DNA of 64,000 nt, taken from the NCBI GenBank assembly GCA_007449985.2, contig VIIQ02000027.1, positions 193,501 to 257,500 of the forward strand. Reading direction: 5' to 3'. Below the pieces are notes generated by a model that ran no database searches, was not told the origin of the DNA, and worked only from the letters and a program-made list of their open reading frames with translations. The stretch is from Desmodesmus armatus (Eukaryota > Chlorophyta > Chlorophyceae > Sphaeropleales > Scenedesmaceae). A program made the position numbers and the translations under genes. Below are positions 1-64,000 of this stretch, piece by piece (the stretch's first letter is position 1; each line of letters opens with the position of its first letter).

Positions 1-2488
1 GCAGCCCTGTCAGACTGCAGCAGCTTCTGGGCAGCCGTGCCGGCCCGCGCCCTGCTGGGCAGTGATGCATCAGCATACGAGGCGGGCGCAGGAGGGGACC
101 CTGCTGCGGGGCTTGCAGGGAGTCTGCCTGCTCCTGAACTGCTGCAGGTGAGGGTGGCTCCCTCTTTCCTTTTGTTTTCTTGGGGTTTTTATGGCAGATG
201 CTGCAGGGTAGCTGAGAATCAACGGCCCTTCCTCCCCTTTCCCCCCTCCACTCTGTCTCCTCCTGCAGTGTCAGTGAGATTGTTGGCAACAGGCACGCAC
301 CCGCTCAGGTTGGCCTGGTGGTGTCTCCCTGACACTAGTACACATGACCCCTCTTGCGCATGAACCTAGGTCTGACACAGCACGTACTGCCATCTCTGTG
401 ACAACATGCATGTACAAAAGTATGCCTTTATGTACGGTGTGTTGTGTGCTGCAGGTTGGGCCGCTCAGCCACCCCCTTGGCAGCATGTCATCCATGCTGG
501 GGTCTGAATACTCCTGTGACAGCCTGGCATCTGCCTTCTCAACCGCCAACCTCCTGGCAGAAGAGTCCAGCGTCCTCAGCACCACCGCTGGCAGGGCCGG
601 GGGCATGCAGGGCGCTGGGCGGCACAGGCTGTCATCATCCTCTGCTGGCGGCTACTGGCAGCAGCAGCAGCAGCAGCAGCAGGGGGTTGTTGGTGTGTCT
701 GGTGGTTCCTTCACTGCAGGGCTGCCTGCCTGGCAGGCGTCCTCCCTGCAGATGGAGCCGACACAGACGATAGACGAGGGAGAGACAGAGGGGGAGGAGG
801 GGGACGGTGAGGAGGAGGGGCAGGGGTCAGGAGGGGTCCTGTCTGAGGGCGGCAGCAGCAGCACCCGGCTGCAAGGGAGTAGCAGCGAGGTGGTGATGGC
901 AAGTGCTGCGCTTGATGCTGAGCACTTGGCTGTGGCTGAGTGTCAGTCGGCGTTCGAGGCTGGGGAGACAGCCCGTGGCAGTGGCAGCGGCAGCAGCGCG
1001 AGTGACATCCACCACACCTGCACAGCAGCCCAGCGTTGTACAGACTCCGTGGGTGCACCTAGTGGTGTATCAGCAGGATGGCATGCAGGCGCTGCAGACC
1101 CCTGCACCCCTTGCCTGGACAGCACCCTGCCAGCACTCCCAGCAGAAGCACCTGGGAGCGAGGGTGAGGGGCACCTGAGCGACGGCGGCAGCCCCGGCAG
1201 CCCTGACCACACCAGCAGCTGCATCGTCAGCCTGCGCCGCACAGGAGACCACTGGGCCAGCCGCAACAGCACCATGGGCGGGGGTGTGGTGTCAGCAGCT
1301 GCTAGCGAAGGCGGCGGCTGGAAGCTTGCTGCGGCGGCTGCGCAGTGCAGCAAGCATGACTTGAAGGCGGCTGCCATCGGTGCCGGCTGCTGGCAGCATG
1401 CAGCGGCTGCTGATGCGGCTGCCGCGGCTGCGCAGTGCAGCAAGCATGACTTGGAGGCAGCTGCCAGCGGCGGTGGCTGCTGGAAGCATGCAGCGGCTGC
1501 TGATATACCTGCGGTGGCTGCGGAGTGCAGCAAGCATGGGTTGGAGGCGGCTGGCAGCAGCGGCAGTGGCGGCTGGAAGCTTGCTGCTGCAGCAGCTGCG
1601 GAGTGCAGTGGCTCCGAGCTGCAGGCAGCTGCCTTGGCCAGGGAGGGCTGGGAGGGACTTCCTGCCTGGAAGCTTGGGGCCTCAGGTGCAGGGTGTGGGG
1701 AGGCTGAGCTTGGAGACCCGGCAGTTGCTCCCAGAGGAAGTGCAGACTCCTGGCAGCTGAGCACGGCCTGTGATGAAGGGGAAGGGGAGGTCCAGGAGAG
1801 TCAAGGTCATGTCGAGGGAGGCTCAAGGGTCACAGCTGGTTCGAGGCTTGGCCTGGAGTTGCTGCAGCTGCCTGTGCAGGAGTGCGCCGGCGAGGCAGCA
1901 GCAGCAGCATCTGGCCGGCTGGGAGCTGCCCAGACTGTGCTGGCTCCACGACTGGGTGCCGGCATGCTGCTGTCCATCCCCAGCCCCACAGGGGAGCTCC
2001 GCTGTATTGATGGCATTGGCGGCAGCAGCAGCTACAAGCCGCGGCAGCTGATGACCTGCCCTGCAGGGCCTGCAGGACTGTACAGGACCGGGGGGCTGGG
2101 AGGGGCAGAGGCAACAGGGTCTGGTAGCTTGCTGCACACTGCAGCGCCCGGTGCGAGCCGCTTCGCTGGCAGCATCCATGCGTGGGATAGCGCTGGCAGC
2201 TTGAGCAGTAACGCGCCCAGGGCGCGGTCCACGACACCTGCAGCCGGTGTGGAGGGGGAGGGCTCGCATGCTGCTGGTGCGTGTGCTGACGGCCTGACGG
2301 GGATCCTGGCACTTGTGAGGCAGCTGCAGGGGAACTTGGCGGGGCTGGAGTTGGACATGCAGCAGCTGCACGGGGCGCTGCACCGGCGTAGCTCAACAGC
2401 GGATGCTAGCTTGATGGTGCGGAGGCACCAGCCCAGCACCACCAGGACACACCTTAGCTGTTGCTGGGGGGTATTGTTGAACCGTTGA
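1..2488 (+). CDS. 3' part of an unrecognised Ala/Gln/Gly-rich protein
   Basis: Two exons are visible: 1-147 (the gene continues upstream of the window) and 455-2488, joined in phase 0 across a GTGAGG...GCTGCAG intron. At least 726 residues are encoded. The large exon is low-complexity: a poly-Gln run at 657-681, an acidic Glu/Gly stretch near 770-830, and about four copies of a 30-residue repeat (about 1321-1640) with Cys-Ser-Lys-His, Trp-Lys and Ala-rich segments. A short leucine-heptad helix (about 2285-2375) precedes a basic tail ending at TGA 2488. No catalytic or binding domain is recognised; any conserved domain probably lies upstream. The antisense open frames here are shadows of the GC-rich repeat. 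The reading frame and splice phase are convincing; the function is unknown. Confidence 0.65.
1341..1640 (+). repeat. 90-bp tandem repeat inside the coding exon (30-residue units)
   Basis: The word CGCAGTGCAGCAAGCATGA recurs at 1341 and 1431, with a variant at 1521: a spacing of 90 bases, in frame. A shorter, diverged fourth unit lies near 1600. Each unit encodes Cys-Ser-Lys-His followed by alanines and a Trp-Lys/Trp-Gln pair. Confidence 0.7.
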
Positions 2489-2720
2489 GGCGGGCAGTGC
2501 TGCCGTTGGCTGGCAAGTCGATTACATTAGTAGGAGAGGCCAGCCGACGGTGTGGTGATTTGAGGGCTTGGTATCTGTATTTTTGTGTGAGACGGTCTTG
2601 TTGCTTTTCGGGTGACGAGATGGCCCGTGTGATGCCAGTGGTGAGGCTATGTGTGCTAGCAGTACAACCGGTGTGGACAAATGTGGTGAAGCAGGTTTTT
2701 GGCTTGCAAGTGCAGCGTGT

Positions 2721-2870
2721 TGCTTTGCAGATTTGCAGGTCCCCGGGTGGCTTTGTTTTGCTCTGTGGCCCTTGCTTGTGGATTATGCCCTATGAGCCTA
2801 GTTTGGCTCCAGAAAGGGCGGTCAGGCGTGGCCCTGACCCAGTTTAGTAGTAGTAGTAGTAGTATTGATT
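2721..2870 (+). repeat. Dispersed repeat ending in a (TAG)n tail
   Basis: The block with ATGCCCTATGAGCCTAG followed by TTTGGCTCC, a GGTCAGGC...CCCTGA motif and then (TAG)6TATT matches, in reverse orientation, a block at about 53087-53215. A unique sequence would not recur 50 kb away. The trinucleotide tail resembles the 3' end of a non-LTR retrotransposon, but no reverse transcriptase is seen, so this class is only an inference. Confidence 0.55.
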
Positions 2871-4679
2871 GATCAGGACGGGAAAGAAGGAGTAGGGGTG
2901 TGCAGCTGCAGGGGTGGCATGTGTCGGCTTCAGATGCACCGTGTACCGCAGTCGACACATGCCGCTGACACAGTTGACGGCATGTGTGCACGGCCATGTC
3001 TGTGATTGCCATACCACTGATGGCAGCACTGGGTAGGCTGAGCGTATTGTGAGCCTGGAGGTTCCACACGTGCACAGCTTGCGCAAGCTCATTGACGATT
3101 TATTTCATTGTTGACATCAGGACGGTCGGCCCAAGGGGCCCCCCTTGTGCTGTGAAGTGCAAGGGCAACCAGGCGGCAGTGGAAGGCTGCAGCACAGCTT
3201 TTGTGCAGCAAGCATTGGCTGTGTGATTGGCCCCGGTGGGAGGGCAGGACCATGGTGGTTTGGTGTGACAAAGTTAGACCAGCCTCAATGTCACAGTATG
3301 TCATAGTATTCATTGCTTGATTGGTGTATGGTTTGTTGTGCACCCATCAAGGGGCGCAGTTGGATGGACCTTGTGACAGGATACTGGGTGTGGGGTGGGT
3401 GCCTAGAAGTGGGGTAGTACTGATGTCTCACTGCCCTGGCTTCGTGGTGGACGGATGTGAGCAAGCGCCTTCTGCGCTGGCGACCACCCACTCTGCTGTT
3501 GCACGTGCCGGTGGCATAGAGCAATTAACCAGTGTGATTTGGCTGCCGCCGCGTGTATGTCTCGACTGTGCATCCATTGGACTCCCTTGGATGCATGCTG
3601 CGTGCAACTCCTCATGTCAGGCCCCCAGTCTACTGGCAGGGTGCATGTGGGTGTCGTCACCCTTGCAAAGTGGCTGTGAGCAGTGGGCTGCATGACTGCT
3701 CAGGCCGTATCAGCATAGCGTCTGTCCAAGGTTGTGCGCACATCGGTCAGCCCCAGTCATGGCATGACTGTTACTGGGGGTTGTGGCAGCACCACCTCAC
3801 TCTATGACTAGTGCCTCCAGTGGGAATAATTCACATGTGTGTACCACCTTGTGAGTCAGAATCGGGTTGAATCTATAGGACCTTTGCAGATGCGGAAGGA
3901 AGGGAAGGGGAGAGATAACTTGAGTTGGCTGCTGTTGGCCAACAGAGTCTTTCATGTGGTTTGGGCAGTGACTGCTTGGCGGCACAGACACCTACTAGGG
4001 GGGATCTAGGCTAGATCGATTGTATGTCTGCTTGGCATGTAGGGAGGCAGGGGCTCAGGGATTTCTGGCACTGGTGATGTCCTACACAACACGCATATCG
4101 TTGTTTCAGGAGTGTTTGTCAAGTGAAGCGGTGCCAACAACGCAGCTGCTGTGGCTGGAAGAGTGTGTGTATTGTGTGTTCAGTGCTGTGATGTGCACTT
4201 CGGAAGGGCCGTACTCCATCTGAGAGGCCTGTCGTACCCTTGCAGTCAAGAGCTACACCACATATCAAAAGCCGGCAGACACTTTGGTTGTCAGCTTGTG
4301 AAACATATGTTGTTGAATACCATGGTGCAGTCAGGTGTGTGTAGGTGAAGCCTCAGGGTTCCTGGGCCCTTGCAGGACCTGCTGCAGTGTTGCGTGTTCT
4401 TGCCGTGCCAGGATTCACTGTGCAGGGAGGGTGGTGGAGGCCATGGAGGCTGTGTCATGTGCGTGCAGACATAGGTAGATGTGTACCAAAAAAAATGCAA
4501 GCATACGACGGTACTGTCGGCAGCGTGGAGGCACCTGCCTGTGCAGATGTTGCCGGTGGTGTTGATAGGGTGATTGTTATGTCATGTGGACGTAGATTGG
4601 AAGTAGGCAGCGGTTGCATCATGAGGTATCCCAATCGGCCTGCCATTGCGAGGTCAGGGGAGGAAGTTGTTGGCAGAAG

Positions 4680-4721
4680 GGCGTGGGGGTGGGGGTGGGG
4701 GTGGGGGTGGGGGGGGGGTGG
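4680..4721. repeat. G-rich minisatellite (GGGGGT)n
   Basis: Direct repeats of GGGGGT run from about 4684 and end in a pure G run before GGGCAGGG. Such a tract could form a G-quadruplex. It is not within a recognised gene. Confidence 0.85.
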
Positions 4722-5888
4722 GCAGGGTGCTCGCCTGGTCTGTATGAGGCGCACTTGCCATCTGGCACAGTTGCCCATCTGGCACTGCCAGCTGAGTTGC
4801 CACCTGGCAAGGAGTTGCCGCAGGAAATGACCTAGCTAGGGCTGTATGTGGAGGATCGGGGTAGGGCGATTGCCGCAGGGATTTGTGCTGCAGCTGACGA
4901 TAAGGCTAGCGAGCCTCAAGATGTAACAAGACTGTGGCAATCTGACTGTGGGGCACGCATGCCAAGGGTTTGGGGCACTTCATCCAGCAGGCACGCACCA
5001 CCTGATGTATGGCATCCTGTTCATCGCGTTGTGTGTAGACAGCAGCACAGTGTGGATCATTTGTGGTGTGGCGAAAACAGCACATTACCTGCACCCACGC
5101 TGCTCAAACCATGCAACGAAGCCAGGCTAAACGAGGCTGAGCAACAGGACGAGCCAGGATCCCACAATCAATGCACCTTCTGCTTGCCAGCCCATGTGCT
5201 GGTGACTGGTGCATCAGCACCTGGTGAAATTCACGGTGCATGTGTGTTGCATGCATCAGGTATATCTTTGACTGAGCACGAGCAGGAGTGAGGGCGTTGA
5301 CTGAGGCAGAGGGGTGAGCATACAGTATAGCACACGCAAAAGAATGGGGCAAAGAAACACAAGCAGCGTCCACCAGCTTGTTGTTTTGCAAGGTGCCTGT
5401 TGGTGCCACTGACCCAAAGGCATGTCTGTCTACTGCCCTCTCCAGGTGCCGATGTCTGACTCAACCAAGCTTTGCTGAGATGATACTCTGTGTTCCAGGA
5501 GGCCTAGCAAGGGATACCTGAGTGACACAGCCAGATCACACTGTCGGATCACCATGATGTGGCCCAATCCTCCTTCTGGTCATCAACACGGACAGACGAC
5601 GGTGAAGCAATTACAAGCACGCAACCACTGTGCTTTTCTAGGGCGAAGCCTTCACATCTCCCATCTCTAAACCGCAGCCAACTGTAGGAAATACTTCGTG
5701 GAACACAGCAAAGCAGGGCCATCCTAGTGAAGCATTTGACGTTGCAAGACTTGCCGCTCTGCAGTTTTGCTCGATCACTACCCCAGCTCTCAATCAGCAA
5801 AGTCGACGGTGCAGTTGGCCAGCAGCAAAGGAGACATAGGCAGCAGTTCCCCGATCCTCACTCGTGACTTGCTTGCTTGTTCTCTCCC

Positions 5889-7468
5889 ATGAGTCTGGCA
5901 ACAAAGAATGCGTTTGCTGCGTTAGCTGACGCCAAGAAGAAGGCGAAGAGCAGCAGCAAGAGCAGCAAGGACAAGAAGGACAAGAAGAAGAAGGCAGTCT
6001 CAACAGATGAGCTGGAGAAGGCAATCTTTTCGCAACCAAGCATGAACATCAGCAGCTGGGCAGATGAGGACGACGACGATTACAACGTGCCCGTGCTGCC
6101 ATCGAACTGGGAGGAGCAGGTCGGTTGCGAGCAACGATAGGGCCAACGTGCCCTGTGCAGATGCTCAAGATGTGGTTATGCTGCAATCAACCAAAGTAAC
6201 CGGCTGTGATGCTTCTTGCTTGCAGGCCCATGGAGCCAACGGTGTTGCAGCTGAGGATGAGCATGAGCATGAGGAGCACAGCGAGGAGGTGCGTGGATCT
6301 GGGTGACCAGTATGTTGCAAGGCTCACAGGCATCCAATGTGTGCTGATCCCCCCACCTACTGGAGGCAGTTGGTGGCGTCCAGTATGCGTGCAGCCGCTG
6401 TTGCTGACCAAGCCACCATGCCAGCAGGGTTGTGCTGACGAGACAGTATCCTTCTCTGTCCTGCAGGAGGTAGACATTGAGCAGGAGCTGGGTTTGGAGG
6501 TGGCTCATGATGATGACGAGGATGAGGCAGAGGAGGAGAAGCATGAAGGTGGGCAGCAAACCCAGCAGCACCAGGGCCCAGTCAGCGTCGGCCAGTGTCA
6601 GTTTTGCGGTTGCAGGTCGTACTGCTGACAGTGCAATGTATTGTTGAAGCTTGCAGTGCCAGTCAGCATCTGCCAGTGTCGTGCAACTGCGCGGGGGTTG
6701 GTAGTGCAGGCAGTGTCTTCACTGAAACCTGCAGTGCCAGTCACATGTGTGCAGCTCTGGCATATAGGGTTTTCTCTTGATGCGTCGCATCTGAAGTTGC
6801 CTGGGGTTTGTCTGCCAACTTGTGACGTGCTTTTGTTTACTGCCGCTGTGTTGCTGCAGAGGCAGAGGAGCAGGCAGCAGCTGCAGCCCCAGCCCCCAAG
6901 CCAGCAGCAGAGCCAGAGAAGCAGTTGTCGAAGAAGGTGGGTGCAGTTGTGCCTACCATAGCCTGGTGGCATTAGGTTACTGCCGTCAGCAGTGTTACAG
7001 AGCCTGCAGCATGATTTCAGGAGGCACAAGCGCGGCACAGCCTTGCAGAGCCCGCCTGGTTGTTCGTGAGCAAGGCATGTGTGGTGCTATCGCACGGCCC
7101 AGGTGCATGATTTGCTTGGCGCCACACTATTGCAACGCATGTGGTGCCGCGGCTGGCTGTAGTGCTACTGAAACTGAGCATGTGCTGTGACCACATCATC
7201 CCTGCCGTGTCGGGGCGTCTCTGGCGTCGGGCTTCGGGCTTTGTCCTATTGGGTCTGCTGCCGCAGTTCGCAACACACCAGTTTGCTGCCGCAGTTTGCA
7301 GTTCTCCAGTTTGCAGGAGTGAAAGAAAAAGAAGAAGAAGAAGCTTGACGAACTTGATGCTGTTCAATCGCACCTGCTAACCTTGCTGCTGCCTGTATTG
7401 CCATTTCATGTGTCACTTCACAGGAGCTGAAGAAGGAGCTAGATGCTGTCATAACCCACACCAGCTCA

Positions 7469-7523
<55 letters not shown>

Positions 7524-8832
7524 TGTGTTGTCTGTTGTGTCCCACAGGAGCTGAAGAAGAAGGAGCTAGATGAGCTTGACGCCATCTTCAGCGAGCTGGG
7601 CATCAGTGTTGAGGAGCAGGCAAAGCGGGACGCAGAGGCGGAGAAAAAGCGCAAGAAGAAGGAGAAGAAGAAGGCAGCAGCAAACGGGGACGAGGCAGCA
7701 GCAAACGGCAGCAGTGCGGAGCAGCAGCAGCAGCAGCAGCCGGCGGCAGCGGCGCCAGCAGAGGCAGCAGCAGAGCAGGAGGAGGAGCCCAGCGGGGAGA
7801 CTGTTGACCCCGCAGCGGTGAGTAGTGCTGGATACCTTCAGGCTCTGCGATTGATTGTTGCGGCTTGATGCTGGCGCAAGCTGCAGGGAATGGTTGTGTC
7901 GCACGTCTGGGTGTTGAGCTTAGGGACTTTTAGCGCGAGAGCCCATGAGTGAGCGTTGATGCTCGATGCTTGCGCAAGCGGCAGGGAAGGGTCGGTTCGC
8001 GGGGGTGGGGGCGGTGTGCCGACTGGTTTGATTTGTCATTGACACTGTGCATGGTGTGACGTCACGAGCAGCCCAGTGGGGAGACTTTTGTCCGGCAGCG
8101 GTGGGTGCTGGTGCCTGCGAGTGGTCAGTATGACCTGATGCTCATATCATGCAAGCTGCCGGGGAGGGTGCTGTTGCAGGCTTGGGTCATTGTGCTGATC
8201 GGTGTGATTGGTCATTGCTACTGTGCACGGTGTTACTGTTTGGCTTACCGCCAAGCCAAACCGCTAAAGCACACAGTGCACAGTATTGATGACCAATCAC
8301 ACCGATTCGAAGTGTTGGGTGTTGGACAAAAAGTGCACCAGTATTCAAAACCAGCTGGCGGCATTCATCTGCATCAGCCTGGTGTGGCTGCGTCTACCTA
8401 TGCCTGTCTGTTTGGTATGCTGCTCGCTGGATGTCTGTGTGGTGTGTGGTACATGACATATTCTTGCTGTGTCTCTTTCTGCTGCAGGTGCGTGCTCGGT
8501 TGGCTGCCAAGAAGAAGGCAGCCGACAGCAAGAAGAAGAGCCTAGCTGCAGTGGCAGCAGCAGAGGCCAAGGCACGTGCGAAGAAGGCGGGAGCAAAGAA
8601 GGACACCAAAATTTCAACCAGGCTCCCACGCGGTAAAGCAGCTTGTCATGCTGCTTGTTTGGCTAGCAGCAGTGGCGCTACTGTGCAGCAGCCATTTGCC
8701 TCCTGTCAAAGCGCCGTGCAGGCAGCAGGTTGCTGTGTGTTGGGCATTCCCGAATGCTTGGAGGCACGTCCTCTGTTTTGCAGAGTGGGCAATCTCGAAA
8801 ACCGGGTCTGTAGAGATTTTTGGAGGTTGTAG
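5889..8832 (+). CDS. Lysine/glutamate-rich coiled-coil protein of unknown function
   Basis: Six exons fit in phase: 5889-6119, 6226-6288, 6467-6548, 6860-6936, 7548-7817 and 8488-8832, giving 355 residues. The start is the ATG at 5889. The N-terminus (about residues 1-45) is packed with Lys and Ser. An acidic stretch follows (exons 1-3), then a helical segment, ELKKKELDELDAIFSELGI (exon 5 start), a Lys/Glu helix, a Gln/Ala-rich linker, and a Lys/Ala-rich helix in exon 6. The first donor (GTCGGT) is weak. The last 55 residues may be intron or UTR, because a GTAAAG donor occurs near 8633. The charge pattern suggests an RNA- or ribosome-associated protein, but this is inference. Introns 4 and 5 contain duplicated exon ends. 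Confidence 0.6.
7416..7452 (+). repeat. Duplicated 3' splice site and start of exon 5 (decoy acceptor)
   Basis: CACAGGAGCTGAAGAAGG at 7420 repeats, apart from three bases, the real acceptor and first codons of exon 5 at 7543-7565. Use of this decoy from exon 4 would read through the (CTG)n tract and stop at the end of the intron frame, so it is probably not productive. Confidence 0.65.
7471..7522. repeat. (CTG)n microsatellite in intron 4
   Basis: About 17 uninterrupted CTG units lie just upstream of the polypyrimidine tract and acceptor of exon 5 of the lysine-rich gene. Confidence 0.95.
8066..8100 (+). repeat. Duplicated end of exon 5 with donor, inside intron 5
   Basis: GCCCAGTGGGGAGACT...GGCAGCG followed by GTGGGTGCTGG copies the last 12 codons and donor of exon 5 (7783-7830). 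Together with the copied exon start at 7416 this shows local duplication across the exon 5 borders. Confidence 0.6.
8198..8306. repeat. Imperfect foldback (inverted repeat, about 50-bp arms) in intron 5
   Basis: The left arm starts ATCGGTGTGATTGGTCAT and the right arm ends ATGACCAATCACACCGAT, its exact reverse complement. Further inside, TACTGTGCAC pairs with GTGCACAGTA and TTTGGCTT pairs with AAGCCAAA around a GCC-like centre. A third, single copy of the arm lies at about 8022-8058. This could be a MITE-like element or a local inverted duplication. Confidence 0.75.
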
Positions 8833-10934
8833 ATGCACAGGGCAGCAGTGCGTCAGGTTGGCAGGGCAGTTGCAGTGCTGTTTGTTTGCCCATGCAGCGC
8901 TTGCCAGCACAGCAGTCCGCAGACTGCGCTGCAGCAAGCAGCAGCACCCTACACTTGGTGCTGCGGGGTAGGCCATGCAGCAAGCTCCAGCGTGTAGTTG
9001 CACACATGGCTCCTGCCAAGGGTCTCTAATGGCTCCTTATAAGGGTGGTGGTGCGGGTTGCCGGGTGCATAGGCAGCATGGGCGGGTAGGCTTGTCAGGT
9101 CAGGCTCTCGACCTTGATCCGTGCACAGTGTGTGTTGGGTTGTCCTTGGGTAAAGTTTTGGGGTGGGGCTGGTGTTGCGTGTTGCAAGCACTTGACACGC
9201 TGCATGGCTGCAAGCGTGGGGGTTCACGTAGCACGTTGCTGTAGGCTTGTATTTGCATGGATGGGCGTGACACAGGCTGGATTGGCAGCAGCATGAAGCG
9301 GTGCATGCTGTATGAGGCTGCGCACAGCTGATCGTCCCTGCCCAAGTTTGCCTGCTACCTAAGCCTATGCCTGTGCCGCTGTGGGTTCTCTTGGTTTCAG
9401 ACTCCATGGAGCCAGTCAGGCAGGGGGCTGAGTGGGTGCGCGGGTGCTTTCGTATTCCCTGGGGACGCAGGAGGCCTGCATGCAGTGTGTTGTGTTTCGT
9501 TGGTTGTCGTTGGTTGTCGGGGTATCAGTACAGCTGGAGGAAGATGATTGTGCAGGCTGTGTGCAGGCTGTGGGTAGGTGCCAGCTGGCTGCACACAGTG
9601 GCACTGTCAGCACAGTGTCATCGGATGGCAGTTATATGGCGCAGCCCGCGTGCGGGCTGTTGCAGCGTCAGCAGCTGTCACACGGCTACTTCAGAGCCTG
9701 CTGTTTGTTGGCTGCTGTCTGGTGTGGCTGTCAGCCATCCCAGGACGATGGCCAGGTGTCTCTTGGGTACGATCGTTGCAGGACTCGGTGCTTGGCAGGT
9801 TACTCAGGTAGTGAAGCGGACAACATCAGAACTCTGTTGCACAGCTTTTGATCATGTACAGCTGCTCGATATGTGGCCAGGACCGGGATGATAGCAGGCT
9901 CGCTGTGCCTGTGGCCACTCCTGTGGTGTGTCTGCTGCACCCCGCCACTGCCAGTGCTGCCTTTGAATGGCCTGTGTTGGGGCGTGGAGGCATGCTGTGT
10001 GCAGGCGTATGGCCAGCTTTTCCTGCAGCGCTGCTGCCCTTTACTTTTCTTGTGGACTGCTCAAGCTTGTCAGCATGCAGCCCTCTTGCTGCAGTGTGTT
10101 GTACCGGCTGGGTTTGTGCATAGAGGAAAGAAAGCAGTGTGGGGTGGCAGGACCGCGGTTTTTCCCTGGCGGCGTCGGGCTCCTCTGCAACGTCTTTGAA
10201 ATGATGTTCGAGTTGGTGGCTTGCTGCTACCAACATGCAGGCCTGTTGCTGCCTGCCCCTGTCTCTGGAATCCTGATCGAGATGCATGTAACAATGTGAC
10301 CCTTTCTAGCCTCAGCCATGTGCTTTTGTGTGGCGGTAAGCTGCGGTTCAAGTGCACGCCGCAGCGCCGGATGGTATGGTAGGAGTGGGCAGTCTTGGTT
10401 GGCATCAGCTGTGCTGGACTTGCTAGAGCAGGTTGCTGCAGCAGCTGACTTGAAGACACTGCAGTTGGCAGGCTGTTCCCGTCTTGCTGTTTGCACAACA
10501 TCCAATGCGCCATCGGCGCTGTGAGCATGCAGCTGTCTGGGACAGCAGGGGTTGAGGGGCAACCAACGGGCTGGCACCGCTGCAGGTGGCAATCGCAGAA
10601 AGGGTAGTTTGAGCTCACAAGATACTCTGGGTGCTAGACAGGAGGTTGGAATATTTTTTGTGTACAGCAAGCACCAGCAGTGCTGAGCACTGTCCATCTG
10701 CCAGGAAGTTCTGTCACTCACCCGAGCTCCCTTCTTGTTGGCAACTGAACCTCCGAGTGACAACGCATCAGAAGCCCGCACAACGTATTATGATACCAAC
10801 ATGCTGGATTTGAAGACATTTGGGACCAGGTTGCTTCGACCAGGCCACAGTCAGGCATTCATCCGAGCTGCTGTGCCCATGCGGGACGTCTGCATGTTGC
10901 AGATGAATTCAGCTTGTTGAACATGGGGTGATGG
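8833..10934. other. Intergenic region, 2.1 kb, no gene recognised
   Basis: T/G-rich sequence with scattered open frames up to about 180 codons on both strands. None has a recognisable domain or consistent splice chain. The distal end should hold the promoter and 5' UTR of the glycosyltransferase gene at 10935. Confidence 0.45.
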
Positions 10935-13900
10935 ATGATGCATGTCGAGCTTTCCCGTTTCTTCCGTCCTTCGCGAGCCAACAAACTTGAGAGCACTGTG
11001 TCTATAGAAGAGCGTAGGTATAACCCAAAGGAGAGGAAGGATATGCCTTTCTGGCGTCGCCACGCACGCCATGGGCTGCTTGCAGTCTGCCTGGTCGTCT
11101 GCCTGCTGCTCACCAGCCGTGTGTCAGCATCTACCAGCAGAGGGGCAACAGCACCTCCCAAGGAGCTGTATTCCTGCATAAACGACAATCAGCCAGACCA
11201 GCAGCTGACAACATACAAGGACTTTGCCTTCCAAAAGCCAGCCAGGTGAGTGCACAGCCTGTTCTTCGGGTGTGCAGTTGCTGTGCAGCGTGGTCGGCTC
11301 AGCACAGGCATACACGGATGTTACTCTGGGGTGTTGAATGCTTGATGCAGCCTTCTTCAAGCTATAACAACTGTTGAGCACAGTGCTGCACACTGCCAAG
11401 TCCTGCAGTTGAACAAGACACCTGTTGTCCCCGTGCTGCTGCAGGATGAAGCTGCACCATGCCTGGTGGTCAAGCAAGGACCCAGTTGTAAAAGTCACAA
11501 TTGTGACAGGACTCAACCCCAGCAGAGTCAACCAGCTGGAGACCCAGTGCAACAGCTACAAGGGTCCCATCAGTGCAGCAGTGTATGTTGTGCTGCACAA
11601 CCCTGACCCCAACGGCGGGTTGACAGCAGAGCACAACCAGCAGCTGGCAGAAGCAAAGGAGCAGCTGGATACGTTCCACAAACGGTGAGTGCACGGCGCA
11701 TGCTGCAGCCAAATCGGCCCCACAGCAAGCCATGCGCACAGGCTGGCTGTGCACCAGTGTTCATGTGCAAAAGGCTTCCACCCCATGTGCATGTGCAGCT
11801 GCCGCAGCTGCTTGAACAAGCTATCTTCCCTCACATGGTCCTTGGAGTGTTGGCTGGCTGCAGCAGCCTTGGACTAGCTGGAGAGCGTACCTTGCCCTGA
11901 CGGGCTCTTTGAAACACTCCCCAGCAGCGCATGTCAGCTGTCGCCCCAGTGCATGGGGCTGAGCCTGCGTTCCTACTGGTGTGCTGCGCTGTGTGCTGGC
12001 CCTGTGCAGAATGGAAGCCCTGGACAACTGTCAACTAGACATTCTTTTGCTGTATGAGGTCGTCTTGGACGAGGTCATGAAAGTCATGTTCCCCATCAAC
12101 AGCATGCGCAACTATGCATTGTTGCAAGCACGGACGCCGCTGGTGGCCATGGTGGATGTTGACCTCATCGTCAGCAATGCACTGCTGCAGTGGCTGCTGG
12201 ACAAGAAAAAGTGAGCTGGCTGCAGGCCACTGGGGTGTGACCTGGAATGGTGGTTGCAGATGGGGGGTGCATGCGGCTGAGTACTCAACCAAGCAGCAGC
12301 GGTGTAGGAAGGATGAGGGGTTGGAGTCCTGCCTGGCAGCATTGGTGTGTCAGCACGTGCAGTCGACCAGTGCCACAGAACCTGTCATGGTGCAAGCAGT
12401 AGCTGGCAGGTTATGTGTACATACGAAGGCATCCCTGCATGTTGCACAGCAGCAGGATGATCAGGCCCCAGCACACATGTGCACTGCATGGCATCCATGC
12501 AACAGCAGGCAGCCTCTGTTATGCCAAGTGGGACATGGCTCTGGGTTTGCAGCCGGGTGCATCAGCACAAGCTGTGCAGGTGCCCACTGCAGCACTCTGG
12601 GGCAGAGCTGCTGTCAGAAGGGCCGCCGATGCAGTGTTCAGATGCTGTGTGAACCCTGCCGAGCTGCAAGGTGCATTCCCGCACCTTTCGCAAGCTGGCC
12701 CTTCCAGCACTGCTAACATGCTGTGCCGCCCCTTGTACTGCCCTGCCGGCTGATGCTGCATCTGCTTTGTGCTGCAGCTATGCCCAGCTGCGGGAAATGA
12801 CCAACAGCAACACAGTGGTGGTGCTGCCGGCATTTGAGACAGCGCCCCAGAAAAACATGACGCTAGCGCATCAGCTGGCTGACACCGCAGCCCTGATGAA
12901 CAAGGGCCAACTGGGGCGGCTGGTACAGAAGAAGCTGATATACCAGTTTGCGCTGTACCTGTTCCGACAGGTGGGTGGGTGGGTTGGTGGGTCCAGCACA
13001 GGAACTCATGCAGTTGCTTTGGAATTCCTGTTTCCTGCAACCTGGAAACCTGCAGGAGATGGGGATATGCAAGGCAGCTGCTAAGCCTCAGCTGTTGCAT
13101 CGGCAGCGGCAGTGGTGCTGTCAGCTTCTGGGGCTGTGCTTTTACACAACCAGACTCCGGGACAGCAACGCAAGAAGCAGGGGGCTTGCCAAGTGGCTAT
13201 AGACTGCTGGGCATGCTTGCAGTTACACAGGGCATGCTACTCTTGGTCAGCCACACCAGTCAGGCGGTCTGTCAAGCAAGCTGGGGGTGGCGGCTGCAAG
13301 GCCCCCTGCATGCTGCTGGTCACTCTACTCTCACACTTTTATGTGCCGTGCTGTAATATGCTGTGCTGTGCCATGTTGCGGTCTTTTGTGTCGTGCTGTA
13401 TCGTGCCCCACCCCGTCAAGCAGGGGCACAACTGCACAGACTACGCCAAGTGGTTCCAATCCCGTCAGCCGTACGATGTGCAGTACCACGATGGCTACGA
13501 GCCGTGGTTTATCATCGACAGGTTCCGCAACCCCTGGTACGACGTTTCGTTCAGGGGCTACGGCTGGAATAAGGTGTCGCATGTGCTGAACATCTTCTAC
13601 AAAAAGTGAGTCAGGCGCATGGGAGGGGCTTTCTGGGGTGCAGGTCATGCGTAGGGGCCTGTAGGGTGCAGTTGTTGGGTCCTGGTGTGTTGGATCAGTC
13701 AGTTTGCAGCATGAGTGCAGTCTGTCTGCATCTGCTGAGCAGGCCGTGTCCTGCATGCGAGGTGATTCCGTTGCAGCAGGCACGCCTTTGCTTTGATGCT
13801 TGCGTTGTGGTCACAGACAATACACGTCTGACTAACAGCAGGTGACTGACGTTTTGTGCCTGTGCCTGTGCATGTGTGTGTGCTTGTGCTGTTTCAGGTA

Positions 13901-14255
13901 CAAGTTCATTGCACACCCCACTGGCTTCATCGTGCACCGGCAGCATTCCCGCAGCAATGCAGACAAGATGTACCAGGCGCAGAAGCGGGACTATGAGCGG
14001 GACATGAAGCTTCGCAAAATCACGCCGGAGCGGCCGAACAACAACCTTGCGGGCCTCACGCACAGGTTCAGGGACAAGGTGCAGGCAGAGATGGCAGCCG
14101 GGAACTACACGGGGCTGCTGGATGACGGCATCCGACAGTGTGTCAAGGCGCTACCGTGGTGGAACGAGGGGGACCCAGCGTTGCATGTGCGGCAGCGGAG
14201 CCGCTCGAGGTCGCTCTTGTGGCAGTGGCTAGGCGGCAGGTTTGGTCGTTTGTAG
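10935..14255 (+). CDS. LARGE/B4GAT-type glycosyltransferase (GT49 family)
   Basis: Six exons join in phase: 10935-11245, 11445-11684, 12010-12210, 12778-12970, 13424-13605 and 13898-14255 (494 residues). An N-terminal hydrophobic segment (about residues 46-62, HGLLAVCLVVCLLLTS) after basic residues gives a type II Golgi anchor; an alternative start at 11043 keeps it. The catalytic region shows VKVTIVTGLN (exon 2), the metal-binding DxD as DVD (residues 233-235, exon 3), VVVLPAFE (exon 4), GHNCTDYAKW and WYDVSFRGYGWNKVSH (exon 5), and a terminal segment with FIVHRQHS (exon 6). These follow the order of the glycosyl-transferase domain of animal LARGE and B4GAT1, which add xylose/glucuronate to matriglycan. 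The family match is strong; the algal acceptor and sugar donor are unknown. Confidence 0.9.
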
Positions 14256-15275
14256 CAGGGGGAGTGAGGAGCGTGCGTGTGTTTTGTAGGTGTGTATGGT
14301 GTGGTGTTGTGTTTGTTGGCCTAGCTAGGGCTGTGTCTCAGGTGACAGTCCGGTCGGTGTTGCTGCGGATGGCAAGCACTTTCTGGAGTTGGCATCTGCT
14401 GGCACGCGCAGGGGCTGTGTGCGTATGTCTGTTGGGCTGCCACGGCAGTGTTCGAATCATGCAGGATCTGTTTGAGAGGGTTGAGTGCAGTCAGTTGTGT
14501 ATTACGGACTCTGGGGATGTAGGCAGGGGTGTGTGGTGGGACCACGCATAACGCATGGCTGCCATGCTGCCTGCTGATGTTGCATGGCAGGGGTTGTGGT
14601 TGGTTCCAGTGAGCTTGGCAGGCACAGATGATACATGGCGGTGCTGGCTTTTTGGCATCTCATGTTGCAGACAGCCGGTGGCTTGCACCGCTGAGTCACT
14701 GCTTGATGACGTGTGGTGCTTTTCAACATGGCCAGGTTTTGAACCCTCCCTTTCTGTCTGCATGCTTTCTGTGCTCAAAGCAGCGTCCCAGCAGGGCAGT
14801 AACGACATGCTGCATGTGTTTTGTGCTTGGAGCTGTGCTGTCTGGGGTGTGAGTGCTTACACTCAGATCCACCCGCCCTCCACACCTCAGATGGTCTCAA
14901 TAACTGGGGGAACCCTGAATGCCGCAGCTGCCCCTCAGCATCTGCAAAGCGGTCTGGGCTGGCATGCACTAGTGCTTGGGACGTGATCTTACCTTTGAAG
15001 TTCTGTGACTGCTCATCAACACCACAAAACCCCGCCAAAACGTGCCTTGCAGCCTTGAAGTATAAGAACAGTCCAGGGGATCCGAACAGACCCTTGTGCA
15101 GTATCTGCCAGGGTTAAACGTGGAGCTGCTCAGCTCAGCAGCACCTGCAGGGACAAGGGAATGTTATCCCACTAAAGGATAGTTGCTCCGGCCGAGTGTT
15201 GACCCTGCAGTCACCAGTACAGGTCTGTGAGGAGGGGACATCGTGGTCAACTGCATTGCAGCATGGCTTGCATTT

Positions 15276-15289
15276 CAGAGAGAAAAAGA

Positions 15290-15330
<41 letters not shown>
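15276..15330. repeat. (GA)n microsatellite
   Basis: Alternating GA runs for about 50 bases, with AAAAAG and GTGAG interruptions at its left side. Confidence 0.95.
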
Positions 15331-15332
<2 letters not shown>

Positions 15333-15549
15333 AGCCTGAAGAGAACAGCCAGGGCACCACGTACATTGTTCCTCCCAAGCTGCTCCCAGCAAGGTGATGG
15401 AGCGCATGCGCATGCAATCACAGTCTTGACTGAAGTGCGGGTATGCTGATGCTTGATCAGGTAAAGGCCCACCCCTGGCCTGCCAGCTGTCGGTTTGTCG
15501 GCTGCTAGCCTGCAAGAGGCTGCCGGGCGCTGCGCTTGGTATGTGACTT

Positions 15550-15594
15550 GCATTGTGGCATGTTGCCGCAATGGCATTGTGGCATGTTGCCGCA
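15550..15594. repeat. Two direct copies of a 21-base word
   Basis: GCATTGTGGCATGTTGCCGC occurs at 15550 and again at 15574, separated by three bases. No coding role is evident. Confidence 0.85.
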
Positions 15595-17260
15595 TGGCAT
15601 GCATCAGGATGTTTTTGCTTTTTGTTACATGTCGAACATGCCAGCTCAGCCACATGCGGGACTGGAACTTGAAATTGCCAGCTGCTGTGCCCTATGGCAC
15701 ACAGTACTGTCAGCTCAACGCTGTGTACAGTGTGCCGTGGGGCATTTTGTCTGCTTCACAGGGGCATCACCTACGCTACAATCTGTAACCTGATTGAAAA
15801 CAATCCGTAGTTTGGTTGAAACAAATACGCCCGATAGCAACCAACCTCCACAGCTGCCTTGCCGGTACTACCTCAACAGCAGGTGGACCTTGATCTGCAT
15901 ACGTGCATTCAGACCCTCCCTGAGGACACCAGCATTCGCTCAAGATGCCTGCATCAACATTGCAGTACCATTGCACAAGGTAGGTGCAGACAGCCACTTT
16001 GGCAGCACCCCACAACCACATGCAACAACACCTGCACTTGCTGCAACGTGAAAAGCCAGCACACATGCGTGCATGCATGCACTATCAGCCTGCCAACGCA
16101 TCAGCAGACAGCATCCAATGCCAAAAGGAGAGCAGCCACACTAAACCCAGCAACACATGTGTCAATCAAGCAGCTGCAAGTCAGAAGTCACAAGTTTGCA
16201 GAACAGGGAACAAAGCATTCAAAGACAAGGCAATTGCGCACGCTGCTTGATGTACAGACACACCAGTCCTATAAACAGACAGGCTGCCGAGGTCCTGCTG
16301 CCCCCACGGCTACCACAGAGACTGTCAGCCCTACAAACCATCAAAGCAAAGCACGCAGCATGCACCGCTGCCCTGACGGGCGCATTGCGCAGCAGCACAC
16401 ACTCACAAACCACCCTCGCTCTATCAAAGCCACCCTCAGTAGCCTGCACCAAGACACCAGATGGCACAACCAGCAGGCGCCTCTGGCAGTGAGGCACAAC
16501 ACACCAGCCCCACCCCTACACTGGCTGCCCACAGGCCAGACCAGATACTTCCGAAGGCATCAACATATATACTGCAGACGAACCATGCGTGCATTACCGT
16601 ATGTCAGCACAGCACCCCTGCAGGCACCGACATAAGCTTGCACCCCTGCAAGCCACATCCCTGCAGGCGCGCACCCTGCCGCGATACCAAAGGGCTGACA
16701 GACTGGTTATTTGTAGGCACACGAATTCGAAATGCTGCCTGAAACAAAGCGCAGGCCAAGCCAGAGCCTCAGTTGTTGCTGCACAGGAGGATGGGGCGGC
16801 AGCTGCCACTTGAGGGCACATGACAGCCCTTGCACATGTACACTTCAGCAACAAAAGGCTAGCTGCCGGGACGCATCCTGCAGATTGCCCTGTACAAGCA
16901 ACAGACTCAGAACCACCCTGGCAGCATGCATGACGCCCCAACACCGCACCAGGGCAAACAGGAGGACGCACACACACCGGCACTACTGCCCAAGACGGCT
17001 CAAGGAATCAACCCACCGTAGCCCCAAGGGATCAGGCACGTTACCATGTGTCCCGTCAACATCACGTGCATCACACACTGCAACAACACGCCGACTGACA
17101 CAACCCACACACGCAACAGACACGCGCATAGTGTAGACTGTGGCTTGCGCCATCAGGGGGTCAGGCCAATCGGTGTGGTGCTCCTCAGGTGTGTGCTACC
17201 AGGCTACTCTGTTCCAGCACAAAGGACCTGACAAGAAGACGCCTCGACCAGCCTCGCACC

Positions 17261-20200
17261 CTAGCCCTTGACAGTGCCGGCAGCAGCGCCAGCCTTGTCT
17301 GCCCGGAAGGCCAGGTCGTTGGTCGGACTGCCACTGGACGACGCACCCCCAGCGCCAGCAAGCTGCTGCTGCTGGTCCTCCCCGGCTGCAGCACCCCCAG
17401 CACCTCCTGCAGCCCCTGGGGTCCCCACACGCTTGCCTGCAGGAGCACCGGCTGCAGCAGCTGCTGCATCGTCAGCGCCAGGCGCTGTGCGAGGAGCGTC
17501 GTGGTTGGGGCTCGACCGACCCACGAACAACCCCGCGCCAGACCCCGCCTGCGGCGACGGAGAGTCCGCCAGCTGCATCGGCGCAACGCTGCAGGGGTCC
17601 GCCGCAGGTGCGGGTCCTGAAACCGCCGCCTGCCCCTCCTGCTGCTGCTTCGTAGGGCTGCCTGAGCTGGCTCCCTGCTGCGCGTCAGCCTCCGCCGCAG
17701 GCCCTGGCTGCTGCTGCGGCTGCTTGGCCCCTGCCGCCTCTGCCTCACCCTCTGCTGAGGCAGCCCCGGGCTTGGACCCCGCATCGCTGCCGGCCCTGCT
17801 GCGGTCCCCGGCAGCGCTGCTGCGCGCCTGGGCCACATCCGCAAGCATCTCAAGCCCCGCTGCGGCCCACGCCACCTCATCCCGCCCGCCCTCGCCCTCA
17901 CCCTCCTCCCAGTCCCCGTCCGACCCGCCCGTGGCCTTGCTCTTGCTGCCGCCAGTGCGCTTGCTGGTAGGCGCCGCACTGGAGCCGCCGCCCTGTCCCA
18001 CGCCCTCACCCTCGCCGGCAGCAGCAGCTGCCGCACCGCCGGTGAGGTCGCTTGGGTTCGGCATCATCGCGCCTGTGGGAGACACCATGCCGTACTGCGC
18101 GTACTGCCCCATCATGGCAGGGTTGAAGCTGCCGTCAGGGTTGTAGCCGCCCATTGCCATGGCCATGTAGGGATCCATGTTGCCCATCATGGGCCAGTAG
18201 CCGCCGGCGGCTGCGGCGGCTGCTGCCCCCGAGGTGTCTTCCATGTCGCCGACTTGGCTGAAGCTGCCGCGGCCTCGCTTCATGGCCGACTGCTGCTGGC
18301 TGCTGTAGCCGGCGGAGGCCATCTCCTCCTCACCACGCTTGCGGCGGCGGGCGTTGTGACGCAGCAACCTGCAGCAGCATCAGCACACCGCACACATACA
18401 CACTGTGATCAGAACCTGTTGATGCTGAGCATGCAGTAGAGTGGTGGCTCCTTGCACTCCATGTGTCAATACAGGCGTGTGTTGATCAGCAGGGGCAGGC
18501 GCTTTGGACATGCTGAAAGAGAACAGCAGCAAGAATAAAAGCAAATCAGCATGTGTATCGCTTTGCCCAGCCCCTCAAGACCGTCCACACCCACCTGGCC
18601 CTGCAGCTGCGCTTGGCGCCGTCAAAGTCCTGCAGAGGGTGGAAGCGCCCACACTGCTGGCAGAAGCGCTGGTGCACGCCATCACGGATGATGCTGCTGA
18701 CCTGCAGGAGCACAGCACAGCACAGCACGAAACAGCACACGTTGATCCAACAGCACAGCACCTCCCTATGGTAGCTATGCAGCACACACGTGCACCTGCA
18801 TACACCCTCTGACAGCTGCATGCTGCCAGCCATACACTGTGTGTCAACCACTGTCCACAAGTCAGGGTCAGTGCACCCCCAACATGCATGCTGCAGCGGG
18901 GATGTCTCGACTAGACTGTATGCACACGATGGCACAACTCTGGATGGTTGCTGCATTGGCTGGTTCCACTCCCTGTGTCTATACACAACTCATGTGCCAA
19001 CACACCAAAAACAAGACACTGACCTTGAGGTGGTACTCGCAGATCTTGTAGCGCAGGTGGTAGTCCCTCAGGCCCCGCAGGTCCGCATTGCACCCGTCCA
19101 CCTGGCACACGCCCTTGGCATGGTTGCGCCCGCTGCTCATGTAGCCCGGCATCATACCCATCATCCCAGGGCCCATCATGCCCCCCATCCCATCATGGCC
19201 ATGCTTGGCACAAAGGCACCAGGCATGCCGCCCATGCCCATACCACCCATGCCCATGCCGCCCATCTGAGCCATGTTCATCTGCGCCATACCCCCGCTCC
19301 AGCTGCCCATCTTGCCGGGGGAGTTGGGCACATCTGCACCGCTGGCGCTGCCGTCAGCAGCTCCGGCAGGTGCAGCGGCGCCGCCGTTGGCGTACATCGC
19401 CGCGTACTGCTGCGCATCCATCTGGCCCGCCGCCGCCATGGCTGCTGGGTCGAGCCCTGCTGCAGCCGCTGCTGCAGCAGCTGCTGCCGCCATGTCCGGT
19501 GCTGCCCCGCCTGCTCCTCCAAACATGCCGGACTCCAGGGGCCCCGTGAGGGCTTTGCTGGTGGGGGTGGGCTGGCCTGACAGAGGGTCAAAGCTGCTGA
19601 GAGTGCCCTGGGGAGCTGCACTAGTGTTGTGGGCGGAGGACACGCCCTGCTCCTGCTTGACCGCTGCACCGACATCAACCAGCAGCGCACTGCCGCCGCT
19701 CGCCCCGCCCGCGCCTGCCGCTGCGTCAGCGCTTGCCGGCCGTTGGCTGCCAGTGGCTGCCTGCTGCTGCTGGGAGCCGTCCTTCGCAGCACCAGCGTCA
19801 CCGCTGCCTGCCTGCTCGGTCCTGCTGGTGGGGTCGCCACCCCCTTGGCTTGACGGCCCCCGCCGATGGTCACCCTGCGTGGCTGCTGCCTGCAGCAGCG
19901 TGGCGACGGCACCCATGCCGCCCACGCCCTGGGGGTCTGAGGAGTCTATGAGCTCCTTCACGCTGAGGGTTGGGGGGATGGGCACGATCTTGAGGCACGC
20001 GTCAAACACTGATGAGCGGGAGGGCTCGCTGAGCGTCCACTTCCACGCTGCCCTGAACAGCTCCTCCTCAGAAGCACCCTTGGTGTCCTGCATACACGAA
20101 CACACGCATGCACGTGACCGTTGAGTGTGCACACCAGGCGTCAGAACAGCAATTACACTATCTGTGTGTGTGGAATTGTCATTGCACTGCATTTGGAAAG

Positions 20201-21927
20201 CTTATGCTGGGTGGTCAACTGCTGATGAAGTGTCTGGAGAGCTCTGAACCATGATGCAAGCCGTACTGGCTTCAAAGCAGCAGTCCATGCGCTATGTAGC
20301 AGCCTCACTGCAGCTTTGGGTAGCTGCCCTCACCTGCATGTGTGTGAGGATGCGCTTCAGTGTGTCAAAGCCAGCCCCTGCGAAATCCTTGGTGCCAGCC
20401 ACTGTGCTGAACCTGCAAGGGTTGGTGGGAATGCCAGCGAGCGACGAGCGGCAACTTGGTATAATTGACTCATCAAGCTACAGGACAGCATGCACATCAA
20501 CACCACTGCTCACTGTAGTGTTGCTGGCAACTGCAGGCCCTGACAACTGCAGCATGGATCAATCAGGTCACAACAAGTCGCTGCCTCGACCTTTTCGCTG
20601 CCATGCAAACATCACATGAGAGCACAGCACAGCACACAGCACGACAGCGCAGCGCGTGCCGCCCTCCTTACTTGTCATGGATGACAGTCAGGCAGCTGCT
20701 GGCCAGGTCTGACAGCTTGAATTGCAGGGCATGGCCCAGGATTGTGCTGGCAGTGTTGACTGACAGCGCCTCCCGCACAAAGCTGTTGGCTGCGGATGAG
20801 AGGCTGGGGACGTCCAGCCTGTTGGCTGCATCCATCACTGCCACTGCACTGGGGAAGGTCAGGTTGCACTGGCCAGAGTAGAAGAACTCGATGATGGCCT
20901 GCAGAGCATCGCTGTCAACGCCCCACACTGGGAGCTCCTCATTTGCGAGGTTGCCTGGGTGGCAGGAAAGACAGGGACGTGGGTCACATGCTTGGAAAAT
21001 GAAGGGTTTGAGCAGGACGGCTGCTTCGCTTTTGCTGGATATATGTGTGTGCATGGAGAATGGGGTCGACTGCTGCTGCTGATGTGGGGTGGGAAGACCC
21101 AGCTGCATCTGCCACATTTCAACTGCAGAGGTATGAACCACATCAAACCCAATAAGCTGCTGCTGATGCCGGCTGACTGGTCTGCGTGCTGCGGTTCCAG
21201 GGGGTGCGCACCTTGTTCCAACATGTTGGCAAAGCGCTTGCTGCCAGCAGACAGGACCACTTGGTGGCACAGCAGCTTCCTGCCATCTGGCCCGATGACT
21301 GTGATATCTGAGAAAAGTGGCTTGTTGAAGTATTTGCTGAGCGAGGTTTGAAGCAGGCGCGTGTGGTCCACGAACAGGAAAGGCTGCAGCGCAGACGTAG
21401 CAGATGCAGGCATGAGGTCATGTGGCTGCTGCTGCGGCAATTTTTGTGCAGAAAGCCAGCCTCTTGGTGCAAGGAAAGATGCAGAAGTATACGTCTGGGG
21501 TCTGGGCACCCAGCGCACCGACGTCCTGGGTGCCTGTGTGCACTGCTGCAGTGGGTGTCTCCTGCACTGCTGTTGTACAAGTGGCTGGAACCCATGCTGC
21601 TGCCAGCGTGACCGCAAGCCCTCACGAACTCGAATAAGCCGCCCGTGACCAAAACAATAAGGCTGGCCCAGAACGGCGCTGAGCATTTTGTCCTGCCTCC
21701 TGCCCGATGCATGAAGGACTGCAGGACGGGATCCGTGCCCGACGGGCTGGAGGGCACATCAATTCATGCATCTAATGTCGTTTATCCCTTTCGTTGTGAA
21801 CCAACGTCAATAGCCCTTTCCTGAGGACTATCTGCTCTTTCGGCTCTCCCCAGCCCGCGCGCACTCAGCAGCACACCCCGCTCACCTTGACGTCTGTGGA
21901 AAGGTCCGTGTCTTCAAGTGACGCCAT
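17261..21927 (-). CDS. BTB-BACK-SBP fusion transcription factor (one-base break in exon 5)
   Basis: Seven exons on the minus strand: 21927-21886, 21383-21212, 20954-20672, 20412-20334, 20087-19024, 18701-18595 and 18368-17261, about 951 residues. Exons 2-3 encode a BTB/POZ domain (LFSDITVIGPDGRKLLCHQV; FFYSGQCNLTFPSAVAVMDA) and exons 3-5 a BACK domain ending near SVKELIDSSD. A long Ala/Gly/Met linker follows. The SBP domain spans exons 5-7: first zinc site C-x4-C...C-x2-H in CQVDGCNAD...KICEYH, second site CQQCGRFH...KRSC, then the basic signal RLLRHNARRRKR. The C-terminus is disordered. Exon 5 lacks one base near 19176-19190, within a G-run; phase 0 at both of its ends demands one extra base. 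SBP proteins bind GTAC-core DNA; BTB-BACK usually mediates dimerisation or CUL3 recruitment. Partner and targets are unknown. Confidence 0.85.
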
Positions 21928-23633
21928 CTGGTGAGAGTGTGCTGGTTCTGCTGGGAGGGCAGCAGCTGCTGATGCTAGGTGGCGTGCATAGGAGAGGAAA
22001 ACTGGGCGTCCAAGAGGATTGTTGTCGCGTGAGAATTGCAAATTGAATGGCGTCCTGCTTGGAGCACTACGTCCTTGTCCTGGACGGGTACTGCGTGTAT
22101 AGAACCCTCATATGTCATAGGCTCAAGGCACATGTCGTGGGGGTTGCTTGGTTTTACTGAGCGTAACAGTGATTCTGAAGCCAACAGCACGTCGCAAGCC
22201 CCCTGCCAGAGGCCGAACCAAGCAGTTTGCAAACCTGCGGGGGGAGGGGGCCCCCATGTGGCCACAGTGAGGCTCAGGGAGGGAGGGTGTTTCGGCTGCC
22301 AACCAGTCCACGTACATTTTCAATGCCTACAGCCATACATCAGCAGCTTTCCTGCCACACAGGCACCCAACAGAGCCCAGCAAGTCCCATGCATGGCGCA
22401 CATGTGTGTTGCCAGGTGCAAGCAACGCGCAGTGTGCCGCCAGCAAGGTGTTGGCAAAGCGTGTGTCATACAGGGCCATCTACTGCGCAAACGACGGTAT
22501 GCATGTGTGGCAGAGCTGCAGAACTGCAACCTCCACAGGAGCCAGAAGATCCAACATAAGGAGGTCTCCTTACCTGCCGCTGGGCAAGGCATTGGTGAAG
22601 CCGTATGAACCTGTATGCAGCTCTTGGACACTGTCCAATGTGTCCTCTGCTGCTGGGGTAAAACCAGTCTGCACAAGAGTGTGAATACACCACAGCACAG
22701 CTGCTTTGTGCTTGAAAGATGCTTACGCATGCATGAGTGCTTCGCTCAACTGCAGTATTCCAACCACTGTTGGTGTCTCAAAGTGGCATGGTCACAGCAT
22801 GCATTAATCAGAAATGTGTTCTCCGCAGCTTGTTCAAACAGCAGATTCATACGCACTGTGCTTCAGTGCACAATGCAGAATGCCAAGGCTCGTTGCATTG
22901 TATTGGTAGTTCCAAGGCAACAAAACTACTACTATTGAGAGGAGGTCCACTGAACTGAGGGCACGGTCCACTTGCGACCAGATGGGTGTAAGCTTGTCAG
23001 GCAAGGCCTGTGTAGTTACTGTGGCACATGTGGGGCATTTCGAAACAACAAAACAGCCAGTAGTTGCACACAGCCAGCATCATCACCACAGTAGCATGAG
23101 CCCCCCAGGCCAGCATCACACACTGAGGGGATAGAAAGGCCCGGCAAGGCCTGCCGCCAGCAGTGGTGCACTGGCTGTGTGGGGCTCGTCCCTCCCGCAT
23201 CACACGGTGCATCCCGTCACACATGCCCCACGAACAGACATGACAAGCCCGAACGTTGAACGGCGGCCAATTCACCACCCAATGCCTCCTTATGACATGC
23301 AACTGTATGCTAAGATGCACGGACAAACAACAACAAGACCCAAGTGTAGGCACGCTGCAGATATTGTACACCTTTCACACCACACGAGCGGCAAAAGTCG
23401 CTGCTGATCCGGTCAAGATGTTGAACCCACACAATGGAAAGCATACACAGCCCCTGCGACGCGGCAACACACCCCGAGTCCTGGGTGAGCTGCTCGGCCA
23501 GCAACTGTCCACCCCACCAGGCACATGCATTGCCTTCACACACACTGTGACTGTCACAGTGTCAGCACAGTGCTGAAAGGCAAGCAGCTGCAGCACCAGC
23601 TGCATGAGATCTACTGACAGCAACCGCCGGCTG
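21928..23633. other. Intergenic region, 1.7 kb, no gene recognised
   Basis: It should contain the promoter and 5' UTR of the BTB-SBP gene (right of 21927) and the 3' UTR of the dehydrogenase gene. Open frames here are short and have no recognisable domain. A short ACTACTACTATT stretch lies near 22923. Confidence 0.5.
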
Positions 23634-26600
23634 TCAGTAGCGCTCAACCTCTCCCAAGTGCCTGGCATCCGGCAGCACCTTGTAAGGGTTCAAGATCCTG
23701 TGCGGATCCAACAGCAGCTTCAGCCGCTGCATGAAATCTACAGCCTCGCCGCTCTTGCTGTACTGCAGCGCGGCCGCCTTCATAAGCCCTATACCATGCT
23801 CTGCACTGATACTGCCAGCCTGACGTGCAGTCCACTCATACACGAACGGTTCCAGCTGCTGTTCGAGCTCTTCGTTGTAACCGCTAGGGGATGAGACGTT
23901 GAGGTGGAGGTTGCCGTCGCCTACGTGGCCGTATCCGACGACCATGACGTCTGGGAAGTGCCGTACACGCTGCCGTACGGCCTCGACAAGCTCGTACATC
24001 TTGGGGGTGGGCATGCTGAGGTCGTACTTGTAGGTGGCACCTGCAGGGGGCGAAGTGAGGGACACACTTTTTCGGGTTTGAAGTTCACAATTCCACACGC
24101 TGAGCTGAGCATTGCATGATACACCCAGAACAGAAGCATGTGTGCAGTCAGAGGAGTGGAGTATGCAGACTGTAAAGAGGTGGGCAAGCTCAGGGCGCAC
24201 TTTCCAAGGGTAGGCGGCAGCTGCAGATCCAGGCAAGCCATGCAATGGACCAGTGTGAGGAACTCTACTCTGAGTCGAGTCAACGCTGTAAATACACCCA
24301 CAAGACTTCATTCTTCATTCAAACCCTCAAAGGATGCAAGAGAAAGGAGGATGCACGTGCTGAGGCACAACCACAGCAGCCTCTGCATCACCCACCTCTG
24401 CGCTGCAGAGCCTCAGTGACCCCCTCCCTGACCCTCCAGATGGCCGCTGCCTGCGCCTGACTGTCAGCAAGTGTCCCGTTGTCAACACTGCCCTCCTCCA
24501 TCACGGCCTGGAGTCATGCATTGAATCAACAGCCAACAAGGTCAGCACACAACTCAACACCAAGCCCCATGTCAAGTTTGTCGACAAGGTACCACGAAAT
24601 GAGGGAGTCAGAGGCTCAGAGGTTTCCTTGCGTGTGTTTGTACCCAGCATATGCATGTTGTGGTGCATCATCCACCTCCAGGCAGGTCTTGCTCACTCTC
24701 TTACTCACTCCCTTACTCACTCCCTCACATCTCACTCACTCACTCACTCACTCAACCGTCACTTATCATTCACTTTTGAGCCTACTCAGTCACCCACCCA
24801 CCTCCAGGAAGGTCTCCAACTTCTCCTTGTCATGCCTCTCATTGCTACCTTGCGTCTCAATAACCATGTACATAGGACCAGACCCCCCACTGCCTCCTCC
24901 TCCTGCTGTTCCTGCTGCATCTTGTGCTGGTGCTGCTGCTGCTGTGCCTGTGTGGCCTAAAGGGTTAGACACTCCTGGTAGCAAGGAGGTGGCTAGAGAC
25001 AGCGAACCGGTGTCCAGAAACTCCACTGCAGAGAGGATCTCTCCTAGCTGCCGCTTGGCTGTTGCCAGCACCTGCTGTACTGCTGCAAAGCTGGGGCACT
25101 GAAGGAAAGCCACCTGGACAGAGGAGGGCTTTGGGGCACACTGGATTGCTACAGCTGTTACGACACCTGCAGTCATGCGGCAGTCAGCAAGCAGCACATA
25201 CATGTGGGTTTCGTCAGTATGTGTGAACACTCTGTGAGTGTGGTGTGGTGTGGTGCAGAAAGCAGACAACAGGGCTACACCAAGAATGACCAAGGCACCC
25301 CTCAAAGCAATTGCAGCTGCTTGAGGCCGTACCCAGACCCCCCTTGGGCGCAGCTGCACATCAGCCACACATAACATCTAAAAACACATATCACAATTAA
25401 CAGTCATGTGCAACCACCCACCCAGGCAGCCTTCAGAGCCTATGAAGAGCTGCTTGAGGTCGTAGCCTGTGTTGTCCTTGTGCAGCTGCGAAGCCAGAAC
25501 AGTCACAAATAACACCCACACATAACAAACCACCAGCCACACATAACAACCCACCCAGGCACCCTTCAGAGCCGATGAACAGCTGCTTGAGATCGTAGCC
25601 TGTGTTGTCCTTGCGCAGCTGCCTCAGCAGGTCCAGCACAGTGCCGTCAGGCAACACCACCTCCAGCCCCAGCACAGTCCCGTGCAGCGACCCGTACCGC
25701 AACAGCCGCAGACCGCCTGCAGGGACACATCACAGCACAGCACAGCAATATCACATCGCAACAGTTGGGGGACAGATACAGATCATTGCTGCTGAGCAGT
25801 GGGCGCATCTCTGTTGATGAGCAGAGAGATAAGCAGCTGGGCTTGCATGCGCAACACAATTGCAACTTTGTGCACTGTTTGAAGCAGTGCACCTATGAGA
25901 ATGTAAAGCATTATGCAGCCCAAAGCCTCAACAGCTTTGCTGGATTAGACGCTGCGCAGAAAACAACGCCATGCTGTGCTGTGCTGTGCTGTGCTGTGCT
26001 GTTCTGTGCTGTGCTGACCTGCGTTTGTGGACACGTTGCCACCAATCTGGCAGCTGCCCTTGCTGCCCAGGTCGAGTGGCATGGTGTAGCCGCGTTCTGA
26101 CACATGCTCCTCCAGGTTCTGCAGGATGCAGCCGGCCTGTGCCACCAGCACACCTGACACCTGCGGCACAAAACAGATTGCAGGGTGGTGGTGATGGTGG
26201 TGGTGGTGGTGGTGGTGGTGTGAAAGTGGGTGTGGAAGTGGTGTGTATTAGTGGTGGTAGTGTTCGACGTTGGGGCCGCAATCTGTGCACGGCACTGAAT
26301 GGGGAGTGCCGACTGAGCAACTTTGCAGTAACTGACTAACCAACCAACCAATCAAACAACACACCAACCTCATCAAAGGAGATGATCTTGTTCAGGTTGC
26401 TGAGGTTCATGATGACTTCATCAAACACGGGAATACTGCCCCCCACTAGGCCTGTATTGCCTGACTGAGGTACCACAGCCAGCCGCCGCAGGGAGCAGTA
26501 CGCCAGCAGCTGGGACACCTCATCTGTCTTGCTGGGCTTTAGGGCAAGCTTGCTGCTGCCTTGGTACTTGCCCATCCAGTCCCTGCATTGCCATGGCAGG

Positions 26601-27194
26601 AGGGTGTTCACACACCTCACATGTAAGCTGAGGGGGGGGGGGGGGTGCATGCAATAGTGCTGGGGACGCTGGGGTGAGATTGACATGTTAAATTTGATGC
26701 ATAGAATGGGCTGCTGAAGATGTTGCATGGATGCGGAACTACTGCAGATGCATGCTGCTGTGCGGCGGATGTAACCGGTCAGCAGCAGCGACCCTCGTCC
26801 TGTCCACGCCCATTGCACACTGCACAGGTTATGAAGATTTATGAGTGGTCCAGAACACCAGTCAGCCAAGTAGATCATGTCCACCACAGGATGCATCATC
26901 ACAGCTGCAAGCCTGGTGCTCAGTTGCTGGGGCACAGTGACACACAAGCAATACAATGGCACCCAACCTGTTCATGGGCTCTAGTGCTGCAGCATCCTCA
27001 ACAACTCCTCTGCCACCGAGCACATTCTTGAAGAATTCTACATCGTCCTCATTGTGTACACTGTACGCAGGGTCTCTGCTGACACTGCTGTGCAGTAGGT
27101 GCCAATGCTGCAGGATCCCGGTGGAGGGTCTGAGGTGCTGGAACAAAGCTTGACCAAGACCAGATGTAGTGGTTGCAGCCAAAGCGCGGAGCAT
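23634..27194 (-). CDS. D2HGDH: D-2-hydroxyglutarate dehydrogenase, mitochondrial
   Basis: Seven exons on the minus strand join in phase: 27194-26968, 26582-26369, 26160-26019, 25716-25555, 25166-24802, 24507-24396 and 24040-23634 (542 residues; plant and animal enzymes are 520-560). The N-terminus is Arg/Ala/Ser-rich without early acids, like a mitochondrial presequence. The FAD-binding half shows [11 protein letters not shown] (residues 114-124), [18 protein letters not shown] (about 179-196) and [10 protein letters not shown]. The C-terminal half shows [24 protein letters not shown] (443-456, metal/substrate-binding His) and [13 protein letters not shown] (483-495). The family oxidises D-2-hydroxyglutarate to 2-oxoglutarate and passes electrons to ETF. 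A Gly/Ala-rich insert is present in exon 5. A partial extra copy of exon 4 lies in intron 4. Confidence 0.95.
25422..25485 (-). repeat. Partial duplicate of D2HGDH exon 4 with intact splice sites
   Basis: It encodes [19 protein letters not shown] like the 3' part of exon 4 (25555-25620), with mostly silent differences, and is bordered by a CGCAG acceptor and a CTGG/GTGGGT donor. Including it after exon 4 would shift the frame and hit a stop (entry phase 1, exon read in phase 0), so it is probably skipped. Confidence 0.75.
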
Positions 27195-27964
27195 TGCGCG
27201 AGTGCACTGATGCTAGTGAGTGCAGTGATCTGCAGTGTGCTGATGTCACTTCTAAGTCGTTCGAACAGGACAGGGACAAAATCCACTTTGCTGTGAGCAT
27301 TTTTGAAAACTTTGACGGCCACGTTTCATCGCCTTCGCACACCACAATTCAAATCTGTGAAGATCACACAGATCCAAAAGTCTGCTCACCCCTCAGGCAC
27401 CAGGTGTATGAGAAGCAACAATACGCCAGCAAAAAATGCTTGTGGGGCGCACATGGACCCTGGCACTATGTCAACCTGCTAGCCAGCTCATGTGATGCTG
27501 TACACAATGATGCTGCAAGCTGTAGGAGCAGACTGTAGAGCATATAGAGGGCCAACAGCCACAACCTTGCTCGTCCATCGCATACACCAACACCTCTGGC
27601 GCAAGCAGCAAAGATACCATGCAGCCTGACACAGCATGCTGGCGCTTGCCCCAAGCAGACTCCCCACACGGCTGCTGCGCGGTGCCTGGCAGCGGTTAGC
27701 AGCTGCTAGAACTGCATAGCACAAGAATAGATCCGTAACAAACCCCTGATGTCCGGTCCCTGACGCAAGGAGGCAAGCAAGGCATAGCTGCCTGCATCAC
27801 GCCTTGCCTTGCCGCACGCACAGCAGCATTGCACCCAGTACTTGCCTCAAACCAAGTCCCAACCCCACCCACACCCTCAACCCTGCACTACTACGGACTT
27901 GTACAGCTGCACATGCACAGGCAGTCCCAACAAACTGCCTGCACAACACACTCTCAAATGCCGC
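27195..27964. other. Intergenic region between two minus-strand genes
   Basis: This 770-base stretch should hold the 3' UTR of the GH130-like gene and the promoter and 5' UTR of D2HGDH. No additional gene or strong motif is seen. Confidence 0.5.
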
Positions 27965-30900
27965 TCACACACTCCCCCAACTACTACCGCTGCTGCTGCT
28001 GCTCCTGCTCCCACTGCTGCCACTGCCTGGTAGCCGTAACAAGCTCCGCAGGTGCTTCAGAGCTGCTAGACTCTTCCAGGTCCCCACCGCCTCTTCCCTC
28101 GGCACAGGGAACAGCTTTGCCACATCCTCCCAAGGCATCATCTTCACCCGTGGGATCTGATCCCCGCTGCCATACCCAATCATGACCTGGTTGCTTTCGG
28201 GAATCAGCTCCAGGGACATGGGGAAGGAGACATGCTCCCAGACGGGGTTGCGCGGGTGTTTGCTGTTGATGATGGGCATGGGCTTGGAGCGCGCGTAGAT
28301 CCGAAAGGGAGGGTGCGCCTGCAGGGCATTGGGGTGGGGTGAGTGTGGGTAAAAGGGGTGTGGACATGTTTGCAGGTTTGAGGCCGACATGAGGCCCAAG
28401 TAAGACACAAACTTAGTTCTTGGGCAAAGCTGTACATGGGGAAGGCAGTGGGCGGCAGGCAGCAAGAGTCAAGGTGTGGCTGCAACACCACCGCTCGTTT
28501 GACTGGCTGATCGGCACAAAGCATGACAAGACAGCGCTGCCAGGATACATTCACCAAGAGCGCCCTGTAGCAAGCGCCCCTCAGGTGTGCGGCTGACATG
28601 TTGAGGGCACTTCAGCACAGCCTGAGTAACAACAGGGCCAACAACTCACCTGCATTTTGTAGAAGTAGTTTTGGTATGCACGGTTGGACTCTGCATGCAC
28701 CACCCCCATGTAAAAGTCCCTGGGCTCCCCGCTGAATGTGCTGGGCACAAACACAGCCTGCAGGACATACGACGCACACATGCTGCTGTCGAGATTGGCG
28801 GCCGCCACAGCATATGGTGGCAAGTGAAGCGGACACACCAAAGTGACTTTGCCGATATCCATGATGAGTTGCTGGCCTATGTGGTTGCATGGATCGTGTG
28901 AAACATCCACCAACAGGGTTGGAGAGGCAACTTTTACGCTGACAGATATGCTGCGGAGCCTGGTTTTCCACCAGCAGCTGCTGCCACCCTGCCTTGCTGC
29001 AGGGTTGACCCCCCCACCCCAGCAACGAACTATGGTGTCAGCCATGCATGCGATGCTGCACACAGCTAGCCCCCCCCCCTCAGAAGGTACCCTACGTTGG
29101 TCCAAAACCTCTCCTAGACAGAAAAGGACGGGGGCGAAAACCCTGGTGAGCAACCAGCAAGGGACCAACCTGGGTGTTGCCACGCGGCTTGCTTGTCAAG
29201 TTCCTGAACACCCTGCTGTGTGTCTCAAACAGCTTGACACATGTCCCGTTTGACATCGGCTGGATCACGACATGTGGGTCAAATTGCTGCAGGGCAAGCA
29301 GTGTCACACATAACACACAGTGAGAAGACCACTCGATGGGATGACAGGTGCGCAAGGGGGTAAGCAGGCACGCGCATATCAGCTGGCATGTGTGCCAAGC
29401 AAGGAGGGCAGCTTGACTGCATGAACCATATACATGCCTCACACTGCTGGTTGAATGACCTGTGACCAGCTCATGCTGCATTGACAGCAGAACCCTCTCC
29501 CAAAAATAGGCCAAAGCTCAAGGGCCTGCCAGCGTTGTGACGACTGCTGCTCAACAGCTTTGACTGACACACAACTGTCCCACTACAAACCCCACACCGT
29601 CACACACCTGCGAGAACAGCAGCTTGCCCTTGTATATGAATGGGTTCCAGTTCTTCTCCTTGACTAAATCACCAGGCTTCAATTCCTCCCCAGAAAGGTA
29701 CTGCAACCGAATGATACCCTTGCTCCAAGGGTCATTTGGGTCCGGCTGTGGGCCATAGGGCTGCAACTGGATCAACCAAGGCTGGAAGGCCCAGGGGCCC
29801 TCACATGCTGTCTGCTCGGGTAAAACCCCATTGACGTCCTTGGGCCAGGGTTTACTGCCAAACATCATGAACAGACCCTTGCCGGGCCAGACAATCAGGC
29901 GGGGGTCTTCCGGGCCTGTGCAAGCGGGCAGAAACAGCAGGCGTGTGTGTGTGTGGGGGGGGGGGGGCAAGGGGTTTGAACGAGGGACGAAGCGATGTGT
30001 GCAGTTGCAAGGTACCACAAGAGGACGGGCCTGTGGGTCACACCCCAGCAGGTCAACTGCTGCTGCTACTGCTGCCATCAAGCAACACACAGCTGGAGCA
30101 CGCCCACATTCTGGTGCTGACTGTTTGTTGCTTGCTTTCCACCTCAACCATGTCATGCTTTCAGCCTCATGCCTACCTTCTCCTTCAAAGCCCAAGCTCC
30201 ATTCACACTCCTTCCAGCTGCGAGGGTCGTAGTCTTCGCACGCTACTGGCTGCAGCGTGTGACTATCAACTGAGCACACTGCCAATTTGCTGCTCCACCA
30301 ACTGATGTACTCCTGGTCTGCAGGCAGGGCAGGAGAGCAGGAAGGATGCAGCGCAGAAGCAGTCAACAAACAACATCAGCCACAGATACCACTGCCGCAG
30401 CATGAACAAGGTGCAGGAGGCAAGAGCCATTGCTGCTTGCAGCCTCTTGGCTAGTTTGGGCGACATGCTGGTGACTTCAGCACCTTCAGCAGCTAAGCCA
30501 GCTGCTGACTGTGTAGGAAAGATTGAAACACATCGCAGAACGCTACGTGATGTGCAATCCTACGCAGACTGCTTCATTGCCACGTCACACCACCTCCATG
30601 CAGGACTAGTTGCTGCAAAGAGGTGCATGTGGCATGTCCACTGCTGCATCCTGTGCTGGCCACAGCACTAGCATACTCCAAGTGTAGTGTTGGTGACCCC
30701 AGCCAGGTCTTCTGCTAAGCTGTGCTTCTTCCCCCCGCCTCCCCCCCCCCCCCCCCTGCCCCCCTGTTGTGCTGTCACTGCTAGTCCTATCAGCTGCTGG
30801 AGCGGCTGCATGCATGAAGGGTGCCTGCCCTGCTTCTATTAACAACATCCACATGCACCCTGTCCACCATGATGGTCTGCCTCTGACCCACCCACTATGC

Positions 30901-31304
30901 TAACCACCCCACACACCTTTCTTGTCTGATAGTGGGTATCCCTCCAGGTCTGACCGCAACGTCTTGTAAAAGTGCATCTTGCGCACTGCCAGCACAAACT
31001 TGCTGCCAAACCGAACGATAGCCACGTTGCCGTGGTAGTAACCTATGTGGAAGTTGACTTTCATGGGCTTGCCACGGACAGCTACAACCCCCAGTGATGG
31101 GTGCTTGTAGTTTGGGTCTGCTTTGTGGAAGTCCAGCACAATGTCAGCTGATCTGTCGCGCATCCACAACGGCTGATCACCCAGGACAGCTGTGGAGAGC
31201 TGCTTGACGTCTGCTGTAACTGTATACGCCAGTAGAGCAAGTGCAAGCACCACCAGCGCTGGCCGCTGCTCCTGTCGCTGCTGGTGGTAGCACAGCAGCT
31301 GCAT
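27965..31304 (-). CDS. GH130-like beta-propeller glycoside-active protein, signal-anchored
   Basis: Six minus-strand exons join in phase: 31304-30917, 30317-30177, 29915-29608, 29286-29170, 28757-28650 and 28318-27965 (471 residues). Residues about 15-30 (ALVVLALALLAYTVTA) form a signal peptide or signal anchor. Features typical of five-bladed propeller enzymes (GH130/GH43/GH32 type) follow in order: GPEDPRLIVWPGKGLFMMFGSKP (about 177-199, the EDPR motif), KNWNPFIYKGKLLFSQ, a SKPRGNTQ turn, DFYMGVVHAESNRAYQNYFYKM, and FPMSLELIPESNQVMIGYGSGDQ near the C-terminus. GH130 enzymes are mannoside phosphorylases/hydrolases; related algal proteins are uncharacterised, so substrate and reaction are not assigned. 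The C-terminus is a Gly/Ser-rich tail. Confidence 0.7.
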
Positions 31305-32827
31305 GGCTGCCTGGAAAGCTCCACTACAGGTCTAAGTGTGTGAAGTCCCTATCCAGCATGCCTCACAGCTTGCCGGGTGGCTCCATGAATCAAAGCTCTG
31401 ACAACAGCAGCAGGGGGCAACTGCCCCAACCTCCTGCCTGACAGACTGACCTCGAAGGACGGGCTCAACAGACTACGAAGAAGTAAGATATTAGAGATCA
31501 GATAAGGTCAGAACGTCGAAGATCGAGTTGCTTCACAGTTGCCTAGAGAGCTGCAGAGCGGGCCCGTGGGTGGCAAAGTTGTGTTTTGACGATGCGCTGC
31601 AGAGGCTTTCACACAACGTTATGTTTGATCAGCAATCAGATGGACACGTCAGATGGACCTGTCATCACATATCGGTGCAAGTCCCAGTTCAGTCATCGCT
31701 GTAGCCGACACAGACAGAGCCCACAGAATGGCCTACAGTGTGCTTCAATGAGAATTTATTCCTTTCAGAGGGTTTCAGGTTTTTTGCTAAGGACATGCCC
31801 TTCCTTCACTTACACCTGGGGCCAGCTGACGGCCAGGCTGGCCCAGTAAGTGCATGGTGGTGTCAACTCTGCACCAGAGAGCCAGGGTGCAGTATGCGGA
31901 CCGGTCCTAATCTTGGTGGCTGCTGCTTTTGGCAGCCTGGCGGCCGCCGCAACAGCACACCACACACGCATCTGTCATCCGTGAATTCATCCGTGCCGTT
32001 GCATGTGGACCCTGTGACAGGCGGTTCACGAGCAAGCAGTCCGGATCATGCGATGCGCTTGTGCTGCATACTGTCATGCCCATCATGCTGCAGCGCAAGC
32101 CAGGCCCACAACGTCCTTGAAAATGCACAAATGTGATTCTGGCAACAAGCACCACCACACAGGCACTCGCTCCAAAGAAACAACACAGACACTGACAAGA
32201 GTGCTCACACCTTTGACCACCAAAGAGGAAAAAGCAGGTTGAACACACAGCTCGGATGCATTTCATCACATCAACATGCTGCCACACGCTCTGCATTGAC
32301 ACTAAAATCCGAGTCTTGATCCAACCAACAGCTTACCCCCCTACAATTCAATCCTGTACTCCTCTGCAGCAGAGTTGTATTCTAAGACATGCTGCGGTAC
32401 CACTGTCTGAGACAGCAGGAGCAGAGGCTCACTGCAGATTGGAGGCTACGCAGTGGTGTCCAGCCAGTTCTAAATGGCCACCGAGCTTCTCAACCCTGGC
32501 CCCTAGAAGCAGGGTGGATCAACCAACACCTTCGCGGCAGGATACATCATGTGCACAAAAAACGCTAATCACAAAAGCAGGCTTTGACTCAGTCAACAAG
32601 CAGAGCTCCTGCACAAGCCACTTTGCTAACACACACAGCGGGGCCCTTGTCTCCCATGAGTGCCCCAAAACCCCACCCTAGCCGCACTGCAGGATCCACC
32701 ACACAAGCCCTAGGGCGATGACATCCGTACAACACGCCCTGATGCAGTCCACCCACAGCAGCCTCCCACTGCCGCGGTCCCCACAATGTCACTCATTGAA
32801 TTGAAGGGGAAAAACCAGCACAGCCGC
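31305..32827. other. Intergenic region; left edge of the tandem duplication
   Basis: From about 32170 (ACACTGACAAGAGTGC, then CAAAGAGGA and TCTGCATTGA) the sequence matches 47080-47700, so the first unit of the A/MED27 duplication begins here. The rest should hold the promoter of the GH130-like gene. No gene recognised. Confidence 0.55.
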
Positions 32828-34714
32828 TCAGTGCATGGCAGCGTCAGCAGCCTGCCCCTGAGGGGCCTTACGCTGCTTGAGCTCCCAGAAGCCCTTCAGC
32901 ATGCGCAACTGAGCATTGGTGTTGAGCATGGCAAAGGGTACATGTGTATCACCTGTGGTTGCTGGCCCTGCACTTGACTGCACCCAAGCCTTCCACAGAG
33001 CGAGGCTGGTGCCGGCGCCTGGGCCACCACCTGTATACACACCTGGCACCACACCGCCCTCAGCACGGCTGCTGCACGATGCCGCAAACATGGCGATGCC
33101 CTTGCTGTTCAACTGGGAGACAGGCACGTTGCGTAGCTTTGCGCTGGCCATGGTGAGCTCAAATTCTGCGGGCCAAGGCTTGGAGTGAGCGTGCTGCTGC
33201 TGCTGCTTCGGAAGGTTCTTCATAGCGGATGCTGCAGCTGCTGTGGCATGGATGGCTGTGCTGAGGCCTGGAAAGCTGCCTGCCTTCATGGATGTTCCGG
33301 TGCCTGCTGCAGCTGGACCACCCCTGCTGATCTGCTGGTCCAGTGCTGTCAGCAACACCATCCGGGGTGTCATTGTGCTGCGCGCTGCGTACCCAGGCTG
33401 CTGCACTGTACCCAGCTTTGCCTGCTGTCCTGCACACACACTGCCCTGCTTGGCCCTGCCTGGCCCCACCTGTTCATCCAACTGTCCCACCAGTTGAGTC
33501 AGTTGGCCGTTCAGCTCACGCAGTCCTGAATGTTGGTCTGCTGTCAGGCTGGAGGCATGCATGGACTGGGTGGAAGCCACCAACAGCTGGGCTGCTGCTG
33601 CCAGATGGTGCAGGAGCTGCTCAAGGGGGCCTGCAGTTGTTGTGGATGCTGTAGGTGCGCCTGACCTTGGAGCTGGTGCTGGTGCTGATGTTGGTGCTGA
33701 TGCTGGTGCTGATGTTGGTGCCGATGCTGGTGCTGACGTTTTCGGCACGGGTGACTGGTCAACATCATGTCCTGATCCTGTGAAGGGCTCCTGGGGCTGT
33801 TCAGGGTGTCCTGTGGGGGCACCCATGTCTGCCTGGCATACTGTAGGGTTGGTGCAACCACCCTGCACGGCACCAACAGGCAGACAATGCCTCACACGCA
33901 GCACACCCCCTGCAGCAGCATGCTTGATTGGCACACTAGTACTATGGCTCGTCATGTTGGCTACATGCGCATGCAGAGTGTGGCATTCACCTCATGACAG
34001 CGCCGCAACAATGAACTGTAGCCACTCATCACAAACATGCACAACACTACTTGCACAACTACCCCATTGCAGGTAATTACATTACAACCCGCCAGGAAAA
34101 AACCAGTAGAGCCGGGCAAAGTTCATGCGTACAGCAGGGCGTGCTGACCAGTGACCTGCAGAGGCTGCTGGCAGTATTCGCTGCATCATGGTTGGCAACC
34201 ACACCTGAGGAGCTCCTGCAGTGTCCAACTCTGTTGGTGCCTCAGCACGGGCCTTCTTGGCTGCAGGAGACCCAAGGGCCGCTTCAAGGGCCCCGTCAAT
34301 GAAGGCTGTCACCTCAACATCATCCTGCAATCACAGTCAGCACAGGCAGACACATGGGTGACGAGTGTTGTGCTCTTTCCGCACTGCGGCACAATTCTGG
34401 CCTTGGCCATGACCTGACTGTGGGCAGCACTGATATCTGCACACAGTGTCAGAGCAACAAGACAAGTGAGCTGGGCTATAGCCATAATATGAATGCGTTC
34501 TATGAGCAGCAACAACAGCTTCTTGGATGTTGCAGCGATGGCATTCCATGGTTGGCAATTTGGTTGGCAGTTAAGCTGATTGTTGTGCTGCGTGCTGGCG
34601 GTCTTGTTGCTGTTGCAGCAAGCCCAGTACCTGCTGGACCACGTCTCCTTGTTCAGTGATGTCAACAGCAACTTCGTGTTGTCGCTTTCTTTTGTGAGGG
34701 GCGGGGGACGTCAT
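32828..34714 (-). CDS. Protein A, copy 1: lineage-specific protein with nuclear-type basic N-terminus
   Basis: Likely exons on the minus strand: 34714-34631 (28 residues, starting MTSPAPHKRKRQHE with a KRKR signal), 34324-34156 (acidic start, then SPAAKKARAEAP and PQVWLPTMMQ) and 33862-32828 (344 residues to the stop). The last exon has an Ala/Pro/Ser repeat (SAPASAPT), a helical stretch with GLRELNGQLTQLVGQLDEQV and a conserved C-terminus (LRNVPVSQLNSKGIAMF; PFAMLNTNAQLRMLKGFWELKQ). Exons 1-2 fit, but the exon 2 donor (phase 1) does not match the phase-0 start of exon 3, so either a splice site is missed or the copy is damaged. Homologous copies lie at 47711-49578 and 53335-55857. No known domain is recognised. 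Confidence 0.5.
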
Positions 34715-35146
34715 GCTGTATTCAAGGTCAGCAGTAGCCCACTTTGCTGTGTCACCGCCTGTGCCTGGCCCTTGGAACTGGCTTAGCTGTCAAGATGCGT
34801 CGTGCTGGGAACTTTAGATGCCAGTATGACGTCCAGGCAGCCTTGTTCTGTCTTGGGGCGAGTGGACTGCACACCAGCAAAACTGAGCAGCACTGCTGTG
34901 ATGTGCAACTGACAACCCGTGTCTCAGGTGCCCACGTCGCTGTGAGTAAAAAGTGTGATACAAGAGTGTGTATCGACTGATTCGGATGCCAAGCCGTCGT
35001 GGGGAGCAGCACTGGACACCTGTCAGTGTGTTTGTAACACAGGGTGTAAGCAAGACCCTTGAACACGTTTGAAGAAGCCACAATCACAACGTCGGTGCTT
35101 GTGTATGGAGCTTGAATTTTGAGTGACGCACATCGACGGCAGCAGG
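34715..35146. promoter_or_regulatory. Shared upstream region of A and MED27 (copy 1)
   Basis: About 430 bases separate the divergent start codons. A block near 35030-35085, with GTGTAAGCAAGACCCTTGAAC, is kept almost base for base in copies 2 and 3 although the surroundings have drifted, suggesting a bidirectional promoter element or 5' UTR. Confidence 0.45.
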
Positions 35147-35185
35147 ATGGATGCCATCACCATCTTGGACAGTGCCTTGGATCAG
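35147..35185 (+). pseudogene. MED27 copy 1, exon 1 (cut off by the insertion)
   Basis: ATG at 35147 followed by DAITILDSALDQ matches exon 1 of the intact copy at 56273-56311. In the intact copy the next bases are the donor GTGTGATCA; here foreign sequence begins and GTGTGATCA reappears only at 43828. Confidence 0.8.
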
Positions 35186-35255
35186 ACTGTCTTTCCTCCT
35201 GGGAAACTTTCCTCCTGGAAACTTTGCAGCAGTCGATTCGCTTTAACGGGCGCAT

Positions 35256-35320
35256 TTGTTTTCAGTACTATTACGCTCTATAAGTTAAGTAATAACTTGT
35301 TTTCAGTACTATTACGCTCT
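35256..35320. repeat. 24-base direct repeats near the left end of the element
   Basis: TTTTCAGTACTATTACGCTC occurs at 35259 and again at 35300, with start-to-start spacing of 41 bases. They lie 70-135 bases inside the left border and could be binding sites for a mobility protein. Confidence 0.85.
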
Positions 35321-35397
35321 GTAGTCAATCTAACAGTCAACCTCTAACTGTCAGGGTCGTCTTTGACAAGTTGACCCTGCTGCAGGTGTGTCCTCTG

Positions 35398-36239
35398 CTA
35401 TACTCCATATGACTTCATATGACTCTGCCACAGTGTTACACAAGACCCAGGTAGCAGCAACTCTTCTGCCACAGCACCCACTGCACCCCTGCCACTGCAC
35501 AGGGCGACTTTCCGTGCATCAACCTCTGCGCACAGTTCGTGAGCTTGGGTGGAGCACTGGCAAGCAACCACCGCCATTGCTGCTGCTGCTGCTGCTTCTG
35601 CTCTGGCTGCTCTGGCTGCGTTTTCTCTCTGGATTGCTGCTGCTGCAGCGGCAGCTGCTGGTGGTGGGAATGCTGCTGTTGCTCTTGCCGCTCTCTGGAC
35701 TGCTGCTGCTCCAGCGGCAGCTGCTGGTGCTGGCAATGGACGTGCTGCTGGGGGTGCGAATACTGCTGCGCTGGCTGCTGCGGCTGCGTGTGATGGTGCT
35801 GGTGGGGGTGGTGGGGGTGGTTGCGGCACGACTTGCGTGTTGACGGTTGTGTACAGCTGAAAACTGCTGTTTCCCTTCCGGTACCGTTCTGGGCACCACT
35901 TCACATTGACTTCTGTCACCGTGACAGTGGTACCATCCTGCAGCAAGAATGCCGTTTTCTGTTTAGGTCCTGCAAGTATGTTGTTCCAACCAACTGTCGA
36001 CGAGGTTACAATGCACTGGTATGCTTGTGCATTTCACCCACCTGCAGACTTGCTTTCAAGTTGTCCACCTTGGCAGCATCAAAGCAGAACAAGCCTCTCG
36101 TGCAGCTGTCATCCATGCAGTCAGCCACTTCCACCACCAAAAATGTGCTTGGCGATGTGAATTTACGGCTGGATACAACGTTGCATAGCACACTGCAGCT
36201 CCGTTCCCAATTGTTCACGTCAGCGACATTGAGATGCAT
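35398..36239 (-). CDS. Small protein with an RPA1-like OB-fold and Ala/Pro-rich tail
   Basis: Two minus-strand exons, 36239-36042 and 35937-35398, join in phase 0 across a GTGGGT...TGCTGCAG intron and give 245 residues. The first half follows the pattern of the single-strand-DNA-binding OB-fold of replication protein A: a hydrophobic strand after NNW, SSRK, TFLVVEVAD, a RGLFCFDAA strand, LQDGTTVTVTEVNVKW, and NSSFQLYTTVNTQV. The second half is poly-Pro/Ala with a few Cys. RPA-like genes are common passengers of plant Helitrons. The start ATG at 36239 is a choice; an upstream exon is possible. The fold call is by eye from strand pattern and weakly conserved residues. Confidence 0.45.
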
Positions 36240-37095
36240 GGTGTACGCTGTTGATGCACTTGTTGTGGTTGTGAGGATGTCAGGCCTTGCAGCATGTCGC
36301 AATTTGCATGTAGACTCGCGTGTCTGACTAGCACGTCAGCATGTCGGACTGCGACGGTGGAATGCTGTCGGAACGTCACTTCAGGACCACAGAATGCAGC
36401 ACTATGGCGACGCAGCTCTCTTATCGCCAATTGTCATTGTATTCCATCAAAATAAGCAGTTCTCGCTTACATTCACCAAAATGCCAGCGTGATACGCTCA
36501 GCGCGTGTCTTGACAGCAAGTCGATCGCACAATAATCAAGCACCGTGTTGAAACGAACAGCCGCTGGTTCTGTTGAACAATCGGTGCCGTTTTTGCACGC
36601 GTTGAGTGAGTGTGCGGTGAGTTGCATGGCAGCAGTGGTGTGGCAGTCTGAATGCACTAGTTTAACTGCAGTGCAACAGGAGACACAACTTCAACCTGTA
36701 TACAGCTGATGCCCCGAGTAGCGCAATACACTCAATTACACTGTCTACTCTCGTTGCCCCTGCAGGACCTTTACTGTCCCAAGAGAGCGCGAGAACATGG
36801 CCTGGTGTTCATTTGCATTTGGCCATGCGCCGCAGCAAGCACTGCATGCAGGTGGGGTGGATAAGACCATTGATTCCGTAAGGGAGGGAAAGCCATGCGA
36901 TTGGATCAGAAGTGACCATGGAGGGCTGGAGAGGGTGTGGGTTGTTTGGATTGGCTTGACGGGTTGTGCGGTGCTCGTAGCCTGTTGCCCCCCCCCCTTC
37001 CCCACCACACCACTGGTGATGGCATCCCCAAGGGGGCCTGTGGGACACCGTCATCAACCAGACAACTCCACCCGCTATAGTGAGAATGTAAACAG

Positions 37096-37410
37096 ATGCT
37101 CAGAATGCACCCCTGCTTGTTGGATGCTCTGTGTGCCTCACCCTCCCGCGCACAGGTTTTACCTCCAGATGGCAAGCATTGCATTGCTGCTGAGGAGGCA
37201 TACCTCATGCATCCGCCGCCCATAGGCAAGTCCAGGGCAACTGGAGAAGCCAAGTCTAGGGACAATGGCAAGCCCCTGCCCATGCGCCAGCGTGGACGCC
37301 ACGGCACTACTGCGCGCTACTGTGGTGTGTGCAGTGAGCCGTGGCTGTTCACCCCACGTGCTAACCTGCGGCAAGTGCAGCAGCAGCATTGTGTCCTTGC
37401 TGACCACACC

Positions 37411-37442
<32 letters not shown>

Positions 37443-40400
37443 AAAGTGGCCCAGTTTGGGGCCAGCACAGCCCGTGGCAGTGCTACCCCCGTGTGTGCCT
37501 AGCAGTAACGGAGACTTGGCACAGCAGCGCTACTCTAGACTGGCGGCATCTGCTGACAGTCCAAAGCTGTCTGCAGCGAAGGCACTGCTGCATCAGAAGG
37601 AGGATCAGTCTCATTGCAGGCAGCGTCCTCGTGTGCGTCAGCCAGCAGTAGTAGTACCAGCAACAGCCAGCCGGGTGTCAGCGGCGCCCACAAAGCCAGC
37701 AGCAGCAGAAGCACACACCATCGTGTCGTCAAATCGCTTCTCTGTGCTGCTGCATGATGCGCCAGCAGACGAGGAGGCGATGGACACTGCAGACGCCTCC
37801 GCATGTCCGGCACAGCAGTGCAGCACACCCAAGCAGCAGCAACAGCAGCAGGCACCCCGGCAAAAAACACCGGCAGCCGGCAGGTTGCAGCGGTCACGTC
37901 CTGCCCAGAGTAACCCTTCTGCTTGCAGTGGTGACCCCACCACAGCTGTGCATGGGCGATGTTGCCACAGGAAGCCAACCTGCGGCTGTCCCGTGGCGCA
38001 GCAGTCTGCCAGCACTGGGCGCCAACTGGGAATGGTTGTGGCGCTGTTGCTGCTTGTGGCTGGCCTAGGGGTGTTTGCTTCTACTACAGCAGCTTCAGCA
38101 GACATCGCTTTTACAGGCTATTACACCGTGCCAGGTTTTGGTGTTTTGGTGGTTGGCAACAGCAATGCAAGCCACGACTGGTACTGGTGTGTCACAGCTT
38201 GTGTTATATGTTCTGTGGTGTTTGCATGGGTTGCAATAGGCCCGTGCAAACGGCCTCTGGCGTGTGCTCTCTGCATGCGTCAGTGGCGTCGTGCAAGGCA
38301 CCTTGGCCGTGGCCTCATGCGTCGGTTGCAGCAGCTCTGTATGCGTGGTTTTGTGTGCATTGTGTTGATACGCGGTTTATTGGGTGTGGTTGCTGGGCTT
38401 GATTGTTTGGTACAAAATGGACTGCGTTCTGTGCATCTTGCTGTGTTGATGGGCGGCCCTGCAGCTTGTGCAATCGTTCTGCTTATATTTGCATGTTTGA
38501 GGGCTGCCTGTATTCATTTGAAACATAGTCATGTGGTGTTGCTCTATAACTGCATCATACTCTGTTTGACGTGCATGGGTGGTGGCATCCTGTACGGTTG
38601 TTGTGTGCGGGCATTAGAACTTGTCGTAGTTGGATACTGCTTGTGGCAGTGGTCAGACAGACCTGCACTCTTTGCACTGGTCAGCTGCTGGAGGACTTGG
38701 GACACGCCCAACAGCCGTTGTGCTTCCATGCACGGCTCCTGGCCAATGGCTATATGCAGTGGGGCTTCGAGTGAGTGTGTAGGCTCCTATGCTTTGCCTG
38801 CCACAGCTGGATTGCAACCCAGCCTGATTGCCCAAAATTAGATGACACATGAGCACATCAGCATACAGTGTGCGTTGATGCCAGCGCCATGCACTTCTCC
38901 ACTCACAATTTGTGACTGCCGTCTGCTGCCTGTTGCCGCAGGATCTGGTCTGGCCGCAGGACACCCCCACCCGGCTTGTCTACACAAGATGTCGTCGGCG
39001 AACTGACAGAGTTGCTGACGCCTACAAGAAGGAAGCCACGCACCGTGGATACCGAGAGCGAACACCTTTTCTTTGCGGCACTGAAGGCCGTGACAGTTGT
39101 GCCAGGGGCGCAGGCTCCACTGCGGTATAAACTGCCAGAAGCCTTCGAATTCTACGTGCGTGAGGTGTGGCAGGTCGAACACCGCTGTGTGTTGCCGCAT
39201 TGTGTGTCGGGCCGTGTTGCTAATGCATGGTTGACTGCATTGGCACAGTCCATGGCACAAAACCATGGCCAGCATGTGCTCAACCTGCCATTGCGCATCA
39301 AACGCCTGGTCAAGGCTGTGGTCTTGTGTGCATTCTGCACGGCTGGCCTGCCAAGGCCAGGCCGCAAGCAGTTTGGTGTGTTGGCTCGTGGCATGTCGGA
39401 TGGGTTGCTCAAGGGTGATGCACTGTCCGTGTTTGCAGCACATGTTTTTGAGCAGCAGCCTGGCCAGCAGCAAGCTGACGAGCAGCGTGTTGTGCTTGCT
39501 GCTTCTTTGCTTAGTGCTCCTGTGCACCATTGCATCAGCAGGCTGCAGCAGCAACGCCTTGCACAACAGCCTGCTCAGCAGACAGACCAGGATTACCTAC
39601 TGCCTGTGCAGCAAGGCACAAACACCATGAACTATATGCATGCACGCATCATAGAACTTGTGCAGGCTTGCAGTGTCATGCGGGCATCAGTGATGTTGCT
39701 GAAGGACACACTCTTTGCTGTTCAGCCATGCTCCACACAGGAGATGGTTGCAGTTGCAATGCAAGCGTCTCAAACAGCTCACCGCATCTGCGACTGGGCC
39801 GCGCACTTGCATGGCATGGCAGCACATCTTGTACCGAGCACACCAGACAATGTAGCCATTGTGTCACACCTGTTGGCTGTTAGCAGGCAGTCTCTTGGCG
39901 TATACAACCAGCTACAGCGCATTCAGCTCGTGGGTCATGTGACGGGGCCTGTGTCCCATGCTGGTATTTTGCACGCCCGTTCGGCGTCTGCTTTTGCACT
40001 AGAAGGCAGCAACAATGCATGCCTGCATGTCAGCACCGCATGTGCCTACATCAACAGCCTTGCAACAGCAACGACAGTGGCAGATGCGGCAGTGGCAGGA
40101 GAGGCAGTAGCAGCAGCACAGGCTGCTGCACCGCCCCCAAACACAGCCGCCATACCTATCGTATGCGGTCCTGCCACGCTTCCTATCAACACCCCAACAC
40201 GCCGCGACCCAGAAACAACAGCAGCACGCACCTTCACCAGCGCGTTGGTGCGTGATGTAGGGTGTGGGTTGCAGGCCACGCAACATGCCTTGCGCTGTGC
40301 TGTTGACCGCCGCAAGCTGGCGGCGGTTGCAGAGTGTGTGCGGAGTGAGGAACTGGCAGGTCAGCTCCACGCAACCCTGACTTCTACTTCCTCCGGCGAT

Positions 40401-43334
40401 GCTGCAGCTGCCCTGCTGGCCCCCTTGGCCAGGCTTTGCAGCAGCGTGTTGAACCATAGTATGCTGCGGCGTGGGCATGTCGTGCTACAGTATGCGGACC
40501 TACTGACGAAGCGGGACAGGCTGCATGCAGCACTTCAGCAGCGTCCACAGGGCCGTCCGCCACCCCCGAAGCAGGCGCAGACCCGGCAGCAGCAGCGACA
40601 GCAGCGGCAGAGAAGGGGGCAGGGGCAGGCTGGTGTAACTACTGTGGTGCTGCCGCCTTTGGCACGCGCACACCGCCAATCGCGGTGTGCTGCAGACAAG
40701 GCCAGCGCTGCAAGGAAGTACAGCGCGGCACAGACGGCCAGGAATGACTTGCAGCGTGTCCAGGATGCCTTGTTTGCGCGACTGCGCCAGCTGGCTGCCC
40801 CCTCTAACCTGCCCTTGCCAACCTCTTTGCAGCTGCGGCAGTGCTTAACGCAGTTGCGCCGTGCTGTGTGCCTCCTGGACACATGTGAGGCAAAGCTAGT
40901 CGAGGCAGCAGTGACAGCAGAGCGCTTGCGCGGCGAGGCGGCTGCAGTTGTTGCTGGCCAACCACACAGTCAGCAGGGACATCAGCCGAGCGAGGCGGCA
41001 GTGAGGGAGGCATGTGCATCTGCGCGTTTGTGCATGAGGTTGGCTTTGGATCACGCCCGTTTGGTGGTGCCCGTGTTAGGTGCGTGCCCGGATGCGCCAG
41101 TTGTGCCTGGGTTTGGAGTGTGGGCTACCACCCCTGACACGCAACTGAACGAGTGCGGTGACGAGGCCCGTAGTGTGTGGCAGTGGGTTATGGGCATGTG
41201 TCTGCAATTGCTATTGTTACTGGCTGTAGACGCCGATGCCGGGAGTGCAGCTGCAAGTGCTCCATCCCGCGCGCCAGCACCGGGATTGTTGAAAGGCGTG
41301 TTGCAGCAAGTCAACAAGATAGAGGCTCAGTGGCGCTCTTGTCGCACTGCATTGCAACGCCTCCCACATAGCATGACGCCGCATCCTCATTATGGTTTTA
41401 CACATTTGCACTTGACACCCACACTATTGGGTTTCCTCAGAAAACATCTGTCCGGCATGAGTCCCGAGGCACGCAATGATTGGCGGGTGTGGCGGCGGCA
41501 ACAGCGTGGTGTTGACCCACTACCCGTGCCTGGTGTTGACACTGTTGATGTCATCTGCGATGGTGCTGTAGAGGACATCCTCGAGAACAAGGATTTATTT
41601 AGTTTGTTGTTTGACCTTGACCGCTTGAGGGTCTTGTGTGGGGAGGGAAGGCCCAGTGGGAGACGCAGCTTTGCAAACCACCTTAGCACTGACTGTGTGT
41701 CGTTGCATGTGCATGCGACACACAACAAAGACGAGCGTGCCACCAGAAGCGCGGTCAGGTCTCTTGATGGACAGCAAAAGGCTCGCAGGGCCCGGCAGCG
41801 CGTGGCCGAGGCAGCTGCCCTGGACCATGCCCGGCAGGCCGTGGGCAGGGCAATTAAGTTGCCAACACCAGGCACAACCCCTGCGTATGTATTTGGCGGG
41901 GGTGATGATGACTGCAGCACTGTTTGTAGCACTGTGGCCGCTGCATCTAGATCTAGGTCAGACCATGTACGGGTACTGGACGGTGACTGGCGTGTCCTTG
42001 TGGCCCGCAATGCTAGAGACGGCCCTGTAGTCACGCACGTGCCCGCACAGGCCCTGCCCAAGCAGGTCAAGACAAAGCCGGAAGGCTTGGCACAGCATTG
42101 GGTTGACTCCCATGCATCTGACCCAGCAGAGGGTGCTTCGGTGGAAGAGTGGGACTTGGCAAGTGATTACAGTGTGGACAGGACTAGCTACGACTTTTCT
42201 GACTCTGACTCAATTGACAGTAGCTTTTGTGTGGAGTCCAAATGTGACAGTTGTGCGCCTACTGTTGGACAGCCGGCTCTGGTACATGGCAGATGTGTGA
42301 CTGTTGAGGCAGGATGTGGGCTGCGGGTGACTGGAGTTGACCCAGGTGTGACCAGCATCGTGACTGCGGTCACTGCAAACCATGGCGTGCGGGGCGACGG
42401 CACTGATGGAGGGGATGGCTGGGTGTATGCTGTTAATGGGAGGGAATACCGGTCTGCATGTGGGCTAGATAGGCAGCGCCATTGGCTGCATGGGCGTATC
42501 AAGCGTGCTGGTGTGGCACTGCTGCTCAAGCACTTGCAGAGAACCGGCGAGAAGCATGGCCAGCATGACGCCTTTGTTTTGCATGCACGTAAGGCCATTC
42601 ATGGTTTTCCTCAGTTGCATGCTGTGTACGGTTGCAGGTCTGCCCGGCATCACCGGTTTAGAATTGGCATGCTGCAGGACCGGCAAATGCACAGGATGTG
42701 CCAGTGCTTGGCATTGGGGCACACGGGGGTGCAAGGGCGCAAGTGGCAGAAGCCGATGGGTTGCAATGCAGGCCCGTGTGTCCCCCGGCCAAGTGTTGCT
42801 GTTGTTTGCATGGGGGATGCATCAGCAGGTTGGGGCGGGCCAGTGTCTCGGTCCATCAGTGCCCCTGTCATGAAGCTGAGGAACTTTTTTAGGGCACAAT
42901 ATGGGTCGGCAGACGGCGTGACTCGTGGTGGGCGCACAGACATGCATTGGGTGTCTGTGCACGAGTACCGGACCAGCCAGACCTGCTCTCGCTGCTATGA
43001 CGAACGTGGGCTGAAACAGCACCGCAGGGGACGTTTCAAGCTCAAGCAGTGTGTGCATGGCGAGGCTGTGTCGACACCTGACAGGTTGCGGGAACAACTG
43101 CATCATGTTGTGGTTGGAGAGGATAATCACTCGCGGCGTGTACCATTGGTCCTGGACAGGGATATCAACGCTGCCCGTGTGTTGACAGCCAGGGGGGTGG
43201 CACAACTGGTGCCTGCCATGTGTGTACACCAGGGGCAACTACAGCAGCTGGGACGCTGTGTTGACCGTGTGGTGCGCAAGGACTGGTTAAACCGGCAGCG
43301 GCGGCCACGACAAGAAGAGGGGGCAGCAGTGTAA
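37096..43334 (+). CDS. Fanzor RNA-guided nuclease (eukaryotic TnpB homologue), long form
   Basis: The core is one exon, 38942-43334 (1463 codons), preceded in phase by exon 38685-38770 (TCAG acceptor, GA/GTGAGT donor). The 5' part (from about 37096) has a Cys-rich finger (RYCGVC...HC), poly-Gln and disordered sequence; its splice junction is uncertain. The nuclease end shows RuvC-I in TGVDPGVTSIV (Asp codon 42339), a GDASAG motif where TnpB has the RuvC-II Glu (42813), the zinc-ribbon segment VHEYRTSQTCSRC (Glu 42963, Cys 42984 and 42993) and RuvC-III in LDRDINAAR (43155). The Glu 49 residues after GDAS fits the displaced catalytic glutamate known in Fanzors. The second zinc Cys pair is degenerate (QCVH). 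TnpB/Fanzor proteins cut DNA guided by an omega-RNA encoded at the element's 3' end. TGTAA overlaps the stop. Confidence 0.85.
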
Positions 43335-43580
43335 GCAGCGGCTGTGGCAGCAGCAGGGGTGTCGGCGGGGTGGCAGTGCACCATCAGCCAATCCCCGGTG
43401 GTGCCAGGGCTAGATGTGTGGGATCGTTTAGCAGTGCCTATTGGTTTACAATGTCGCTGAACTGCCCCGCGGGGCTTGGAGGTCCCCAGCAGAGGGGAGA
43501 CCCTCTGCTGAGTGGGGGTGGGGTGTTTGGGGGGGGAGGGGGGGGGGGGGAGTGTTTTAGTTTTGGCCTTACCATCGGTG
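43335..43580 (+). ncRNA. Candidate omega-RNA / structured 3' region of the Fanzor gene
   Basis: Within 180 bases of the stop are a 12-base palindrome, GCCCCGCGGGGC (43464-43475), and a perfect 10-bp stem, CAGCAGAGGG/CCCTCTGCTG, with a GAGA tetraloop (43487-43510), followed by a long G-run (to about 43552). Fanzor and TnpB guide RNAs arise from the region spanning the 3' end of the gene to the element's right end, so this is the expected place. No transcript evidence; the tetraloop hairpin could equally be a 3' UTR structure. Confidence 0.3.
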
Positions 43581-43780
43581 TGCCGGGCAAGATTTGCAGC
43601 ATTGTACAATTAGCATTGTCTGCAAGACTTTCAGTTGCATCCCTGCAAAGGGATTGCTTGCTCTGCGAAAGCAGGCAAGTTGCGCGTCAACTGCGCAAAA
43701 ACCGGCCTGTGCATCACTGGCTCGGTGGGCAGCCATTTTTTCTTTATGGGTCGAGTTTCTCCCCAGCTGCCCATGAAGAA

Positions 43781-43812
43781 CACACCAGGATACTTTGAAA
43801 GTTCCTGGTGTG
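43781..43812. repeat. Subterminal hairpin at the right end of the element
   Basis: CACACCAGGA pairs with TCCTGGTGTG and the inner ACTTT with AAAGT around a single G: a 15-bp stem with one bulged T. It ends 15 bases before the inferred border at 43827, the position of 3' hairpins in Helitrons. Confidence 0.8.
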
Positions 43813-43827
43813 ACTATTCAGCTACCG

Positions 43828-46303
43828 GTGTGATCATGCAGGCAACAACTCCAGTGATCATGCAGGCAAGAAAAGCAGTGGACACAGTTAGCACGCAAAG
43901 TCTTACATTATGGTACCACGTCCTGCAGGAGAATGTGGCGTCTGGCCGTGAAGCAGTCACTTTAGGTGAGTTGCTGCTGCACCACCACCTGGCTGTCACC
44001 TGCATACATCGACAAGCTACATCAGCTGGCTGCACAGCAGCAGATTCTCGGACCAGCAGGCTGAGCAGAACGCAACGCCATCATTTGAACAGCCAGGCAG
44101 GGGATATAGGCCTTGGGGCTGCAGGAGCAAGCCAGGCAAGCAGAAACAGCTCCGCAGGAGCAGGTGGCAGCGGCGCTGAGCGGCCTCAGTGCTGGCATGA
44201 ATTTCACTGTGCAGCAGTCACCCCATCATGTCCACACGCAGCCGCTGAATGGTACAGGTGCCTGTCAATTGGGGCGCCTGTGCCAACACTCACGCAGCAG
44301 TAGCCACATGCGGCGGAAGAAGTTGGGCTTGCTCTGTACAGACCAACGTGAAACACCCAGCTTAGATCTAGCAAGACAGCATGGCTCCCTGTCACCTTGT
44401 CAACGTCTTTTTGTCAACAGCGATTCACTCCATGGCACTGCGCCTGCTGCCTATGTTATGTCCGACACGCTGTCTGTTCACTCAACTGGCCCCTTTCTGC
44501 CACAGGCCCCCGCATCCTGTGGCAGCTGCTGCAAAAGGGGCGAGCTGCCGCACCCCAGCTAGCCCGTCACCTGCTGCGCGGTACCTCAAACCGCATGGTC
44601 GGCTACTTTGACAGCAGCAGCCGGCCATACCACCCTGATTAGTCAAGAGGCAGGGAGCCATGGACGTTGCAGCTGTAGCACACATCAGTGCCTATGCGTA
44701 TGAGGTAAGTATGAGGGTTGGGGCCTGCTGCTGGTGGTGTTGTCAGGGGTTGGCTTGCACAGCTGGCATTGTTGTCCACAAGTGTTGTCATCTGTCGACA
44801 ATGCATGACGCTCTTGTTGGAACAGCCTGGCAGCGCTGGGTGCTGGTGTGCGGTTGTGAGTTGACCAAAGGTTGACTATATGACAGTTGATGGCTGGTTT
44901 TGGCGCGCCCGTATTGTTCATGTTGCTGGGCTTCTGCATTCGCGTGTTGCTGCTGCTGGATCACCACACTATGGCGGCATGACCACTCAAATCGGCGCCA
45001 TCATAATTTGTACTGCTGGTGCTGCTGTTTCCAGGTGCGCATGGCAGGCCAAGGTGCCTTAGTGGCGTCTGTAGCCATCTCCCCGCAGCTGTGTGTGTGG
45101 ACAGTGCAGAAGGCCATGACAGTGGACCATAGGACTGTCAGCAGACACTAGGTGAGCCTTGACTGTGTGATTGAGTGAGTGATTTGTAGTGCAGCACATC
45201 ATGCCAAGCCACCCTGTTGAGGGCTGGATTGAGCTGTTGGAATACGCCAGCGCCCGGCTGAACTGAACTGAGTTCCTGAAGCAGACCTTGTGATCAGGAG
45301 AGTCCTACGGCACAAGTACGTGCCCTTGCATCAAAGCGCCCCTTCCCTCTTTGCTGCAACGCTGTGTCTGCGTCAGGTATTCAAGCGCATTCAAACCCTG
45401 GCAGCAGCCCATGCCACGCTGGCAATATCACCAAGCAGCACCAGCATCAGCAAAAATGGCAGCAGCCGCCGAAGCAGTGGTGTAGATGGGAGTGGCACTT
45501 GAGGCGCTGTTGTTGTGGCCTGCGTCTTATGATGACCTACTTCCCAGGCTGTGTGATGTGAGTGGCAAGGTGTTCACTTGGGCCCCTGGGACTGCCACGC
45601 CGCTGCCGCCATATGTGCGCCCTTACTGGTGAGCCGCACGGGGCTGCCTGGAGGTACCAATGTGGCGGTTTCAGTGGGTCTGTGCTGAGTGTGTCTGTTA
45701 GTGGTGACAGCAACAACTTCGAGGGGTTGAACTAAGGGCGTACCGCCAACCTGTAGAACCCAACGCGCTGCTCGATTGTATCTCATGTTCCTGTTAGTCC
45801 ATAATATGCCTCCGTGTGCAGCCTGGCACTGTTTCAGCATCTTATGGCTGACCTACAGCAGCACTACTAGCTGGTAACACAAACCAGGAATGCGCAAAAG
45901 TCCGAAAAACTGCTCCCTAAAGTGTGGTGCTCTCTGCCTTGTGTGCGGTGCCGTCTGTTTATCTTCTTTCAGGTTGTTTGAATGAGCTGCGCAAGGCTGT
46001 CAGCAACAAAGCTGCTGGTAAAGCATGCCATGCACACCTCATGGCCTTGCCCATCAGACAAGCCCCCAGCAGCAGCACTAGCGGCAGCACTGACCGTCAG
46101 TGCTGGCAGCGGTTGCCAAGAAGGCCGACAGTCTGGCAAGCGGCAGTGAAGCAACAACTGCAGATGCAGAAACTGCAGCTGCAGATCCTTGCAGTTGGCA
46201 ATGCAGGCAGCACTGCAGCTGGGCTGTGCCCTCACTCCATGGGATGCTCAAGCCTGCACATTTGAGGGAGCAGCTGAGGCATGTGGTTGGGGGCGTGTGT
46301 TGA
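43828..46303 (+). pseudogene. MED27 copy 1, remaining exons (disabled)
   Basis: Blocks match exons 2-7 of the intact copy: about 43919-43973, 44035-44264, 44419-44703, 45035-45151, 45377-45631 and 45973-46303. Damage is clear: the exon 5 equivalent ends in TAG where the intact copy has CAG before the donor, and has lost part of the strand after ISP; the exon 6 equivalent has one extra base (GATGGGAGTGGC) that shifts the frame; the last exon begins GTTGTTTGAATGAG, giving an in-frame stop when spliced. A duplicated TGATCATGCAGGCAA (43831 and 43855) lies just inside intron 1. Confidence 0.8.
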
Positions 46304-47710
46304 CTGTGAAATTGTTTGCAATATGGTAACTGTCGTTAGGGTTTGGGTGTTGTTCAAGGTGGAGTCTCTGCTGCTGCTGTGTTGACAGCTGGTTGTAAGT
46401 CCATGTCACTTCAGGCGATCACATTGTGCAACTGAAGCATTGTTGCATTGCTTGCTCAAGCCATTGACAAGGCATACCTACATGTGATCAGCATCAACAA
46501 GAACTGGTGTTTGAATTGCTATTGCAGAAAGCGGTTCATGCGGTCACGGCCAGCCTGGCGTAAATGGTGTGTAGTGCCCTGCCCCTGTGGGCAGCTGCCC
46601 TGTGCAGGCATGACCTGCCAGCACGCAAGCACTGTCATGTGGCTTGTGGAACTGCACGTAACAATCAGCAGCCCCTGCAGCCGTTGAAACAGCAAATCAT
46701 ATAAAGATTGTCATCCATACCATTGCGTGTGGACTGTGTCAAGATGATTCTTGGCCGTGCATAGCCAACTTGCCTCATCCAGTGCAGATGCTCTGCAACA
46801 AGCCAATCAACGCTGCTACGCAGGCCTGGCCCATCTGATTCACCTAGTTCATGCTTTGCATAGCATGCCGATGCATGCCAGCATCTGCTATTACAAGTGG
46901 TACAAAGACATAGACAAGGAACCAAACCCTAGTCATGAGCAAGGGCATGGCCTGAGCTGGTCAGGTGTGAACCGGCCTGAATCAGGGCTGCCGCATCTAC
47001 AGCCCACATCGGCACTTGACGCTTGAAACTGCAGATTTGCTTTTGTAAACAAGGCTTGACACGCGTATCCAAGGGCCAACACAGACAGTGACAAGAGTGC
47101 ACACATTTTTGACTACCCAAGAGGACACAGCGGGCTGAACAAACACACCACATGCTGCCAAATGCTCTGCATTGATCCCGAAATGGGCCATGGGGGCGCC
47201 CCACACAACCACCATGCCCCCCCCCCCTCATGGACCCTTCTCTGCCTTTTGGAAGACATGCACCGGTGCAGACAGCAGGAGCAGTGGCTCAATGCAAAAA
47301 GATGCTGCGCAGTGCCAATGAGCCAGTCTTCTGTCAAAGAGGCCAGCTGTGTTTCTCAAGCCCGGCCTCTGAAAGCTGGGCGGATGGTGAACCATGATGA
47401 CACCATCGCATCAGGATTCAACATGTGCGCGCAACCAGAAGATCACAAAAGCAGCCTGAGGCTAGGATTCAGTCAACAAGCTGAGCTCCTGCATGAGCCA
47501 CTGTGGGGCACATTGAGGGCCCTTGTCTCCCATGAGTGCCCCGACACCCCCACCCTGATGAGTACAATGCACCTCAGGCGCGGCGGCCGCGCTGCAGTAA
47601 CCACCACACAAGGGGAACGACACTCGTACAACACGCCCCGATGCAGCCACTCAATGCCGCAGACCCCACATTTTCACTCAAATGGAAAAGAGAAGACTCA
47701 CCGCAGCCAT
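46304..47710. other. Border between tandem units 1 and 2
   Basis: The first part matches the MED27 3' flank of unit 2 (52740-53080); the part from about 47070 matches the A 3' flank of unit 1 (from 32170). The open plus-strand frame 47162-48100 is antisense to the A-copy region and is not accepted. No gene recognised. Confidence 0.55.
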
Positions 47711-49578
47711 TCAGTTCATGTCAACATCAGCAGCCTGGCCCTGAGCGATGTTGTGCTGCTTGAGCTCCCAAGACTCCTTCAGCATGCGCAACTGAGCTTT
47801 GGTGCTGAGCATAGCAAAGGGCACCTGTGTTTCACCTGTGGTTGCTGGCGCTGCACTGGACTGCAACCAAGCCTTCCACTTAGCGAGGCTTGCGCCGGCC
47901 CCTGGGCCTCCTGGAAACACAGCGCCCTGCTCAGCACGGCTGCTGCATGCCGCCGCAAACATGGCGATGCCCTTGTTCTTCAGCTGGGAGACAGGCACGT
48001 CGCGCACCTCTGTGCTGAACATGGTATCCTCAAAGTCTTGGGGCCAAGTCTTGGGGTGATCGTAAAACCGCTGCTTCTGTGGATTCTTCTTAGTGGATGA
48101 TGATGAGGCAGGGGGGGCTGTGCTGGGGCCTGAGGAACTGCCTGCCTTCATGAAGGCACCCATGATCATGGGTGTAAAGAGGCCATCTTAGGCTGCTGCA
48201 GCTGGACCCCCCCTGCCACTCTGCTGCTCTGACGCTGCCAGCAACTCCACCTGGGGTGGTGTGGTGCTGCGCTCTGCATGCCCAGGCTGTGGCATTGTGC
48301 CTAGCCTTGCCTGCTGTCCTGCACACATCCCGCCCTGCTTGGCCGGGTCTGCCAGCTGCTTGGCCCTGTCTGCCACCACCTGCTCATCCAACTGTCCGAC
48401 CAGTTGAGTCAGCTGGCCGTTCAGCTCACGCAGTCCTGATTGTTGCTCTGCTGTCAGGCTGGAGGCAGGCGTGGACTGGGTGGCATTCACCAACAGCTGG
48501 GCTGCTGCTGCCAGATGGTGCAGGAGTTGCTCCACAGGGCCTGCAGCTGTTGTGATTCCTGCAGGTGCCCCTGGACCTGGCGCTGGAGCTGGTGCTGATG
48601 CTGGTGCTGATGGTTCAGGCGCTGCTGACTGCCCAGCATCGTGTCCTGATCCTGCAAATGGCTCCTGGGGCTGTTTTGGGTGTCCTGTGGGGGCGTCCAC
48701 TTTTGCCTGGCCTACTGTAGGGTTGGTGGACCCGTCCTGCACAGCATCACGACACAGACACACTTTGAGCGGCTCTCAGCACACCTCCTGCAGCAGTGTG
48801 CTTGATTGGCACACCAGCGCTACTGATCATGTTGGCTACACGTGCATGCAGAGTATGTCAATCACTGAACTCATGACAGCACCGCAGCTTTCAAGTGAGC
48901 TACTCTTCACTGAACATGCTCCACACAACCCCACTGCAGGTCGGCCGTCAAATGGCATGCCAGCTCACTCATTCTGGCAACAATCAACAGTCGAGCTGAG
49001 CAATCTCCATGCGTACAGCAGGGCGTGCTGAGCAGTGACCTGCAGGGCTGCCGGCAGTAATTGCTGCATCATGGATGGCAACCACACCTGAGGAGCTCCT
49101 ACAGTGTCCAACTCTGTTGGTGCCTCAGCACGGGCCTTCTTGGCTGCAGGAGAGCCACGGGCCACTTTGCAGGCCATGTCAACATCATCCTGCAATGACA
49201 GTCAGCACAGGCAGACACATGGGCGAAGAGTGCCGTGCTCTGTTTGCAGTACGGCATGGTTGCAGTCTTGGCAGATGAAGCAGTGACTGCGATGAACTGA
49301 GTGTGGACAATTGAGTAGCTGATACCTCCATCGTCAGAGCAACAACACAGGTTCGGTTGGCTATCATAGACATAGTATGCCTGCACAAGCTGGGCAGCAG
49401 CAACAGCTTCATGGATGTTTCAGCGATGTAACCCTATGGTTGGCAGTTGTGCTGCGTGCTGGCGGTCGTATTGCTCTTTTGGCAAGCCCATTACCTGCTG
49501 GCCCACGTCTCCGTGTTCAATGAAATCAGCACCGACTTCTTGTTGTCGCTTTCTTTTGTGGGGTGCGAGGGACGTCAT
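47711..49578 (-). pseudogene. Protein A, copy 2 (interrupted)
   Basis: Exon equivalents on minus: start MTSLAPHKRKRQQE at 49578, the SPAAKKARAEAP exon near 49192-49050, and the long exon 48735-47711. The long exon has an in-frame TAA at about 48190 after GRGGPAAAA, inside a short insertion absent from copy 1; the conserved C-terminus (VPVSQLKNKGIAMF; LRMLKESWELKQ) resumes after it. Unless an unseen intron removes the stop, the copy is broken. Confidence 0.6.
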
Positions 49579-49997
49579 GCTGTGTTTGATGTCAGCAGTA
49601 GCCCAGTGTGATGCTGTGTCACAGCCTGTGCCTGGCCCTTGGAACTGGATGAGCTGTCAAAATGCGTAGTATTGGGAGCTGTAGATGTGACTGTGATGTC
49701 CAGGCAGCCTTGCTCTGTCTTGGGACGAGTGGACTGCACACCAGCAAGACAAGTGATGCGCAACTGACACCCGTGTCTCAGGTGTCCATATGACTGTGAG
49801 TCAGAAATCGTGATGTCAGAAGATGCTGATGAAATTGGAATGCCAAACAGTCGTGAGGAGCAGTGCTGGTTGCCTGTCAGTGCGTTCGTAGCGCAGGGTG
49901 TAAGCAAAACCCTTGAACAAGCTTGAAGAAGCCACAACATCTACGTCGATGCCTGTTTATGAAGCTTAATTTAAAGTGCCGCATAGACGGCAGCAGG
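49579..49997. promoter_or_regulatory. Shared upstream region of A and MED27 (copy 2)
   Basis: Holds the conserved block at about 49876-49942 (GGGTGTAAGCAAAACCCTTG) also present in copies 1 and 3, in the same position between the divergent starts. Confidence 0.4.
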
Positions 49998-52735
49998 ATG
50001 GATGCCATGACCATCTTGGACAGTGCAGTGCCTTGGATCTGCTAGATCAGGTACCATTGTGGAGTCCACACTGTGGACCATGTGACCAGGCAAGGTGCCA
50101 GTGGACACAGTCGACACACAGATCATGACAGTTGAGCACCATGCCTTGCAGGTTACACGTCCTCAAGAGAATGTCAGCCATGCGGTGTTGCCGGGCATCT
50201 GGCCTTGAAGCAGTGCAGTCCCTTGGGGTGAGTTGCTGCTGCTGCACAACAGCCTTGCTGCTCCTGCTTCACAATCGATAAGCTACAGCAGTGGCTGCAC
50301 AGCTGCAGAAGCCTTGCAGCAGCATCAGCAGCAGCAGTGCAGGGCGCAACACCATCAGTTGTCCAGCCAAGCAGCTTCAGCCTCTGCGATCTTACTACAA
50401 CCAAGCAGGGACATGGTCCTCAGGGCCGCAGGAAGAAACCAAGCAAGCAGCAGCAGCTCTGCAGCAGCAGGCGGCGGCGGTGCTGAGCGGCCTCAGTCCT
50501 GAACTGATGTTTCCTGTGCAGCTGTCACCCTAGCATGCACACATGCAGCCGCGGGGAAATACATGTGCCTGTCGATCTGGGTGCCTGGCCATCACACACG
50601 CAGAAATAGCAAAGTGTGGCAGCCAACCTTCAACGACCCAGCTTAGACCCAGCAAGACAGCCTGACTCCCTGTCACCATGTCAATGACCCCATTGATTGT
50701 GAACAGCAACCCACTCCATGGTACCGCGCCTGCTGCCTTCGTCTGTGTTGCCGAACACACCGTTTGTGCATTTAACTGGCCCCCTGTTGTCACAGGTCCC
50801 CACGATTTGTGGCAGCTGCTGCAGAAAGCGCGAGCTACCGCGCCCTGGCTAGCCCTTCACCTGTTGCGCAGTGCCTCAGACTGCATGGCATGCTTCTTCA
50901 ACAGCAGCAACAGCAGCAGCAGCTGGCCATATGACCTTGACAAACGACAGGAACATGGGGCGGTGGATGCTGCTGCATGCATCAGTGCCTATGTGAATTG
51001 GGTAAGTGTGAGGCTCGGGGCCTGCTGCTGCTGTTGCTGTTGATGCTGAGGGTTTGCTGGCACAGTCGGCATTGTGTCCTTTGTGGACAATCCAGGAACT
51101 CTCATCTGAACAGCCTGACAACTCTGGGTGTGAGAGTGTGTGTGTGTTTTGGGGAGGAGGGTGGGACACGTGGTCGTGAGCTACACCAAGCTTGACCAAG
51201 TGACAAATGTTGGCGGCTTTTGGTGCGTTGGTACTGTAAACATTGATGGGCTTCTGCATCCGCGTTGTATGCCTGCTGCTTGATCACCACACCATGACGG
51301 TCATGACCACTCAAAAACGCGCCGTCATGATATGTGCTGCTTGGTCCTGCTTTGTCCAGGGGCGTGTGGTGAGCCAAGGTGTGTTTGAGGCAGCTACAGC
51401 CACCTCCCCGCCTGGCAGCTGGTGTGCGTGTGTGCTGACAATACAGACAGGACGAGACACCGGACTCTTGGACTGACAGCAAATACCAGGTGAGCTTGAC
51501 TGTGTAAGTGAGTGAGTGAGTGAGTGAGTGAGTGAGTGAGTGAGTTGTCGACGGGGTGAAGAGTCAGCATGCTATGCTGCTTTGTTGTTGGGGTGTGAAT
51601 GAGCTGTTTGATCAGGGCAGTGCAGCAAAGCCCTTTCAAGCCACCCTGTCGAGGGCGAAAGTGAGCTGTTCCACCAACTTGCAAGTGCCTGTACCTGCAA
51701 CAAACTCGAAATATTTCCTGAAGAACTCCTCTTGACATGGAGGGTCCTACTGTCATGCCGCCCTGCACCCTTTACTGCAGCACTGTGGCTGCGTCACGTG
51801 TTCAAGCGCATCAGCAGCCTGTCGATAAGGGCCCTCCAACACCTTTACACCCTGGCAGCAGCCCATGCCATGTTGGCAACACCACCAAGCAGCAGCAACA
51901 GCAGCATCAGCACCAACGGCAGCCGCCGCCGAAGTAATGGTGCAGGGACAGTGGCACAGGCGCTGCTGCCTATGGCTGGCGTCCTATGATGACCTGGTCT
52001 CAAGCCTAGGCCGGGCCATGTGATGTGAGCGGCAAGGTGGCGACCTGGGCCCCTGGGACTGCCACGCCGCTGCCGCCATATGTTCGCCCTTACTGGTGAG
52101 TTGCATGGGGCTGCTTGTGGGTACCAGTGACGGTGTCAGTGGGTCTGTGCTGAGCGTATGGGGCTGATACAACAAGCTGCAGGGCCTGTGTACCGTCAAC
52201 CTACTGCGCTCAGCCTGGTTCCTGACAGGCCAGGAATATGCCTATGTGTGCAGTATGACACTGTCTCAGCATGTCTTTGGCTGACCTAGTAGCAGAACTG
52301 CTAGCTAGTGACACAAATCGGAAATGTGCGCACGATGAAACTGCTCCCAAAGTGTGGTGCTCACTGCCTCATGTGTGGTGCCGGGTCGTTTGTTCTTGCG
52401 CAGGTTTTGTCACTGGATAAGCTGCGCAAGGCTGCCAGCAGCAGGGCCGCTTGTACGGCATACTACGCACACCTCACCCCATGGCCCCACCCATCAGACA
52501 ACTCCTGAGCAGCAGCACTGGCGGCTGCACTGACTGCTGCCACAAATCGTGACAGCCTGACAATCGGCGTTGAAGCACAGCTGCAGATGCAGAAACTGCG
52601 GCCGCAGGTCGTGCAGTTGGGAATGCAAGCAGCACTGCCGCTGGGGGCTGTGCCCTCACTCCATGGGATGCTCAGACCTTCACAGACGACGAGTGGAGAG
52701 AATTGAGGCATGTGATTGGGGTTGAGATTGTCTAT
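49998..52735 (+). pseudogene. MED27 copy 2 (disabled)
   Basis: Exon 1 begins ATGGATGCCATGACC but a five-base duplication (GTGCAGTGCC) shifts the frame and leads to TAG after 15 codons. Later exon equivalents at about 50154-50229, 50296-50545, 50694-51001, 51359-51489, 51800-52095 and 52404-52735 carry further frameshifts, for example in the poly-Gln/Ala exon and before the WLASYDD segment. The intron after the exon 5 equivalent has a (TGAG)n expansion at 51507. Confidence 0.8.
51507..51545. repeat. (TGAG)n microsatellite
   Basis: About nine GTGA units follow the donor of the exon 5 equivalent in MED27 copy 2. The same intron of copy 3 has a similar tract at 57789, while copy 1 has only two to three units. 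Confidence 0.9.
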
Positions 52736-53334
52736 GAAGATGTATTCTGAAATTGTGAATGTGGTTGGGGTCTGGGGTTTTGTTTGGTGGGGGCCTCTGC
52801 TGCTGTTTGTGTTGGTCACTGCTGACAGCTGGTTCTTGCAACCCAGTCACTTTGGGCGATCACATTGTGCGATTGAAGCATTATTGGCAGTGCTAGCTCA
52901 GTCCATTCTCAGCGACACAGAACCCCACAGATGAGCACTATGAACAAGAATGGGTGATGAAGAGCAGTTGTCGAAAGTTGCTTTTGTTGATCACTCCCCT
53001 TGTGGGCAGCTGCCCTGTGCAGGCATGACCTGCATGGAGGAAAGCACTGTCAAGGTGTCTTTTGAAACTGCATGAAACAGTCAACATCTCACTGGATCAG
53101 GGCTATGCCTGATCGCTCTTTCAGGAGCCAAACAAGGCTCATAGGGCATGACGCACTCCTCAGGAGACACACGAACAGGGCAAACACAGGGCCACCTGCA
53201 AATCAATCTGTTACATTGGTGGCCGCCCTGACGTGGCCACTACACTCTCACTCACGGAACAAACCTCCATGCAGTGCTTGACAGCAGCAGCAGGAGGGGC
53301 CTTGCGCTGCTTCAGCTCTCATGACAAAAGCCTC
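52736..53334. other. Border between tandem units 2 and 3
   Basis: MED27 3' flank of unit 2, matching 46310-46680, followed by the dispersed-repeat copy at 53087-53215. No gene recognised. Confidence 0.5.
53087..53215 (-). repeat. Second copy of the dispersed repeat seen near 2.8 kb
   Basis: Read on minus, ATGCCCTATGAGCCTTG, TTTGGCTCCTGAAAGAGC and ATCAGGC...CCCTGATCC match 2787-2845. The (TAG)n tail is absent here. It sits at the junction between duplicated units. Confidence 0.6.
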
Positions 53335-55857
53335 TTGTCAGACGCCCTTCAACATACGCAGCTGGCGTGAGCATGGCAAAGGCCACTTGTGAGTCGCATT
53401 TGGTTGCTGGCGCTGTGCTGGACTGCACCCAAACCTTCCACAGCGCGGGTGGTGCCGGCCCTTGGGACACCTGGAATCACACCACCCTGCTCAGCACGGC
53501 TGCTGCAAGATGCCGCAAAGGTGGTGCTGCCCTTGCTGCTCAGCTCTGAGACGGGCACGTCACGTAGCTAGCTGGCCCAGGAAGGCTGTTGGCCAGCCAC
53601 TCTCTGGCATGTCGTCAAAGCTCCAAGCACACCCTGTCAAGACAAGGGCAGGGGCGTTGTGCAGCACGCCACTGAGTTGCACTGGGATGTCAAACTTTCT
53701 GCAGCTGCCAGCCCAGACAGCTTTCCCAGCAGCAACTGCTGCTAGGCAGTCTGCAGGACGAAAAAGTAAGCCTTAGCAGTGGAATGGCATTCCACTGCGC
53801 AAGAGCACCATCATGCCCTCCACCGCAAACACACTCACCACCAAACTCCACGCCCACCTAACTCTCCAGGCTTCAGGTCAGTCTGCTGCTCAAAGTGGCT
53901 AATTCAGTGCATGCCCCCTTGAAAACACAAGCGCCAACAGCATATAGCTTCACCACTCCCCCAAAAGGGATACACCCGTACTCACCTGCGGCCTATGATC
54001 CTGTCATAGGGACCAAGTCCGTATCCAGCCCATGCATGCGGCATCTCAGGCGGGTCGCTATCCCACTTCCCCGCATTCATCTCTGGCGGGCGCAGGACAA
54101 TTAAAGGACGCAGCGTCTTCATGAAGTCGGTTGTGTACCGCACAGGCCCGCCTGCTGCCGCTGCTGCAGCCCCGTCCACAAAGGGATTGCTACCACCTGC
54201 AGCAGCTGCTGCCCCGTCCGCAAAGGGATTGCTTCCACCTGCTGCTGCTGCTGCCCCGTGCGCAAGGGGATTGCTTCCACCTGCTGCCGCTGCTGCCCCG
54301 TCCGCAAAGGGATTGCTTCCACCTGCTGCTGCTGTGCCGCTGCTGGTGCCTGCTGCTGGTGCCTCCACCTTGCCCCTCTGTGCCTTGCCAAGGCCAAGGG
54401 AGTCAGTAACTCCCCAAAACTCATCAGCATCATACTTGGTGCCCTGGCGCTGTGGAGCGGAGGGAACAGTTCCTGCTGCAGCTGACCGCCCTTTGCCATG
54501 CTGCTGCTGCAATCCTGCCATCAGCACCACCCGGGGTCTCATCATGCTGTGTGCTGCATGCTTAGGCTGTGGCACTGTACCCAAGTTTGCCTGCTGTCCT
54601 GCACACATCTTGCCCTGCTTGGCCCTGTCTGCCCCCACCTTCCCATCCAGCTGCGCCGCCAGTTGGGTTAGCTGGTCGTTCAGCTGACGCAGTCGTGATA
54701 GCTGCTCTGCTGTCAGGCTGGAGGCATGCATGCACTGGGTGGAAGCCACCAACAGCTGGGCTGCTGCTGCCAGATGATGCGAGAGCTGCTCGAGGGGGCC
54801 TGCAGCTGGTGTGGATGCTGTAGGTGCGCCTGGTGCTGAAGCTGGTGCTGGTGCTGATGTTGGTGCTGGTGCTGATGTTCCAGGCACATATGACTGTCCA
54901 GCAACATACCCTGATCCAGTGGAAGGCTCTTGGAACGGCTCTGGGTGTCCTGTGGGGGTGTTCAAGGGACCGTCTGCCATTACCTGGTCTGCTGTAGGGT
55001 TGCTGCTATCATCCTGCACAGAATCAGCAAGTACTACTCAGTCTAGCTTCTCCTCAGCAGTGTGCTTGACTGGCACACCAGCACTAATACTAATACCACT
55101 GGTCACGCAACACATGCAAGCAGAGTGTATCACTCACGGAAGACATGACAGTGCTAGCAAGCCTAAGCTACAGCATCCCATCACACACACGCCCAACACA
55201 ACACCACTCCACGTGCTTACGGCGTTTAAGCCACCAGGTGGCATGCCAGCACACCCATAATGGGAACAAACAACAGTAGGGCTGAGCAAAGCTCATGTGG
55301 ACAGCAGTGCGTGCTGACCAGTGACGTGCAGAGGCTGCTGGCAGTATTTGCTGCATCATGGTTGGCAACCACACCTGAGGAGCTCCTGCAGTGTCAAACT
55401 CTGTTGGTGCCTCAGCACGGGCCTTCTTGGCTGCAGGAGAGCCAAGGGCCCCTTCAAGAGCCCCGTCAGTGAAGGCTGTCACCTCAACCTCATCCTGTGG
55501 TGAAAGTCATCACAGGCAGACGAATGGGTAGTGGAGATGTCCTGTTCGCACAGCGGCATGTTGGCACTCCTGGCAGGTAGAAGCATTGACAGCCTTCAAT
55601 TCAAATTGGCAACACTTGATGGCTGATGCAGTAACAAAATGTTACAGCCAAGCATCAAGGGCTGCTGACTGCGGCTGCACAAGCTGGCCTGCAGCAGTAT
55701 CAAAAGCTGCAGCTGGCAGTTGCAGGTAGCACTGTGGCTGGTCATGTTGCTCTTTTAGCAAAGTCATTACCTGGCCCGGGTCTCCTTGGTTGTTGACGTC
55801 AGATACAACAGCGACTTCGTGGCGCCGCTTTCTGTTGTGGGGGGTCAGGGAGGTCAT
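53335..55857 (-). CDS. Protein A, copy 3: variant with NPF repeats; 3' part degraded or alternatively spliced
   Basis: Exons on minus: 55857 down to about 55770 (MTSLTPHNRKRRHEVAV), about 55495-55335 (SPAAKKARAEAP), and 55013-53983. The long exon shares the Ala/Pro repeat and the RLRQLNDQLTQLAAQLD helix with copies 1 and 2. It then differs: a DEFWGVTDSLGLGK segment, four 14-residue repeats with NPF/NPL (about 54166-54330), PVRYTTDFMKTLRPLIVLRP and a Gly-rich end leading to a good GTGAGT donor at 53981. Downstream, a coding-like stretch (GVLHNAPALVLTGCAWSF) and the old C-terminus (VPVSELSSKG) follow with frame breaks. It may be a live gene with a different 3' structure or a decaying copy. Confidence 0.45.
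54166..54330 (-). repeat. 42-bp tandem repeat encoding NPF motifs
   Basis: AAGGGATTGCTTCCACCTGC-type units (plus strand) recur about every 42 bases, giving Gly-Gly-Ser-Asn-Pro-Phe-Ala-Asp-Gly-Ala repeats on minus. Units differ by a few bases (NPL and NPFV variants). Confidence 0.8.
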
Positions 55858-56272
55858 GCTGCCAGCAGTAGCTAAAGATGATGCTGTGTCACAGCCTGTG
55901 TCTGGCCCTTGCAAAACTGATTTAGCTGTAAAGATGCGTCGTCGGCCCTGAGATGTACGTATCCAGCATGCCTTGCTCTTGGGACCAGGATCCGGTCTCC
56001 TGCTGTGCCACAGCAGCACAGTACTAGTTTAGTGCAGTTGGAACTGCACCCGATGTCCACGTACACGTGTATGACAAGCCAGAAACTGGGATGATGCTGG
56101 GCGTGCGTCAAACAGTCCGACTGAGTCGTGGCCAGCAGTGCTGAGTTCCTGTCAGTGTGTTCGTAAGACAGGGTGTAAGCAAAACCCTTGAACAAGCCTG
56201 AACAAGCCACAGTTTCACGTCTGAGGTTGCGTATGCAGCGTGCCATTGATCGACGAAATTGGTGGCAGCAGG
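55858..56272. promoter_or_regulatory. Shared upstream region of A and MED27 (copy 3)
   Basis: Divergent start codons are 415 bases apart. The conserved block GGGTGTAAGCAAAACCCTTG is at about 56170-56190. As this drives the only intact MED27, it is the likely working promoter. Confidence 0.45.
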
Positions 56273-58979
56273 ATGGATGCCATCACCATCTTGGACACTG
56301 CCTTGGAACAGGTGTGATCACGATCAGGCAAAAAGAGTCAGAGGCAACAAAGGCTGACATCAAAGCGCCATGCCTTGCAGGTCACACGGCTTCAGGGAAA
56401 TGTCAGCCAGGCGGTCTTGCCGGCGTCTGCTGGCCTTGAGGCAGTGCAGTCCCTTGGGGTGAGTCGCTGCTACTACTGCTCAACAACTCGTCTGCCTCCT
56501 TCAGACTTAACAAACCCGCTAACCCGCTCAGTATCCCATCTGCAGGATGCACAGCAAAACATCGACAGGCTACAGCAGCTGGCTGCACAGCTGCAGAAGC
56601 TTGCAGCAGCAGTGCAGAGCGCGACCCCACCAGTTGCTCAGCCAGGCAGGGGGCAGCAAGAGGCATGGGCCTCTGGCCTGCAGGAGCAAGCCAAGCAAGC
56701 AGCAGCAGCTCTGCAGCAGCAGGTGGCAGCGGCGCTGAGCGGCCCCAGCCCTGGACTGATGTGTCCTGTGCAGCAGTCGCCTCAGCATGCGCACATGCAG
56801 CAGCTGGATAACACAGGTGCCCGTTGTTGAGGAGGCTGTTCTGACACGCACAAAGAACTAGCAACATGCGGCAGCAAAGCTCAGGGGTCAGCTTTGAACA
56901 CACCATCCTCTCCAGATCCAGCAAGACAGCCTGGCTTCGGATGGATCCATGTCACCGTGCCAGCCTGTCACCCTGTCAGCAACCCCTTGTCAACAGCAAC
57001 CCGCTCCATGGCACTGCGCCTGCTGCCATTTTTTGTTGTCTCTGACACATTGTCTGTACACCCCGACTGGCTCCCTGTTGCTGCCACAGGCCCTCACATC
57101 CTGTGGCAGCTGCTGCACAGGGTGCGAGCTGCCGCACCCCGGCTAGCCCTGCACCTGTGGCGCAGTGCCTCAGACCGTATGGTCTGCTCCTTTGACAGAA
57201 GCAGCAGCAAGCCGTATGACCCAGACAAGCCAAGGGGGCACGGGGAGATGGACGCTGCTGCTGTGGCACACATCAGTGCCTATGTGGATGAGGTAATTGT
57301 GAAATTGTGAAGGTTGGGACCTGCTGGTGATATTGTCGTCGGTGGCTGGGAACAGACGGCAATGTGTTCCTTTTGGACAATGCATGACGCTCTGGTCTGG
57401 ACAGCCTGGCAATGCTGCGTATTGAGGGTGTCTTTAGCGATGTGATTTCATGTTTGGTGGTGTGGCATTGTTGGTGTTGGTGTGGCATTGCTGGATTGCT
57501 GGGAAGCATTCCTTCATCCACTTGCTTCTGCTGCCTGGCCACCACGCCATCTTACAGTGACAGTCCACATTCACACGCCGTCGCACAAACGCGCTGCTTG
57601 GCCGCTGTCATGTTCTGTGATGTTGCCTGTGCAGGTGCGTGTGGTGAGCCACGGTGTGTTTGTGGCAGCTATAGCCATCTCCCCGCCAGGCAGCCTGCAG
57701 CCGGTGCGTGTCTGTGTGGACAGCGTAGACAAAGCCGCCACAGTGGACCCCTGGACAGGCAGCAAACACCAGGTGAGGTGACTGTCTCAGTGAGTGAGTG
57801 AGTGAGTGAGTGAGTGAGTGAAGCAACAAGTTGCGAAGTGCCTGAATGAATTGGGAAGGAGTACTGCCGTAGTGTCGAGGTCTGAAAGGGCTGTTTGCTT
57901 AGGGCAGTGCAGCAAAGAAACGCCAGCCAACCTGTTGAGGGCGGGAGTGAGCTGTTGCACAAGCGTGCAAGCGCCTGTACTTGAAACAAGTCACCTCTTG
58001 ATGTGCAGAGTCCCTTGCAACAATCGCGTGCTCACTGCCAAGCATCATACCGCCTTATCTTACCCTTTGCTGCGCGACGCTGTGGCTGCGTCAGGTGTTC
58101 AAGCGCATCAGCAGCCTGTCGATAAAGGCCCTCCAGCACTTCCAAACCCTGGCAGCAGCCCACGCCATGCTGGCAACACCACCAGGTAGCAACAGCGGCA
58201 GCAGCAGCCGAAGCAGTGGTGCAGAGGGAGTGGCACTTGAGGCGCTGCTGCTGTGGCTGGCGTCCTATGATGACCTGTTTTCAAGGCCGTGTGATGTGAG
58301 CGGCAAGGTTGTCACTTGGGCGCCTGGGACTGCCACGCCGCTGCCGCCATATGTGCGCCCTTACTGGTGAGCCGCCGAGGCTGCTTGGAAGGATGCAGAC
58401 TGTGCTGAGTGTCTGCTGGAGGTTACAGCAAACATATCGGAGGATGGGTGCACTCACTGTTCTGTCCCAGTTCCAGGCGGTCCAGGACTATGCCTCTGTG
58501 TGCAGCATAGCACTGTCTCAGCATCTCTTGGCTGACCTACTAGAAGCACTACTAGCTGCTACAACACAAATAAGAGTAGTGGCAGCAGAACTCTCAAAGG
58601 TTTGGTGCTGTCTGCCTTGTTGATTTTATATCACAGGATGTCACTGGATGAGCTGCGCAAGGCTGCCAGCAACAGGGCTGCTCGTAAGGCCTACCATGCA
58701 CACCTCACCCCATGGCCCCGCCCTTCAGACAATCCCCCAGCAGCAGCGCTGTCGGCAGCACTGACTGCTGCCAGCAAGCCCGACAGCCTAGCAAACGGCA
58801 ATGCCACAACAGCTGCAGGTGCTGCAGCTGTTGTGACGGCAGCAGCTGCAGGAGGTGCAGTTGGGAATGCAGGCGGTACAGCAGCTGGGGGCTGTGCCCT
58901 CACTCCATGGGATGCTCAGGAGTTTACAGATGACGAATTGAGGGAGCAGCTGCGACATGTGATCGGGGACGTGTTTTGA
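56273..58979 (+). CDS. MED27: Mediator complex subunit 27 (intact copy)
   Basis: Seven exons join in phase: 56273-56311, 56381-56458, 56546-56816, 56997-57292, 57635-57772, 58095-58366 and 58637-58979 (478 residues). N-terminal helices (DAITILDTALEQVTRLQG; DRLQQLAAQLQKLAAAV) and a Gln/Ala-rich stretch come first. Exon 5 gives VRVVSHGVFVAAIAISPPGS, and exon 6 gives VFKRISSLSIKALQHFQTLA and the MED27 signature WLASYDDLFSRPC...LPPYVRPY (residues 328-364). The last exon adds a 113-residue tail (SLDELRKAASNRAARKAYH) not typical of the family. MED27 sits in the Mediator tail/upper middle and links activators to RNA polymerase II. The family call rests on the C-terminal pattern; overall similarity to plant MED27 could not be computed. 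The alternative acceptor for exon 4 at 56923 is also in phase. Confidence 0.75.
57789..57821. repeat. (TGAG)n microsatellite in MED27 intron 5
   Basis: Eight GTGA units directly after the donor of exon 5; equivalent to the tract in copy 2. Confidence 0.9.
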
Positions 58980-59556
58980 GGGCGTGGAGTGCACGGTGGT
59001 GTGATTGTGTGAGTCTTTTTTGGTGTGGGGGTATGGGCCCATATCCCGGGGTTTTTGTCGAGCTGTTAACCTCTGCTTGCTTAGGTCAATGTGAACAGCT
59101 GGTGCAAGTCACGTCGATCATCTTGATCTGGCTTTCAGAACCGCAAACAAACGTTCAACAGCTGCAGCAGTCTGTGCATGCAATCAACCACACTCATTCA
59201 AGATGAGTATGCCGTTGAACAGTGCAAGGGTATCAGAAGATTGTCACAAGAGCACTCATCAACTACTGCCCTGCTCTGCTTGATGCGCATACTGTTTGCG
59301 GAAACAACACGTCTGGCTAAAACGGCTGCACAGAGGCACAAGGAGCTAAACCTGCCAGCAAATGAGGTGAATTAATTGACACACACAGTTGTAGAACTTG
59401 CTATCACAAGCACATGTGACACACTGCAAGGTGCCACGCCACCCTCAACTTGCGTAGGTCACGCTCATCAATGCTGTGAAACTTGTAACAGCTCACGCAC
59501 ACATGCACAAGAGCAAAGGGCATGCATGCTTAACCCTGTCACTGGACTACTTGCCG
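58980..59556. other. Intergenic region between convergent genes
   Basis: Only the first 200 bases resemble the MED27 3' flanks of units 1 and 2. It should hold the 3' UTRs of MED27 (+) and the secreted protein (-). No gene recognised. Confidence 0.5.
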
Positions 59557-60030
59557 TCAACAACCACTCTTTTGGCGGCACCATGCAGCCAACATGGTGC
59601 CAGCACCAAATGAATCGTCGCACTTCAGTACACATGGATCAACGGGCGGCACACATCCAGCCTGGCACTTCTGTGCCTCAGGCATCTGCAAATCACGGCA
59701 CTTTGACTCTGCCATTTGGAAGGCAGTCTGTGTTGGGCGGACATACTCCTGTGCGGGGGCGCTGAGGGCACTGCCAATGGGCCCACTGGTTGCCTTCATT
59801 GCCATTACAGGGGGCTCGCCCATGTGTGTGTCTGCGATGCACTTCCGCACATTGTCTTCATACTCAGTCTCGCATTGTGCCATGCATGCGTCCTGCTGAG
59901 ATTGCAATTGCGGCGGGACGGGGAAGGTGGCGGTGGCCAGCAGGCGCCGGGGAATGGGAGCTGCAGTGGAAAAGGATGTGCATGCCAGCACAACCAGGAC
60001 AACAGCAAGGAAGGCAGGTGTCTGCTTCAT
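59557..60030 (-). CDS. Small secreted cysteine-rich protein
   Basis: A single exon of 157 residues from ATG 60030 to TGA. Residues 1-24 (MKQTPAFLAVVLVVLACTSF) form a clear signal peptide; PIPRRLL follows. The mature part has ten Cys, three pairs as C-x3-C (CMAQC; CQAGC region; CVLKC), a feature of disulfide-bonded helical hairpins. No known family is recognised. The frame stays open upstream, but a TGCTGCAG acceptor-like site at about 60052-60059 suggests a 5' UTR intron, so the ATG at 60030 is preferred. A TATA-like CTATATG on minus lies near 60410. Confidence 0.65.
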   Translation of the reverse strand: MKQTPAFLAVVLVVLACTSFSTAAPIPRRLLATATFPVPPQLQSQQDACMAQCETEYEDNVRKCIADTHMGEPPVMAMKATSGPIGSALSAPAQEYVRPTQTAFQMAESKCRDLQMPEAQKCQAGCVPPVDPCVLKCDDSFGAGTMLAAWCRQKSGC

Positions 60031-62275
60031 GGTCCACAGGAGCCGGGGAAATAGACCTGCAGCATGAGGTGACAAACAGTGTGATAGCACAGTGTAAGCA
60101 GTTGTCACGATTTGCGGTGTTGGAATCGCCCATGCACGGTCCAGTGGTCGAAAACAGTCCCCATCAGGGCAGCATGGCCATGGTGCGCCGCAACTGTGGC
60201 AATTGACTCCGTGCATCGCTGCCCTGCACCAACGTGACGCAGACAAGAAACACTGCACTCACCGGACACAGAAGAAAGGGCTGGACTTGTCTTGGTAGGC
60301 GGAACTTCGGATCGGCACGGAATGGGGCGGAGTGCAACAACTCGACTCTTTTGGCCACGGTTACGGTAATACGAGGTTTGTGTATACCAGTAGTTTTCTG
60401 TGCACTACATATAGCCGAGCGCACGGGCGTAACCCCAAGTTCTGGCGTAATCGCAACGGCGTAATCCCTGCAGGCCGCCCCGCGGGCGGGCGTCATGCTG
60501 GCAGGCCACAGCGGTGACCTGTTTGATTGCTATTGGGCACATAAATTTTGTCAAACAAAACACACAAACAGCAGAGTATGTCAGGTCGTCACACTGAGGC
60601 AGCATCCGGTCAGTTCTGCCTGGAGCAGCAGTAATGTGGAAGGCTATGCCTGGACTCCCTGTGTCTGGACGCCCTATTACTTTGTAATGGCACTATACCA
60701 CAAAAGCGTGCTGTTGCAGTAAGATCGCAGAGGCTGAAGCTGTAATGTTTGTCAACGCAGAGAAATGGTTAACTGATGCATGTGCATGTGCAAATGCGGC
60801 TAGACGAGCTTCGGGGCCCCCCAAACCCTTGGCTCACTGCAAAAGCGTGCTGTCTAGGTCCTGCCTAGCCTCCGCCCCAGCTGCTTGAGCTGTCACAGGA
60901 GGCAGACCAGCAAGTCCAAAGCATCACCATAGATTATTGTCACAGCATCACGGCTCGACTTGGTTCCCAAGCAAGGCCAGAAAGGCCAAGCAATCCCACA
61001 GGCTGCTTGAATGTACACAGTATGATCTGAATTACAAAGAGACCCAGAGTCCTTGCAAGACACAAGCAGCGTCACCAGCGGCTGTCAATACGTGCATGAC
61101 CGTGCAAAGGTCACCGACACAATGCTGACAGCTCTAGTTGTTGGCATACCACCATGCTGTGCAACCATGTGGCACAGCCTCAATGCAGGCACGCATGGCG
61201 GTGACTCCCAGCACCATCTCAACGACGTCACCAGAACAGAAACGTCATTGAAAGTCACTGAAAGTTCCACTGGCACAGTGACTAAACAAGTACTACAATA
61301 CTTGATGGTCTTTCAAGCATGCTGTGCACCTCAAAGTACAGGACTTTGCAGCCCTCAAGGGCTTGACTGCCAACACAGACCACGTCAATCTGCTGTGAAG
61401 AAGGGGGCACAACCTGTCTACAAACAACCTCTGTCACACATCTCACCATGAGTTCCACACACATTGTAATACATGTGGGGTCACGCCTGAGTCTCAAGAC
61501 AATATCACAGAAGGGATGTATTCCCTTGAAGAGACATCAAATGTGAGCAACCAGCCTGCCAGACCACATCAGCAGGTATGCCAGTGTCGCTGCGTAAACT
61601 GCAAAGCTGGGGCATTGTGGTGACATTGCCAATGATTGCATCACAAACTGCTGACCAGTCTGCACAGCCAGACCACCACTCGGGGCCCCACACCAGCTAC
61701 CACAAACCGCTCAAAACCCTGTACAATGCCACTTTCGGCATAGCTGAACACCACCACATCAGCTGTCGCCTTGCCCTGACAGCTACTGGTGTGGTCAATA
61801 CCGCTACTCTGCCAACCCGCCGCTGCGGGTGCAGAGAAGCAAGGACAAGACAGCCAATCCAAGCGCACACACAGCACACCCAGCGCAAGACAGCAATCAT
61901 ATACCCCCCCCCCATCGTGTGGCCCTGACTGCTCTCAGGCGACCTTCACTGGCGTGCACACGCTGCTGCAACCTCCGCCAGTGTGTGCCAGCCCCCGCTG
62001 CAGCAAAGGGAGTTGAGGCAACTCCCGCCTGTCACCACCAGTGCTGCTGTTGCATGCCCGCCAGCGAGCCGAGGACAACCCCCTGAGTATGACCTGCGGC
62101 ACTCTCGGCCCGTCACTAGCGCTGCTGCCGCCGCTGCTGCCTGCCCACCATGCCCACCAACCAGCCAAGGACACCCCCCTGGGTGTGCGCTGCAGCACAC
62201 AGCGCCCAGCCGCCCCCGGGCCTTGCCCTAGTGGTGCTGTAACCACTAGCATTAGTGGTGCTGTAACCACTAGCA
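60031..62275. other. Intergenic region, 2.2 kb, no gene recognised
   Basis: It should contain the promoter of the secreted protein (left end) and the 3' UTR of SMC6 (right end). Frames of up to about 130 codons occur on plus, without domains or splice chains. A poly-C run lies at about 61905 and a 24-base tandem repeat at its right edge. Confidence 0.45.
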
Positions 62276-62287
62276 TTAGTGGTGCTG
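62230..62287. repeat. 24-base tandem repeat overlapping the SMC6 stop codon
   Basis: AGTGGTGCTGTAACCACTAG, plus CATT, occurs at 62230 and 62254, with a third partial copy from 62278. Each unit contains AGTGGT and ACCACT, which can pair. The repeats copy the last SMC6 codons and stop context into the 3' UTR. Confidence 0.85.
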
Positions 62288-63945
62288 CTGGCCTCCCTCC
62301 CTGGCTGGCCGCATCTGCACCACCTTCACAAAGCCCTCAGGGATGGCCTGGCCCTTGCTGGTGGCCAGGTGCTGCTTGGCATCCTCCACAGCTTGAAGGT
62401 CCTGCACACACAGCAGCACAGTGAGAGGGATGTCATTGCCAGACATGACAGACATGATGGGACTTGAGGCAGCCTGACAATGGCACCAACCCAGCTGTAT
62501 TCGCACGCGCAAGGCACGCGGGCCTGATTCAGGGCCGCTGTCACATTGCCAGTAACTCAACTCCCCGCACACGCCATATCAGGTCATGTCATGTCAAATC
62601 ATATCAAGTCACGAGCTAAATGACCCCCACAACCCAGATATGAGGAAGGGATCCGTCACCATAACTGTGCTGTCGTGTAACATCAACAACCAGTCCTCGC
62701 ACCTGAGGTGTCAGCAGCACAAACTGCAGGCCGTCCTCCTCCAGGGCAAACTCCAGCAGCGTCTGTGTGGCGATGCGGCGGTTGACGGCGTCCATGAACA
62801 CGTCATACTCGTCCATGGCGCGGAAGGGGCTCTCCGTCCACTTCCCAAGGGCCAGGATGAAGGCCACTGTTGTGAAGGAGCGCTCGCCACCTGAAGAGCA
62901 GTATCACACATGTTGGCCCTTTGGTAACCTACATGTTCCTTACCCAACTTCACTCTCCTTACCCGAACTCACCACTACTTGCCTTGCACATGTTACATGC
63001 CAAGCAAGAGGGCTGACTGCTGGCAATGGGGGTTGGAACAGTAGGTGAATTTGCACCAGCGCCCGATGTAGTAGACATTGCAAACATGCACCTGCTCGGA
63101 AAGCGCTGATCGCAACAAGCGCCTCCTGTGCAAACCTTGGCGTGCGCTGTTCAGCATATCAGGTGCTACAAGCAACTTCTCTATTGCTTTGGCCTCCATC
63201 TGGCAGACGGACGCTGAGGTAGTAGCTACGTTGCGCAACATTTCAGTCCGTTCGTCCAACGCCTTGGTTGTAAGGCTGACCTACCTGACAGCTGCTTGAG
63301 GTCCTTGACCGCCTTGCTCTTCTTTGCCTCCGCCCCCTGGGCCTTGGCATTGATCTTCACCAGCAGCTTCAGCTCACCCGTCTCCTGGTTCACCAACACC
63401 TGGCCCTGCAGGCGCAGAGAAAACAGCACAGAACACCAGTACAGATGTCACAATCATGTGCAGTGTGCGAGGACCTTGGGACCTCAGATAAGGGCAGCAT
63501 GCAAGGCGGTCGTCTTGTGTGGCTGCTGGCGTGATGACTCCTGTTACTGTTCATTACTGTTCATAACTGATGACGCGCCTGAACGCTTCACAGGAGCCAA
63601 GAATGCTCAGGAGGGTACTTGAGAGACAGGAGCACACAAACTGCAAGAACGCCCCTGAACAACTGGTCCCTTCAGGGCTTGTGACTGTATCACCAAGTTT
63701 TGCACTGCACCACAATAGTGAAAGAGTTCCACGCTGCACTATACCACAGGTACTTGTTACTAGTTGCCCACCTGGTGACCGCGCCTGTACATATAGCCCA
63801 TGAACTTGGATGAGACCGTCCGCAGCACGTTCTCAAACAGCGAGTCGTACTTCCGCCAGCGGTCGTCGACAGACCTGGCGCACATGCCGACCACCGTGCG
63901 CATGTTGTAGACAGCCGTGTCGTTGCGGTTGTACTCCGCCTCAGC
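62276..63945 (-). CDS. SMC6: SMC6, C-terminal exons (partial)
   Basis: Four minus-strand exons join in phase: 63945-63772, 63405-63285, 62890-62703 and 62401-62276; the gene continues beyond 64000. Exon 1 here has [29 protein letters not shown], the hinge-distal segment before the head. The ABC signature LSGGERSF spans the second exon junction, followed by Walker B in [19 protein letters not shown] and by QFVLLTPQ. These match SMC6 rather than SMC5 (which has a VVDEINQGMD type Walker B). SMC6 pairs with SMC5 in the nuclear complex for homologous recombination repair. The last exon ends [18 protein letters not shown]. Confidence 0.93.
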
Positions 63946-64000
63946 CTGCAGCAAAGGAACATCGCGGTATGGACACCATCAGTATAGCCAAGACGCAACA

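Follow-up and report, generated by a model that had tools for sequence, protein, structure and literature searches.

Results

A mobile element with a very large Fanzor-like gene

The window, the whole 64,000-nucleotide stretch of Desmodesmus armatus contig VIIQ02000027.1 that was analysed, contains one copy of a recently active element whose sole recognisable gene appears to encode a very large relative of the Fanzor nucleases. The following features were mapped, all on the plus strand:

35180..43820: full span of the mobile element copy, 8.64 kb in the window, with the right and left ends common to other copies
35180..35221: element 5' end, GATCAGACTGTC, then two small hairpins (TTTCC-loop-GGAAA)
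37096..38681: exon A, truncated, with a Gln/Ala-rich stretch and several hydrophobic segments
38682..38687: deletion scar (CAGCTG), where a ~0.9-kb segment held by all ten other copies is absent
38682..38770: exon B remnant (element positions 4345-4492 in copy C3)
38771..38941: predicted intron (GTGAGT...CGCAG), a phase-consistent GT-AG intron in the three-exon model
38942..43334: last exon (exon C), a long Ala/Gln-rich part followed by the Fanzor core (~700 aa, C-terminal)
41688..41702: TDCVS, where Fanzor1 proteins have the TDG motif of the WED domain
42339..42347: DPG of RuvC-I, with the putative catalytic Asp at 42339
42963..42995: EYRTSQTCSRC, with the relocated Glu (E-x6-CxxC) and the first zinc pair, CSRC
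43155..43178: DRDINAAR of RuvC-III, with the putative catalytic Asp at 43161
43625..43820: 196-nt 3' end with strong predicted folding, a candidate omegaRNA scaffold that reaches the element right end
43781..43812: 3' terminal hairpin, 8 nt from the element end (ACTATTCA)

The element belongs to a family that is present in multiple copies, has spread recently and has defined ends. All ten other copies fetched have the same right end within differing flanks, which bears out the initial annotation's placement of the gene in a mobile element; the left end was seen in eight of them, the remaining two (C103 and C122) meeting a contig end. Searching the 116-Mb genome with the last 121 bp matched at least 28 places, three of these 28 matches stopping short of the last base, while the left end matched at least 21 rows. 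The complete copy C3 measures 9,536 bp and differs from C96 at 1 of 9,137 compared bases plus 4 indels, such near-identical copies occupying different genomic sites; many further copies are fragmented or carry stops, and divergence varies between segments of the element, giving it a mosaic structure. One short copy, C60, has no ORF and keeps the last 429 bp of the element. Element-end searches of the genome revealed only this family and, in C552, ~117 bp of the left end attached to DNA from outside the element, with no partner element sharing the ends. One match to DUF3707 (pherophorin-type), together with the likeness of the element to those of Chlamydomonas, makes a green-algal origin plausible from the sequence.

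The element has no TIRs. Its 5' hairpins, of which some other copies have one rather than two, fold weakly (z -0.8), and the 3' subterminal hairpin has a DNA fold z of -5.6 in the window and -5.95 in C3. A 10-bp asymmetric inverted repeat has its left arm (GGAAACTTTC) inside 35180..35221, 22 nt from the 5' end, and its other arm within the 3' hairpin; tested on C3, it was matched by 0 of 1000 shuffles and 0 of 207 control pieces.

Insertions adjoin a preferred target word

Insertions adjoin AGATC(A), the preferred target word: 13 of 18 left flanks have a GATC no more than 16 bp from the element, as compared to 2.4% of window positions, and the other five left flanks, including that of the window copy, have no GATC within this distance. 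By eye, no TSD was seen in 16 copies with both flanks, apart from a possible 5-nt one in C561. Two of the three 5'-truncated or deleted copies fetched repeat the post-AGATCA sequence after the element 3' end as a long target duplication, uninterrupted over 16 nt in C6 and 15 nt in C718. No clean empty site was found; C561:196280 was considered as one and rejected, its right side matching neither element copy; it demonstrates only that the AGATCACACTG word also occurs where the element is absent.

The window copy of the gene is damaged

The open frame at 38916-43334 runs for 1472 codons without a stop, as noted in the initial annotation for a 4.4-kb main exon; the matching stretch of C3 is also 1472 codons long, far above the 511 codons reached at most by 300 dinucleotide shuffles, and a frame of 1469-1472 codons is kept in ten copies, the window copy among them. 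Splicing of three exons is predicted to yield a protein of ~2,245 aa, a model that is open over its full length in four of the ten other copies and broken in the other six. In the numbering of C3, its predicted exon junctions fall at element positions 4118/4345 and 4492/4664. The earlier figure of more than 1490 residues was therefore right in pointing to an unusually long protein and too low as a measure of it. Exon A extends ~0.6 kb further in C3 than in the window, and its frame in C3 spans 866 codons, as compared to at most 332 in 300 shuffles.

Among the copies compared, the window copy is the only one to lack the ~0.9-kb segment. Its loss removed the end of exon A and the 5' part of exon B, across the exon boundary, and the spliced frame stops after 579 codons, so that the window copy is probably dead as a full-length gene, contrary to the initial suggestion that it was recently or is currently functional. 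Recent activity belongs to the family rather than to this copy. The proposed junction 38685-38770/38942 fits the reading phase of the three-exon model, although in the window the exon that it uses has lost its 5' part, together with the end of the preceding exon.

Between C3 and either C656 or C125, dN/dS of the 1469-1472-codon frame was 0.43 and 0.40 respectively (56 synonymous, and 74 and 69 nonsynonymous changes; no significance test was applied), while comparisons with C790 and C737 gave 0.59 and 0.54 from few changes. The last exon shows a ratio of about 0.4 between the two main subfamilies, and the part of the N-terminal extension encoded by exon C one of 0.33-0.37. Exon A, at 0.8-1.0 from few changes, shows no clear constraint, and judged by selection alone its existence as protein is doubtful; it was kept in the model because its length is far above that of shuffles and because frames of at least 629 codons account for 17 of its 38 matching rows.

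The C-terminal part carries a Fanzor-type catalytic motif set

The C-terminal part of the 1472-codon frame carries, at the level of sequence motifs, the RuvC and zinc-ribbon catalytic set of TnpB and Fanzor proteins. In Fanzors, RuvC-I has DPG in place of D-hydrophobic-G, the catalytic Glu is relocated to six residues before the zinc motif, and the WED domain of Fanzor1 holds a TDG motif (PMC10711439). The motifs listed in the initial annotation all lie where it placed them: DPG is kept in all seven A3 rows that cover it (A3 has 14 rows), GDAS, with its Asp at 42816, takes the old position of the Glu and lacks one, Glu 42963 follows 49 residues after that Asp and is invariant in A3, and RuvC-III is in place, the putative catalytic positions being kept in all A3 rows covering them. 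The degenerate second zinc pair was likewise recovered, one further Cys (43050) being the only one invariant in the 14 A3 rows after CSRC, followed by x-H-G in 11 of them. At the WED site P0004 and P0008 read TDGVS, and the window copy and P0003 TDCVS. Of the published signature, D-X(125,275)-[TS][TS]xx-[C4 zinc finger]-X(5,50)-RD (PMC3627910), the D, TSxx, first CxxC and RD are present at allowed spacings, with the zinc finger incomplete.

Profile searches are consistent with this assignment. PF07282 (zinc-ribbon/TNB) matched the window protein alone modestly (E 5.7e-4; 20.4 bits, under the curated 26.3), P0004 above the cut-off (26.9 bits) and all 13 rows of A4 at E<=0.1 (best 4.8e-6), A4 comprising the window and 12 of 13 relatives after the apparently frameshifted P0012 was left out. 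The phrog_506 'transposase' profile matched 12 of 14 A5 rows (best 9.9e-7). TnpB-specific models were weak: NCBIfam guided_TnpB gave E 0.97 for the window protein and matched 3 of 14 rows, and IS607_TnpB 2 of 14, the best at 0.012. Among defence models only weak Cas12-type matches were obtained, with best E of 0.0085 (P0004) and 0.041 for the window protein. A genome-wide PF07282 search returned nothing at E 0.001, one phmmer and two profile searches of solved structures gave no Fanzor or TnpB chain, and no relative was confirmed in viral contigs. A weak plasmid tblastn match to a 'zinc ribbon domain-containing protein' (E 7) was set aside. For the putative joint RuvC site of Asp 42339, Glu 42963 and Asp 43161, AlphaFold models were unusable, with mean pLDDT of 31.2 (712 aa, 13 rows) and 34.4 (336 aa, 14 rows).

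Outside the core, no Pfam domain matched exon A or residues 10-495 of the last frame at E<=10, and the next 523 residues gave one weak match, to DUF4519 (E 0.26). The hydrophobic segments of the N-terminal two thirds are possibly membrane-associated. Exon C contains three HxH motifs, at residues 297, 830 and 931, that at 830-832 being kept in P0003 and P0004. Transposase, serine recombinase and Y1 transposase domains were absent from the scanned frames of the window and C3, and ten further C3 frames, taken from among the longer ones, matched nothing in Pfam beyond Rieske_2, whose match (E 0.056) was taken as chance. The genome contains four matches to Helitron_like_N, a domain of Helitron proteins, on contigs C135, C189, C637 and C153, none of which was among those listed by the element-end searches. 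As no autonomous Helitron with common ends was found by these end searches, which leave room for remote end similarity, we use the label 'Helitron2-like' rather than 'a Helitron2'.

The structured 3' end is a candidate omegaRNA scaffold

Folded as RNA, 43625..43820 reaches -86.1 kcal/mol (z -6.2, and -4.0 without the terminal hairpin), and we consider this 196-nt 3' end a candidate omegaRNA scaffold. The structure is not strand-specific, the last 120 nt giving z -6.1 on the plus and -6.7 on the minus strand. Covariation gave no support among the copies, which are too alike, and in C1, the most diverged copy read, hairpin pairs are broken by eye. Conservation of a non-coding 3' end was rejected as proof of an RNA: the element is mosaic and the low-divergence stretch begins within the coding frame, a pattern that may result from recombination. 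Four Rfam matches, all under curated scores, were treated as chance. Published ghost loci retain the right end (PMC10432273), and its retention in C60 parallels them; movement alone would also require the right end.

Discussion

We posit, with good though not full confidence, that this family is a Fanzor1-carrying, Helitron2-like transposable element, a reading that includes the following proposal for its movement, target and guide RNA. Movement would begin when a Rep/HUH protein, supplied in trans, acts on the 3' hairpin, and would pass through a single-strand or rolling-circle intermediate; the element 3' end would be joined directly after the target AGATCA. The structured 3' end together with the first ~15-20 nt of the right-hand flank would form the guide RNA, with which Fanzor would cut the empty site where the flank follows the TAM (A)GATCA. 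Such breaks would be repaired from the sister or a homologous copy, and copy number would be kept or raised in the way proposed for TnpB. In this reading, the window copy would be a decayed member, at most an RNA source.

The family could instead be dead or dying, its Fanzor frame a fossil that transposition has kept spreading after loss of RNA-guided activity. The broken window copy, the failure of the three-exon model in six of ten other copies, the many copies in pieces or with stops and the lost second zinc pair all fit such decay. We nevertheless consider it unlikely, since ten copies retain 1469-1472 codons, dN/dS is about 0.4 between subfamilies, the catalytic positions are kept in all covering A3 rows and near-identical copies lie at different sites.

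Slightly less probable still is an autonomous element, in which the ~1,500-residue extension would hide an undetected transposase or recombinase and one protein would both move the element and cut under RNA guidance. A single recognisable gene in 9.5 kb, the very recent copies exemplified by C3 and C96, the absence of a partner with the same ends from the searches, the low dN/dS of the exon-C extension and the kept HxH at 830-832 would all suit it. A lone HxH motif is common, however, exon A is without clear constraint, and DUF4519 is the only Pfam match in the parts of the extension scanned; moreover, the equivalent Chlamydomonas elements are described as non-autonomous (PMC3627910), and no transposase was identified for Spu-1 either (PMC10432273). 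In its strongest form, the N-terminal two thirds of the ~2,245 aa would form a single-strand transposase of a new kind, and the Fanzor fused to it would cut empty AGATCA sites again; we regard this as improbable, and if true it would unite TnpA and TnpB functions in one eukaryotic polypeptide.

IS200/IS605 elements lack TIRs and TSDs and have subterminal hairpins and a fixed 5' target word, as do the two-ended copies here, and IS607_TnpB gave its two row matches. An IS607-type (Fanzor2) or IS200/IS605-type element, already disfavoured, is nonetheless very unlikely, given that the scanned frames hold no serine recombinase or Y1 transposase domain and that elements borne by Helitron2 are on record as having long TSDs at their 5'-truncated copies (PMC3627910).

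As a reason why eukaryotic transposons keep Fanzors, a TnpB-like role, in which re-cutting of the empty site avoids loss of single-strand transposons, has been suggested for Helitron-borne Fanzors (PMC10432273). The family described here offers a clean test of this role: its copies are very recent, the AGATCA target word predicts the TAM, the defined right end predicts guide and scaffold, and the ORF-less C60 is a possible guide-only locus.

Comparison with known systems

In TnpB with IS200/IS605, a fixed target word adjoining the element serves as TAM, the ends form hairpins and the protein has a C-terminal RuvC and zinc ribbon. The D. armatus element likewise has a fixed adjoining word as would-be TAM, hairpin ends and this C-terminal arrangement, whereas it differs in its repositioned Glu, ~700-aa core with a ~1,500-aa extension, introns and the lack of a detected TnpA.

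SpuFz1 of Spizellomyces punctatus shares the catalytic D-E-D and the Glu beside the zinc motif, and its element Spu-1 also has ORF-less copies with the right end and no transposase found (PMC10432273). The right-end RNA region is demonstrated in SpuFz1 (PMC10432273) and only predicted here, RNA-guided activity of the D. armatus protein is likewise hypothetical, and the C4 zinc finger is degenerate here, unlike in SpuFz1. Spu-1 further differs in its ~2.1 kb, 33-bp TIRs, TA TSDs and 633-aa protein (PMC3627910).

The family also closely resembles CRe-1, CRe-2 and CRe-3 of Chlamydomonas reinhardtii, the Fanzor1 Helitron2 elements of Bao and Jurka 2013 (PMC3627910). These too are algal elements with an intron-bearing Fanzor1 gene and no transposase of their own, a 3' hairpin and a fixed target word just upstream; full-length copies lack TSDs, and 5'-truncated copies keep intact 3' ends and have variable, sometimes very long TSDs (PMC3627910). 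Their target word is TTTT (PMC3627910), as compared to AGATC(A) here, and they have ends in common with an autonomous Helitron (PMC3627910), of which none was found here. The asymmetric inverted repeat of Helitron2 lies 0-2 nt from the 5' end and 20-30 nt from the 3' end, upstream of the 3' hairpin, and occupies other positions here. In the literature examined, neither a Fanzor element specific for AGATC(A) nor a Fanzor longer than ~800 aa is described. At about 2,245 codons, the gene model is unlike the CRe elements and almost three times the ~800-aa upper size of Fanzor1 (PMC10711439), and the extension may therefore hold a new function. This gene model and the structured 196-nt 3' end, a candidate omegaRNA, are the unusual features of the family.

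Fanzor1-type motifs in the long reading frame

Features of the window discussed here:
35180-43820, + strand: Fanzor-carrying mobile element
38682-38687, + strand: site at which about 0.9 kb is missing
38916-43334, + strand: frame without stop over 1472 codons, ending in the RuvC/zinc-ribbon part of the gene

In the copy on contig C3, the frame equivalent to that of the window is longer than any in 300 dinucleotide shuffles (maximum 511). Checking of coordinates revealed the RuvC and zinc motifs where the initial annotation had placed them. Across an alignment of the window protein with relatives from a protein collection (P0003 to P0016; 14 rows), the Glu preceding CxxC, the pair of Cys in that motif, a third Cys and RD are invariant, and DPG is kept in all 7 rows extending to that position. 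Cys is not retained as the fourth zinc ligand; 11/14 rows have x-H-G instead. Upstream, TDGVS (P0004, P0008) or TDCVS (window, P0003) occupies the place of the WED TDG motif, a Fanzor1 feature (PMC10711439).

The Fanzor assignment was borne out by profile: PF07282 matches 13/13 rows of a second alignment (window plus 12 of the 13 relatives available at that stage, P0012 being excluded), and the window protein alone modestly (E 5.7e-4), under the Pfam cut-off. The phrog_506 profile ('transposase') matches 12/14 rows of a third alignment. No match reached E 0.001 in a genome-wide PF07282 search, indicating that this generic model is weak on this Fanzor family. From these motifs and profiles, we interpret the window protein as a nuclease of the Fanzor1 type. 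The closest long relative, P0003 (77-80% identical), carries a RING finger after its Fanzor core (residues 1503-1544, PF13920, E 1.6e-6); the window protein terminates short of that position.

Copies and ends of the element

We searched the genome (116 Mb, 831 contigs; window G000:C24:193501-257500) with the RuvC part and found at least 43 matching places, ten of which hold frames of 1469-1472 codons (C24, the window copy, C3, C96, C103, C217, C562, C790, C737, C656 and C125). Ten copies were fetched besides that of the window. The right end (...GGTGTGACTATTCA, window 43820) is common to all ten and the left end (GATCAGACTGTC..., window 35180) to eight, C103 and C122 reaching a contig end before it; flanks differ between copies. 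The element measures 8.64 kb in the window and 9,536 bp in C3. Its last 121 bp match at least 28 places (one further row, the 29th, is inverted and falls within one of these), stopping before the last base in C739, C738 and C136, and the left end returned at least 21 rows. Over the 9,137 bases compared, C3 and C96 differ at 1, with 4 indels in addition, a near-identity that points to recent movement.

Some copies are shortened: in C60, ~709 bp from the left end adjoin 429 bp from the right end, and in C752 ~36 bp adjoin approximately the final 2.5 kb. Among the matches listed, the element-end searches returned only this Fanzor family and a fragment (G000:C552:348862-348934, L043) in which ~117 bp of left end is fused to other DNA, with no right end among the matches listed there.

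A predicted three-exon gene, damaged in the window copy

Predicted exons along copy C3
Exon A: element 1916-4118
Exon B: element 4345-4492
Exon C: element 4664-9056

The predicted introns are GT-AG with consistent phases, and the spliced model reads 2,247 codons in C3. It is open throughout in 4 of the 11 copies tested (C3, C96, C790 and C125; 2,242 to 2,248 codons) and broken in six others besides the window copy; misassembly of CAG and G runs may account for some of them. The ~0.9 kb missing from the window copy, present in all ten fetched copies, takes in the end of exon A, the intron behind it and the first part of exon B, and the spliced window model stops after 579 codons. Current function of this copy, suggested by the initial annotation, is thus not supported. 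The splice junction given there (38685-38770/38942) agrees in phase with the model; the exon it delimits is the remaining 3' part of exon B. The independent relative P0003 starts 11 residues past the predicted exon C acceptor, which fits exon C as the last exon.

For exon C, dN/dS was 0.43 (C3 versus C656) and 0.40 (versus C125), or 0.51 and 0.47 for the C-terminal Fanzor core only; values against C790 (0.59) and C737 (0.54) rest on few changes. Constraint was not seen in exon A (0.8-1.0, few changes). Nevertheless open, its C3 frame spans 866 codons versus a shuffle maximum of 332, and 17/38 matching rows sit in frames of at least 629 codons. The predicted exon A product has several hydrophobic stretches; in C3, residues ~311-542 of this exon include several that are strongly hydrophobic and resemble membrane helices, although the exon is the N-terminal one of a nuclease gene.

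We measured block-wise divergence of C3 against C656 and C125.

Divergence of C3 from C656 along the element
301-1200: about 11-13%
1201-3300: 0.6%
3301-8700: 3%
8701-9536: 0.4%

This mosaic pattern suggests recombination or template switching among copies. C790 has the divergent left block in common, yet is near C3 over the remaining element. An extra copy (G000:C253:14682-18368), 99% identical in exon A and only 75% at the start of the last exon, is either another recombinant or a second subfamily.

Insertion at AGATC(A) and a candidate omegaRNA

No inverted repeats linking both ends were present in the longest 25 of 256 pairs; C3 has a 10-bp asymmetric inverted repeat (left arm GGAAACTTTC, partner at right). 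A strong hairpin lies 8 nt from the 3' terminus (z -5.6), and the 5' end has one or two weak hairpins. Target duplication was not visible by eye in 16 copies with both flanks, save a possible 5 nt in C561.

Left sides were fetched for three 5'-truncated or internally deleted copies. In C6 and C718, AGATCA is directly followed by sequence repeated right after the element 3' end (uninterrupted for 16 and 15 nt, continuing with gaps by eye); C829, which keeps 24 bp of left end, has no such AGATCA-linked repeat. In 13/18 flanks, GATC occurs within the 16 bp that precede the 5' end, versus 2.4% of window positions, the window copy being among the five flanks without it. The set of 18 combines C829 with 17 of the 21 left-end rows; excluded were C737 (contig end), C562 and C739 (flanks as in C561 and C738) and C552 (truncated left end). 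The C561/C562 left flank, with a doubled AGATCACACTG word, recurs 2.4 kb upstream from the copy on C561, where the element is absent (G000:C561:196280-196520, L072).

By analogy with TnpB and characterised Fanzors (PMC10432273), the right end would be the RNA scaffold, the guide would come from the right flank, starting at its first bases, and the TAM would lie directly 5' of the stretch matching it. In C6 and C718 the sequence matching the right flank follows AGATCA, which makes AGATCA (or GATCA) the predicted TAM. Folding of the terminal 196 nt gives -86 kcal/mol (z -6.2), and the region remains structured minus its terminal hairpin (z -4.0). The opposite strand folds as strongly over the last 120 nt (z -6.7 versus -6.1), with -2.4 and -2.5 versus -3.8 and -2.8 in the two preceding segments, so the fold gives no strand for the RNA. 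Covariation gave no support for the 3' structure, the copies being too similar, and hairpin pairs are broken, by eye, in the most diverged copy read. These data are compatible with, and do not prove, a candidate omegaRNA at the 3' end.

Genomic context and comparison with known Fanzor elements

A single DUF3707 (pherophorin-type) match presumably fits a chlorophycean alga. At window 20859-21758 (- strand), an open frame matching BTB/POZ (PF00651, 21.4 bits versus a cut-off of 20.5) is possibly a host gene. Helitron proteins gave four matches in the genome, and the frames scanned contained no transposase domain; for Spu-1, likewise, a transposase partner was not found (PMC10432273).

Fanzor1 in Helitron2-type elements of green algae is already known (PMC3627910). 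The insertion pattern resembles that of the Chlamydomonas Helitron2-borne elements, which show TSDs in 5'-truncated copies (PMC3627910), whereas their target word is TTTT and here AGATC(A). As far as seen in the literature surveyed, AGATC(A) as target and a predicted gene model of such length are both new, the published upper size of Fanzor1 being ~800 aa (PMC10711439).
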